Source: Isoetes taiwanensis
Lineage: Eukaryota; Streptophyta; Lycopodiopsida; Isoetales; Isoetaceae
Assembly (NCBI GenBank): GCA_021234155.1
Contig: JAJEKV010000003.1
Span: forward strand, 32,409,166 to 32,473,165
DNA length: 64,000 nucleotides
Reading direction: 5' to 3'
Part shown: positions 1 through 64,000 of the stretch, piece by piece
Layout: every line of letters begins with the position of its first letter
Position numbering within the stretch: the first letter of the stretch is position 1
Translations under genes and position numbers: made by a program
Notes under the pieces: generated by a model
Databases searched by the model: none
Told to the model about the DNA's origin: nothing
Seen by the model: the letters and a program-made list of their open reading frames with translations, nothing else

Positions 1-1660
1 AACTTCTGCAATTCAGGAGTGGATGAGCCATAAGACTCCCACTATACAATAGGCTTCAACATATTCTCCCTTACTTGTGCAGAAGCAATAGAGAATAGGC
101 CTAATTTATTGCGGAATGTGTATAATTGTTCATTAAGCACTTGCTGCTGCAAATCATCTCCTTTAAACACTTTTCCTATGTATTGATGCCAACCCATGTT
201 GAGTTCAACATCCTTAAATTGTGTATCTGATTGCCATAAAGGATGTAAAATGTGAGCAGCAGCATGTAATGGTTTATGAAACCAATTCCATCTATGTGTT
301 ATCTTCTCTTTGAGAGTTTCAATGCGGCTAGACCCAAGACCAGGATGAGCATTCTTAAAGGTATCTAATGCCTCAATAATTCTGTCCATATACTCATAGA
401 CCAGTCCAAGTGTGTTGCCCTCCATATCAGTAATGCGTAAAACTGTGTATATTGGACTTAATCCCTTCACAATAGCTTCTAAATCGTCCCATAAACTTGA
501 ATCATAACACATTCGTTGTACTCGTAATGCATCCGGCTCTTTATTTCCATCCCATTGTTTCCATAAATCTGAAACAACAGTTCTTATGAGGTGGTCTCGA
601 ACACGTAACAGCCTTTCTAACATGATAAACTGATAAGTAAATCCTGTATTTGATGGACGCAAGAGCTCAAGAAGGCTGCTCTCTCTATAGATGCTCAAAA
701 CAGATGGTTTTGCATGGAAGAAAGTCACTAAATGTGAAGATTGCTCAATGACGTTACTTACCCATGGTATCTTCGCAATGTCTTCGAGTAGCAGATCCAG
801 TGAGTGACTTGCACAAGGCATCCAACAAATGCCTGAGTACTCTTTTTCAAGGTAGTTAAGACCCATGCTTTTACAATTAGGCCCATTGTCAGTGATAACC
901 TGCACTACATTTTCTGGTCCAATTTCCTCTATTGTTCGTTTGATTTCTTTGAAAATGAAACTGCCAGTAATTTTCAGACCAGCCTTAGAGCAGTCAACTT
1001 CACGATGAAAAACACTGCCCATGCAACTGGAGATCATGATATTCATAATATGTCTCCGCCTTCTATCTGTCCATCCATCTGTAATAATTGAGCACCCATA
1101 CTTAGCCCACTTTTCTTTAATTGGTTTCAGATCTTCACTAACTGTCTCTATCTCCTGATCCAATTCATCTTGCCTCATTTTATTATACCTCACTCCCTTC
1201 CATGATGTACCAATCTGAGCTACAACATTTATTTTTTTCTTCCACTGCTTGGTACGTAAAACATTGAATGATCAATTGCACATGATAATACATCTGCGCA
1301 CCTCTATTCTAGCTTGCTTCTTTTGTGCACTAACCCAACTTGTTTTGTCTAATCTGCCTTGCTTTAGCTTCTTAGATAAAGGTCGTTTGGCTGCCATCTC
1401 TGAATTAACACAATAACTTGATCCTTGTTGTGTATCTTGCACATTTGCAACATTATGTGCATCTGCAAGATTTTCAACTAAAGGCAATCCTAGCTTTTCA
1501 CGTATCTGTTACCTTATCTTGAGGAATCTGTTGACAACGTCTCTTAGTTTTATTTTCTGCATGCATATGCTCCCTAACTCTGGCCAGATTTGATGTCTAC
1601 TCCATGCCACAGTAATTACATTTCCATTTCCTAGCTCCCGATCCTGGTGTACAAATGCTT
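1..1660 (-). mobile_element. hAT-type DNA transposase (DUF659), partial
   Basis: This is a cut-and-paste transposase gene of a plant hAT element, read leftward and cut by the window edge. A BED-type zinc finger (KWKCNYCGM, then HMH spaced downstream) lies near 1,560-1,640. A basic linker follows at 1,272-1,487, then a long open stretch at 42-1,193. That stretch carries the DUF659 signatures: SIITDGWTDRRRR with the first acidic residue, VVQVITDNGPNCKSMG with the second, and WMPCASHSLDLLLEDI. The expected C-terminal dimerisation region begins at the very left edge (WESYGSSTPELQK). It sits behind a stop codon where family members usually have tryptophan, and the finger and linker are not in one frame. 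The copy is therefore probably dead. The call rests on family motifs; the element's ends were not found. Confidence 0.85.
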
Positions 1661-2730
1661 AGAACACTAGTATGCTCTTTAAACAACCAATGGATTTCTC
1701 TCACCATTGCTAAATACTGAATATTGATGAAGCAGAAGCCCTTTGAAGTTAAATAGCTCCGGAGGAAATGGAGCAAACGTTGTGGAGTCTTCATGCATGC
1801 AGCTGTATTTATACACAGTCTCTCCAATTTAAGGAGCTGCAGGCAATAAATGTAGATAGATTGCAGGCAATAAATGTAGATAGAAATGTAGATAGGAAGC
1901 TGGGAGGAAAGGTGGCCGAGAGAGTTGATTAAAAAAAGGACGTCAATGACAAAATAGGGTAGGGAGAGACGTAAAAAAAAAAAAAAAAAAAAAAAGGGTT
2001 CCGGATGACGCTGCGCATAAAAACCTCCATTTTCGTTCCGTTTTGCGTTCCGTTTCGTTGTTTCGGTGCAACCATGGTGCTTCGTCCACATTGCGGATGC
2101 GTTAGCTCTTGCAAGAGTGAAGGGGCCTCCTAGCCTGTTTATTACAATGACTACGAATCCGGATTCTGACTGTTGCTTAATAGTATAAGGAAAAGGTGAG
2201 AACCAAGATGCACAAGAGATGCTTTTCTCTAGAAACTCATGAAATTTGCAAACATGGAATTGAGGAAGGAAGGTAATTTGAGAGCAAATGGTGCCTACCT
2301 TTGTGAAGATTCAATAGAAGCTTGCACTTTGAAGATCTTTGAGACCCACGTGTAGCACCCGAGTCGTTGTCCTTATACCCAAGGCAGCGATGAAGGACGA
2401 CCAAGCATTGCACAACCGAATTTGCTAATGAATGAGAAGTACCAAATATTGCCAGAGTTGGAATGGTTAGGGCTGCGACCGGCCGAAGGAATTACCTGAG
2501 TTTTCTATTTTTCCTAGCCGTCAATTCATAAATTAGAAGATCTAACGATTGAGATGAAAAAAAGTGACGTGGCATGGACCTGGCATAGCTAAAATCGCAA
2601 CAAATCCGTCACCTTCGGTTAAGCAACCCTGTTAAAATATACACCGGGTTTTTTGTGGAATGTTTTACGATTTATTAGCCCAGGGATAAAACATGCCCAC
2701 GTCCCACATTTACAGCGCCCACTTTTACAG
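1661..2730. other. 5' flank of hAT element and intergenic DNA
   Basis: No gene is recognised here. There is a poly-A/T run near 1,973-1,995 and a short repeat of GTTCCG-like words near 2,030-2,070. The hAT element's right end should lie in this stretch, but I could not identify a terminal inverted repeat because its partner is outside the window. Confidence 0.4.
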
Positions 2731-2731
2731 C

Positions 2732-2755
2732 GATGGCGATGGCGATGGCGATGGC
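2732..2755 (+). repeat. (GATGGC)4 microsatellite
   Basis: Four perfect tandem copies of a 6-bp unit lie about 190 bp upstream of the HSPA12-like start codon, probably in its 5' flank. Confidence 0.9.
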
Positions 2756-2940
2756 CTAGGTCTGTTCATCTAGGCCTAGGTCTCAAATTAATTTGCATAC
2801 GCTGTGAACCGCCGGAAGTAACTCTTACCCAAGTTCTGGGTGATAAATATTAAGTACCGCCCAAAATGTTTTTGGCGGTATAAGTCACCAGTTTTGTGTA
2901 ATCCTCCGAACCGCCTCTGAACTTGTATCTTGCATTCAAA

Positions 2941-4696
2941 ATGGATCCGGCAGTAGTAGTGGGGCTGGATTTTGGCACCACTTATTCTGGTTTTGCATTT
3001 GCTCATCGCAAAGATCCCTTGGATGTTCATATTTTAGAAAATTGGCCCTCTTGGGAAGTTGCCGGAGGAAGAACATACTGCAAGACTCAAACAAGCTTGT
3101 TCTATGAGTCCACCGGTTTAGGCACACTGGAGCTAAAGGCTTGGGGCTGGCCTGCGCTTTTGGCTTATACAGAGGCGATAAAAGGAACCGGCTATGCCTC
3201 TGTTAATCTGGAGCAAAATGAGTTGGCATCAGCAATAACTACAGTTCGTCACAATGGAGCTGTATTTGCTACCAAGTTCAAGCTCTTATTGGCCCCTGAT
3301 TCCACAAAAGAAGAGCTGCCTTTTGGGCTCTCAGCGGAGAGACTTGTTTCCGACTATCTAAAATGCATGTCGGAGTATATTGTGAATCATTTGAAGGAAA
3401 AATATGGGAAGCATTTTGTGAAGCGGGATGTGCAATGGTGCATAACGGTGCCTGCAATTTGGGATGAGGGTGCTAAACAGAAAATGCAAGTGTGCTGTGA
3501 AATGGCCGGAATGGTAGAAGGCAAATACTGCAAGGATTCATCTGCAAGCGCTCATAGTTTGCGAATAGTTTTAGAGCCTGAAGCAGCATCCATGTACTGC
3601 CAGAGGCAGCTTCATCATATTTCTCTACAAGTTGGAGATGAATTCATGGTTGTAGATATTGGAGGCGGAACTATTGACCTAGTTGTGCACAAAAAAGCCA
3701 ACAACAATCTGTACCAAGTACATGAAGCAGCAAGGAACTGTGGCCAAATGGGTGGAGGTACATTTGTAGACTCTAACTTCTTTCGCTACCTTTCTCAAGA
3801 AAGTGGTTGCTTTCCACAGTTTGGCTGGCAAGATCCGAACTGCTTTCTCAAGGTTCTTAAGTGGTGGTTTGAGAAAAAATGCTCTTTCGATGGCTCTTCT
3901 TCATCTATTGGCATGGCTTGGGATATCCCCTCTAGGCTTTCTTCTGCTTTGAGACAATATGACAAACTTAAGGGAATAGTTAGGCCTGAATGTGAGTACG
4001 AAGGGTTTGAGCTTCCCACTCAAGTTTACAAGGACTTATTTGATACAGAAGTGGATAAAACGCTCCGGCTAATACAGCAACAGTTGGAATTATGTCCAGA
4101 TGTGAAGTGTTTATTAGTAGTAGGAGGATTTTCTGATAACAGCTACATGATGAACCGAATAAAAGAATTGTTTTGTGACCAGGTAGAGAATATTATTGTC
4201 CCTGTTAATCCTGGAGCTTCTGTGTTGCATGGCGCTGTCAGGTTCGGTTTTCAATCAGATCTTGTTCTTTCTAGAATATCTAAGAAGACTTATGGAATGC
4301 AGATATTCCATAAGTTTGATGGTTGTCATTCTTTAGACCATGTATATACAGATGCAGATGGAGTGCAGCGTTGTAAGGAGGTTTTCGACACTTTTGTTAG
4401 AAAAAACGAATCAGTCTTAATTGATTCTTGTGTTGTTCGTACTTACTGTCCAGTGGTTTATGGCCAGAAAGAGATTATCAGTTGCAGAATGTCCTATTTA
4501 TACAACAGATCCGGGCTGTGTAGAAGAGCACAATTATGACATAGACATCTCACAGGACTTGCACTTTGACAAAGAAAAGAAGATAGAAGTGAAGATGTGC
4601 TTCGGTGGAAGCACAATTGAAGTGACAGCAAGACGAATCAATTTTGGAAATCCAGATCCAGAAAAGCTTTATTTTGTGAAGTTTGACACTGTGTGA
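2941..4696 (+). CDS. HSPA12-like Hsp70-family ATPase, frame-disrupted
   Basis: This encodes a divergent Hsp70/actin-fold protein like heat shock 70 kDa protein 12A/B, a presumed cytosolic ATPase. The start chosen is the ATG at 2,941 (MDPAVVVGLDFGTT); an in-frame ATG 18 bases upstream adds an unlikely extension. Phosphate-1 (GLDFGTTYSG, residues about 7-16), phosphate-2 (VVDIGGGTIDLVVHKK, about 237-252) and the adenosine motif (LLVVGGFSDNSYM, about 390-402) are all present. The first frame ends at 4,539. Homology resumes in the next frame (IYTTDPGCVEEHNYDI) and runs to the stop at 4,694-4,696, so one small indel lies near 4,480-4,500. The whole protein would be about 585 residues, shorter than animal HSPA12A. 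There is no intron. The disruption is either a recent pseudogene lesion or an assembly error. Confidence 0.88.
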
Positions 4697-5064
4697 AAGC
4701 TTTAACTTGCTTTGAATACTGATTTTTGAATTTAAAGAATGCCAATATGTTTAAGCTCTGTCTGTCTTTGTTATATAACATAGGCCGGTGTTTTTTCTGT
4801 CTTAATAGATTTAATATATGATTTATGTGAGGATGAGTAGTCAATTATGCTCTACTTGTGAAAACTTGTATTCAAACATGTGAAGAAATAAGAACCATGC
4901 CATACTAGAAGGCCCTTTGATCTTTTTTCCCGCCTCTGATTCAAAATCAACACTCTCTTATTTCTAGAAGCATGGCACAAAGGTGCAAATAACACAACTT
5001 GTCACGAGTTCTAAACTTTCTTTAGAAGTTAATAGGAACTATTTGATTATGTCAATCAATTATA
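4697..5064. other. 3' flank of HSPA12-like gene
   Basis: This is AT-rich DNA after the stop codon. It probably contains the 3' UTR, but no strong polyadenylation signal stands out and no other gene is seen. Confidence 0.4.
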
Positions 5065-5560
5065 TAATATTACAGATACTACTGAATCCATGGATAATGT
5101 GGAAGGAAACATAATAGATGTGTTCACTGCAGAGGATGTAAGTTCTTCTCTAAGAAATATGGATAATGGCAGGGCACGAGATGCATTGGGTCTAGCGATA
5201 TAACTCCTAAAATGGGGTGGTAGAGATTACAACTATGCAAATGATTTGTTTAACATGGCATTGCATCAAAACCTTCCAAAACAATGCTGTATAAATAGGA
5301 TTGTATCCATAAAGGTGAAGATAAAAAATGTAGTCATGAACTATCAGACCATTTTGGTGAGTAGTGTCATGGCAAAGTAGTTTGGGGCTGTGCTAAGAAA
5401 GAAAATTAGCTAGCTTGTGGGTAGAGGAGAGTAAAGGATGTGCATGTGGGCAAGCAGGTTTCAGAAAGGGCGTTCTACTATTGATACTGTCTTTCCACTC
5501 AAAGCGATAGTAGGAGCAAAGGGAACGAGAAATGCTTTGCTGTTGTTTCTTGATGTGTGA
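5065..5560 (+). mobile_element. LINE reverse transcriptase relic
   Basis: Reading all three plus frames gives scattered but collinear LINE reverse-transcriptase words. In order these are SSSLRNMDNGRARDALGL, YANDLFNMALHQNLP, MNYQTILVSSVMAK, FGAVLRKKIS and then RFQKGRSTIDTVF with FLDV. The last pair matches the GFRKGRSTxD and F-D segments of the fingers and palm. Several stops and frame changes intervene, so this is an old dead fragment. Known LINE families have this motif order. The assignment to a clade is not possible from here. Confidence 0.7.
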
Positions 5561-6380
5561 GTTTAATCTCTTTGCTTTTGCTTTTGCAGGCAGTAAATAA
5601 GGAAATACTATCCACCAAGTTTAAATGTCAAGTTTAAGCCTTTATTTGGGGTTTGTGATCCATTCTGGGTGTTATTTCACACAAACTAAGGTTGTAACAC
5701 GATTGCACAATTGCAATGGAATTTTGGAAAATATAAATTTTGAGAGGAAGCCAATTTCAATCAAAAAAATTACCAACAGTGTGGTCAAAATGAAGCACAT
5801 GCTTTCACAATACCAGGTCCTGAGGTTTTCCATTCTATCTTCCGGGATATAATTCTTTAAATATATTGTCTTAGAGAAGGAATCTTTTTGTTTATATTAA
5901 TCGAAAACCAAAGAATCTTGAAAATGTTTTGGCCACATCAAGGCAGGAGTAAATGTTCAGTGGTCTTGTAGTGATGATTTTCTATCCTTTGGATATTCAG
6001 GTAACAAATTCATACATCATGTAATTCTTTAGGATGTCTTATGGTGTTCTAAGACTTTAAAAAGTTGTTGCATGGCAGTGACGACATGTCCTTTTTTGTA
6101 GATGTTGACCCTGCAGAACTATGTTAGATGCTTTTGCAATTCTAAGGGTTGTAAAAGTTGCATGTTTAGAAATCAGAGAGATTAATTCACTTGAGATAAA
6201 GGAGATGCTAGCTATTATGGATTATAGTGTATATCTATTAATATAAGGGGATATTACAGGTTATGCATTAATGCATATCTATATGAAATAAGAAACCATT
6301 TTTGAAAGGGCAGGTTTGGGGCCCTAAAAAACCAAAAATTATCATAGAGATAGAAGTCGTTATAGTTCAGATAACTAGAA
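5561..6380. other. unrecognised AT-rich stretch
   Basis: I see no gene, RNA or recognisable repeat. The short open frames here look random. Confidence 0.4.
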
Positions 6381-8085
6381 ACTGTATGAAGAAAAAGGGC
6401 TCATTGAGGAGCAGATTAGCTGTTGGAGAATCTTCTTTTCTTTGGCTCCCCCCGAGAATGATCTTTCCTGCCCATTCCCTTATTAGCAACAATGAACAAG
6501 CAATAGGGGCATTTGCACAGGTGGGCCTTTCCAGGATTAAACTGGCCCTTCTTATCCTTGGCGGTACAGAAAATGTGCTTTTTCTCATCAAAATTGGTGG
6601 TGCATGCGCAGTGACAATGGCAGCCTTCTTCATGCACCTCGACTCCGAATTGAGCAAGCCACAATGCATTTGCATGCATTCTCTTCCACTTCAATCTTTT
6701 GAACATGATCAGAATATTTCCTGAAAATAAATCAAGAAGAGAAAGGTTAGAAATGAACATTTTAAGCCTGATTTCCACAAATCTCATGAACCTAATTGAT
6801 GTCATATTGGGCTTGCTTGATAATTGCCTTGGGCCAGACAATTTCTTCATTAAATATTAAAGCATTCCTTCCTTTCCAGATCCTCCAGAGGAGGATATAT
6901 CTCTTCCATTCCACATGGTCGACTGGGAAGAAGAGGTCAATGGCTTGCATACTTGCAAGATTAAGAATATTGAGCCCGGTTTCAGCCAATTCAAGGATCC
7001 ACTCTGCCCAAAGACAAGTCTTAAAGAGGTGTTCTCTGTTTTCCTGCCCCTGCAAGCATCTAACACAAATATCCGAGTCAGACATACTCAACCTCCATCT
7101 CTTTTTGTTTGTAGCAAGGGCTTTATGCCATAACTGCCACATGAAAGCCTTAATTCTCGGATTGGGACTTTGCCACATAAATATAAGGTTCCTGGAAACT
7201 CTCTGAGACTCAATGTCCCATTTATGGTTTGATTCCTGTTGAGATACTTGTAAGCCTTATTAACCCTGTAACCACAAAAACCATTAATGTGCCAGAAAAC
7301 ATCCGAGTTGTGCCAATTCCCTATTGCTAGCTTCTGGGTGATGATATTAAACAGCTACTTAGAATCATGTCCCAGGTCACTTAGAACAGAGTCAAGAATT
7401 ATTGAAGTCATTAGTGATATCTCTGATGTAATTAATACCTCTATTCGTCCACTGTTTGGTAAGCTCTGGAAAATTAGTTGCCAAGCACATAATGGGATCA
7501 TCAAGGATTAAGGAGGAGCTCCAGAAGATTGGTTGATCTTGAGAGAGGCCCTCTTTGCAGGTATATGACTTTGACCTTAGTCCAGGCCCTTATCCATTTC
7601 TTGATAATCGGAGGGGTGGAAGAGGGGATCGAGAAATCAAAATAAATACTATGGAGAAGGTGCATCTTAAGATTTCTACATCCAAAAGGATGGCACTCCT
7701 CAATGTAATGCTGAATAAGACCACTTACAGGGTGATTAATTTGATTGTTGCAAACGTTGTAGAAGTATTTGGTTGCCAGGGCAGTGGCCTGCTTTTCAAT
7801 ATTAATCACCCCGAGACCACCTTTACTTTTCTCTTTGCAGCATTCTTCCATAGAAATAGGGATCCAACATCTTTGACTTGAACCTCCTGCAATGAACTCT
7901 ACCAATAATACTTTGCATTTTATTGTGGACTTTCTTGGGGGCCATGATAATGGAGGATTGGTAGACCTGAGAGGATGAGATGACAGAATTAGCGAGGATG
8001 GTTCTACCATTCTTGGATAGGAACTTAGAATTAAGAGAGTCAACTTTCCTATAATGTTTATCAATACAAGAAATTTATCGCGGCG
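6381..8085 (-). mobile_element. LINE, 3' half (RT thumb, zf-RVT)
   Basis: This is the downstream half of a plant L1-type non-LTR retrotransposon. From 8,085 leftward the minus strand reads FLSKNGRTILANSVISSSQV (the RT thumb/connection segment), then GRVHCRRFKS, then KSKGGLGVINIEKQATAL. A zf-RVT-like zinc-binding segment follows at 6,796-7,178: NPRIKAFMWQLWHKALATNK, CVRCLQGQENREHLFKTCLW and ILLWRIWKGRNALIFNEE. Stops and frame changes break it. At 6,416-6,790 a Cys/His-rich stretch may be a further C-terminal part, but this is unsure. The half joins collinearly to the LINE part at 10,811-13,722. Confidence 0.85.
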
Positions 8086-9212
8086 GCCTTGTCTCCCCCG
8101 ACCCCCTGTATTTGATGGAATGTGTCAGTAATAATGGATGCATGTCAATTCATGTGTTCTGGTGTCTGTAGGATAGGGCATGTTCATAACTACCATGTGA
8201 TTCCCAGTATTAAGCTCATCTTGCGCGCACACCTTCGCCATATTGATGGCCCTCAAAATTAACTACCAATATTAGAAGTATCTATGTTTTCTATTTGTGC
8301 TATAGACATTGATCTACAACATTGATTAATGATACTATGATTACCGCCACACAAGTACAATAGAAGCATCCGACATTGTTAAGAGGAGAAAACTTTGGTG
8401 TTAACCATTTAACATGCCTGTGCCTTGGCATCTTGTCGACACTGCTCGTGATCTAATAGCATGAAGGCAGCAAAGCAAATGGCAAGCAAGACATGTGAGT
8501 GCCAATATCGTGCAAATTAGTAGAGTAAATATATAAATCATACATACCAACAATTAGACCCGGCCCTTGAATACCATTTTGAATTATAAAAGATAAAAAA
8601 AAGTCAATAAATAGTCTCACAAAACCCGAAGGAACATTTCTCCCTTTAGTGTACTGAGTAGCCTCGTATGAGGCATACAAAAATGATTGGTGAGACAACG
8701 CTGCATCAATTGTGTGTCTTAAAGTAATGTTTAGGTTCTCTTCACCAATCAAATTTGCTGAACATCTTCAATTATTCCTAGTGATTTATAAATGTCACTG
8801 CAAGGCCAAGCAAAAAATGCCAGTATAGAATTCTAGAATTTAACCAGCTTGATGGGCTTAAAATCCAGTCCAGACTCATAAATATTATGAAACTGCTCAA
8901 AACGAAATACCAATACCTTTATTATTTCAGAACACGTGAATCAAAATATTCAAAAGAACCTGAGTATGCCTTTGATTTTTTGCATTGCTGTTTTGCTTGT
9001 TTTCCTTCCAAAGCTCCCTTAGGCATATACTTGGAGCATAGGAGCAACAACCAGAGATAGAACATGCCATAAGAGATTATCAATTTTGGAACCTCAGCTC
9101 TGTTTGTCTTGCACGAAAACGGACCTGAATCATCCAAATTTTATACACAGCTCTATAAACGGCTAAGCACCAACCATTTTTACATGAGATCTTATAGTAT
9201 TAAGAACAGTCG

Positions 9213-9298
9213 GCATTGACGAAGATGACCAAAATATTGTTGTTCCTAATAACAGGCATTGACGAACATGACCAGAATATTGTTGTTCCCAATAACGA
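9213..9298 (+). repeat. 43-bp tandem duplication
   Basis: Two adjacent copies begin GGCATTGACGA and end in GTTGTTCC then AATAAC. They differ at about four positions. Confidence 0.8.
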
Positions 9299-10177
9299 AG
9301 CATCAAAAGTTGAGGTTAGTAGTAAAGCTTCAAGGATAAGATCCGCACCTCCACCTGCAATAAATATTCCACAACTTGCAGAGCAGAAATTAGAGCAGTA
9401 ACTGCAGGCTGTGTTGGATTCATCTAACAGAAAGGCAGCAATCCCAGAAATTGCATGAAGGATCTCTAGGAACTCAACTGCATAGTGGAATTCGAGGTTG
9501 CTTGTCTACTGCATAAAGGAATGCGAGATGCCTTGTTCACTGTACAAAAGATATCAAGGTTACCTGTTTGCTAAAATGATTTGTAAAGAGCCTTTTCATG
9601 CTAGTGTGCATAGAAAATGCCACTGTATAATTATCTAGACCATCTTACATGCCAATGATATTGTGAAACAAAAGCTTGGCATCAAACGAATCAATGCTCT
9701 AATTTTAAAGACTTCTCTCTGTATCTTCAAGGATTTGAACCTTGCACCCATTTATTTTCCTTGCTAAGGTTGTGCAATCTTACAAAGCTGTTTAATTAAT
9801 GATAGTATAATTGAGCTGCAACAGTGATCACATTAATGCCATACAAAAGAATACAATATAATAGCACATTACCTGAAAAATTGCTCAAAGCCAAGCCGGG
9901 AACAAAATAAAATCCAAAGATTAATACTCAAAGCTTCTACTACTTGCAAGCAATTAGAAATCTTAATAACTTATTAAGTGGCAAAGCATGCTGATACCGA
10001 ATTTGCAAAAAAAACTCTAGGATTGCAGCAAACTGTAGACATGCACATAAAGATTGGGCCTGATCCTGGAAGGAAACACAATTTTAATTTGATCAAGAAC
10101 TCGTATTTAACCCATAGTTAAAGCTGTTTAAATCCATAGACAAAACTTAAGTTGAAGACCCTAAATCCGACTCTAAA

Positions 10178-10290
10178 AGCTCTATATCTCGATCAACCAA
10201 TAGAGGAGCGAGTTTTTCCCTTACCGGCTTCGTTGCAAAGCTCCATATCTCGACCAAGCAACAGAGGAGTGAGTTTTTCCCCACGAGCTC
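10178..10290 (+). repeat. 66-bp tandem duplication
   Basis: Two adjacent units share AAAGCTC-ATATCTCGA and GAGTTTTTCCC and differ at several scattered positions. Confidence 0.75.
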
Positions 10291-11693
10291 CATTCCAAAT
10301 GATGGAGGACCAGTCTTTTTGCTGTGAAATGGCAGAGCAAACATAGTGAAAGCTCGGTTCCGGCATGCCACATTGCCTGGATGGACCAAAAGGATTGAAC
10401 TAATCGAAGCTCCTCGTTCCTGAACTGATCGGAGCTCCCTTTTCTTGAACTGATCGTGGCTGCTATTGCCCTAGAGAACCCTATACATCTCTGCATTTTT
10501 ATGCTTTTTTTTTAAATTGATCATGGCCATCTAAAGAAAGAGTCAATTACGAAGAAATCTCAGAGCTCTGCCCACGACAAAGAATGCTACAATGGGTCCG
10601 GTTCGACCAACGAAGCTTGGGATTCTTCAAATCCTGCAGCGGTGCCTTTCAAGCCAAGTAAATAGGCTACCATTGAATGATTTAGATGGAGTTCAAAAAT
10701 CCAAAGCATTCTTCCCCTAAATTTTATTTGCATATACGTGTCAGCACTAGGATGCTTCAAACAAATTAGCTTCAAATAAATAGTATCAAACAGAAATGGG
10801 AACTAAATTATATATGAGTGATAAGATCATCCTAGAGATCACTAGCATTGACTCTAATAGCATAAGGAATACCCAGAATTTTAGTTTTACTATTGGGAGA
10901 GAGATACATACACTCAAGCGTGCTTGCTCTCCCTCTACCTAATATTTCGAGATGATCTTAGTCTTATTAGAGTTGATCTTGCATCTTGGGCACCTCGCAA
11001 AGTTATCTAGAATCTCGCCTTCCCCTTGATTAGAGGGAAGCTTGAGACCACTGATTAGTTGAAGATTCTTAGCCCTCTGAAAATTGTTGTTGAGCCCTTC
11101 CATAACAATAAGAAATAAGAAAGAAGCTAGGGGGCATCCCCACTTGACCCCCTTTTTGATATCAAGGAAGCGGCTACATTCTCCATTGATGAGGACTACA
11201 GATCGAGAATACTTTAAGACAGCTTGAAATATAGAGATAACTCCTCAGAAAAACCAAAATTTTTACAACACCAGCTCAAAATTTTCCAGCTAACAGTGTC
11301 GAAAGCCTTAGTAATATCCAGCTTTAGCAAACCAATTGGCTGGTTGGAGTCCTTAGCCAGGTAATGCCAAGAGTGGCAGCAGCCACATTATCAAGGATGT
11401 ATCTCCCTTTAAGATATGCACTCTGCGTATTGCTGATGACCACCTCTAAGACCGGTTTGAGTCTGGTAGCTAAGGCACATGTAATTAACTTGTAAACCAC
11501 ATTAGTCAGAGAGATTGGTCTATAATCCGAAAATGAGATGGGGAGATCAATCTTGGGGATACTGTTGTCCATGCATTTGAGGGTGAGGAATTCATTAGCC
11601 AGGAAAACAATGTCATTGCCAAGAATCAACCATGTCTTTTTGAAGAACTCACCAGGAAGGCCATCAGGGCCTAGGGTTGTACCATTCTCCATC

Positions 11694-11707
11694 TCATCAA
11701 GAACTTT
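11694..11707 (+). repeat. SINE target-site duplication, left
   Basis: TCATCAAGAACTTT; identical to the copy at 11,852-11,865. Confidence 0.95.
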
Positions 11708-11851
11708 TTTTTTTTTTTTTTTTAAGGCAAGGTTGGTGGGACTTGCACCTACCCATGTCTCCCACCCGATGGTAGCTAGTGGGTTTTGAATCCTGGTGGA
11801 GGTCACCTCAACCCAAGGCCTTACCACTAAACCACCACCGCGATGGGCTCA
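11708..11851 (-). mobile_element. tRNA-derived SINE inserted in the LINE
   Basis: Read on the minus strand, this 144-bp element has a tRNA-like head with box A (GGTTTAGTGGTAAGG), a box B-like sequence (GGATTCAAAACCC), and a poly-A tail of about 16 bases. It resembles plant Au-type SINEs in layout. Both sides carry the 14-bp direct repeat TCATCAAGAACTTT, and the LINE protein reads straight across if the insert is ignored (FKVLDEMENG). It is therefore a clear, later insertion into the LINE. Confidence 0.93.
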
Positions 11852-11865
11852 TCATCAAGAACTTT
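11852..11865 (+). repeat. SINE target-site duplication, right
   Basis: TCATCAAGAACTTT; the second perfect 14-bp copy flanking the SINE. Confidence 0.95.
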
Positions 11866-13727
11866 AAACATTTCAGCATTGGAGAAAGGCCTAGAGAGTG
11901 TCTCATTCATATCATTGGTGACCTATGCTGGATATGAACAAAATCCTCAATTTCAGTGGAGCTAATATTCTGCTCAGTCCCCATGATCCTTGTAAAATGT
12001 TTTCTAGCTGCAGTTTTCATCTGGGTATCATTCTCAATATTATTTCCTTCCCATAAAATGCATTGGATATGGTTCCTTCTTACCCTGCCTTTAGCCTTGA
12101 TAAAAAAGTATTTGGAATTTCTCCTTTCATTCTCTTTGAGCTCTTTCACTTTTGCCTTAATTTTCCAGCCCTTAACAATTCTAGCTTCTTCTCTCTCAAT
12201 CTGCAATCTTCCTTTTGTTGCCCTTGGGCTAAATCAAACTGGATTCTCAGGTCTTGGAGACGAGCTGTTTCTTGCTTGTGAATTTCTTTGCCTCAAACTT
12301 TGAGCCAATTCTTTATTCTTTTGGAGACCTTAACCAACCAATCCATCCAACCTGTTTGGCCTGTAGGCTTCACTTCTTGAGAAATTACCTGCTCAAGGTT
12401 AGTCGTAAAATCACCATGATCAAGAAGGGTAGTATTTAACTTAAAATAAGAATTCCTCCTTCTCTGGACATTATTACCACTGATGCTAATGAGCTGAGGG
12501 AAGTGATCCGAGATGGTGTAGTTAGTAAGATTAGTGACTCTAGAGCTATTATTCCAGAGGGACTCACTAAGATAGAATCTATCATAGAGACAGCACACAG
12601 GTTGATCTCTGTGGTCATTCTAGCTGTAAGAATAAGGCACTACCCTAGCTAAAGAAAGGTTATGGGATGATAAAAAGTTGCTCCAAATTAAAAATTCGTC
12701 ATCATTCAAAGCCTGAAATTGACATTTTTCATATAGCTGTGAGTGCCCATGTTAAAGTCTCCAGCTATGATACAATCATCATAAGGAATATTATTCAAAC
12801 TACTGTTGATAGTATTCCAGAGATGGGCCCTATATCAGAAGGTTGGTGGTAAGCATACACATTGATAAAAGCAAGCCTATGTTCCCAACCTTTCCATGAA
12901 CAATCTACCATCTTCTGCTATTATCATGAACCATTTGAATGTCTTCGAAGTTTAATCTATTATGCCAAGCTGTGGTTATGCCTGCAGAAGTGTTGTTAGC
13001 TTTGAGTGACCAACGCTGAAAGTTGGTCTTGCTGCTGTACAAAATTCTTGTGAGTAGGCTTCTCCTTGCTACTATTATTATCATTAGGCAGCACAGAGGG
13101 AGTTTTAGCCATAGGATATTTTGAGTACGAGATATTAAGCTCAATAATTCCACGGTGCGGGATTCTACAAGGCATTTTATCATCCCAAGAGGAAAAAATT
13201 CTCTTCTGGATTCACACAGAAGGAAATTTAGTCTGAGTGATGGAAACTTGAATAACTTCCCCCCAGACTGCCAGCTATTGCCCTGATGTGAGAAGCAATA
13301 TAGCAACCCATGGGAAGACTGGTACTGGAGGTCTAAGTTGTAGTAGCAATGGAGGAGTAATCCCCTGGGATGGAGGAAGGATCCCATTTCATAATATAAA
13401 TAGGGTGCCCCAAGAGAAAAGAGATTTTCTTAGTTAGAATGAAGGGAACACTTCTTTCTTCCCTGCATATAATCTGGAAAGTTTTGTTTTTCAGCTTAAG
13501 GATAGAGAGAATAGGAACCCGTTGGATTTTAGTGATCCAATGCTTGACCACACTAAGCGAGGGGCACTTCTGAAGGAAATGAATAAGAATCCCATGATTA
13601 GAGTTTCTGAGAATGGATGAATTATCAACAATGGCGCTCATGTCCAAGATATTCGCCTTCTCTTCATTCTTGATATTATTATCAGAATAAACAGAATTGG
13701 AAACATTATCATTATAGCACAAAGAAG

Positions 13728-13946
13728 CATGATTTCATTAATTGGATAAAATAACGCAATTTTGAGAATTTTAAGCACACCTTATTTGCTCAAGCACGAA
13801 TACTTTCACCTAGTTCTCGAGCCCAATAAACATGAGGTAATTAATATACACATATACATACAAATTATGTGTTATACTTGTACGGGTACATGATACTTGT
13901 AGAAGCCCAATAATGGCCCTACATTCTACACCAATAATTCACATCA
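13728..13946 (+). repeat. Repeat X, copy 1
   Basis: About 219 bp, roughly 94% identical to 56,823-57,041 in the same orientation (about 12 differences by eye). Both copies start at AGCATGATTTCATTAATTGG, after LINE sequence here and after gene A coding sequence there. Here it leads directly into a TATA-box segment. It may be the promoter-side end of a mobile element or of a small-gene family. Its nature is unresolved. Confidence 0.8.
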
Positions 13947-13962
13947 ATAATTTTCACTTCAC

Positions 13963-14166
13963 TATAAAAACAGCTCGACTCGGGGGTAGAGATCATTCAG
14001 CACAAGAAATGGTGTTAATCTTGATCCATGGCTCCAATCTAAGGCTGATGGTCCTGCTAGTGGCTGCAGGAAGCTCACTCGTGTTAAAGTCCACATTTAC
14101 TGGCTTCCTGATCAGGAGATCTATGAGCTGAATAGCATCACGAGCTTTGATGTTGATGATGAGTGA
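13963..14166 (+). pseudogene. Small gene S1, degenerate paralogue of S2
   Basis: A TATA box (TATAAAAA, 13,963-13,970) and a CTCGGGG-containing leader precede a truncated coding region. The reading ending at 14,164-14,166 gives LDPWLQ, then RVKVHIYWLPDQEIYEL and FDVDDE. It matches the end of S2 (LDPYLR, IRVMIHLIWLPERMSYEI, TDPEDE). No ATG exists in this frame, and about 80 bp of S2's N-terminal part is missing. It looks like a broken tandem copy. The function is unknown. Confidence 0.55.
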
Positions 14167-14460
14167 ATCAATGTTATCAGTGATGACTACTGTATCTGTT
14201 TATGATATAATAATGCTATGAGCACCTATAAACTATGTAAGGATGTAATAGCACAATGAATATTGTTTGATGTATCATACCTGAGTGTAGTGTAGGGTTG
14301 AGCTCTTCGACTTCCACTATATCAGCAAGCTTTTCAATCACACTTGTATTACTAAAGCACAAAAACTTCTACCATCATGAATCCACAAAACATATCCATA
14401 CGAAAGATGTATTATACTTGTATGTACTATGTATACAACAGTCTTACACACGCGCAATAA

Positions 14461-14503
14461 TTGGGGTAAAGTCTACCCCAATAATTCTACCTCACTATAA
14501 AAA
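14461..14503 (+). promoter_or_regulatory. S2 promoter: inverted repeat plus TATA box
   Basis: A perfect 8-bp-arm inverted repeat, TTGGGGTA-5-TACCCCAA, lies at 14,461-14,481. A TATAAAAA box follows at 14,496-14,503, 36 bp before the S2 start codon. The S1 promoter shares the TATA box and the following CTCGGGG leader but not the inverted repeat. A binding role for the repeat is inferred. Confidence 0.55.
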
Positions 14504-14538
14504 CATCTCACTTCGGGGCTAAAGTTCATTCATCTCCC

Positions 14539-14781
14539 ATGGATTTTTCACCGTCATCAGTTCACCACATCGAGGCGATCAAGTGCTCAATGAGCCACTC
14601 TGATCTTGTTGGTTGCCTAGACAGGCATCTTCTTCTTGATCCCTACCTGCGACGCCTAGCTTTGGGCGCTGAGATTCGCTGCCCTGCGTCAATTCGTGTG
14701 ATGATCCATCTGATTTGGCTTCCTGAGCGCATGAGCTATGAGATATCAGGGATCACTACCACAGATCCTGAAGATGAATGA
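14539..14781 (+). CDS. Small unknown protein S2 (80 aa)
   Basis: An 80-residue open frame starts MDFSPSSVHHIEAIK and ends GITTTDPEDE. It has a well-placed TATA box and leader upstream and an AATAAA-like signal near 14,850. I do not recognise a family. It is rich in Leu and Arg in the middle (LLLDPYLRRLALGAEIR) and acidic at the end. There is no signal peptide or clear membrane segment. The tandem paralogue S1 and the duplicated promoter suggest a real transcription unit rather than a chance frame. It converges on gene A, whose stop lies 146 bp away, so it might be an accessory gene of that element, but this is not shown. Confidence 0.5.
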   Translation: MDFSPSSVHHIEAIKCSMSHSDLVGCLDRHLLLDPYLRRLALGAEIRCPASIRVMIHLIWLPERMSYEISGITTTDPEDE

Positions 14782-14926
14782 ATCACCTGTTCAACATGTT
14801 ATAGTGTAAGAGCTCTTGTGTTAAGATGAAAAATGCAAGACGTAATGAATAATAAATAGTCTATATGTAGTGATGTTATGGATAATAAATAGTCTATTGT
14901 GAAATGCTCTAATGTACATGTAAGAC

Positions 14927-17900
14927 TCAAGTTTCATCTCCATCCTCAGATGCCTCTTTAGCAAGCAATTCCTGTAGCTGGATTCCTACAGTAGGAGGTA
15001 TCACAACCAACAATGGCCTCGGTTCCACAGACCAAGCATAGTCTATCGTTTTGAGAGGCTGATAACGTGGTCTGTCATTAGGATTCGGCCTCCACTTCTT
15101 ATGCCAGCAGTCCCGATACTGTTGAGCGTAGGGGGTGCCTTTCCTAGCCATAGGCTCCCACCAAGAAACATAAACCTCGTTATAATGAGGGGCAGTGGGA
15201 TCTTGTATTGGATCCTCTTCCGGACCCATGTAGGACATGCATCTGCTGGTCTTACAAGAAGAAACATACCTTTCTGTACATCTTGGTATGGATCAAATAT
15301 TTCCACTGCGTTCTTGGGTTTATCCCTAGCAGGTCCAACGAAGCAAGTTGGAGCGTCATATCGATCAACCTGAATAGATTCAGGCTCGTCAAGCACAACT
15401 TGCCTTGTGCGAGGCCAGAAGTTCGGAATTTCTGCATTGCTCGGGGGTATTTCTCCTAGAACACGCATCACTTCACACCAGTAGTCTATGACCTCGTTCA
15501 TGTAAGTATTGGACCACGAGTTCACACCAGCCCTGGAGATATTAGCCCAATGCACCATGTACTTCGCAATGGATGATCTCAGTGCTCCTATGTCTTTGAG
15601 ACTTGCATATGGCTTAAGAGTCTTCGGCGACCCTATCGGTATCATTGGGAAACCATTGTCATCTGCTTTCCACATCCGAATACCCTTCTCTGGCAACCAT
15701 TCTCTATGACCAGGTCTCATCTTGTAATACATTACTGGCCATCCATCATTCATGCAAAACTTAAACAATAATGGCTCCAGGTGACCAACCAAACGATCCT
15801 TCTTATCAGGAATGTATCCTTCGACGAAACCCTTCCAAACCGGAACCTCGGCAACAAGATATGGAGTTGGTGCCTTCGTGCTACATTTTCGGAACAGTTG
15901 CATTAGTTCTGGAAGAGTTAGAGCATCAGACCTGCGCATTAATGTTGAATAGTTACCGAATAGTGCATCAATGTCATCATGAGTGTGGCCTACCATCATG
16001 AAGCCCAGCTGTATCTGATCAAATACACCCAACCACACAAGATAGGATAGATAAGAGAAGAGATATCGGTTCTTATTCTGCCCAGAGCAATTGTCTAGTT
16101 GCAAGTATAGTCGCCTAGGTAACATCTTAAAGTGCGATGCTTCCTTAGCAGGTGGTACAAAGTCTTGCCCAGTGCTGTTGCCTTTTTTGGTCCTCAACCC
16201 CGCACTGTTGAGAAGTGCACTGACCCACATGCCCTGAGGACGTCCTTCTTCTCTCAAGTGGCCCCAATTATCTTCGGAAGTATCCTCTAGTGTTTTGATA
16301 GCATGATTCAAGGAACCAACATGAAAGTTCGAATCATCCTTCCAAAGGTCTAGTGAGAAATGTCCCAATGCACCTGTTCCATGGCCATGCATCAGTGCAC
16401 CAGTAACACTAACTTTCAAGCGTTCACCTCTCCATACTGACTTTGCGAATTTCTCTAGTCTTGGAATCATGGTCTTGTTTTGGTCCATTTTATCATGTAT
16501 AATGGTAAGCGCCTGTTCTGGTGATCGATGGGAAAGAGCTCTCCATGACCAGTACAAGCTCCTACAAGAGATCTGGGCAGTCATGTGTGCCTTCCTTTCA
16601 ATCTGCAACTCTCTTCGCTCCCTTGGATCTCTTGTCTTAGCCATTTTTTCTTTGATTACAATACATGTGTTGCACTTAGAGAAAGCTATCCTTTTAGCTA
16701 TTGCAACCTCGTTATGATCCTGCTTCCACCCACGTGAAAATGATGAGTGAGAGACCTGCTTGCCTGTCATCTCCTTCACATTGGCGTTCACCTCTTGAAG
16801 AATGTCCTTCTTGGTTAGAACAGAGGGGAGCCTCTTCACATTCTCTCTTACACCTTCAGTATTGATTTTCGATCTGTGGGGCATTGTCTCAGCGTTCTCA
16901 TCTATATACATAGACAGCACGGCCTTCCCTGCTAGAGTGTGAGACCTTGGTTTTTTCGTGCCCATGTTCCCATGTTCAGCAACTCTGTGACCATCAAGGA
17001 AAAGTCTTCGCCACTTATAGAAAGTGGACATTGGAATACCATATGCTATATGCCATGCTTTCACACAAACCTGCTTGTTATTTAGCATGAGCATCTTCAC
17101 CTGTCCGTTCTCTGAACAAACATCTAACATATTAAAAACAAATGTGGTCCTCTCTGAAGCAGTCAAGTTCCAGAAGAAGGTACGCATGGTACTAATCTCT
17201 GCAGTTGAGAAGTTTGCGCAGCATCTTCTCATACAACAAATCGAAGATTGAAAACCTAAAATTGAAGCTGCCATGATCTTTCTCTGGGCTTTGGTCACAC
17301 CAGCTTTACGTGGAGTCTTGTTCACCATTCTATACATCCTTTTGGGTGCCTTTTCGACATCAATTTGCATGGCATATGGTTCTGCTTCAATGACTGTCTC
17401 TCTGGCAGTCTTTATGAGTGTGGACACAGCTACATTGTCTACTAACACCAAGGCGTTCGACCACTTCACCAAATCATGCAACTGCGGCATCTCAGCACAA
17501 GCCTGACATCTCATTGACGGTCTTTCCGGCATGGGGCATAGCTTCATCACGGTGGCAGCCAGGAAGTCATCACCTAGTCTGGTATCAGCAACTGCATGAT
17601 TAGGATCGGTGAAGATGATCACACCGAAGCCATAAGGCATATCACAACATTCATGCAAAAGTGTGCAATTCTTCTCAACAAGTTCTTCCCTAGAGATACC
17701 ACCATGACGATGTAGTGAAGCAGACGGAGTCGTGGGATCCTCCAACGACAACCAATTCAGCCTCTTTATCTGTCCAGGCGGAGTGGAGACGGTGGTGTTA
17801 TCTTCAAGTGCGGTCACGTCTCTCTCGGGCCACAGGATGAAACTCCCTCTGGACTCTGCAAGTATTGCAATCTCGGGTTCCGGATAAGGCAACGGAATGC

Positions 17901-18036
17901 TCCCATCAAGAATGACTTCCACAGACACTACAGCGAAACCCTCGAGCAAGGGCAAGTTATGGTGCTTGGTGAAGTTGTGTAGACGACCCTCTGCAACCTT
18001 CGTCCCATTGAATAACATGGACATCAATTGCTCCAT
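14927..18036 (-). CDS. Gene A: DUF7869-like putative DDE/D transposase
   Basis: A protein of about 1,036 residues read leftward. The start is placed at MEQLMSM (18,036) because a splice acceptor (TATGACAG) lies just upstream and the sibling copy has an acceptor at the matching place. An N-terminal Cys/His segment (LLHECCDMPYGFGV, MRCQACAEMPQLHD) is followed by a helix-turn-helix-like stretch (KAWHIAYGIPMSTFYKWRR) and CNTCIVIKEKMAK. Three acidic blocks follow: IIHDKMDQNKTMIPR (about residue 517), LQLDNCSGQNKNRYLFSYL (about 644) and VGHTHDDIDALFGNYS (about 687). These match proteins of the DUF7869 type, found scattered in eukaryotic genomes. A DDE-like nuclease or transposase role is inferred. 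The frame changes once near the C terminus, where YVSWWEPMARKG continues in another frame. Gene B is divergent from it. Confidence 0.72.
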
Positions 18037-18067
18037 CCTGTCATATAAACAAAGTAGAATGCTGTAA

Positions 18068-18087
18068 GAAATCGCGGAGGCGATTTC
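18068..18087. promoter_or_regulatory. Palindromic site in gene A intron
   Basis: GAAATCGC-GGAG-GCGATTTC, perfect 8-bp arms around 4 bases. It is a member of the RATCGC-N4-GCGATY family. Confidence 0.8.
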
Positions 18088-18149
18088 ATGGAACACTATC
18101 TGTCAGTATTGTGGGGGCATTTGTCAATGTACCTGAAAAAAGGTGCGTT

Positions 18150-18167
18150 AGATCGCCACTGCGATCT
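18150..18167. promoter_or_regulatory. Palindromic site upstream of gene A
   Basis: AGATCGC-CACT-GCGATCT, perfect 7-bp arms around 4 bases; same family. Confidence 0.8.
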
Positions 18168-19427
18168 GGCTGAGCACTGAGAGTCCACAATACTGCCACT
18201 AATGAGGATCTATTCCAAGAGATCTATTCCCTACGAATGCTCTATTAAAACACGTCGGCGATCCGATTTGAACAAAATGAGGTTCCAATATGTGCGGAAT
18301 TGTCCTTAGCTTCTGTAGTAAAAATGAAGTGTTTCAGCAAGGTTCCAACATGTTGCGAGTTGTCTAACGTGATCTAGCAACTTGTATTCCCTCCATGTGG
18401 CAAGGAAGATACTTGTAGAGAAACAACAGACCATTACTGACATGTAGCTGAATGGAATTATCGTGGACAGACGTATTGAAGACAAAACAGAGGTTGGAAT
18501 TAGTGAAGATCTAGCTAGTGAAACTCATGCAACCGATCATCTATACAAACAATGTTGTTCCCAAGAGCAGGAGAAAGCATTAGTCCATATAGAAATTTTA
18601 GAACCATTAAATCAATTTATGGCACAGAACAAAGCAAGTTAAGTGAGTGATTTATCATTGAAATGATGCACATGAACACTACTGTCCCGAAAACAAGAAC
18701 AATGCGATTGCAGAATAAAACCAGAACAATGCATATCAAAACATGCAGTGGACATCGAATCTTGCCTGTTTCTTGCACTGAGATGTCGATTAAATGCAAC
18801 ATTTTATCGAGCGCCATCAGCCGCCTCCCTTGCGCCTCTGCAGAAATCTCCGGAGCCAATGCCTTTGGAATGGTTTGGAATGAGGAGCTCTTGGCGGGGA
18901 ATGAGAAAGTGCATTGGGCGGGGAAATTTGATTTCTAAATTCAAATGAATGTCTTGTTGTCAGCGGCAATTGTTGTCGCAGTCACCGTACATTCGGTTCG
19001 TGCCAAACTCCAAAATGCGCTGGCTGTCTCCATCGGACAGGTAAGTTAACTTTGACAGTTACACGCTTTCCACGCGTAATGTCAGGCCAACTGCATTTAT
19101 GTCAGACGGATTTCTGACAGGACATTACGGACAGGGCATAAAGTATGATGCCTTTATCCCTTCCGCCAGTCAGAAATAAATGCGCCGACGGAATTAAATG
19201 TGCTGTAGAAAATTAATGTGCCGTCGGAAATTAATGCGCACGTGTGATTCTGACACGTGCACTTATGACGGCACCGTACTGGCGGGACATTTATGGCGGG
19301 TGTCCGCAGGCTACTTAAATGCTTTTCGCGATTTTTTGGAATCTAACTTTTCCTCCGCCCTCGAAATTTTCAGCGCCTTCGACGAAAACCAGCGCCATCA
19401 TGTCTCGATCTGCCGCCCCCAGAGAAG

Positions 19428-19769
19428 GTAATTTTCGCGCTTTCTTCCAGCAGTGCTCCTTTGACACCATTTTGTACTTTAAATTTCATTGAGTAGAGGT
19501 CGAAAGGATCGCCACCGTGATGTTATCGATCTGTATTTGTTCTAGTTTATGGTTTAGAGTGCTGAAAGGAATCGCGGCCGCGATTTCCCTCACTTGTTTT
19601 GTTTTGAAGCTTGCTTGCATCACTTGGAAGGATCGCCGTCGCGTTCCTTGCCTCCATTTTTTTGAAATGTCTTATTTGAATTTTGCTTGCAAGGACCGCG
19701 GTGGCGTTTCTTCGAAGCTCTTTCTTTTGAAATGTCTATTGACAGGTAGTTTTTATTTTGTTCGTGCAG
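19428..19769 (+). other. Gene B intron 1 with four regularly spaced palindromes
   Basis: A 342-bp GT-AG intron carries RATCGC-N4-GCGATY-type sites at 19,507-19,522 (one arm worn), 19,570-19,585 (AATCGC-GGCC-GCGATT, perfect), 19,631-19,646 and 19,694-19,709. Their centres are 63, 61 and 63 bp apart. The sibling copy's intron 1 (54,509-54,873) carries five sites. Confidence 0.75.
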
Positions 19770-21348
19770 CACTTGACCTTTTCAGAGGTCCAAACGTAGA
19801 ACCCATGCAAATAGTAACTCCCGATAAATGTCGAAGGTGGTGCATGGAGATTGCCCAAGCGATACCCCATATCAAGGGGGACCGTAGGAAGGACCTCTGC
19901 CTCTTCTTGAGGACCGGTAAGGGGCCGGAGGACTTTGAACAGATGGGCATTATCGTAGCCATGTGGGAGGGCACGAAGAATAATGCAGGATGCCATTATA
20001 TGTAGCGGTGAGGACACACAGCAGCTACAGTTTGTGGAGTATATCCTTCGATGGCAGAACTACGACCCGTCCATTATGACTGCAAGCAAGCACAACAAGC
20101 TAGCTAGTGGCAAAGGTGTGCCAACTAGTGCAAAGGGTTTTGGTTGGGATCTGCCATCATATGATTCCTTGTCTCTCTCTGGTATTAAGTGCAACAGAGA
20201 TCTCCTCGTGGGTCTCAGCAAGTGCAGAAAGGGCTTGTCAGGAGATAAAAAACCTCCTTCTTGTGCCTTAAAGGCTACTAAAGACAACAAGCTTCATGCG
20301 CGTATGGATACAAACTGGTTGCATGATGTTGCTAAGAAAAGGAGTGTTGTTCCATTAGCTGCAATTGGTGAACCATCTGAACCGAGAGATCCAATATCCT
20401 GCTCAGCTAATCCAATATCTTCAGTAGTTGTAGATCCTACTGCTCCGAAAATGCTCATGCCTCCCCTTATAGTGCCTCCCCCTACAGAAGAACCAGTACA
20501 ATTTTCAAGGTTAGACTTCGGCCTCTAAATGTAGATGATAAGGACCAGCCTTCTACATCATCTACACCTACCTCATCAGGTGTCCCAACTGCCACTTCAA
20601 CTGCAATAACCACTTCAACTTGGCCTTCTGAAACTCGTATGCCTGAGGAACTCAAGTTCAACCCTGCCGAGGAAAAGAAACTTGTGGAGCAAACAGCACA
20701 GAAGCTCGAGGAGTTCAGAAAATTTTATCCAATGGGAGTGAATTGGTTCACAAAAGTTAGTATCTTCGACTGCAAGACAGCTCCAGCTACAATGACGCAC
20801 AGATATCTTTCGAATGACCATGTGCAAACTCTGATAAGGAGCTTCAAGAAGTGCCCTACGGCGGTTCTAACCCCGGCAGATGTTGTCCCTTTTGATCCCA
20901 TCACAAAGTAAGTACTTTGTATATGTACATTATTGTGAGGTTGTCATTAACTAAAATATTTTGTATCCCAGGAAAATAATAACTTGGACCAGACCTGAAG
21001 ATCTTCAAAACAAAAAATTTTACATTATTTCTGGAAACCACAGCATATTTGCTGCTCAGATCCTATGCTCTGTGATGGGGACCATCGAACAACGGACCGA
21101 ATTTATGAAAGTTTACGCAAGGAGAAGAACACGGGTGCTGAATGGAAACCTGTCAAACAGGGAATATATTCAGTTATCTATTCAATGCAACGACATAATT
21201 GCAGACTCCGTGTACAGAGAGCCACTTGTGGAAAAGCTTCAACAGCTTCGTAATCAGCACAAGGCTTTCGGGTGCCCTCCGCAGGGTCCAACGGGCACAG
21301 CAGTCACATCGGCTTGGAAGGTAAGTCTATTTACTTTTTGCTGAAACA

Positions 21349-21364
21349 GATCGCCGGTGCGATC
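21349..21364. promoter_or_regulatory. Palindromic site in gene B intron 3
   Basis: GATCGC-CGGT-GCGATC, perfect arms, inside a 65-bp intron. The sibling gene has a related site in its matching intron (52,903-52,918). Confidence 0.8.
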
Positions 21365-23514
21365 CTAACGAGCATTTTACTCCAGGATTTTGTCGAGGTA
21401 GCCACTACGACACTCAAAGTGAAAGAACTCAAAGACGAAAAATAGTTTTTATTCATGCAGGAAGAACCATGGGCGAAGTTCATGGAAGTCGTAAATAAGT
21501 GGGCATCACGGAAGCTATCGGATGATCATGGGGAACTGCCAGAAAAGCCCACAAAAGAATTTTTCAACAAAACATTTCTCAGGTGCCTTCGTGGCATGAA
21601 CAATGCAGAGGTATCACAGCTTATGGATGAGATCCTATGTGGAAAGACATATTTAAAAGTGCAATCTGGTTATACCGGCAGGCATGAATGTAAGCAGAGG
21701 GCCTTGGACATAAGAACTCTGACATTGATGCACCGTGAGTTACTGTCCTACGCCAACTGCTTGCTAGACAAAAAATACGGCAACATAGAGGAGCTCGTGA
21801 CAGAATTCCATGAACTCAATGAAGAGAGGTTACTTGATATAGCAGGTATGGATTTTGATTATATCAAGGCCAACTATAATAAGGATCACGTTCAGGGAAA
21901 TCTTCCCACTGTTTTTCTGGAAGCTTTACTCAAACCCGAAGAAGCAAAAAAACAGAAAGAAAAAAGGAACATTGTTAAAGCAGTAACAAAATCTGGTGTT
22001 CTAGTGCGGGGGCAAGTATTGGAAAATGCCACCATGGTTTTTATTGATATGCGCAGTTTCAGCACTGTATGGGAAGTAAAAAAATACACAGATCTTTTCA
22101 GCAGGATTGCAAGTATGACTACTGCAAAAGTGTATCATATCGTGATGCTCCTGAGATCAGTCCACTTGCCAAACTGCTTATACATCCAAAGTCAAATCCA
22201 GGGCTCTTCCCATGTATCCACGGGTGCTTATGAAGAACAGGGCTGGGTTAACAAGAAAATGATAAAGGAATTTCAATACTACGTCACGCATGTGACGATC
22301 AATAGAAGTGACGTTCGTATCTTACCTGTGCTACCAAGATTGGAACTGCGTCTAGCTCAGGGGACCAATGCGCCAAGAGGCACACCTCTACCAAAGTATC
22401 CAATCACAGGTAATGAGGAGGTGGACGCCAAAACAAAGAAGAAATACCTAGAATACTTCACATGTAAGCCTAAGTTTTCATGGGCAGCTATGGAAGGGGA
22501 TTTTGTTCTGAAAGGCCAGGCTAAAACGTCGTATATCTACGCCATGGTGAAGGAATTGGTTCCAGATGATGGTGCTGTTATTGACTTCTTCTCCGCGGGA
22601 ACTGCTTCTAGAGTTGCTCTGATGCAAGGTAAGCGTAGCGTTTCTTTGGAGTATGATGACAAGGTCTGCAGGTTTTTGAGATCGTTCTTCGAGACCTTGG
22701 AGAAAATGGCAAGGCCACCCTCGGAAGAAGAAGAAGAAGAACAGAAAGTAAACCCGGACGCAGAAAACGTGCCAAACATCCAAATAACTCAGCAGACGGA
22801 TCTGAGTAACATGGATATGGTGCTGGACCAGCTAGATCAGAAAAGCTTTGAGGAGAGGCTGGAGGAAACAAAGGCTCTTTTAGAGAAGACAGAAAAAGAC
22901 AACGCTGCTCTTGATAAGACATTTGAAAAGCTCGAGGTCTTGAATCAAAAGTTTGATGCGGTAATGCCATTAGTAAGTGGTATGCTCAACAAACAGTCTA
23001 GCCAGTTTGAATACATTGGTCCCTTGGAATCCGAGACTCAATTTGAAGACCCAGAAAATATCGAAGTAACCAAGAGAAGCAAATTAGTAGATACGTCCGA
23101 ATATAGTGCTGAGCTACGTGAGGAATTGTTGGATACACAGTACTCAGGGCGTGTGCAGCATATCGCTGAGGCAATGGGTGTAGAAATTCCTTCGGTTACA
23201 GGATATTCAGAAGCGAATCTCTCACAGACCCTTGCTTTAGGTAAGGCACATACAGACAGAATGGCCAAGGAACTTGGCATTGCTCCGGAGTCTGCGAATG
23301 AGACTCCAGAGTCTGTGGAAGAGACCCAAGATAACTGAAGTTTTCTCGCTTTTTATGGATTTGAATTCATCATGTAAAGACTATGAAATTTTGTAACAAA
23401 CTTTTGCTCTTATGAGGAAATGATTGTTCTCTTACATCTTTTTACTGTATAGAAGTACTGACCTTGTGTATTATTATCCACTTTACTGATCTTGTGTTAT
23501 TCTGAACTTGTCCG

Positions 23515-23536
23515 GAAGATCGCCATCGCGATCTTC
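23515..23536. promoter_or_regulatory. Palindromic site in gene B 3' flank
   Basis: GAAGATCGC, four bases CATC, then GCGATCTTC: perfect 9-bp arms, the longest of the family, 177 bp after the stop codon. Confidence 0.85.
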
Positions 23537-23624
23537 TCCACATGTTTAGTCATTTGAGAATGATATTAAAATGTTGACATAAACCTTATAATGACCTCTC
23601 ATACCTTGTTTATCTGGTTAAAAA

Positions 23625-23640
23625 CATCGCCATGGCGATT
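23625..23640. promoter_or_regulatory. Second palindromic site in gene B 3' flank
   Basis: CATCGC-CATG-GCGATT; the inner 14 bases form a perfect palindrome. It is the last site seen on this side, so the element probably extends at least this far. Confidence 0.75.
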
Positions 23641-23906
23641 TGCATGAGTATTGACGGCATTATAGCTGTTAAGTGTTTTGTGTTCCTACACAGTAAAGGT
23701 CGCCCCATAATTGCTTTTCCCGCGGATAAAAATAATGCGAGCAAAAACTGTGCTCTTAGTCATTGTAAATTGCTTAACAATAACAACTTTTTTCATTCTA
23801 GGACGCTACTGCGACCTATTTCGTCTCGAACGAGAAAACCAAATTTCTCTAATTAACGAAATCATGCATAAAGAATTGAGCAAAGCACTTTTGTAAGAGT
23901 TACCAT

Positions 23907-24720
23907 TTATTTTATCGTACTTGCCCATGATTGGAACAGAGATTTCAGCACTTGTTTCGAAACTTTCATTTTGTTTTTATCCATATTCCTTTCTTTAATG
24001 TTGGTGCAGTTCTGGCAATCACAATTTCCACAATCAGTAGGATGGAAGTACCCGTTGCTGTCAGCGATTTTACGTTTGTTAGAAGCCTCTAACGGGAATT
24101 GGTAGGTCTTGTAGTCCATTTCCACCTCCTTGATAGTTTCCATGGCAAAAGGGGGAGCCTACTTTTGAAACGTTTCCGAAAATTTTCGATGACATGATCA
24201 CCAGCTTCTTCCCAAATTTTGACCAGTCGAAAGGAGGCTTTAGATTTCCAGCCAAGATCTTCGAGTTCCTTAGCTAAAGTTATGGCAGCTTGCAACATAT
24301 CCATGATCGAGCTCCTAAATATTTGGGTTTTTAGACTGCAACAGTCATTCTTAGAGTGACGATGTCCATTTCCTGAATTTTTTGAAGCATATGCCAAATC
24401 AAATCCCTGTCATTGGCTTTTCCTTCTATATACTGATTTTTGAGTCTCTGCATTTCCAATTTGTAGACCAAAATTTGCCCTTCTTTCTGAACTCCCATGC
24501 AATTTGCGGCTGCTTCCTATTGTTCTCTGATAATATCAAAGGCAGTCTTCAGCTCCTTCATTTTAATCCATATTGGGTCTTTCTTATCATCAAGAACGAA
24601 GATTTGATCCCAACTTTGGGTAACTAGAAGGGGGTCGGTGTCTTTATACTCAAATGCTTCTCTTCTAGAGGAAGAGGAGCCTCCAACTAAAGTTTTGCTT
24701 GTGGTTCCCTTGGATTTCAT
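23907..24720 (-). other. Unrecognised coding-like stretch
   Basis: The minus strand has three consecutive open pieces (24,517-24,720, 24,089-24,397 and 23,907-24,143). The first starts MKSKGTTSKTLVGGSSSSRR; linking sequence in another frame reads KANDRDLIWHMLQKIQEMD; the last contains DCGNCDCQNC. This looks like one worn protein of about 270 residues with a C-terminal Cys cluster. I do not recognise it. A retroelement Gag-like relic or a captured host gene are both possible. Confidence 0.35.
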
Positions 24721-25597
24721 GGTGTAGGGGCAAGAACAGAGGTCGGCAAAGAAGACAAAGAACTAAGAGAGGAAAGGACGGATCCGGAGAAACAAAAGAC
24801 CACAAGCAGAATTGAAGAGAGAAAAAAGGGAAAATAAAAGCAAAGCTAGGGAGAAAGATAAGGAGAAGCTATATCCCTGCGCAGATCTGACACAGGCTGT
24901 ACCCGCAAGGGCTTGCAGACCCTACTCAGAATCTAACAGAGGCATTGGGGTTAAATCAAGCACAAGAAAAGAGACAACCGACGGTTAAAAAAGAAAAAAA
25001 GAGGAAAGAAAGAGGGAGCATCGAAACCAACTAGAGATGGGAAAGGCAAGATTATAATTTGCCACCCCAAACCTCCAAATCACAATACCCAGATCCGAAA
25101 AAACTCTGTTGGCTGAAGATCAAATAATGAAGCCCAGTAGTAAATAGGTTCCACTCCGAAATCTGCCGGGACTTTGAGAAGGAAGAGATTTCTTTCAAAT
25201 CTGTTGCTCAGAGCAAGAAATTGTTGGGAGTTGTGCGCTGTCACCCTGAGGGAGCCAACTTTGTCGAAGCAAAGCATGCTGAGGAAATACTTTTTGAAAA
25301 ACTTTAGATCTACCCTGCAAAAACCTAGAACGGTATTCAACAGCCAAGTTGATGAGATTCTCGATAGCTTGGATTGCGTTCTCATGCCTTGGGGGTGATC
25401 ACAAATCCCAGCCCTTGGACAATAGCTTCGAGCAAAGCCTCATCCATCAGGGCTGGGTGGTGCACAGATCCCAAGGCACTGGAAATAGTCGCTCCCCCTT
25501 ACCATTCTGCCCTCTGGATTACAGTGTGTTGATAATTTTATTGATGTTTATTACATAAAATGTTGCATGTAGATTATCCTATCTAATTATATAGATT
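24721..25597. other. Purine-rich and unrecognised DNA
   Basis: A purine-rich run lies at 24,720-25,030, then DNA with a coding-like minus frame (25,080-25,385) that matches no family I know. No RNA gene or repeat ends are seen. Confidence 0.35.
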
Positions 25598-25619
25598 CAC
25601 TACAACCCCAAAATTTGTT

Positions 25620-25900
25620 CCACAGTTGAAAACAACAGTAAAAACACACTACGGGTTGTTTTTTTGAAGATTTAAAAAAAACCTATACGTAGTTATACGG
25701 GGGCGTGGTTTTTCAAGGATATGCTGTAGTTTTTCTTAGGGAGCCATAGTTTTTTTGTGTGGTTTCTTAAGGAGGCGTAGTTTCTTTTTTAAAGATGTGT
25801 TGTTTTCTCAGGTGGTATGGTTTTTTGAAGGGATGTTTTTTCTAAGGTGTTGTTTTTTAAGGTAGTGTTTTTTTTTAGGGGTGGTTTTTTATGGTTTTCT
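25620..25900 (+). repeat. CACTA left subterminal repeats
   Basis: T- and G-rich DNA with repeated GTAGTTTTT, GTGGTTTTT and TGTTGTTTT words, typical of the transposase-binding subterminal zone of CACTA elements. Confidence 0.6.
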
Positions 25901-26129
25901 AAGAATCCATGTATGACCAAGTTGTCTGCATGCCATTACAAATTGACACTCTTCACTGGCATTTGGCTTCATACATGTGTGTGTGTGTGTGTGTGAGCTT
26001 CTAGAAAGTGAAACTTGAAGACATCTGTCACTTGGCAACTTGTAGAAGACACATTGATATGAAGAACCAAAGATGGACACTGGGTTGGCATCATATAGGC
26101 ATTTCTTGAAGGACTCAAACATGCCACAC

Positions 26130-27810
26130 CCACTTTAACATGCCAAGGTGGCTCTAACATGGCAAGGTGGCTCAAACATGCCACGTGGACTCCGACATGC
26201 CACCTAGGCTCCAACATGCCAAGGTGGCTCAATCATGCCACGTGGGCTCCAACATGCCAACTAGGCTCCAATACAAGGTGGCTCAAACATGCCATGTGGG
26301 CTCCAACATGCCACCTAGGCTCCAACATGCCAAGGTGGCTCAAACATGTCACCTAGGCTCCAACATGCCACCCAGGCTCAAACATGCCACGCGGGCTCCA
26401 ACATGCCAAGGTGGCTCACAACATGCCACCTAGGCTCCAACATGCCACGGCGGGCTCCAAAATGCCACCTAGGCTCCAACATGCCAAGATGGATCCAACA
26501 TGCCACCTAGGCTCAAACATGCAAAGGTGGTTCAAACATGCCAAGGTGGCTCAAACATGCCATGCGGGCTCCAATATGCCACCTAGACGCCAAGATGGCT
26601 CGAACATGCCACACGGGCTCCAACATGCCACCTAGGCTCCAACATGCCAAGGTGGCTCAAACATGCCACGCAGGCTCCAACATGCCACCTAGGATCCAAC
26701 GTACCAAGGTGGCTCAAACATGCCACCTAGGCTGAATCATGCCAAGGTGGCTCAAACATGCCACCAAGGCTCCAACATGCCAAGGTGACTCAAACATGCC
26801 ACCAAGGCTCCAACATGCCAAGGTGGTTCAAACATGCCACGCGGGCTCCAAGGCCACCTAGGCTCCAACATGCCAAGGTGGCTCAAACATGGCACGTGGG
26901 CTCCAACATGCCTTCTAGGCTCCAATCAAACATGCCACCTAGGCTCAAACATGCCAAGGTGGCTCAAACATGCCACGCAGGCTCCAACATGCCACCTAGG
27001 CTCCAACATGCCAAGGTGGCTCAAACATGCCAAGGTGCTCAAACATGCCATCTAGGCTCAAACATGCCACGTAGGCTCCAACATGTCAAGGTGGCTCAAA
27101 CATGCCAAGGTGGCTCAAACATGCCACGCCGCCTAGGCTCCAACATGCCACCTAGGGCTCCAACATGCCAAGGTGGCTCAAACATGCCACCCTAGGTTCC
27201 AACATGCCACATATAGGCTCAAACATGCCAAGGTGGCTCAAACATGCCACCTAGGCTCCAACATGCCACTATAGGCTCAAACATGCCAAGGTGGCTCAAA
27301 CATGCCACCTAGGCTCCAACATGCCACCTTGGCTCAAACATGCCAAGGTGGCTCAAACATGCCACTTAGGCTCCAACATGCCACCTAGGCTCCAACATGC
27401 CAAGGTGGCTCCAACATGCCACCTAGGCTCCAACATGACAAGGTGGCTCCAACATGCCACCTAGGCTCCAACATGCCACATATAGGCTCAAACATGCCAA
27501 GGTGGCTCAAACATGCTACCTAGGCTCATACATGCCACCTAGGCTCCAACATGACAAGGTGGCTCAAGCATGTCACCTAGGCTCCAACATTCTCAAACAT
27601 GCCACCTAGGCTTCAAGGTGGCTCAAACATGCCAAGGTGGCTCAAACATGCCACCTAGGCTCCAACATGCCATAAACATGCCAAGGTGGCTTCAACATGC
27701 CAAGGTGGCTCAAACATGCTATGTGGGCCCCAACATGCCACCTAGGCTCCAACATGCCAAGGTGGATCAGGCATACCACTTAGGCTCAACCATGCCACCT
27801 AGGCACTCCA
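26130..27810 (+). repeat. 18-19-bp minisatellite, about 90 units
   Basis: Tandem units alternate between CAACATGCCACCTAGGCTC and CAAACATGCCAAGGTGGCT, with minor CACGTGGGCT forms. Neighbouring units contain near-complementary cores (CCACCTAGG and CCAAGGTGG), so strands can fold. Because most units are multiples of 3, open frames up to 145 codons arise with a repeating peptide. These are not real genes. A four-unit outlier lies at about 29,388-29,466. Confidence 0.95.
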
Positions 27811-28629
27811 AGTGGAATTTTTGGTAGAGGAGTTTGGCAAGGGATAGAATAGAGGGATCTTGAAGAACTTAAAGCGCTGACATCCTTCCCCAAGTCGAAC
27901 CAGACCAGGACTTTGCGCAGCTTCCTCACCAGAGGGGAGAGGCCGGACCCCAAGAGACGGACCTTAGAAAGGCTCCCGATGCAGCCTTTCCTGCCAGCGC
28001 TCCTCCAGGAGGGAAAATGCCAATGCCCCCCCTCCCGGAGCTCGGTTTCGCTATCCAACCGTTGAATCTGCTGTTCAAGTAACCTGCTTCGAGCAGGTTC
28101 AAAAAAATCCAAGATCGGTCCGGGAGAACTTATCAAACCGTGAAGCGTCATGCGGTTGACCGTGTAGAAACCCAAGTGTTTTGTCGTTCGGGCAGTACAA
28201 AGGCTCCAGAATAGAGATTCGACTTCGCCATGTCGTCTGGAATGGCAAAATTACCCTAGGGACCAAGTTACATGGTCATTTTTGGCAACGAAAGAAACAT
28301 GAACCCTCTACATGGCAGTATTCCGCAGCCACCTCCTTGGCCAATTGACTACAAACGTGTTGGACATGAGCTACTTTGGTACTTTTGGAGAAGGGGTGGT
28401 CTTCTGCCCATGAAACTTGGTCCCCAGGGTAATGTCGACATTCTGAGTCCATTGGCAGAGCCAGTTCACACTTTCGGAGTGGGACAGTTACCCGTCTGTG
28501 GCCAGTGGCCTTCGAGAGAGGACTTTTAGGGCGAGCTGCTTTCGGAAGGTTTTAAGGGTCCGTCTTCTGGCATCAACACCCTCCCTCTACGCGATGACAT
28601 TGTGCAAGATCCTGGTCGAATCTGACTAG

Positions 28630-29056
28630 GATATGGCCTCCGAAACGTAAACCCTGTGTGATGCTAGGTTATTGAAGGGTTTATGTTATGGAGGTCGAGT
28701 TCTGGTGGTTTGCACTTGGGACATGGTCGAGAGGTTGCAGTTGAAGACGCGAAGCAATATGAACTGAAGAAATGGGGTTTGGATCTATTCTTCTCCTGCT
28801 GTGGCAATTAGAAGTCAAGAGCCACTTTTGCAGTAGGAAGACATTGTTTGAGATATTCTGGATGACCGATAGATCTGAACCCCATTTTTTCAGTTGGCAT
28901 GACTCTGCATGCATGTTTAGAGATGGTGCACCGAGTTATCCATGAAAAGGACCATGTTTCGGCCTCCGAAATGTAAACCCTATAAGTTGCTAGGTTGTTG
29001 AAGGGTTTACATTTTGGAGATCGAGTTTTGGTCTTTTGCACTTAGGACGCATGGTT
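28630..29056. repeat. Large imperfect foldback inside the CACTA element
   Basis: Arms at about 28,635-28,785 and 28,867-29,022 are inverted relatives. For example, CTGAAGAAATGGGGTTTGG pairs with the CCCCATTTTTTCAG side. Each arm also holds a smaller hairpin of CCTCCGAAAYGTAAACCCT with its complement. Two nested hairpins joined as a longer one suggest an inverted duplication of a small foldback element. Confidence 0.65.
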
Positions 29057-31079
29057 TGATATGGATATGGTGTGTTAGAACCTCCAGGTTGCTTAAGGCA
29101 ACCAATCTTTATGCAAAATTATGCAAAAAGGCATCAACTACATTAGGATCCCTAAAGCAAAATGAGGTAGTTGCACTCAGATCTGAATATCTCGAGTTGT
29201 GCTTATCTTTTTAAATGATTTTTGGAGGAACAACAAGAGAAAAGTTGTGGTGACATGTGGAAGAAAACTTGGCTCAATTTGGATCTGGGATGTCTGAGTA
29301 AATCGGGTTCAAAGTTGGAAGAAAATTTGGTCAGTGCACCTCCCTGAGACAAAACAAGATCTGCACAATGATGTTATCTCGAGTTTTTCAACATGCCAAG
29401 GTAGCTCAAACATGCCAAGGTGGTTCAAACATGCCATGCAGGCTCCAACATGCCACTTAGGCTCCCATGAGAAATGCTATCAACCCATCCTTTGCCTTCT
29501 GGTTCATTGTTAGGAGTGGCAAAGTCAGGCCAGCATAACGGCCTAATGGGGATGCACCCTAAGACCTAAAGTTTAGGTATAAGTATATTCAAAACTCAAA
29601 GCATGTAGAATTGAAGTGCATTTAAAATTTTGACTAATGCCACTAACCATACATATCAGGAGTGACAAAGTTATAAATAACAAAATGAAATTTGAGAGGC
29701 ACATTGAGGCTATGGTTCTAAAATAGGGAGGTTTAGCCACGAAAAATCAACCCATTTCTAGAGATTCTCGACAAGTCAAAATATTTCGAACAATTTTGCC
29801 AGCTTTAAAAGCAAAAAAATACGGCAAATAAACCATAAAAAATGTCCTGTCAACAGTTTTTTTTGGTCGTCTTAAATGCCAGGTGGCATTTTCTCTAGTT
29901 ACTTCGATTGCTATTTTCAAACCATGATAGATTCACATAATAAGCAATATAGGCCTCCAAGAACTTTAGTCCAAATTAAGTTTGCACAATTCGTTTCGTA
30001 TTGAGGGAGGGAATTCTCGCAATGGTTGGGACCATGATTCTTGTATGGTATTGTATTCAAAATCTTATATTTGAGGCAGTTTGAGCAGCTTGCTTGTTTT
30101 AAAGTGTTTTGGATGATTTTTATTGTAATGGTGTTAAAAACAAAAAAAAAAAATCTGGCTAATTTAGAAACATTAGAAACCCAGAGACGATGGTGTTAGT
30201 CTGTTTATCCTCAGTTTTGGGTGATTGTGCAGATTACCGTGCAGACAATTTATGGGTGTTTATGAGTTTCCAGTGGAGTTTCTCTTGTTTTAACAAAATC
30301 AGTGATGGTGTTTTGGGGCTCTGGTGAGGCCGTTGTGGCTTGGAGTTTCAATTTCTTCGGACATATTTTTTGAAGGCCTGGCTATATTATCCAAGTCGCA
30401 TGTAGGCCTGGCATCTGTAGGCCTATGTTTCATCTTCAAAGATCCAAGGCGACTGCTGCACTGCACCTGCAGAAGAAGCTCTGATGCATTTTTAATTCCA
30501 AAACCACATATCTATTGGCATAGCCGGCCGAACACAAAGTAATTATCTCGTTTGGGATGGATATGCCGAATTTGCTTGCGAAGGGGCCAATTTGTTGCAT
30601 GGGAGGACCGAGTTCCAACGTCCAGGTGATTTGTTGTGATCTTGCAAGGCAGGATACGAGGGCAGCTGCACAAGAGATGCTAGAAGTAGGCAAGAAGAGG
30701 AAGTGGAGCTTCCTGTGTTCCAGCCTGTTTGCTTCCACTGGAGCTTCGTTCCTTCTTGATCCTGCAACAGATCCTTGTTGGTCGGTAGGGCTTCACACTC
30801 TGTTAAAGCATGAACAGGGCTCCCACCCTATTTTGTGTTTGTGTTGAGGGTGCGCGGGCAGCGACAGTTGCGCTTCTGGTGTGGAGGTCCTGGTCATCGC
30901 CATCACATGCTTTTGTGATGTGTTTGATTTCAATGGTGCAACACTGCAAATGGTTCGTTTGCACCATTGAAACTTTCGTTGGGGTGAATAAAAAAAAAAT
31001 CCGAGGCCCTTGATCTAGCATAATCTAAAGAATATTCTGCCCATCAATGGCCCATAATGAGAGAAGAAAACATCCCATT

Positions 31080-31740
31080 AAGTGGAAAACATTATAAAAC
31101 TTTAGTTTAAATTATCTCGCCATCCCACCCCACGGGCGGGATAAATTTGAAATGCATGTTTTATTTTCTTTTTTCTTCATCTACCCTCAATCGAAACCCT
31201 ATTCTTCCAACTCTGCCCCAAGGGGGCTCCAACTCCGGCCACCGGCGGCCTTGCTCCAACTCCATCCCAATGGCGGATTCAACTCCAGCTCCTCCCTGGC
31301 GGATCCAGCTCCGGCCCTCTTCTCCTGGTCCCTAGTTTACATCTGATTAGCAAGAATGCAGCGTTTCTAAAGTTTGTGCCAGTATTCTATTTTGCTCTAG
31401 CATTCAGTGAACAGCAGATCCAGCCACAGAGGGCCTCCATGGCAACATCCCGCCTTCCTCCTTCTCTTGGCTCCCCTTGGCGATGCCACTGTGTTTTTTG
31501 AAGAAAAATTTCTAGGTATGTCTTGCCTTTTTTTGTCCGTGCATCAGAGCCCGTTGTGAGTTCTTCATTCGATTCATCTGCTTTTTCTTGGTTGGATCCG
31601 ATCTTCTCTACTGCATGCTTCGCCGGATCATTCGCCAACCAAATCTATGGCCGCCCAAGCTTCTCCTATCTCTGGAACAGATTCTCAAGCAGCCCATCTG
31701 CTGTAAATGCGCTGTAACCTTTTTCATAATTCAGGAACCC
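31080..31740 (+). other. Exon-like GC-rich stretch in the CACTA element
   Basis: The base composition shifts to GC-rich, with short open starts (MADSTPAPPWRIQLRP near 31,270; MATSRLPPSLGSPWRCH near 31,438) and a donor-like AG-GTATGT near 31,513. It resembles the 5' end of a plant gene with a first intron, and could be a captured host gene fragment, as CACTA elements sometimes carry. I cannot name a source gene. Confidence 0.3.
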
Positions 31741-32769
31741 ATTTTCCAAAGACCTATTTTAGTTTAGCTTACTTGTGCATGCTGATCTGCCATAGCTTTA
31801 ATTCCATCCACATTTCCGTTTCTCAAGGACAGGACGCAATATTTCTGGTGATTCAATAGTATCAAATAGCGCTTTTGCTTCTGGGCGGCTTGATCGGATT
31901 TGAAGGACGGGAGGACTCAAAGCTAAGCATTTGTCGGTGACGGCCGGACCCCTTCATTCTGGTAGTTACTTCCTCGCTTCCGTTTTCCGTCGACGAGCCA
32001 GTTTAGGAAGGATTTGATCTAAGACTTGCTTCTGGTATCATTTTGCGTGTATTATGCTTGATGCTTTCCTGACATATTTGCATATTTCTGTCGTATCCTT
32101 GATTGCCGGTCTATGTGGCATCCACTTGCCTTTTTTCATGTTTTTTTTTTCTGAACAGATTTCAGCTCAGTTTTGGGCTTTTTCTTGTGCATAACACTCT
32201 GCCTGTTGGGGAATCAGGTCATCTTCAGAGATAGACATCATGTTTGGCCCTGCTAAGATCCTTACCTGGAGACGAAGTTGCAATTCGTTTGGTTGAATTG
32301 AATCTTTCTAAAAATCTTCATCATGTTATAATCCACATTCATTGTTGCTGAATCATTTGCTAGAGATTACAATCCCAAAGATATGTAAGTCACAATTACA
32401 TTGATGTGATGTGAATGCTTTGACTTAGGCATTTTTCCTGATTCGTTATTGTGCAGACAGATTTACCTTTGCTCATCATCCTAAGGAAAATGGCGCAGAG
32501 AATACATCTGGAATTGTAAAGCTTGGAATTTTTATTTGAAATAAGATCATACTTCAGAAATGAACATGTGACTGTTTACTTCGAAATTCAACTGGAAATT
32601 CAAACTGGAAATGCATGCTCATGTATACTCATTTCATAAGAAAATGTAAAATTCCTTTGTTTATTATTGCAATGTAATTTGGAGCTATTCTTTTGTTGTT
32701 TTCCTTTAATCCAACAGTGTTTTCAGTAAAATTACAATAGACAAAATAATATGTCGAGAAAAAATTGTA

Positions 32770-33282
32770 TGAAAAACAATACTGTGGTTGCATTACAAAC
32801 AACAAAAATAACATGTGGGCAACTAAACGAAAACTATGCTAAAAAATACATGTAAAGACCATACATTGGTTTTAGGAAAAACAATACGTGGTTGCATTAC
32901 AAACAACAAAAATAATATGTGGACAATTAAAGAAAAACTCTGCTAAAAAATCCTACATGTAAAGACTATACATTGGTTTTAGGTGAAGACCACATTTAAA
33001 AACTATGTGATGTTTTTGTTTTTGAGTGAAAACTACACATAAAATTACGCGTTGTTTTTATCTAGAAACAACGGTGAAAATACACCTAAAAACTACGCAT
33101 TGTTTTCGTTTGAAAGCCACGCATGAAAACTATGCGTTGTTTGTGTGTGAAAAACCACAATAAAAAACTATGCGTTGTTTCTAGCATTTTCGGAACAATA
33201 CTATGGGTAATTTTTATGCGTTGTTTTTTGCCAAAAAAGACACAAAAAAACTACACATTGAGCAGATTTTGGGGTTATAGTG
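32770..33282 (-). repeat. CACTA right subterminal repeats
   Basis: Six or more copies of AAAACTAYGCGTTGTTT-like words and a duplicated ACAATAC-GTGGTTGCATTAC segment (about 32,780 and 32,882) precede the right terminal inverted repeat. Confidence 0.7.
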
Positions 33283-33285
33283 ATT

Positions 33286-36200
33286 CATTGCAAGCATTTG
33301 CCTATCAATGTACTCATTGTTGTGAAAAGCTGGAACCTACCCTTTTTACTAAATGCAGGTGGTGGTATAAGTGTTCTTATAGTATGCTTTTTGGAGGCTT
33401 GGACAAATTTTGCAGATGAATACAAGATAGAATTTTATTTATGCTGCCAATCAATTGGGTGGCCCAAGTATGTGGATGGCTAATGCATTCACTCCCTAGA
33501 GCAGAATGAGCCTCAAGCATTTTGTCGTAATTAACAAATGGAGTGGATGAAGCATTTCATGACAGTAGCATACCCACTCTGATGAATAAGTACATTCATG
33601 AGGCAGTTGAAATTGCTACAATATGTAGCACAATAACACGGGGTTTTAGGGGGATCTGATATGGATGCATAAATCACCATTCGTGGGACCATAGACCATA
33701 CCCCTAAAACAATTGAATAGTTGCATTGGTTAAAGTATACTTATTGGGATATTGATTTAATTTGGTAGAGATTCGAGTTTCCATATTTCATATTCGAATC
33801 TCCATATTTAATATTCTAAGAAACAGATAAAATTGTTTAGAAAGGAGAAGAAGTTGATGGTAGGGCACTAGGGCAGATAAGTAATGGGTTCCAAGGTAGG
33901 GCATGGGCCACAAGGCCATGAACACGAACAGTGTTTAGCAAATTAGAAACAAGGGATAGCGACTGTGGTTTTGGATTATTCGAGTAGGCCAGTACGACCC
34001 GAGAATGATTTGATAGGGGAATGGATGTCCTTATTTTATTGTTCGAATGAACAAATGCAGAAAGAAAGTAATCGGATTGGTTCGTGCCATATCTATGAAA
34101 AGGGATAACGAACACAACATTCTAAAACAGAGTTTTGTTGTTGTCGAAGACTGGCTAGTTCCAATGGTGGGACATAAGGGTATGAGAACACAAATGCAAG
34201 CACGCAGAACAAAGTTACAGATGCAGAGTCAGCTAGTTGGAGTAGATAAATCAGGATCAAAGGCTGCTGATTCAAGGCGGAACAGAATCAAACCGGAATT
34301 CAGATGTACTCCTAGTCGTGAGCATGCTCTCATTCCAAATAGGGTTAAAGATTTGGAAGTTAGAGCTATTATAGGATGTTTGAGACGTGAAGGTGTTAAG
34401 CTCGATCATTTGAAATCTGAAATATTGAAAATGGACAAGAAGGTATAAAGCATTGGTATGTATTGGCTAGAATTTTCCTTCTCTATGGCTGAATATGGGA
34501 ATACAGAATCAATCAAATTTTTACTAAAATAGGGCACTATCCATAAGGCCAATACCCAGCTATTCTTTCAGAAATGGATCCCAAAATTTAATCCCCAAAA
34601 GTTAGACGAATTATTCCAGCCAGTATCATGCTCTGTTCAATATAATCGTGACCCCATATTTAGATATGAGCTAATCTTGGTTTATGGACGTCTAGATATT
34701 TATGCTTATTGTATCTTTTGAAACCATGCACAGTTATATGGAAAGTGTTTTTTCTATTTTCGGAAGTAGAACCCCCTTTGGCAAAAATTCCTTCAGAAGT
34801 TATATATCTTTTCTAATATGAATAAAAAAACTAATGTTGCCTTTAAAAAAAAAGGGAAAAAAAAATCATATTCTAAGTCTAGAGACGAGTCCCCATATTT
34901 CATATTTATAAACCTTAGGGAAACTTGTATTTCATAGCTCGAAATCATAAGCACTCTCTTGTATAGAGATGAATCCCCATATCTCATATTCCAAAACTCT
35001 AGATAAACATGTATTTCATATTTCAAAATCATAGGGAACCCCAATCATAAATGAACATAATCGAAACGAGAAGAGCCTAGAGGTCTCAACATGCGGATTG
35101 GGCCATAGAATGGACCAATCCGATGATTGAGGTAGTCCAAGGTGCACCTCATTTAGAATATGTCATATCTTGGTGCAATGTAGGACCATTAAAAATGAGT
35201 GTCAAAATTAACAAAGAACAATTTCTGGCCCATAGAAGCATAGACAAATTTATTATAAGTAAATGTTGTCAAGAGGAGCCTGTGACACTCCCCGAATCAT
35301 ACGATGCTCCCATCATATAAAATAGGGGGAATTCCCCTCCCATGGCAACTCCATCACCAGGGAAAGGCCCTCCGTAACGCGGACCACTTGTGATAGCCAA
35401 GTGTCGGGAGGAAGGACACGGAGGTGTCAATCGTCCCACGCCTTCTATGGGAATCCTATATAGCGGAAGCGTACATACATGTTAGCATCTGACAACCATA
35501 CTAATAAATAATCTACCACCACGAAGGGTGATCCACCATCATCAATACATCTAACAACAGAATACCAACATAACAAAGGAAATGCACCATAAATGAGGGC
35601 TCTACCTCGGGCTCAGGCTCATGGGGGTCGATTGGCAGTCAAGGCCTCCGGATAACAGTAGACAGAAGTATAACATGGTGTTGGCTGGCATAGAACAATG
35701 GCTACAGTAGTCCACACCATCCGTCCCTCCTGTTCACACTTTGCGGATAAGTTGAATCGTGCTATGGCGTGGTTGTAGCCTTCCGGAGATGCAATCTCAT
35801 GGATTCATCTATGAAGTAGTGATGGAAAAAATGTGTGCACGGATTGGATGCGGACTATTCACCATGGCTCTCTGCACGCAATGATGACTTAATATCATTA
35901 GGGCATATTCCTTCTTTATGTTTATTCATCACCAGGGTCTTAGATTGAAGCGGGCAATTGCACCAGAGTTTTTTGGATGGGCATTCAGAACTGATTGTTT
36001 TAACTGCGGCATGGTTCCTTCTTGATTTTCCTTATCTACAGGAGCCACGAGAATTTTTCCAAAGTGTTTTTTCAGGGGACACAAGACATTGCGGTATAAT
36101 TTTGCTTTTAGAAAGAGAAGCATCAGGAAGTTTGTGATGTGATTTTTAAGATAGATTTTCTTGAATATGGCAGGCCTTTCCAGCCATTGTGATTAAAAAG

Positions 36201-36565
36201 TTAACTTATGCCATATTTTTGGTCCTCTTTTTGCACCTTATGTATTCTTAGTCAAGGCATCAAGAACCAACTATGGAAGAAGAGCATATAAAATATATAA
36301 TCAAATGATTCTTTGTCAAGACCCATCGATGTTTGAAACAAGAACTATTTTCGTTTTCATTTCTACAATATCCGGTTCAAGGTTGTGTGTCCATTCAAAT
36401 AATCTTCATTTGTGATATGTGGTATGCACTATGGAGAGGCTTACTTTTGACCTATGTTTTCATAACACAATGATTTTGACCTATGTTGATGCAGTCAAAT
36501 AGTAAAAGCAGATCAAGCAGATATGCTACAAAAAGTGGAAAGAACTATGCTACAAAAAGTGGAAA
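33286..36565. other. Unrecognised region with local repeats
   Basis: No gene is recognised. A 133-codon open frame at 34,047-34,448 (basic; ends LDHLKSEILKMDKKV) matches nothing I know. A two-unit repeat of about 80 bp with CCCCATATYTCATAT and TGTATTTCATA lies at 34,875-35,040. At 35,280-35,760 there is GC-richer DNA starting TGTGACACTCCCCGAATC, possibly part of an LTR-type repeat, though no partner copy was found. A 27-bp tandem duplication (CTACAAAAAGTGGAAAGAAC) is at about 36,520-36,570. Confidence 0.35.
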
Positions 36566-36764
36566 GAACTATCTGCTGTTTGTTATGGGACTTTGAGTGT
36601 CAATGGAACTATGCATGTGAAGCGTAACAGTTGTGCCTTCCCTGATATGCTATAGCAAGTTTTGTTCAAGAATATTTAATTTTTGGAACATATGCTATAG
36701 CAAGTTTTTGTTCAAGAATATTTAGTTTTTGGATTTTCCCCTTCTGGCTTACCGAATCATTGAT

Positions 36765-37260
36765 TCCTATAAGCCATGGTCTTATGTAGGGAAGGCACTC
36801 CTAGATCATCGTTGACCCTAAACCATGGTGACTCTAACCCATGGTCTTATGCAGGGAAGGCACTCCTAAACCATGCATAAGACCATGGTGACTCTAAACC
36901 ATGGTCTTATAAAGGGTAAAACCATGGTGACTCTAACCCATGGTCTTATGCAAGGGAAGCACTCCTAAACCATGCATAAGACCATGGTGACTCTAAACCA
37001 TGGTCTTATGTAGGGTAGGCACAACTGTTACGCTTCATATATGCGATAGCATATTTTTGTCTAAGAATATTCCGTATATGCTAAAGCATATTTTTGTCTA
37101 AGAATATTTAATTTTTTTGAATTTTGTCCTTCTGGCTTACAAAATTGTTGTTGACTCCTAAACCATGGTCTTAAATCTTAGGCTCCCTTGGAAAAGCGTG
37201 TTTGACCCATCTTATTGTTGTTGACTCCTAAACCATGGTCTTAAATCTTAGTCTCCCTTG
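36765..37260 (+). repeat. Hairpin satellite, short version
   Basis: Tandem units with ACCATGGTCTTATGCA and its complement TGCATAAGACCATGGT about 20 bases apart, so each unit can form a 16-bp hairpin. GTGACTCTAA spacers alternate. The array is about twice as long in copy 2 of the duplication. Confidence 0.88.
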
Positions 37261-37870
37261 GAAAAGCGTGTTTGACCCATCTTGATTTTCAGTGGACGGT
37301 TAGACTTGCACAACATAGAATATCTTGTGGTAGATTCTTTGGATTAACGGTCCAAATGATAAAGGGTGAGACGATTACTCAAGAAATAATAATTAATTTG
37401 CTGCCACGTGATAACTCAATTCTTGTGAGCAAAATATACCAACACGAAATTATGGGACTTCAGGTATTTTGACACCTCTGGACTTACATACACCTTCGTA
37501 ACAAAAAGAAAAATCGGTATTTTATAGCTTCCACGTGGTAACTTCGTTATTGTGTGTGACCAGAATAGAATATCACATGAAATTATGGGACGCATGCACA
37601 GCTTCATGCCCCACGTGGGAGGAGCAGAGACACGAACAACAAACAATTCTTGGTCTTCATGAAAATACACAACAAATACATAAGAGACAATCCGCAGATC
37701 AGTCAGAGGAGGCACATAGTGCTTCTTTATATTACAGAGAAAACTTACAGTGGATACATACAAACTTCATACAGAATTAACACAGCACTTTCGATCAAAC
37801 AGAAAATATACAAACGAAGGATTATGCTTTCTAAGAGAATATACATAATATACATGTTTTCATCACGACC

Positions 37871-38101
37871 CTAGTGATGATGCGGGCCACCGCCAGATCC
37901 TTTGGAGCCCGTTCCGGCCCCTTTGCCGGAAGAAGATTGGTGAGCACCTGAAGGGGGGCCTGAGTGCCCGCCTCCTCCTCCAGAGCCCTGGGCTACATTA
38001 TGGGCAGCGGAACTCTGGGCTCGAGCAGAGAAACTGCCTTTTCCACCACCTCCGCTCTTGGCTTCAGCAGACTGTATGCGTGAAGCCGCAGATTCGGACA
38101 T
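37871..38101 (-). CDS. Small SMP/LEA-like protein, copy 1
   Basis: A short Gly/Ser-rich protein. The start is best placed at MSESAASRIQS (38,101); an in-frame ATG eight codons upstream (38,125) is possible. The N-terminal AASRIQSAEAK and GSFSARAQSSAAHN words resemble plant seed-maturation (SMP)-type LEA proteins of small size, which are hydrophilic and accumulate under drying. That function is known for the family and inferred here. The C-terminal half is (G/S)-rich and ends PHHH. It is hydrophilic with no membrane segment. The copy at 61,639-61,869 differs at six residues and keeps the frame, which supports coding. Confidence 0.55.
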   Translation of the reverse strand: MSESAASRIQSAEAKSGGGGKGSFSARAQSSAAHNVAQGSGGGGGHSGPPSGAHQSSSGKGAGTGSKGSGGGPHHH

Positions 38102-39066
38102 TGGCGTCTTGCCCATCTTTCCCAAACTTTACCCAGCCCCTTCCAACTTCGGCCTTTTTGTATTTCATCGAGCAGCTTCTCGTCTCAACACAAAGACTGT
38201 GGGATATTTTCTCATTATCGGGTTCCAGGTATGTTAGCAGCCTCTTAAAGTGCTCTAGTTTTCGACTGTTTGGGATGCTTGTCCACACATAATAGGCTTG
38301 ACTGTTTTTCTTCACCAACTGTTCCAACAGTAATTCAACAGTGGCTTACAAGTGGTAGTCTCTTCATTACAATTGCAAACCATAGTCTTATGGCGGTAGT
38401 CTAGACCAGATGCATGCATCGTGCATCCCTTACAAAGGTAATCACAAATAGCGCCTTTGGGATCTCGCCAAGCTAGACCTACGCATTTCTCATCAAATGC
38501 GAAAGATCAATTCATAGTAGTTTTAATGTTCAGTTGATGCTTCAATATGTTACCTATCTCAGCCTAAGGCTTGCCCCTTGCACTTGCATGGCTATGACTT
38601 CTTTGTTACTTTGACCCCAGAAAAGACCCTGCTGGTTTTATCCTTGTTCATTCTTCATAAAGAATCATTACCATGGTCACTTGCTGTGGATATTGTCATT
38701 TGAAATGATGGAAGCCTGACAACCCAGTTTGTATTTGCTTATAAGAATGCACTTGTAAAGACTGAATATCCTCTTCTTCTTTCTTTTTTAAGGGATGTCA
38801 ATCTTATATTTACCACAATCATCATGGTACAATACTAATATAGCCAATACAAAGGTATGTGTGTGCCTTTTATATCATAGCAAATCAAAACCTATAGGCC
38901 TTCTATAAGCTTTCTTCTACGGAGTGGACAGGGGAAACCATGGCTGAGGATTGATCCTTTCAGCCCTCTCGATTGTTTTTGGTCTCCTTGCTACCTCTTG
39001 CTTCATCCTTTCCGAAGCATGATCGGGCTGGTAAAGTAGCTTCAGTTTTCTATCCGATAAAGATTC

Positions 39067-39220
39067 TTACAAGAACTTGGATTGGATGAAACTTCAAAAG
39101 TCATTGGATGTTTTGGTCTCTTTGAGCTAAAGGAGAATAAAATCTTACAAGAACTTGGATTGGATGAAACTTTAAAAGTCATTGGATGTTTTGGTGTCTT
39201 TGAGCTACAGAAGAATAAAT
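39067..39220 (+). repeat. 77-bp tandem duplication
   Basis: Two adjacent units start CTTACAAGAACTTGGATTGG and differ at a few positions. The same pair is present in copy 2 (62,850-63,000), so it predates the segmental duplication. Confidence 0.85.
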
Positions 39221-40114
39221 TTCGCACCGAAATTTGTGGTTGCTTCAGTTCAAACATGCCTCAGATTGTGGATGCCAGAGCTGCACGTCAGAGTATTGGT
39301 TAACAACATTGTTCTGGATGTAGACAGGACAGAGTATTTGAATTGCTTATTCAAACACAGTTGTTAAGGCCAAAAATCAACCGACTTGGTTAGAATGTTG
39401 TGGGCTACTCCATTTGCTATTTGCTCGCTCATAAATACCAGATTCTGTTGTTGTTCACACACCCATGCTTAGGTGTGCCAGACGAATTTTTGTAAAATAT
39501 TGTAGGATGTCAAATCCTGGAGTCATAAAAGCTTTGTCCTACTTTAAAGATGAGGTTTTAACATCTCTGAAAAGATCCATGTCGCTTGAGCTCCTCAGCA
39601 TCCCATGCGTTGGAGTAAATGCACTTATTACCACATCAGATGATGCATGGCTATTCTATATTACATGTCTTGTGACACAGCTCGAAATTAAGAGTTTGCA
39701 GCATCAATATATTCTGAACAAGTTGCCGAGAATGTTGCATACCAGTTCACAATAAAAATGGGCATCTAAAAGATCAAGATTTACTGGATTGTCCTGAACT
39801 AGGGAGAAACAAGATGTTGACACACAAAGGGTTGCCCTCATGAATGAGAAGTAGATGTATGTAGAAGTAATTCATGAGTTTTTCTGCCTCTGCGATGTTA
39901 CCTAAGCCTATCTGGCTGCTTAGATTTAGCATAATCTGAGGAGATGCCAAGTTCGTACATTAACTCATCATTTTTTCTGCATCTTGTTGTGTACGCCAAT
40001 CTAGAACAAATAGTCAGGCCAACTATAAGGTCAAGTATAGTCACCCCCATAGATGTCAAGATGTACTGAAGATGAGGTTTTCATCCCAAATGTCCAAAGC
40101 ATCTGGGTTAGAAC

Positions 40115-41380
40115 CCCAAAGTTTCAAGTGCATGCTAAGTTTGCACATTTTATCAAGTATGCGCAATGCCATGCAGGCCTGACGAGAATCTTCCCTATGT
40201 TATTGAGTATGATACTCCACACTCTCATGGAAGGCAGGTATTCAATTTCTATCATCAAACGCAATATCCAGCTTATAAAGACAGCAACGGTTTAGCAAGT
40301 TCGCTTGATTTTTTAGTTTAAGCTCATTCACCAGCTTCTCAGCACGTAGTAATGAAGAAGGGGATCCCTCAAGAGCAAGTTGCCATGTTCAAGGCAATCT
40401 ACATGTGCTCTAGTTTGATGTCTTTCATAAGCAGAGCTACCGGAAGATTGTGAGCTCAACTCTAGAGCAGTAGCAGTTTGGCTGTTATTGCAACGGAAGA
40501 AATTGAGGAAAAGAAGGGAAGAGTAAGACTGATATGAAATGAAAAAAACGAGCCAGCGTCTTTTCAAAGGATGGACACTGCATGAAAACATCATGTAACT
40601 GTTTTAGTCTTTGAAACATACAGCTTAATCTGTTCAGATCGTGTGGAAGCAAATGATCCAATCTAGTGGAAGAAGTTATGCCAGTTATATGTCCAAGTGG
40701 GAGTGTTGAAACGGTGTGTCCCTGCTGCTTGGTTCACTGACATGGCAGAGCCGTGTGATCTGGCACCCACATCTACAACTGTTATGGGCAATGTGTATTG
40801 CCTTGTGTCTATTTATGGATAGGCTAACTATAAGCAGGTTGCTCACCATTTTCTTGTCAATACATCTTAGTGTGAAGAACTGTAGCTTGTCAACCAACAT
40901 ACTGGCAGTAAATTGCCAAAATCAAGAAGTATCATAAGACTTGCATTGTTGCTTCTGCCATTTGGCATCATGAATAGGTCTGCATTCTGAAATGATACAG
41001 TAAATTATCACACCATCGCATCCATACAAGTCGTGATGGTCTGTTGCAGCTTACATCATAAAGCAAAGATGTAGGGCAATTACTTTACCTGCACATGTTT
41101 TGGACTCTGAACCTCCAAAGGAGTGGAACGGATATGGCCTATGAAGGTGACAAATTTTCAACATCTATAGTCTGAAATTTCTCGAACCTTCACAACTGGC
41201 AATATTCCTGCTGCCAGAAGGGGGGGAAAAATTAAGTGTACCTGCATATACGACATGTGTTTCTTTAATCGCTGGCCTTCCTAATAGGCATACTTCTAAC
41301 CAAATGTTCGAATGACCAAAATAAAACAATGAGATAGGAGTAACTACATGCCTCCCCTCTAAAAAGTAAGAATCCTTGTT
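40115..41380. other. Unrecognised DNA after duplication copy 1
   Basis: Short frames only. Because copy 2 is cut by the window end, part of this stretch may still belong to the duplication. No family is recognised. Confidence 0.35.
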
Positions 41381-41390
41381 TATATCTTAG

Positions 41391-41416
41391 GAAGGAAGGA
41401 AGGAAGGAAGGAAGGT
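41391..41416 (+). repeat. (GGAA)n microsatellite
   Basis: About six tandem GGAA units, similar to the array at 47,010-47,050, but no LINE-like sequence was seen beside it. Confidence 0.85.
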
Positions 41417-44400
41417 ACTTAGGGGAGGGAGCAAAATATCCCTAAGCAAATAGTAATGCAAGCCCCAGCTAATGCTATACTACTACCTTCTTGGGACTGA
41501 CAACATTAATAAAGGTTGCAAATTCGGGCCCCTAAAAGCAATATTTTAGATTGCAAACAAAAAAATAGAATTTCTGATACAGAATGATCAGGAAAAACCA
41601 CAAACGAATAATAAAATAGACAAGCACAAATGAATAAATAAAGGTTTGATATTAAGTCTGTCCGCAAGTCACCTCCGGATTGTTGCATGCACTTCTTGGG
41701 TTTGTTGAGGTGTAGCAACTACGCCGGTATCGATAGCCCAAAATGGGTTCGTATGCTATCAAAACATTATCCCAACTACTATGGGCGCTCATCTTAAAAA
41801 TATCAGTGGAAGCTTGCAATGCAAAATCCAGCCCAATGTTGATATGGGCAGAATGAGTTTCCCACGGACGGAGGAATTTTTAGGCATCCCAAAAGCCAAA
41901 ATCGTTAGCTGCACATTCGTATCAAAAATACAAAACTAGCAGTAGGGCAGGGTTGGGGTAAAGGTTGGATGGGTTTAAGTTAGGGGAGAAGGGTAGATGA
42001 AGGAAAAGAAAAGCAATAGGAGGAGAAAAAATTAGAAGGAAGCAGATAGGGTTGTGCTTGGTTGTTAGGGGGAAAGACGTTGCATTGAGATGACAATTCT
42101 TCTTATCTAGACACTTAGTGTCATTGAGATTTACACAAGGAGCCCAAAAAAGAACTATTATCTTTAACTAGTATCATATCATCTAAAAACCATGATATAT
42201 GTGGTTTTTTATGCATGAATTTACTTGATAAAAGAAAACCACATACTGTAGTGGTTTTTCAACGCCTATGATAGTTTATGATACAGTTTTATTGCTGATG
42301 GTTAGTGATATAGTGGTTTATTAAAATTGTTTGTGGTTTTTATGCATGCAACAGTGGTTTATTGAAACTAGTATGACTTATTAATCCCACCCCATGGTAA
42401 TTACATTGTCACAGACCAATGCTAAAATTTTTATTGCCCAAATTATAGTCTATGAATGTAAACTCGTACAACAAGCACTTAGACACATAGTCCTATTAGT
42501 TTAATCACCTTAACGTATTGGACAAAGAACTAAGATTACTTAATGACAACTAGTTTGGATAGACAATGAATGTAAAGCAAATTTCAAAAAACATAAATCG
42601 AAATTGATTTTTATCATCCTCATAGACCAAAAATAGTAGCATGAAATCAAATACAAGAAACACAATGTGGTCATTATTATGTAGGTTTACAAGGGAAAGT
42701 AACGAGCCTACTCCAAGGTCAATGTATCTACCCTAGGCGTAAGTATCGACGTCACTCAAGCATTCCTAAAATGTAATATGCTAGTGCAAGAGTGTAGAAA
42801 CCCAATGTGATTATACCAGTAGACTGCAGTTTGGGTGCCATTCTGACACATCGGGAGGGGCCCTACGACTGGCGATAGCCAGGAGCGGGTCTTCCATGTG
42901 TAAAAATGGCAGAGAAATTGCAGTTCCCCTATAATATGTGAAGATCATTTTCTTCTGATATAGGTCTGGCACCTCGTATGGTAAGGGCTATAGATGAAGA
43001 TATGAATCTAACAAATGTACAGGGTAAATCATGCGAGCTACAAATATGGAAGCATGAAAAAACAAATCGGCGAGCTCTGCAAACACGGAAGCAGATCCAG
43101 CGAGCTCCAACAGACCTGGTTCATTTGAAATCATTTTGGCAGTAACAGGTGGTTTGTGGTCGCAAGAGAGGGCGGCCGCAAACCCTAACGAAACCCTAAA
43201 TATCTACTGCTCTGAACCGATTAAGCCCTAAAATATTACCTGCTACGAACCGGTTAAGCGGAATGGAAGCCCCATAGAGTAGGCCCTGTGTCACGACCAA
43301 AATACACAGTGGGATAAAAATGATACCCAACTTCTATATTGTCTAAAGTTATAGCTGGTGGCAATATTGAGAAAATATATTCCTTGGCCAATTATTCCCT
43401 TACATTTTAAGCATACCATAATTTTAGGCTCATTGACATACTCACTATATGGGACATTAGGCACATGGTCCTATAGACATACAACCCCGTTGATAAAAGA
43501 GGCACCTAAATGTCCTTTGTTTTGGTGCAAAATTCTCTAGTTTTTAAGTTGTGATACATAACACCGTAGGTTGAGAAGAGTAGGTACATGGTCTTATAGA
43601 TATACATTTCCACTGATATAAAAGGCGTCCATGGTACAGAGTTCCTAGATTTCAAGTTGTGATAAACACCCTATGTTGCTCATATAGCTATACATCCCAA
43701 TTATGCTTTGTTGGGTGCAAGATTCATGGAATTTGTGTAATGTTTTTTAGGAACCATAGGAATGGGAATATTAAAGGAAAAGTCCAACTTCTACAATTAA
43801 GTTTGGATGCACCCACAATGGGATGCATGTTGCTTCATTCCATTGCAATGCATGGTTTTACACTCAACTAAAGCATGGTCTCATTCCTTCCATAAAGTTA
43901 GGGTTGCGTAAAATAAAAATGCATCCTAAAATTTATCCCTTCGTTCCATCCCACTTAATACCTATGTATATATATTGTCTTGTGTGGTCAGAGCTTATTG
44001 AAGTTAAGATTTTCATAGATTGGGTTGCGGGACAATGTTTTCAAATCTTATTGCCCTTTGAAGACTGCAGCTTTGAGCAAGTTAGGAAGGGTGTCATTTT
44101 GGACTTAGAGTTGCCATTGCCATTTAACAGAGCTCCAACATGGAGAACCCACATCAGAGATTGCAAAGTGATCTGCCTACATGGCAAAGAAAGCACATTT
44201 AAATGTTGCACCATGCAAAAAAAAAAAAAAATGGTCTCATCTTGGCCTCATGTTCTTAGTGTAAGAATCAATTAATAATGTGGGAATTTATAAAATGTAA
44301 TGGTATATTTGGCTCTTGACCTAACCCTAACGGAAATGACAATGAAATTTTCTTGCAGCCTTCTTCTGCGGACGCTCCTCATCTAACCCTAAAGACGAAT

Positions 44401-45770
44401 ACTTTTTGCCGCCGCTTTTTCTGCATATGCTTCGCTTCTATATTCAGCTATTTTCATTTCTTATAAGGAGGAGCAGCAGCACTGTAAGTAACATTGAGGG
44501 TTCGTCTCTGGTAAGCAGTGTCTTGGTGCTCTCTTCCGGTAAGTAGCATTAACTGTCTATCCGTGTATCCTTCTGTTTTGTGATGCAGATCAGTCCGTCT
44601 CCTCGAAGTTTCCTGCATTGTCTCGTTGCAAATAGCCCGGGAGAAAGCAACCCCATTAGTTGTGTTTCTCTCTTGCGGTAGGATATGTATGTGCCTAGAA
44701 CCAGATCTTGCAATTGTGGGCCTGTTTATTCCATGTTCATGTGTTTTGTTCTTCAGAAATCTTGTGTATTCTGTCAGAGTTCTGAAAAATCGTACTCAAA
44801 CATCTCTTTCTTTTTTTCCTTTGATCGGATTCTCCATGTTTTTTATCTAGATAATTTAGTTCAGAAGGTGATGTGATGTTTATATTTGGGCGATGTTTAT
44901 ATTTCTAGTTGCTAAGTACAAGATTATAGTGCAGATTAATGTTTATATTTCTAGAAATAAGAGAGAAAGCATGGCTTTGCTAAGTACAAGATTACATTCA
45001 GGTTTTTGGTCTCTTGACCCTCTTCGAAATCCTTGCTTGTTTTCTGCTAGGTTTTTCTCTTTATTTTATCAGACATCTTTAGTTCGTCATAGATGAGTAG
45101 TACCAATCATGTAAGGTCCTCCATTCTGGATTGCACTTTGCAGTTATAGTAACATAGTTTTTTTTTAAACTTAAAACAGTACTTGAGATTGATCTGGTGA
45201 CTTTGGAGATCCTAAATATTATAACTGTTAATCTTGGATGTTTGCAGAAGTCCATTACAGAGTCAAAGGATCAAATCCTTCTCACGAGTTGGAAGTATGA
45301 AGCGTTATTCAAGGTTGGATCTTCAGAAATTCCTCTGTTTGCTGTCTTATATTTAGTCATTGATAGTTTTGCAAAAATAGCTTTCGAAATTTGCATGCAT
45401 GATGTTACTATATTGCTTTTTTTTTTTGCTTTCGAGGTTGTTAATTTCTTCCCTTGTTGTTGGTAATATAGATCTTGTGATAAAATATTTGTATATTTCC
45501 CTTCATGGAATACTAATGCCAAATTATACAGGGTAATTGCTTCTTGAAACTCATTATGTGATCCTTTTCCATGTCGTTCTCCTTCACGTGTGTCTCTTAT
45601 AAAGGGTGTGCAGAAAGCGCTATGGTACTTTTCTTTCAGCTAATTATGTTTGTGATGATTTAATTTTATCCAGATGTTTTGGCATAAGCACGATAACATG
45701 GTTAAAATAAAACGTTACTCTGTTTGCAAAGATTTTGGTAAAGATCATAATTTAGCTGGGCTTTGAGAAG
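41417..45770. other. Unrecognised region, AT-rich
   Basis: GTGGTTTTT-type words cluster at 42,180-42,370. A GC-richer piece with AACCCTAA-like words lies at 43,150-43,260, and gene-leader-like DNA (CTAACCCTAA, CCGCCGC, GTAAGT words) at 44,340-44,620. A 150-codon frame at 43,823-44,275 (GQCFQILLPFEDCSFEQV) runs into a run of 13 A at about 44,218; a processed copy of some transcript is possible. No family could be named. Confidence 0.3.
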
Positions 45771-45774
45771 TGCA

Positions 45775-45850
45775 AGATGTGATTTGTCAGTGGCATGTTT
45801 AGGCCAAATGGAAATACCAGGGTTCAAATCCCTGGGCCCTTTAAGTTGGT
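45775..45850 (+). ncRNA. tRNA-like or SINE-head relic
   Basis: A perfect T-arm, CCAGGG-TTCAAAT-CCCTGG, lies at 45,817-45,835 with box B GGTTCAAATCC. A box A-like TTGTCAGTGG sits about 30 bp upstream. There is no proper acceptor stem or anticodon arm, so this is not a working tRNA. A tRNA-derived SINE head is the best guess. It differs from the SINE at 11,708-11,851. Confidence 0.4.
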
Positions 45851-46099
45851 TTAAAATATTTTTTTTGTTTATTATAATATTGCAAATGCACATGCTTTTT
45901 AATTTAACAATATTGTGCCAGGTGCTCATGGGAAAGCACCTCAGTCTAAAAATAGAAAGTTTCAGTCTAAAAATAGAAGGTTTTTTGAAACTTTGCAAAC
46001 GTTCAAAATAGAATGTTCTGGAATGTTCCAGATGCTCATGGGTAATGGTATTAGTTTTGCATGCCAATTGATGAAGAAACTCTCATCACTTACGTTTGC

Positions 46100-46240
46100 A
46101 AAATGGCAATGGTTCATAAGTTAAAGTATGCCTTATTTCATTTATTTAACCACTATTAGTTGCTTTGTTCCAATGGCAATGGTTCATAAACTAAGTATGT
46201 CTTAGTATATTTATTCAACTAATATCAGTTGCATTGTTTT
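46100..46240 (+). repeat. Imperfect tandem duplication, about 72 bp
   Basis: ATGGCAATGGTTCATAA is followed by AAGTATG twice, each with CTATTAGTTGC or TATCAGTTGC further on. Confidence 0.6.
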
Positions 46241-46759
46241 AATATCACTATTTGGATGAAAAAATCATCAGCATTTACATTGTTACATTAATCACTATCT
46301 TGATGAAAAACCATTATCACTTAACTAATACAAAGTGTAGATAAAATAATGTCTGGAATAACATTAGTTCACGAAGAAGTATAGGTGGCCTTAAGAAGAA
46401 ACCACTTTAAGTTACCAGACAATAAAAACCTAAAATCACTAGTGATTCGCTGCATAACATACTCAAAAATGTGTAACAATAAAATATGGTACTAAACTAA
46501 ATAAAGTAACCATTATAAAGAACTATGATGAGGAACTGCACTAAAAAAATGGTCGTGGTTATTCAACATATTAACCCACAAAGTAATATTAGTTTGTTAT
46601 AGTGGTTTTATGCAAAGAGTATTGTAAAAAGCTAATAACAATTATTTTTTGGGGCCTTGTGTTAGCAGTTTATTTGTCGATCAAGAAGCATTTTCTTGTA
46701 CAATATTGTGTATCTACTTAAAGCTCTCTCTCACAGTAATACGTTTGCTGCACCTCCTT

Positions 46760-46835
46760 TTTTGGGTCTCATAGGCCGATTGGTCTTCGTGGACGATAAA
46801 AACTCTATTCTATTCTATTCTATTCTATTCTCATT
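46760..46835 (+). mobile_element. LINE 3'-end fragment with (TATTC)n tail
   Basis: The sequence CATAGGCC-NN-TTGG-N-CT-N-CGTGGACG-N-TAAAA is followed by TCTAT(TCTAT)n. It is the same 3' end, in the opposite orientation, as the LINE at 47,050-47,815, which ends in a TTCC array instead. It is a short 5'-truncated copy. Confidence 0.65.
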
Positions 46836-46858
46836 AAAATATAGCTTCATCCCGTCGA

Positions 46859-46860
<2 letters not shown>

Positions 46861-46890
<30 letters not shown>
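46861..46890 (+). repeat. Poly-A tract
   Basis: About 30 consecutive A, perhaps the tail of another retroelement insertion; the body was not identified. Confidence 0.85.
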
Positions 46891-46894
<4 letters not shown>

Positions 46895-47009
46895 TTCTAG
46901 AGAATTGTTCTTTTCCCAAGCATATTTTTGAATAAACTTAGGAGGCATCTTGAAATTCCTTTCCAAACATAAATAATATGTTGCAACACGATAGATGATA
47001 GATTGTAAA

Positions 47010-47050
47010 GGAAGGAAGGAAGGAAGGAAGGAAGGAAGGAAGGAAGGAAG
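47010..47050 (+). repeat. (GGAA)n tail of LINE
   Basis: About ten GGAA units adjoin the 3' end of the minus-strand LINE and form its tail (TTCC on that strand). Confidence 0.8.
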
Positions 47051-47815
47051 TATATTTTAACGTCCACGGAGGCCAACTGGCCTATGGGACGGTGGTACAA
47101 TATAGCGAAAAGTTTTCAAACACAAAAGAAAACCACAGAAACCCTGTACAATGTGTCTCTACCACTGGATGAAAAAACCCCCATGTGGGAGGAAAAACCC
47201 TTGTAGTAGGCGTTTAGAGGCCCTATCTGGGTGCTCAAATTCCCTGTGCTGTGAGGGACTCCCTGACGGTGGAGACTTGTAGAATGTAGGACGCAAGACA
47301 TGCAACCATTGGCGAAGCCAGCAGTTGATGAATTGCTATCTCAGAGCATCTGAGATCGGCATGAGCTGCTCGGATGTGTGCATATGCTGGGCATTCCTGT
47401 AGAGCATGGTGTTCATCTTCTACCGACAAAGACTGGCATAATCTCTCATGCCGGGGATTCCGCCCTCCATCCGTACCTAGCTGGCCCGTCTCAAATCTCG
47501 AGATGGTGGGACCCCCGTCCTTATTAAAAGCTATAGCTCTCCGTTTCTTGGTAGAGATGTGTGCCTTCAAATATTGGTGGGGGCCATGTTCAAGCGATGG
47601 ATTAACCTGCGTGTGGTAGTGCTCTGTTTTGGGCTTTGCAAGAGTGGGCGCATCCCACAGAGAGGCAGCAAAGCGCTCATTCAAATGCAGCTCCTGCTCC
47701 GCGATATCCGACATATCCATAATGTGTTGATAGTCTATGGACCATCTTGCGAACCATCCCCTACAATGCTCCTGCCACACTCTCTTCAGACGTTGTGGCC
47801 CTTGTGCCAATAACA
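47051..47815 (-). mobile_element. LINE 3' end, 5'-truncated
   Basis: The minus frame (47,235-47,810, about 191 codons) ends with LCQSLSVEDEHHALQECPAY, AHIRAAHADL and LASPMVACLASYIL. This is the Cys/His-containing C terminus seen in non-plant-L1 LINE families (EDEHHALxECPAY). An untranslated region with CATAGGCC and CGTGGACG follows, then the TTCC tail. The 5' end is truncated near 47,815. It is a different family from the LINE at 6,381-13,722; the RT relic at 5,065 may be related. Confidence 0.75.
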
Positions 47816-47828
47816 GAGCCTGAGGAGT

Positions 47829-48043
47829 CTATAGTTATTACCACTGTATTGACAATAAGCATAAAGAAGGGGGGGTCTTTTGCAACATGCTATTTTTAGA
47901 TCTAGGATCAGTAAACTGTATAGTGCACACAGTATCTTCTGCTGCGATGCATCATTACCTAAATTGCATTTCATTTGCGTTTATTTCACACTGGCTAGTG
48001 AATTCACCTGACTACGATCAGGTACTTAGGTGCACTAGGTGTA
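47829..48043 (+). repeat. Direct repeat D, copy 1
   Basis: Starts CTATAGTTATTACCACTG and ends GGTGCACTAGGTGTA. It is repeated at 49,212-49,362 with a few mismatches, but has about 65 extra bases in the middle. Confidence 0.85.
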
Positions 48044-49211
48044 TGAACTTAGCAAACATTTGTGGCAATAGTTGGAGTAAATTATTCGTGTTCACCTTTA
48101 TATAATCTCCTTAGAATTTACTTTTTTCCTTTTATATTTAATCCAACTTCTACTCCTAAAAGGTGCTTAAAAAACAACTAATGAGGAAGGAGCTCAGATA
48201 TATCCATAAAGAAGCATCGAGAAACACGAAGGGTGTTGAAGAGCTTACCTTATGGGAGCAACAATACAATTAAGGTGCCAATATGTGAAAAACAAATGAC
48301 GCTACGGGGCCTCCAATTTTCTTGCCATGAATGACATATCAACTGGGCTATCCAAACGATAACAATTAGCAACTACTAATATATGTACAATTCTCATTCT
48401 GGTTTGGTTATTTTAAAATCATTGCAGAGTATACGCACATATCTAGGTCATCGAGATAGCCATTTTCAAGAATCTTCATAGATTCTTCAAATTGAAAAAA
48501 AGACGAAGTCAATAGATGACATCATTTTGACCTGATGGCCATGTATAATGTCACATTTTCCACACAGATGCCCTACATATTAACTGACATTGATAAATGA
48601 CATCGTGACATTGATAATCGATGTTTGACTGGACCACGTCGAAAATTGACGCGTTGACAAGTCGATAATGACGTTTCGACGTTGATAATCGATACAATTT
48701 CCTTGTACTAACGGACATTCTCAGGTCTGTTCTTTACATGCCATTATTTTTTTTTGCAAATGCGTATTTTCAGTGCAGTGTTTTTAGACTAGAACAAGGC
48801 CTACAAGTCTGAACCACCCTTCCTTATTATCAAAGTAATGTATATGTATGTGATTGGGTTTTAAAGTTATAACAGATAATATGCAGAAGACTTAAGTCGG
48901 AATTAAGTTTAAACACTACATGCCTGATACTTTATTCTGAACTTGACTGATTCTTGATAATATTTAGAGTAAAAGAATCAACTCTAGAAGTTGTGATAGA
49001 GAATCCAATTGAAATTCATCGAAAAATATCTGAACCAATTAACCATAATAGATGTATTGTCGATTTGTGGAGCAAGGTCTTCAAAAATGCAAGAAATTAA
49101 CCTGGGGTGATTTTGCGATATGACTAATAAGACCTCTAATTAAAGCCAGAGTGTGAGCTTACAAGGTGGTAGGCTTGTTAAAAGCTTTCTTCTAATTAGA
49201 TACATGGAGAT
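48044..49211. other. DNA between direct repeats D
   Basis: No gene is seen. At 48,590-48,710 there are several GATAATCGAT and GACGTTTCGAC-type words forming a local degenerate repeat. Confidence 0.35.
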
Positions 49212-49362
49212 CTATGGTTATTACCACTGTATTGACAATAAGCATAAAGATACAACATGCTACAACATGCTATTTTTAGATCTAGGATCAGTAAAATATT
49301 AAATTCACACTGGCTAGTGAATTCACCTGACTATGATCAGGTACTTAGGTGCACTAGGTGTA
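49212..49362 (+). repeat. Direct repeat D, copy 2
   Basis: Shorter relative of 47,829-48,043 in the same orientation, about 1.4 kb downstream. The pair could be ends of one element or a local duplication. Confidence 0.85.
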
Positions 49363-49479
49363 AAGTGAGGTAGAAGCTGGGCTTCCACTCTAGTCCAAGG
49401 GATTGGTACATGCGTCATAAAGAACCTGGGGTCGTTGGGAATAATGGACACATAGTCACAACCAAGAGTTGGTAATAAT

Positions 49480-49740
49480 AGTGGTAAGGTAGGGGCCTAA
49501 AACCATTGGCCAAGGGAAAGATTCCCAAATTGACAGCCCGTTATGCTGGACCCTTCAAGATGTCATGAAGGATCAATGAGATAGTATATGAGTTAGAGCC
49601 TCTAGATGGAATAGAAGTGCATCATGTTTTTTATGTAAGCCAACTGAAGGAATCAATATTATCCAAAGAAAATGTGATAGATCTGGCAGTAATACCCCTA
49701 GCCCTTAAAGGAATGCAACACAACCTTTAGCAAATCATTT
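49480..49740 (+). mobile_element. Ty3/Gypsy LTR-retrotransposon fossil, integrase C-terminal region
   Basis: The plus strand shows words typical of the end of Gypsy Pol: KIPKLTARYAGPFK, then YELEPLDGIEVHHVFYVSQL. This matches the GPF region before or in the chromodomain-type tail of plant Gypsy integrases. Only a fragment of about 0.25 kb remains and no LTRs were identified. It is an old, broken fossil. Confidence 0.7.
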
Positions 49741-50025
49741 GCCTCTAACAATACTAGATTTTATCTAGTTCAAACATGTTCTTATATCAAGCAATGTTCT
49801 CTAGATTCATTAATTAGAGAAATTTGGAATTCTCGTTTAGCATGAAATAGGTTAGCGGGTAGCCATATAGTGCAAAAACTACTACCAATTGAGTAAAATT
49901 TGGCGTTTTTTTGCACAAATTCTGCAAATGCTTCAGTGTTATTCGGAAATATAGTTTTTACTGCTAATGCAAAGGTTCACCGCGAGTAGAACGTAGTAGG
50001 AGGGAGTGTTAAAACTTCTCGCAAG
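49741..50025. other. AT-rich DNA left of element copy 2
   Basis: No gene is seen. The left end of the second A/B element should lie in or near here, but no terminal repeat was recognised. Confidence 0.3.
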
Positions 50026-50191
50026 AAGCGCGAACGCGATGTTTCGCAGCTGAAAGGAGACAAAATAATGTGCCTTTTATTAAAACCATATGAGAGCGTT
50101 GTGTTAAAAGAAGGTACCGAGGAGCAAGGATATCACACAAAATTCAGTATTTAAAGCCATATAATTGCTACAGAGGATCGCGGTCGCGATT
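50026..50191. promoter_or_regulatory. Two palindromic sites in copy 2 gene B 3' flank
   Basis: AAGCGC-GAAC-GCGATG (50,026-50,041, one arm worn) and GATCGC-GGTC-GCGATT (50,176-50,191). They mirror the two sites behind gene B in copy 1. Confidence 0.7.
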
Positions 50192-52036
50192 ATTTTTAGC
50201 ATTAAACATATGGTAAAAGATATGGGTAAAGACAAAACCAAAGTTCCCGAAACAAAAATTTCCATTGAAGGAAGTAATATACAACATAATTACTGATTGA
50301 AGGAGATAATTATTCGATTGTGTTTTGATACTTGATCGTATCACACCCATTTCATTGGCCATGCGATTGACATGCTCTCTACCCAATTCCATGGCTTGTG
50401 TTGTGTCCATCTCTGAATAACCTGTGATCTCTGGAAGTACAACACCCATGGCCTTTGCGATGCGCTGCAGATGTGAATCAGGCTCCCATTCTTCACTGTC
50501 CACTGCACTGCTCCCGCCTATAAGTTCCTTCTCCGATGCAGTAGCATTCTGCTGTGGATGAGAGCTTCGCTTCTTCTTTGTGTACTGATGCTCCCTGTGA
50601 CCCAAGAACCTCATCTTGGTCAATCTCCATGTGTCGTTGGTCCGCTTCCATGTCTTTGGTGGTTCTGTTTCCATGTGTTCTCATCCACGTATTCAAACTT
50701 ATGTTCGCCCGTCAAGAAAGGCATGTACCCATCAAGCTTCTCATTAAGTGCACTCAATTTTTGAAAAGTGGGCTCCAGGGCTTCTATACCTTTTTCCGTC
50801 TCTTCAAGCAAGCGCTTTGTTTCTTGCATTCTCTCTTCGTAGGACTTAGCATCGAGGTTTTCCAAAATGGAATCCAACTTTGATAGATCCGTGTTTTGGG
50901 TGATACTGATGTCGGGTTGAGCTGGATCAGGCTCAACATTCTCTCGCTTTCGGCTCTTCCTCAAACCCATCTAAGACTTTGATTGGCCATTTTATCAAGC
51001 GTTTCAAAGAACGCCTCGTGAAACGACACACTTTACCTGAACTTTTCGAAGCCACGCTCTTTTTGCCTTGCATAAGAGCAACACGAAGCCGCCCCAACCA
51101 AAAAAGAAATCCGTAACGCAACCATCGGTCGCACCAGTTGCTCAACAATATGGTAGGCATAGGAGGTTTTCGGTGGCATTTCAATACAAGATCTCCTTCC
51201 ATTGCCCATTTGAATCTTGGTTTGCCCTGTAAAAAGAGTCCGATATTTCTTTTTTATCTTCGCCCGGCATCCTCATTACCGTTAGCGGCATTGGAGGCAA
51301 TGGTGTTGACTTAGGAGCCTTGCCGCGGTGGAGATAGGTGAAGCTCCAACTCTGGTTGCACGCGGGTGCTACACCTAACATCACTCCTGTTAATGCACAT
51401 ATGACTAATAAAGTACCGATGTTCTTTTTCACCCTTCGTTTGCTCTCCCATCCCATTTCTTCATAGGAACCTAAAGATAGGTAGCCACCGCCTGAATTTG
51501 CTTCCGACTGCACAAGCAATTGGGCAAATTCACTGAGTGCATGATAATGACCAAGTGATAAACTTTGGCATTCGGTCATGGTAGCTATCCTTGTAAATAG
51601 ATCGTGTATTTTTTGCAATCCCATACCTTGTTTATCCCTAGGATGTCAATAAATATCAATGTCGATTCTCTCGACACTTGGGAGGAAGTAGCGATGCCAT
51701 CCTTTGTCTTTGCTATGACAATATTTCTCTTTTCCTTTCTTTTTCTAGCCTCCTCTCGGCTTTAGAATATTCCCCGACCGGGCTCGTAAAGGCTACGTGT
51801 AGGTTACCAAGTGTATGATCCTTGTTATAGTTAGTCTTCACGTATTCTCAGACAAGATCGATATATCCAAGATTCTCTCTGCTCACCAAATCGGAAAAGC
51901 CCTCAAGCAATTCGTCCCAGCTATAGAAATCCTTTTGCAGCAAATTAGTGGCATAAGATAAAATTTCTCGCCTCATAAAAGTGAGGGTTCTGATGTCAGT
52001 TGCCCGTTGTCTGCAATCAAATCTCCCGCTATAACC

Positions 52037-52593
52037 CATTAGAGGTAATTTGAGATCTCATTTTGTCCCATTAAGGGATGCTTAAAAAGCCACATCAGCT
52101 TTTTAAACTGTCCAATAAGAGAAGAGCTCCAGTGTATTTTATTCCAAAGATATGTGGCGTATGAATTAATGCAGTTCTAACTAACTTTTGCAGTGTCATT
52201 TTTCTACTATAACTTTTGATCAAAAACTCCGATTCGAACACTATTTGTGGCAATGGATTCGTCTCCTCAAGATCTTTCTAATGAACATATATATCCTCAA
52301 GATCTTTTGGGATGTAAATATATAAGAAAAGAACAAAAAACCATATTTTTTAAGGTTAACACATATGGCTTGTATTGAAATACATCATAACCATATATCA
52401 CTTGAAAGATCTTTTCATTCTGCATCTAATGCAACAAACGCCGCAGCATTTTCATGAGTAGATCAAAAGTTATAGGGAAAAAACTACAGCAATGAAGTTG
52501 TTAATGCTGCATTAATTGCAGTTTGATGTAGAGTAGTCATTCTATTGGAGGATTCTTATGGGGACAAAAGGAGATCTCAAATTACCTCTAATG
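52037..52593. mobile_element. MITE inserted in gene B copy 2
   Basis: A 557-bp element with terminal inverted repeats starting CATTAGAGGTAATTTGAGAT; the complement sits at the right end, about 35-38 bp each with few mismatches. Inner inverted words (ATAACTTTTGATC and GATCAAAAGTTAT) make it a foldback. Without it, gene B reads VQS-GYS as in copy 1 (VQS-GYT), and no target duplication can be seen. It has no coding capacity. The superfamily is unclear. Confidence 0.85.
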
Positions 52594-52902
52594 TGACTGC
52601 ACCTTTAAATAGGTCTTGCCTTCTATAATCTCATCGAGCAGCTGTGACACCTCTGCATTCGACATACCTCGTAGCAACCGGAGCCAGGTCTTGTTAAAGA
52701 AGTCTTTCGATGGCTTGTCTGGAAAGTCACCATGGTCGTCACTTAGTTTACGACTCACCCACATACCGGCAACTTCCATTAACTTCTTGAAAACCTTCTC
52801 ATCCATAAAAATGAATTGTTTTTCATCCTTAAGCTCCTGCACTTTCAAGGTGGTCGTTGCAATTTCATGGAAATCCTGCAGAAGCAATTTCAAGGTCATC
52901 AA

Positions 52903-52918
52903 GATCGCGGCCGCCAAC
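52903..52918. promoter_or_regulatory. Palindromic site in copy 2 gene B intron 3
   Basis: GATCGC-GGCC-GCCAAC, with one arm worn; position conserved with 21,349-21,364. Confidence 0.6.
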
Positions 52919-54508
52919 TTGGCGAGTAGAAAACAAATAAATACCTTCCAAGCTGAAGTTTTAGCTGTCCCTATAGGTCCTTGTGGAGGGCAACCATAAG
53001 CCTTGTGTCGATGACGGTTGTTGCGCTTTTTCAATCGGTGGCTCTCTCAGACACGCGGTGTTTGCAATTACTTCGTTGCATTGAATACTCAACTCTATAT
53101 ATTCCTTTGTCCAGACGATTTCGTTGAGCACCCTCGATCTTCTTCTAGCATATACTTTGGCAAATTTCGTTGTTTTCGAACTTCGCCCGATTTAACCGAA
53201 CAAAGGAGTTGTGCAAACAAGAATATCGTGGGTTGCCGTAAATAATATAAAATTTCTTGCCCTTCAAATCTTCGGATTGCTCCATGTCATCCCTCCTCCG
53301 AAAGATAGACAACCGTCAAGTCAAATCTACATAACGAAAGTGTCCAAAAGATAAAGAATTAGTTACTTGGTAATAGGGTCAAACCGAACGACGCCGCCAG
53401 GGTGAGGACCTCTCGTCGGGTATGTCTTGAAGCTTTTAACCGAGTTTGAACATGGTCATTTGATCGCATTCTCAGGTGTCAAGTTTTCGGTGCAGGTTCA
53501 CAATCAAAAATAGAAATCTTTGTAAACCAATTAACCCCTAAGGGGTAGAACCTTTTGAACCTGCTCAAGCTTCGAAAGTGGTTTGCTCTGCCATCTTGCG
53601 TTCCTCTTCGGGATTGAACTTCAACTCGACTGGAATGGCAGGTGCGTGGTGCCATGTCAATGCTAGTCTAGAGGAGGCATCCGTGAATCGAGGGGGTTTG
53701 TGAACTGGCCGGGTCGCGGGCTATCTTCGTAGGGTGTCGATTCTCGAGGCTAATTTTGAAAGGAGGGAGCTTTTTTGGAATAAATCCACCAGATGTAGTG
53801 CTATCTGGGGCCTTCATAGCAAGAGGAAGAGTAGGGTTAACAATACCGGAGGGGTTTATCGTGGATTGTGGTTCTTGAACAACCTCTTTTTGGTGCTGAT
53901 GTCTCTCCCAAAGTAGCAATAGGCTTCACACTTTTTTTCTTGGCCACGGCTCTTAGCCAATTGGTGTCCATCACGGAGGGCATCTTTCGTCCCGAATCGC
54001 TTTCAAGGCACAACTCGGAGGCTTCTTGTGCGTAGACAAACCATTTTCGCATGCCGGAGAACCCGAGCAATATGTCCCCGTTTCCCTTTATTCCCGACAA
54101 AAAGAGAGATTCATAGGATGGCAACAACCAGCCATAACCCTTAGCCGACGTGGGGACGTTTTTCCCCGTGGGTCGGCTTGTTCATTTTCTTCGGGCCGTC
54201 ATCGAGACGGGTCATAATTGCGCCATTTCAAAATGTACTCCGTTAAACCGCAATGCTTGTGTGTCCTCAATGTCGCATATGATAGCATCTTGCACATTGT
54301 TCTTCGTGCCTTCCCACATTGCCACCACTATGCCAACTTGTTCAACGCCCTCGGCTTTTTCCAAATCGCTAAAACAGTAATGTGTCCTTTCTGCGATCAC
54401 CCTTAATGTGTGGTATAGCCTGTGCAATCTCAATACACCATTTCCTTTCATTGGAAGGGGTTATAATACGGACGGGCTCGACATCTGGTCCTCGGAAGAG
54501 AGCAAGTG

Positions 54509-54873
54509 CTGTAAATAAAAGCCTGTGGTGAGTGCCTGCTAGGCTGTATAATGTGGTGCAACGAAAAGGTATAAACTACTGTAGAGAAACGCGACCGCGA
54601 TCCTGCCAAGCAGCTAAAATAGAACTCCACACTATCGCGGCCGCGACGTTGTGTAGCACTTAAGCACGGCAAGAAAACATCGCGGTCGCGAACCTAATGA
54701 CCTACTACACTAGTACTCATGAACATCGCAAGAAAGGAAATCTATGCTCAGCCAGACCGCGGCCGCGATCTTGTTGAGCAGCTACACTTATGAAGACCGC
54801 TATCTAGAAATTACAAAACCTAGCAAGCAAGACCGCGGCCGCGATGTTGCTGAGCTGAAATGTTAGAAATTAC
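54509..54873 (-). other. Gene B copy 2 intron 1 with five palindromic sites
   Basis: Sites are at 54,587-54,602, 54,633-54,648, 54,678-54,693, 54,755-54,770 (GACCGC-GGCC-GCGATC) and 54,831-54,846. Centre spacings are 46, 45, 77 and 76 bp. A half site (CATCGC) at about 54,724 lies between the third and fourth. Confidence 0.75.
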
Positions 54874-54901
54874 CTTCTCTGAGGGAGTCCTTAGGTGCCA
54901 T

Positions 54902-55842
54902 GGGATCGCGGGCGCTGGCTGAGTACGAAATACGAGTCCTTTTGGAGTGGCTCGAGAAGGCTTCTGAGGTATTTGAAAGAAATCGCTGAGTCGAAATTTG
55001 TTTTTAAATGTTTTGAGTTTCAATTTATAGAACGCGTCGCGGGAATTAATTGCCCGCCCCTCATAATGGCGGGTGAAAACGCGTGCGACCATAATGGCAT
55101 CAGACGGCCAGTAATAATAATTACCGTACCGGCCAGATTTATTCTCGACATAAATGCGGCCGTATAATATACCCGTCCGAAAAAGGCAAGTAATCCGCAT
55201 TAAAGGTCTTTATCCACTTGGACGCCCGCGTTCAATTTCGGGCCGTAATTTGGACCGACACATTATGCGACCATAAATGCCCCAAAAATCCGGTTCTGGA
55301 CCGGACAAAGGATCGTGGAAATTTGAATCGAGAACAAACCAATTCGAAAGCGGGGAAAAGCCAATTCAAATTTCATTGTTTTGCAAGATCTTCGAGGGCC
55401 GGAGCTGCGCTAAAATTAAGCCGGGCCAAGTTCGGGCAAGGATTTGCCGCAGAATTCGCATCCATTGAAGGCGCCGACGAGGGCGCTTGATAATCCGCTT
55501 GCAATCCGCCACTACACATTCGAATTCGAACCGCATCGAATTCGTGGTTTCTAAGCGAGGTAAAAGGCCTATTTCGATGCATATCCTTCATCAAGTGAAC
55601 TCAACTTTTATGTTGCACTGAATTTCAATTATAACTACAACCTCCGAAGTCTCGCACTAACATCACTATGTATTGCATGGATTGATAAGATACCTTGATA
55701 CTTTGTTGCAACTATGTAAAATAGATGTTCTAAGCAAAAACTGTGCACTCGTTGTGTTTATTATACAATGTAAACATGTTTCAAGAATATGCTTTCTTTC
55801 TCCATGTGGATGAAACTAAACACTGTTTTCATGACACTGCAG
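54902..55842. promoter_or_regulatory. Divergent spacer of element copy 2
   Basis: GC-rich DNA between the divergent genes, with repeated CATAAATG, CGGCC and CGGGC words. A donor-like GCGAG-GTAAAAG near 55,560 may end a first exon of gene A. It matches the character of 18,037-19,399. Confidence 0.45.
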
Positions 55843-56822
55843 CTTCTGACGGGTCCTCGGCTACAAGTTGACGTTGACTACACCGTGATTACGCGGAGGT
55901 ATGAGTAATGCTTTATTCTCGTAAGTCAATCGTTTCACTTTGGTGCTCGAGATCTAGGGTCGCGATACCTTCAACCATCTACACTTGCTATTGACCAAAG
56001 AACTCCCAACCTATCGATAACTTTGAGTTGAAACCACTAGCTAGCCTCGAAATGTGATTTGCACGAAGTTCTTATCAAAACAGCTAGTGTGAATGCTTTA
56101 AAAAAACGACCGCGTTCTTACCCATGCTCGATAAGATCGCGGGGGCGAAAAGTCCCCGACCATTTTTATTTTTCGGTTGCTATTTTTTGTAGTGGTTTAT
56201 GACCATAGTGCTTTTCGCTACGAGGATCGCGCCGCCGCTTATTCACGACCTCTTTGTTTGCAGGATGGCTGATGTAATTCGCCAGATCCGCTGGGGAAAA
56301 AGGTGGCGTAAGGAAGAGTCCACAATTTCGGCGCCATCACAATTCGACCGTCCGGAGGGAGGGTATGGTTGTCGCTTCAATTGTGAATGTTCGATGGACA
56401 AGCATCGCTACCAATTCCGAAATGGAAATAGAAAAATGGGTGAAGCCGTGGGGACTTTTGTGTTGTGGTACAAGAAGGACATTGTCGCTCAACTTGATAG
56501 ACATGAGGAAGCTTGCACCCCACCAGTCGATAAAACGATAGATGGCGGGGTGACAGAGGGAATGAGGGGTTAGCCAGTAATGAGACGAATCATGTGCAAG
56601 GGCTTTCTAGAGATGAGTTAGTTGAGAAGGCGTGCACACTCATGCATGAATGCTGCCACATGGCTTATGCCTATGGTGTTATCGTTTTTGCCGATCCAAA
56701 CCATGCTGTGTCTGACGTGAAGTTAGGGGAAGGCTCGATAGCTGCTACTATCATGAACATTTTTCCAATGCCTGAAAAGATCTCTATGCGCTGCCAGGCC
56801 TGTGCAGAAATGCCCCAACTAA
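55843..56822 (+). pseudogene. Gene A, second copy (truncated)
   Basis: An exon-like piece at 55,843-55,898 lies between AG and GT signals. An intron (55,899-56,263) with palindromic sites follows, then a coding exon with ATG at 56,265 (MADVIRQIRWGKRWRKEE). Recognisable homology to gene A copy 1 runs through GTFVLWYKKDI, then LSRDELVEKACTLMHECC, GVIVFADPNHAVSD and MRCQACAEMPQL. It stops abruptly at 56,822, where Repeat X begins, so about three quarters of the protein is missing, including the acidic motifs. One frame change lies in the remaining part. Confidence 0.8.
56135..56240. promoter_or_regulatory. Palindromic sites in copy 2 gene A intron
   Basis: GATCGC-GGGG-GCGAAA (56,135-56,150) and GATCGC-GCCG-CCGCTT (56,225-56,240), both with a worn right arm. 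They correspond to the sites upstream of gene A in copy 1. Confidence 0.6.
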
Positions 56823-57041
56823 GCATGATTTCATTAATTGGATAAAATAACGCAATTTTGAGAATTTTGAGCACACCTTATTTGCTCAAGCACGAATACT
56901 TTCACCTAGTTCTCGAGCCCAACAAACATGAGGTAATTAACATACACATATACATACAAATTTTGTGTTATACTTGTACGTGTACATAACACTCGTATAA
57001 GCTCAATAATGGCCCTACATTGTACGCCAATAATTCACATA
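56823..57041 (+). repeat. Repeat X, copy 2
   Basis: About 94% identical to 13,728-13,946. It starts inside gene A sequence at a shared GCATGATTT word and ends against the Copia fossil. Confidence 0.8.
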
Positions 57042-57042
57042 C

Positions 57043-57480
57043 TAGTTGAGTAACTGAAATCAAGTTCTTAACTAAGTTTTGAATACAGAGAACATTTTCC
57101 AGAATGGTAGGCTGCCCATCCAGATCAAAGAGTTCTAATAGTCCAGCTTGCTCCAACATCTAGCACATATAGATCACCATTCTTTAGTTTTGAACTATAA
57201 TCAATTGACACGGTTTGGGAGCACGTTACCTCAACATTTTCATCTTGTGTTTCCTCCTCTTCTTCAATCTTTTCTGCTGTTAAGTTCATTGCTGCAGACT
57301 TGCCTCTGCCTCTTCCAAAATTTCCTCTTCCACCTCGCTTTCCTCCTCTTCTGTTAAAGGTCTTGCCCCTGTCAGAGTTACTTCTGTTTTCTCCTTTATA
57401 ACAGTCCTTAGTTTTTGGACATTCATTAGCCAAACTAAGAAAACCTACAGGCCTGAAATGCTCCTTTATTTTTAATGGAT
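57043..57480 (-). mobile_element. Ty1/Copia LTR-retrotransposon fossil, Gag zinc knuckle to protease region
   Basis: Read leftward: a knuckle-like ANECPKTKDCYKGEN, a basic Gly/Arg-rich linker, then LYVLDVGASWTI (protease-like DSGA region) and ILENVLCIQNLVKNLISVTQL, typical of Copia polyproteins. It is a fragment of about 0.4 kb and is broken. No LTRs were identified. Confidence 0.75.
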
Positions 57481-58022
57481 CCAGCCACTGATTGATCGAA
57501 CCAAATCTTTCGATTAGATATACAGGTGGTCCGTCGGTTTAGCCAGACCGAATGGATTAAGCTTCGATTTGGCCTTAAACAATTTGTTGTTTCATAGCTT
57601 TCTAATAATGCATTTCGGTTCATACATGAAGCTTAGCATTATCTAAGGCTTTCAGTAAAAGCCATATACAACCATAGACCATTAGGTTTTATATGCTAAA
57701 TAACCATTAGCTGATAACCAGTAGAACCCTATAGGTCACTAATATACTTAATGATCATTTGGGAAGAATCAGGTTGGGATATGCGTGAGATTTGGGTTCC
57801 TAACCCAGCTGCGTGGGTTAGACCTCACAGGGGAAGGGAAAGGGGAAGGGGTTAAAAACCTAGGGGAGGGTTACTAGCCAGGGGAAGGTTACTAGGGACA
57901 TACTGTCGTGGTCTCTAGTAACCTTTGCTATCTATCATACATAGTTCATACTTCAGTCTCTATTGTGTTTGGAAGTTGGTATATGATACTGTGTTAATAT
58001 GTTTTCTAAATATTCATGTATG
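57481..58022. other. Unrecognised DNA
   Basis: No gene is seen. A purine-rich GGGGAAGGG stretch lies at 57,825-57,900. Confidence 0.35.
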
Positions 58023-58163
58023 TATGATACACGGGTACTGCACGTGTATACAACCCATGCATAAGGTCTATGATACAGGGTACTGTACACGTGTATACAA
58101 CCCCTGCATAAGGTCTATGACACAGGGTACTGTACACGTGTATACAACCCCTGCATAAGGTCT
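58023..58163 (+). repeat. 47-bp tandem repeat, three units
   Basis: Units read TATGATACAGGGTACTGTAC, ACGTGTATACAACC, then TGCATAAGGTC. Each contains a palindromic GTACACGTGTAC-like core. Confidence 0.88.
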
Positions 58164-58587
58164 GTAATAAGAAAATTCCAGTTTATTAAAAATTTTCCCA
58201 TTATAATGAAATTGTGCTTATTCCGGCAGTCAAACTTGAGCTCTGCATATGGTTGCAGCTGACAAGTGCAATGTGAATTGAGTTTTAAATATTTGGGTCA
58301 AATCGTGGATACTAGAAAGATCTGTGGAGGTCTCATTCATTTTCTAGTGCTTAACTGCCTCTCTATTCTCTGTCTTTTGGATGCAAAATATCAATCCACA
58401 TAACTTAGGCCATTTTTTCCACAGAAAATAATCGGTGCTTGCATGGAACAGGTCTTCTCTAGGAAATATGGGTTCAGTTGAATTCTGATTTGCATTCTGG
58501 GAATGTTAACATTCCTGTATTCCTTATGCTCTAATTATGATTCTCTCGAAGTTCCAGTTGCAGTCAAATGATTGGTGCATATCATAC

Positions 58588-58788
58588 AAATGCAGAAATG
58601 CCTCCTTCCACAAATGCTATGATAGAGTTTTTGAAGCTGTAACATGTTTATTTCTTTTGTGCTTCAGCAAAGTTGCTTACTTTTGGCAAATGCAGAAATG
58701 CCTCCTTCCAAGGATGTTATGACAGAGTCCTCGAAGCTGTAACGTGTTTATTTCTTTTGTGCTTCAGCAAAGTTGTTTACTTTTGGCA
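58588..58788 (+). repeat. 101-bp tandem duplication
   Basis: Two units start AAATGCAGAAATGCCTCCTT and share GAAGCTGTAAC-TGTTTATTTC, with about ten differences. Confidence 0.85.
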
Positions 58789-58969
58789 GGGACACATACT
58801 GAAAATGATTTGCTGTTGTTGTAATTTATGACATGTGTATTGTTCACGGGCTTCAGCTTGAAGCCTGTTTCCTCACTTTCTATTAAATCAAATAGGCTGG
58901 GACTTTCTGTTAAATCAAATAAGGATGGGAATGCAAACCTGGAGAAGAAGATTCTGTAATGTTAATTTG

Positions 58970-59137
58970 TTTTTGGGTCCTAGTTAGTTATGTTGAAGCC
59001 TGTTCTGTGACTGTGTTGAATTTGAAGCTTGTTTTGAAGCCTGTTCTGGGACTATCTTTGAATTTGAGGCCTGTTATGGGACTTGAAGCATGTTCTGGGA
59101 CTGTGTTGAATTTGAAGCTTGTTTTGAAGACTGTTTT
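58970..59137 (+). repeat. Degenerate tandem repeat
   Basis: About seven units of TTGAAGCCTGTTCTGKGACT and TTTGAATTTGAGGC type, just before duplication copy 2. Confidence 0.7.
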
Positions 59138-59339
59138 GTGACTATCTGCTAACTTTGAGGCTTGTTATGGGACTTTGTGTGTCAACGGAACTATGCAGGG
59201 AAGGCACAACTGTTACGCTTCACATATGTTATAGCAAGTTTTTGTTCAAGAATATTTAATTTTTGGATTTTGCCCAACTGTTACGCTTCACATATGCTAT
59301 AGCAAGTTTTTGTTCAAGAATATTTAGTTTTTGGATTTC

Positions 59340-60370
59340 CCCTTTTGGCTTACCGAATCGTTGACTCCTAAACCATGATCTTATGCAGGGAAGGCACTCC
59401 TAAACCATCGTTGACCCTAAACCATGGTGACTCTAACCCATGGTCTTATGCAAGGAAGGCACTCCTAAACCATGCATAAGACCCGAGTGACTCTAAACCA
59501 TGGTCTTATGCAGGGAAGGCACTCCTAAACCATGCATAAGACCATGGTGACTCTAAACCATGGCCTTATGTAGGGTAGGCACAATTGTTACGCTTCATAT
59601 ATGCTATAGCATATTTAACCATGGTGACTCTAACCCATGGTCTTATGCAAGGAAAGCACTCCTAAACCATGCATAAGACCTGAGTGACTCTAAACCATGG
59701 TCTTATGTAGGGTAAAACCATGGTGACTCCTAAACCATGCATAAGACCATGGTGACTCTAAATCACGGTCTTATGTAGGGTAGGCACAATTGTTACGCTT
59801 CATATATGCTATAGCATATTTAACCATGGTGACTCTAACCCATGGTCTTATGCAAGGAAGGCACTCCTAAACCATGCATAAGACCTGAGTGACTCTAAAC
59901 CATGGTCTTACGTAGGGTAAAACCATGGTGACTCTAAACCATGGTCTTATGCAGGGAAGGCACTCCTAAACCATGCATAAGACTATGGTGACTCTAAACC
60001 ATGGTCTTATGTAGGGTAGGCACAATTGTTACGCTTCATATATGCTATAGCATATTTAACCATGGTGACTCTAACCCATGGTCTTATGCAAGGAAGGCAC
60101 TCCTAAACCATGCATAAGACCGGAGTGACTCTAAACCATGGTCTTATGTAGGGTAAAACCATGGTGACTCTAAACCATGGTCTTATGCAGGGAAGGCACT
60201 CCTAAACCATGCATAAGACCATGGTGACTCTAAACCATGGTCTTATGTAGCGTAGGCACAATTGTTACGCTTCATATATGCTATAGCATATTTTTGTCTA
60301 AGAATATTTATTTTTTTTGAATTTTATCTTTCTGCCTTACCAAATTGTTGTTGACTCCTAAACCATGGTC
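59340..60370 (+). repeat. Hairpin satellite, expanded version
   Basis: The same units as 36,765-37,260, arranged in a higher-order repeat of about 206-238 bp. Each begins with CATATATGCTATAGCATATTT (near 59,600, 59,805, 60,038 and 60,276) and then has several 16-bp-arm hairpins. Confidence 0.9.
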
Positions 60371-60547
60371 TTAAATCTTAGGCTCCCGTGGAAAAGCGTG
60401 TTTGACCCATCTTGATTTTCGGTGGACGGTTAGACTTGCACAATATGGAATATCTTGTTGTAGATTCTCTGGATTAACGGTCCAAATGAGAAGGGGTGAG
60501 ACGATTACTCAAGAAATAATAATTAATTTGCTCCCGCGTGATAGCTA

Positions 60548-61165
60548 AAGGGTGGTATGCTGATGTTAAGAGATGGGCAAGAAAATTGCTGGATGATGAT
60601 GCTTGCCAGTATCCCAAAAATTTGAAGAAATACACGATTATGTGGCTGCACGAGCGATTCGCAAATTGTGGCAAGTAAGTGATGAATCTGATGTGAAAAC
60701 CAAGTTTTACCTTGCTGAGATAAATGATCTATCGGAGTATAAAGAGCAGTCTTATCTACACCTCAAAATGAGCGGTTATGTCCGAGTTGTTTAGATCCAG
60801 CAATTGAAGACGAAGATCTTGTGCAATAATTCCTCAAAATGCTCGGGGATATGAACAAGTCAGCGAATTGAAGATGATATTAGTATGATATTACAACATC
60901 GACACTTGGTGAACTCTTTGTATGATATTACAACATCGACACTTGGTGAACTCTTTGATGTTGTACCTACGCATACCTTATATTCATATCTTAGAGATAT
61001 TTTTAAAGAGAGAAGAGATAAGTGAACTTTTCACTCTTATGAGTAATTTTGACATTGATGGCATTCTATACTAAGTGCCAAATAGATCTGTATTCTTTTA
61101 CCATAGAGGCCTGGGGCCTAAATGGCTTGGTCAATAAATTAAATTAAATAAATTAAATTAAATTA
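60548..61165 (+). mobile_element. Retroelement-like insertion present only in copy 2
   Basis: About 620 bp interrupts sequence that is continuous in copy 1 (GTGATAACTCAATTCTTGTG, near 37,407). It ends GAGGCCTGGGGCCTAAATGG, then GTCAATAAAT and a (TTAAA)n-like tail, as LINE or SINE 3' ends do. A short coding-like part (WARKLLDDDACQYPKNLKKY, WLHERFANCGK) and a 37-bp tandem duplication (60,882-60,955) lie inside. No clear target duplication is seen. Confidence 0.65.
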
Positions 61166-61638
61166 AATTCTTGTGAGCAAAATATACCAACACGAAATTA
61201 TTATGGGACTTCGGGTATTTGACACCTCTGGACTTACATACACCTTCGTAACAAAAGGAAAAATACTAGGTGTTTTATCTTAGCTTCCATGTGGTAACTT
61301 CGTTATTGTGACCAGAATAGAATATCACATGAAATTATGGGACGCATGCACAGCTTCATGCCCCGCGTGGGAGGAGCAGAGACACGATTTCTTTCCATTG
61401 GGTCTAAGTTACTACCAACGAACAATTCTTCATGAAAATAAACAAAAACATAAGAGACAATCCCAGATCAGAGGAGCCACATAGTGCTGCTTTATATTAC
61501 AGAGAAAACTTACAGTGGATTACATACAAACTTCATACAGAATTAACACAGCACTTTCGATCAAACAGAAAATATACAAACGAAGGATCATGCTTTCTAA
61601 GGGAATATACATAATATATACATGTTTTCATCACGGTC

Positions 61639-61869
61639 CTAGTGATGATGCGGGCCACCGCCAGATCCTTTGGTGCCCGTTCCGGCCCCTTTGCCGGAAG
61701 AAGATTGGTGAGCACCTGAAGAGGGGGCTGAGTGCCCGCCTCCTCCTCCAGAGCCCTGGGCTACATTATGGGCAGCCGCACTCTGAGCTCGGGCAGAGAA
61801 GCTGCCCGTTCCACCACCTCCGCCCTTGGCTTCAGCAGACTGTATGCGTGAAGCCGCAGATTCGGACAT
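61639..61869 (-). CDS. Small SMP/LEA-like protein, copy 2
   Basis: Paralogue of the gene at 37,871-38,101 and also 76 residues from MSESAASRIQS (84 from the upstream in-frame ATG at 61,893). Six residues differ between copies, all in the Gly/Ser/Ala-rich parts, and AASRIQSAEAK, GSFSARAQS and the PHHH end are kept. About four silent changes were counted by eye against six or seven that alter residues, so selection on it is weak or recent. The surrounding flanks are duplicated too, so both copies should carry the same promoter. Confidence 0.55.
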   Translation of the reverse strand: MSESAASRIQSAEAKGGGGGTGSFSARAQSAAAHNVAQGSGGGGGHSAPSSGAHQSSSGKGAGTGTKGSGGGPHHH

Positions 61870-64000
61870 TGGCGTCTTCCCCATCTTTCCCAAACTTTAC
61901 CCAGCCCCTTCCAACTTCGGCCTTTTTGTATTTCGTCGAGCAGCTTCTCATCTCAACACAAAGACTGTGGGATATTTTCTCATTATCGGATTCCATGTAT
62001 GTTAGCAGCCATCCTAAATGAAATCTCAAAGTGCTCTAGTTTTCGACTGTTTGGGATGCTTGTCCACACATAATAGGCTTGACTGTTTTTCTTAACCAAC
62101 TGTTCCAACGGTAATTCAACAGTGGCTTACAAGTGGTAGTCTCTTCATTACAATTGCAAACCATAGTCTTACTGCGGTAGTCTAGACCAGATGCATGCAT
62201 CGTGCATTCCTTACAAAGGTAATCACAAATAGCGCCTTTGGTATCTCGCCAAGCTAGACCTACGCATTTCTCATCAATGCGAAAGATCAATTCATAGTGG
62301 TTTTAATGTTCAGTTGATGCTTCAATACGTTACCTATCTCAGCCTAAGGCTTGCCCCTTGCACTTGCATGGCTATGACTTCTTTGTTACTTTGACCCCAG
62401 AAAAGATCCTGCTGGTTTTATCCTTGTTCATTCTTCATAAAGAATCATTATCATGGTCACTTGCTGTGGATATTGTGATTTGAGATGATGGAAGCCTGAT
62501 AACCCAGTTTGTATTTGCTTATAAGAATGCACTTGTAAAGACTGAATATCCTCTTCTTCTTTCTTTTTTAAGGGATGTCAATCTTATATTTACCACAATC
62601 ATCATGGTACAATACTAATATAGCCAATCCAAATGTATGTGTGTGCCTTTTATATCATAGCAAATCAAAACCTATAGGCCTTCTATAAGCTTTCTTCTAC
62701 GGAGTGGACAGGGGAAACCATGGCTGAGGATTGATCCTTTCAGCCCTCTCGATTGTTTTTGGTCTCCTTGCTACCTCTTGCTTCATCCTTTCCGAAGCAT
62801 GATCGGGCTGGTAAAGTAGCTTCAGTTTTCTATCCGATAAAGATTCTTGCAAGAACTTGGATTGGATGAAACTTCAAAAGTCATTGGATGTTTTGGTCTC
62901 TTTGAGCTAAAGGAGAATAGAATCTTACAAGAACTTGATTGGATGAAACTTCAAAAGTCATTGGATGTTTTGGTGTCTTTGAGCTACAGAAGAATAAATT
63001 TCGCACCGAAATTTGTGGTTGCTTCAGTTCAAACATGCCTCAGATTGTGGATGCCAGAGCTGCACGTCAGAGTATTGGTTAACAACATTGTTCTGGATGT
63101 AGACAGGACACAGTATTTGAATTGCTTATTCAAACACAATTGTTAAGGCCAAAGATCAACCGACTTGGTTAGAATGTTGTGGGCTACTCCATTTGCTATT
63201 TGCTCGCTCATAAATACCAGATTCTGTTGTAGTTCACACACCCATGCTTAGGTGTGCCAGACGAATTTTTGTAAAATATTGTAGGATGTCAAATCCTGGA
63301 GTCATAAAAGCTTTGTCTTACTTTAAAAATGAGGTTTTAACATCTCTGAAAAGATCCATGTCGCTTGAGCTCCTCAGCATCCCATGCGTTGGAGTAAATG
63401 CACTTATTACGACATCAGATGATGCAAGGCTATTCTATATTACATGTCTTGTGACACTGCTCGAAATTAAGAGTTTGCGGCATCAATATATTCTGAACAA
63501 GTTGCCGAGAATGTTGCATACCTGTTCACAATAAAAATGGGCATCTAAAAAATCAAGATTTACTGGATTGTCCTGAAACTATGACTAGGGAGAAACAAGA
63601 TGACACACAAAGGGTTGCTCTCATGAATGAGAAGTAGATGTATGTAGAAGTAATTCATGAGTTTTTCTGCCTCTGGGATGTTACCTGAGCCCACTAATGC
63701 TCCAGTAAAAACCTTAATGTTGATGAATGTGCTTCCATCATTCGAGAAGGAATCTTGCTCAACATATCAGGCTGCTTAGATTTAGCTCAAGCGCCTAATC
63801 AAAGAACTAAAAGAATGGTAATCTGAGGAGATGCCAAGTTCATACATTAACTCATCATTTTCTCTGCATCTTTTGTGTACCCCAATCTAGAACAAATAGT
63901 CAGGCCAACTATAAGGTCAAGTATAGTCACTCCCATAGATGTCAAGATGGTCTGAAGATGAGGTTTTCATCCCAAATGTCCAAAGCATCTGGGTTAGAAC

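Follow-up and report, generated by a model that had tools for sequence, protein, structure and literature searches.

In the brown alga Ectocarpus, the transposon Sola1-1_Ec32 is described as carrying a gene for a ParB-like and N4/N6 DNA methyltransferase protein of 1,104 aa opposite its transposase, and green and red algal transposon cases are cited alongside it (PMC12477816). In Arabidopsis, VANC21 is reported to bind motifs found mainly in the non-coding parts of VANDAL21 (PMC5735166, PMC10398659); the VANDALs are MuDR transposons. Fungal DNA transposons of several lineages are reported to encode a TET/JBP dioxygenase (PMC12730594). DUF7869, the protein family of one gene described here, was not mentioned in the open-access literature searched, and no paper there combined QNKN, transposase and DDE.

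The locus lies in a window of 64,000 nucleotides from Isoetes taiwanensis, and positions are counted from its first letter. A first-pass annotation had proposed a two-gene mobile element at 14,927-23,640. The element was found to be real, but its inverted repeats give it a larger extent, 13,727-23,867. The divergent layout of its genes stood: A, counted from its first Met, occupies 14,927-18,036 on the minus strand, and B occupies 19,400-23,338 on the plus strand. Our reading, which we hold to be somewhat probable, is that this element, element 1, is a damaged copy of a class II cut-and-paste transposon, about 10.1 kb long, with an accessory protein that acts on the element's own palindromes. 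Its ends and genes are as follows.

13719..13726, no strand: left copy of the probable 8-bp target duplication, ACAAAGAA
13727..23867, no strand: element 1, the whole mobile unit, with 24-nt terminal inverted repeats identical at 21 of 24 positions
13727..13750, plus: left terminal inverted repeat
13850..14166, plus: second, frame-broken copy of gene C with its upstream region
14539..14781, plus: candidate gene C, small (80 codons) and close to the left end
14927..18036, minus: gene A, DUF7869, probable D-D-D transposase
19400..23338, plus: gene B, accessory protein, from open frames, splice sites by reading and homology to the second copy
19400-19427, 19770-20907, 20972-21320 and 21386-23338, plus: exons of gene B as read
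23844..23867, minus: right terminal inverted repeat
23868..23875, no strand: right copy of the probable 8-bp target duplication, ATAAAGAA

When up to 6 mismatches were allowed, the left terminal 24-mer had only three other copies in the window, at 56823 (0 mismatches), at 23844 on the minus strand (3) and at 43873 (6). The probable target duplication, from a single insertion, is alike at 7 of 8 bp with one mismatch; random pairs of 8-mers from the window match this well with P 0.00067. Element 1 shows inverted repeats, a probable 8-bp duplication at 7/8 and an acidic D-D-D set, features looked for in a cut-and-paste element. Near its left end, the possible gene C has a TATAAAA-like box upstream and resembles the second tandem copy: the DNA is 67% identical across 159 upstream columns and 69% identical across 70 columns of the 3' end, and 13/28 residues are alike. 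An Rfam search gave no match, and sequence comparisons with solved structures gave chance-level matches only.

The likeliest alternative, which we regard as possible and lean against, is that element 1 is simply a Sola1 transposon as described in algae and Physcomitrella. Both follow the same plan, a transposase and a ParB/methyltransferase-like gene on opposite strands (PMC12477816), and a Physcomitrella Sola1 appears in a review table. The flanks of element 1 may speak against it; they fit an 8-bp duplication at 7/8 and a 4-bp one at 3/4. Sola1 makes a 4-bp target duplication, and duplications of 4 bp are reported for Sola2 elements. The annotation had called the element undescribed. This was right only in part: a ParB and methyltransferase gene opposite a transposase is already published for a brown-algal Sola1 transposon, and element 1 would be a new variant. 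Its arrangement is therefore not wholly new, a similar pairing having been reported in algae.

The identity of gene A was borne out by a profile comparison, in which it matched PF25273 (DUF7869) with 142 bits against a Pfam cut-off of 26 (E 2.2e-41). The C-terminal tail of A, from 14927 to about 15200, lies in another frame, which implies one frameshift or an unseen intron. Comparison of A with 11 bacterial-contig homologues, 12 sequences in all, shows no variation at D670 and D712 and almost none at D585. A partial model of A, poor at a mean pLDDT of 44.9, puts these three residues behind strands 1 and 4 and within a late helix. A fold search with this model returned nothing at E <= 0.001; Mos1 transposase (E 1.5) and a retroviral integrase (E 2.3) were at chance level. 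Searches for viral relatives of A found none, and a viral search with two DUF7869 motif patterns had no match.

The bacterial-contig homologues provided a second line of evidence. Seven of the 11 were inspected at their loci, leaving out the other 4, and six of the seven are repeat-flanked insertion elements (L001, L005, L007, L008, L010 and L012) with flanking inverted repeats of 39-61 nt. The seventh, L003, has only a weak pair (64-nt, 75%). An exact flanking repeat of at least 5 bp was present at just 1/6 insertions, and 7 such genomes have one DUF7869 gene apiece, unlike a busy insertion sequence. Since the D-D-D residues are shared and inverted repeats occur at 6/7 bacterial loci, DUF7869 is most likely a transposase. 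Pieces of gene B gave chance-level matches only at these bacterial loci.

Two further copies lie in the window. The annotation had reported a second A-B pair in the opposite orientation. Such a pair is present at about 49.8-56.8 kb, but it is a remnant, with B in fragments and only the N-terminal part of A.

49794..56820, no strand: element 2, an older related copy in the opposite orientation and without the A-side end; left limit approximate
50330..54509, minus: element 2 gene B, fragmented, as tblastn pieces with E down to 6e-46
56265..56820, plus: N-terminal part of gene A in element 2, the only part left, matched by tblastn at 41% across 216 alignment columns (E 4e-31)
56823..57040, plus: left end of element 3, a third copy, adjoining the A fragment of element 2

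The B-side end of element 2 is similar to that of element 1 over 47 nt. Across 220 nt the element 3 end matches 13725-13944 with 94.5% identity; the identity starts at the terminus, and two outer A bases agree too. The claim of mobility is supported by the inverted repeats, the probable 8-bp duplication, the end of the third copy and the repeat-flanked DUF7869 genes in bacterial contigs. Gene B has about 1,150 codons. In element 1 it is broken: the frame shifts at about 19.99 kb and again at about 20.49 kb, and an in-frame stop stands at 21443-21445. Its annotated introns were recovered: reading of the sequence gave three with GT-AG borders, and the inner two stand, likewise by reading, at the same places in the element 2 copy. 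Mostly exonic B DNA of the two elements is 66% identical over 1,043 columns.

Both elements share a 14-bp palindrome, ATCGC-N4-GCGAT, and the shared palindromes reported earlier proved to be far more frequent than expected. At up to 1 mismatch, 21 sites of ATCGCNNNNGCGAT occur in the window against 0.39 expected, a count reached by 0/100 shuffles, and 19 of the 21 are inside the two elements. The non-coding DNA of the elements (4,774 bp) holds 16 sites, compared to a Markov mean of 0.16 and a maximum of 2 in 300 runs; another 3 are in element coding DNA and 2 in the 46.6 kb outside the elements. All 7 exact palindromes are in element non-coding DNA. When sites with 2 mismatches are included, matching places in both elements are the A 5' region, B intron 1, B intron 3 and the B 3' region. 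When the intergenic regions were scanned for another shared motif, no 7-mer had more than 5 copies. The sites at up to 1 mismatch in these places are listed here.

18071..18165: element 1, A 5' region, two palindromes, exact
19508..19645: element 1, B intron 1, three palindromes, one exact
21350..21363: element 1, B intron 3, one palindrome, exact
23519..23639: element 1, B 3' region, two palindromes, exact
50027..50190: element 2, B 3' region, two palindromes, one exact
54588..54845: element 2, B intron 1, five palindromes, one mismatch each
56136..56149: element 2, A 5' region, one palindrome, one mismatch

Subterminal sites are known in other plant transposons. The palindromes could be sites of that kind, or binding sites of transposase A, leaving B with a different role. 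Their concentration in element non-coding DNA would suit this, as would the two that lie less than 350 bp from the right end. However, the left 1.2 kb has no site at 0 or 1 mismatch and most sites are in introns and leaders, away from the ends, and we consider this explanation unlikely. B may instead be the partner of the palindromes, as one candidate beside A or a host protein.

What kind of protein B is was addressed with motifs, profiles and alignments. It had been labeled as ParB/methyltransferase-like, with two segments named.

20642..21320, plus: ParB-like segment of B, at motif level only, best window LQNKKFYIISGNHSIFAAQILCSV
22034..22696, plus: segment of B that is methyltransferase-like by its resemblance to SAM motifs only, best motif-I window VIDFFSAGTASRVALMQGKRSVSLEYDDKV

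The motif tests drew their rows from 10/38 methyltransferase and 10/13 ParB proteins. The best ParB-motif window had p 0.023 against shuffles, having been chosen after the fact, and the best motif-I window had p 0.18. The profile matches that had been predicted do not occur: ParB N-terminal PF02195 had no match to B at E <= 10, N6_N4 DNA methyltransferase PF01555 had no profile match, and the Pfam, PHROGs and NCBIfam profiles placed B in neither family. The DPPY-type catalytic motif of the PF01555 family is absent at the place where it was expected by eye in both B copies, which read FIDM in copy 1 and FIDI in copy 2. Alignment of parts of B with four bacterial/phage ParB-methyltransferase fusions by hhalign gave E 0.09-0.22, at places other than those expected. 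Custom profiles were built from 13 ParB rows and from 43 and 53 methyltransferase rows; for the null, B exon 4 and the ParB-like part were each shuffled 2,000 times. On exon 4 the methyltransferase profiles scored -3.3 and below, under the 5% shuffle levels (0.7, 1.1). The ParB profile scored 0.6 bits on B4 alone, between the 5% (-0.7, -0.4) and 1% (2.0, 1.3) shuffle levels, and -1.7 bits on B3 and B4 joined, below the 5% level. Exon 4, the part of B searched, had no phage match and no viral relatives, and its single-sequence fold was unusable (mean pLDDT 36.7). Stray matches of B to Cas9_PI (E 0.012), to an anti-restriction PHROG (E 0.033, over 418-504, a predicted coiled stretch) and to GpsB (E 0.03) were set aside, none being over the cut-off where one exists. 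The label of B therefore keeps its short motif resemblances, which are weak or not significant, while profiles and hhalign fail and DPPY is missing. On these sequence comparisons it is not established.

These results bear directly on the suggestion that B is a working N6-adenine or N4-cytosine methyltransferase, targeted by a ParB-like domain, that puts a non-host mark on the element and so blocks silencing or guides the transposase. Such an activity is predicted in the Ectocarpus Sola1-1 paper for a protein that is alike in size (1,104 aa) and position (PMC12477816), and the best motif-I window of B is a plausible SAM-binding stretch. With DPPY missing at the expected place in both copies, no profile match, custom profiles under the 5% shuffle level and a motif p of 0.18, we find this suggestion improbable. 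That A and B are an ordinary host gene pair, duplicated locally and non-mobile, is highly improbable: two pairs do lie within about 43 kb (13.7-56.8 kb), but inverted repeats and a flanking duplication surround element 1, the pairs are strongly diverged and in opposite orientation, and a third element end adjoins the A fragment of element 2.

For the transposon that we favor, we propose the following mechanism. A would be an RNase-H-type D-D-D transposase that binds the 24-nt inverted repeats, excises the element and inserts it elsewhere with an 8-bp target duplication. Catalysis by A is probable from its conserved residues and its relatives in bacterial contigs, and the ends and the probable duplication are seen directly. 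B would be read divergently from the region between A and B, and would recognize ATCGC-N4-GCGAT in the leaders, introns and 3' region of the element. Its putative role at the palindromes is to alter or protect the methylation or chromatin state, which would keep the element transcribed or mobile, in the manner of VANC proteins on VANDAL elements. A more specific version, which we hold to be doubtful, is that a ParB-like B with a catalytically dead methyltransferase domain loads at parS-like palindromes, sheathes the element and insulates it from host silencing. A partition-type DNA-clamp system would then have been recruited against silencing, its site and protein co-evolving from family to family.

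Compared with known systems, the bacterial DUF7869 elements resemble element 1 in having a DUF7869-type protein, the same D-D-D residues and terminal inverted repeats; they are about 2.1-2.7 kb long and have another repeat sequence. Pfam lists DUF7869 as of unknown function; the analysis gives it a concrete and probable role, that of a transposase present in both bacterial and eukaryotic sequence. Sola1-1_Ec32, compared by description only and not by transposase sequence, is likewise a large DNA transposon with two genes on opposite strands and an accessory protein of similar size. It is 21.5 kb long, whereas element 1 is 10.1 kb; its gene is described as ParB/methyltransferase, whereas B lacks a profile match and DPPY; and section 5 of its account mentions no palindrome set (PMC12477816). 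The palindrome offers a specific candidate target sequence for the algal ParB/methyltransferase-like transposon proteins. The fungal TET/JBP elements share with our reading of element 1 a DNA transposon carrying an epigenetic-enzyme gene, of a different enzyme class. VANDAL21 also has a transposon-encoded accessory gene and short motifs concentrated in non-coding regions of the element. Its motif as reported, YAGTATTAY, is non-palindromic and arrayed in one orientation, in contrast to the palindrome of element 1, and B is likened to VANC by arrangement. Should B act on the palindromes, it would join VANC as an example of a sequence-specific regulator that a transposon encodes for its own chromatin.

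Element 1, the unit that carries the divergent genes A and B, is bounded by a 24-nt terminal inverted repeat (21/24 identical) with outer limits at 13,727 and 23,867. The first-pass annotation had set the pair at 14927-23640; its place was right, but the inverted repeats define a larger unit. The sequences ACAAAGAA and ATAAAGAA directly flank the inverted repeats and match at 7/8 positions; two 8-mers drawn at random from the window match this well with P 0.00067. Eight was the best among the lengths 2-12 listed (4 bp gave 3/4), and an 8-bp target duplication is probable. With its DUF659 protein, spliced genes and repeats, the window looks eukaryotic, and it is likely plant DNA.

Features of the window
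42-1,271: DUF659 protein
2902-4539: HSP70-like open frame, 545 codons (Pfam HSP70, E 1.8e-06)
13,727-23,867: element 1
13850-14781: possible small gene (~80 codons, acidic C-terminus) in two tandem copies with TATAAAA-like boxes, at the left end of element 1; the 80-codon copy had no match in a Pfam search
26111-27811: tandem repeats over ~1.7 kb, about 77-80% similar to one another; a stray unit lies at 29389-29465
36580-40114 and 59162-64000: block repeated twice in the same orientation, ~23 kb apart, with 2.5 kb at 94% identity and tandem repeats alongside
~49.8-56.8 kb: element 2, an older A-B copy
52037-52593: 557-bp insertion in element 2 gene B with 39-nt inverted repeats (92%); it looks like a small non-autonomous element
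56,823: left end of element 3, a third copy
57125-57538, minus strand: open frame shortly past the third element's end, by eye resembling part of a Copia-type retroelement; no Pfam match above cut-off

Both genes were found where the first-pass annotation had put them. Gene A, on the minus strand, has an open frame of 1,019 codons and is DUF7869-like, as proposed (Pfam E 2.2e-41); its C-terminal tail runs on in a different frame, read as the sign of a frameshift or of an intron that was missed. Gene B, on the plus strand, has a first exon of 28 nt and three more exons, with GT-AG borders read from the sequence. It is damaged: the frame changes near 19.99 kb and again near 20.49 kb, and 21,443-21,445 is a stop codon in frame.

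The second pair is present in the opposite orientation, but its gene B survives only in pieces and its gene A as the N-terminal part alone; at E < 0.1 the rest of the window held no match to gene A past residue 210 or so. By reading, the two inner introns of gene B have the same positions in both elements. Since gene B DNA is 66% identical between them (1,043 columns, mostly exonic), element 2 is not a recent local duplicate. The left terminus of element 1 is repeated at 56,823, with all 24 nt identical; identity begins at the terminus and reaches 94.5% over 220 nt, and two outer A bases match too. This third end adjoins the surviving part of element 2 gene A and is therefore the trace of an insertion or rearrangement that happened there later. 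Its other end was not found within the window.

The palindromes said to be shared by the two elements are strongly enriched. ATCGC-N4-GCGAT occurs at 21 sites with at most 1 mismatch, compared to 0.39 expected, and 0/100 shuffles equaled this. With feature limits set by the analyst, one or two bases off those of the exon reading, 16 sites lie in the 4,774 bp of element non-coding DNA, where a Markov model gave a mean of 0.16 and at most 2 over 300 runs. All 7 exact sites are among these 16; element coding DNA has 3 sites. The 46.6 kb outside the elements hold 2, both within one short ATGGCG run. Places common to both elements are the A 5' region, B intron 1, B intron 3, where the sole site of element 2 carries two mismatches, and the B 3' region. 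Element 2 favors GGYC as the central four bases; those of element 1 vary. That copies so far diverged have their palindromes in similar places speaks for a function.

A DNA pattern for DNCxGQNKN, scanned against genome contigs, gave 12 loci. Eleven, in bacterial contigs, carry genes of 251-668 codons whose proteins tblastn relates to gene A; the twelfth, L004, was a chance match. Because several of the contigs are short and come from MAGs (in one case a sponge symbiont), eukaryotic contamination may explain some of the loci. L005, on a 147-kb contig of an isolate, and L012, on a 48-kb contig, stand on firmer ground. DUF7869 scored above the Pfam cut-off in all four loci scanned with Pfam and in 7/7 genomes searched for it. 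Among the sampled groups the family is rare (7/291, 2/369, one of these below cut-off, and 1/395 genomes), and most of these hits were genomes that the pattern had already found. No mention of DUF7869 was found in the open-access papers searched.

Gene A and its 11 homologues share H(F/Y)SxD, DNCxGQNKN and GHTxxxxD in alignment, with D670 and D712 invariant and D585 nearly so. In a partial model of gene A, one aspartate follows strand 1, another follows strand 4 and the third sits in a late helix. We infer from this the arrangement of RNase-H-type transposases; the model has a mean pLDDT of 44.9, and a fold search had no match at E ≤ 0.001. Inverted repeats were sought at 7 of the 11 loci. At six, arms of 39-61 nt flank the DUF7869 gene over a span of 2.1-2.7 kb; L003 has just a weak 64-nt pair (75%). 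The six (L001, L005, L007, L008, L010 and L012) are apparently insertion elements of a family without assigned function in Pfam. The starts of their inverted repeats mostly contain TGGGG. Two results speak against plain insertion sequences: 1 of the 6 has an exact repeat of at least 5 bp at its flanks, and each of 7 genomes holds one DUF7869 gene.

Gene B had been labeled ParB/methyltransferase-like, on the strength of short motifs. In motif matrices, the best gene B window was the proposed segment for both domains, ParB first and methyltransferase second, but with p 0.023 and 0.18 and in a test picked after the segments were seen. Gene B had no credible match in Pfam, PHROGs or NCBIfam, nor its exon 4 in a phage collection; hhalign against ParB-methyltransferase fusions (L028 and three phage proteins) was unsuccessful. 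Custom methyltransferase profiles scored under the 5% shuffle level. With the custom ParB profile, one piece of gene B (B4) alone scored above the 5% but below the 1% level; B3+B4 came out under 5%. DPPY is absent from its expected place in both gene B copies, where element 1 has FIDM and element 2 FIDI. On these results, the label is kept by context only.

As far as a single window can show, the mobility of the element is well supported. This reading rests on the ends, the probable duplication, the further copy's end and the membership of gene A in a D-D-D family whose genes lie between inverted repeats in other contigs; the distribution of palindrome sites was observed as well. The gene A product would excise and insert element 1, and the gene B product may bind the palindromes and modulate the element's chromatin or its methylation. 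The gene B label has less support, and so does the idea that the element is of an undescribed kind: the two-gene plan of element 1 is already published for algal transposons, among them Ectocarpus Sola1 (PMC12477816). Without claiming that gene B is a VANC, we consider VANC21 and its Arabidopsis transposon VANDAL21 the nearest working analogy for gene B and the palindromes. VANC21 binds a short motif that occurs mainly in VANDAL21 non-coding DNA (PMC5735166), and VANC proteins lead to loss of silent marks (PMC10398659).
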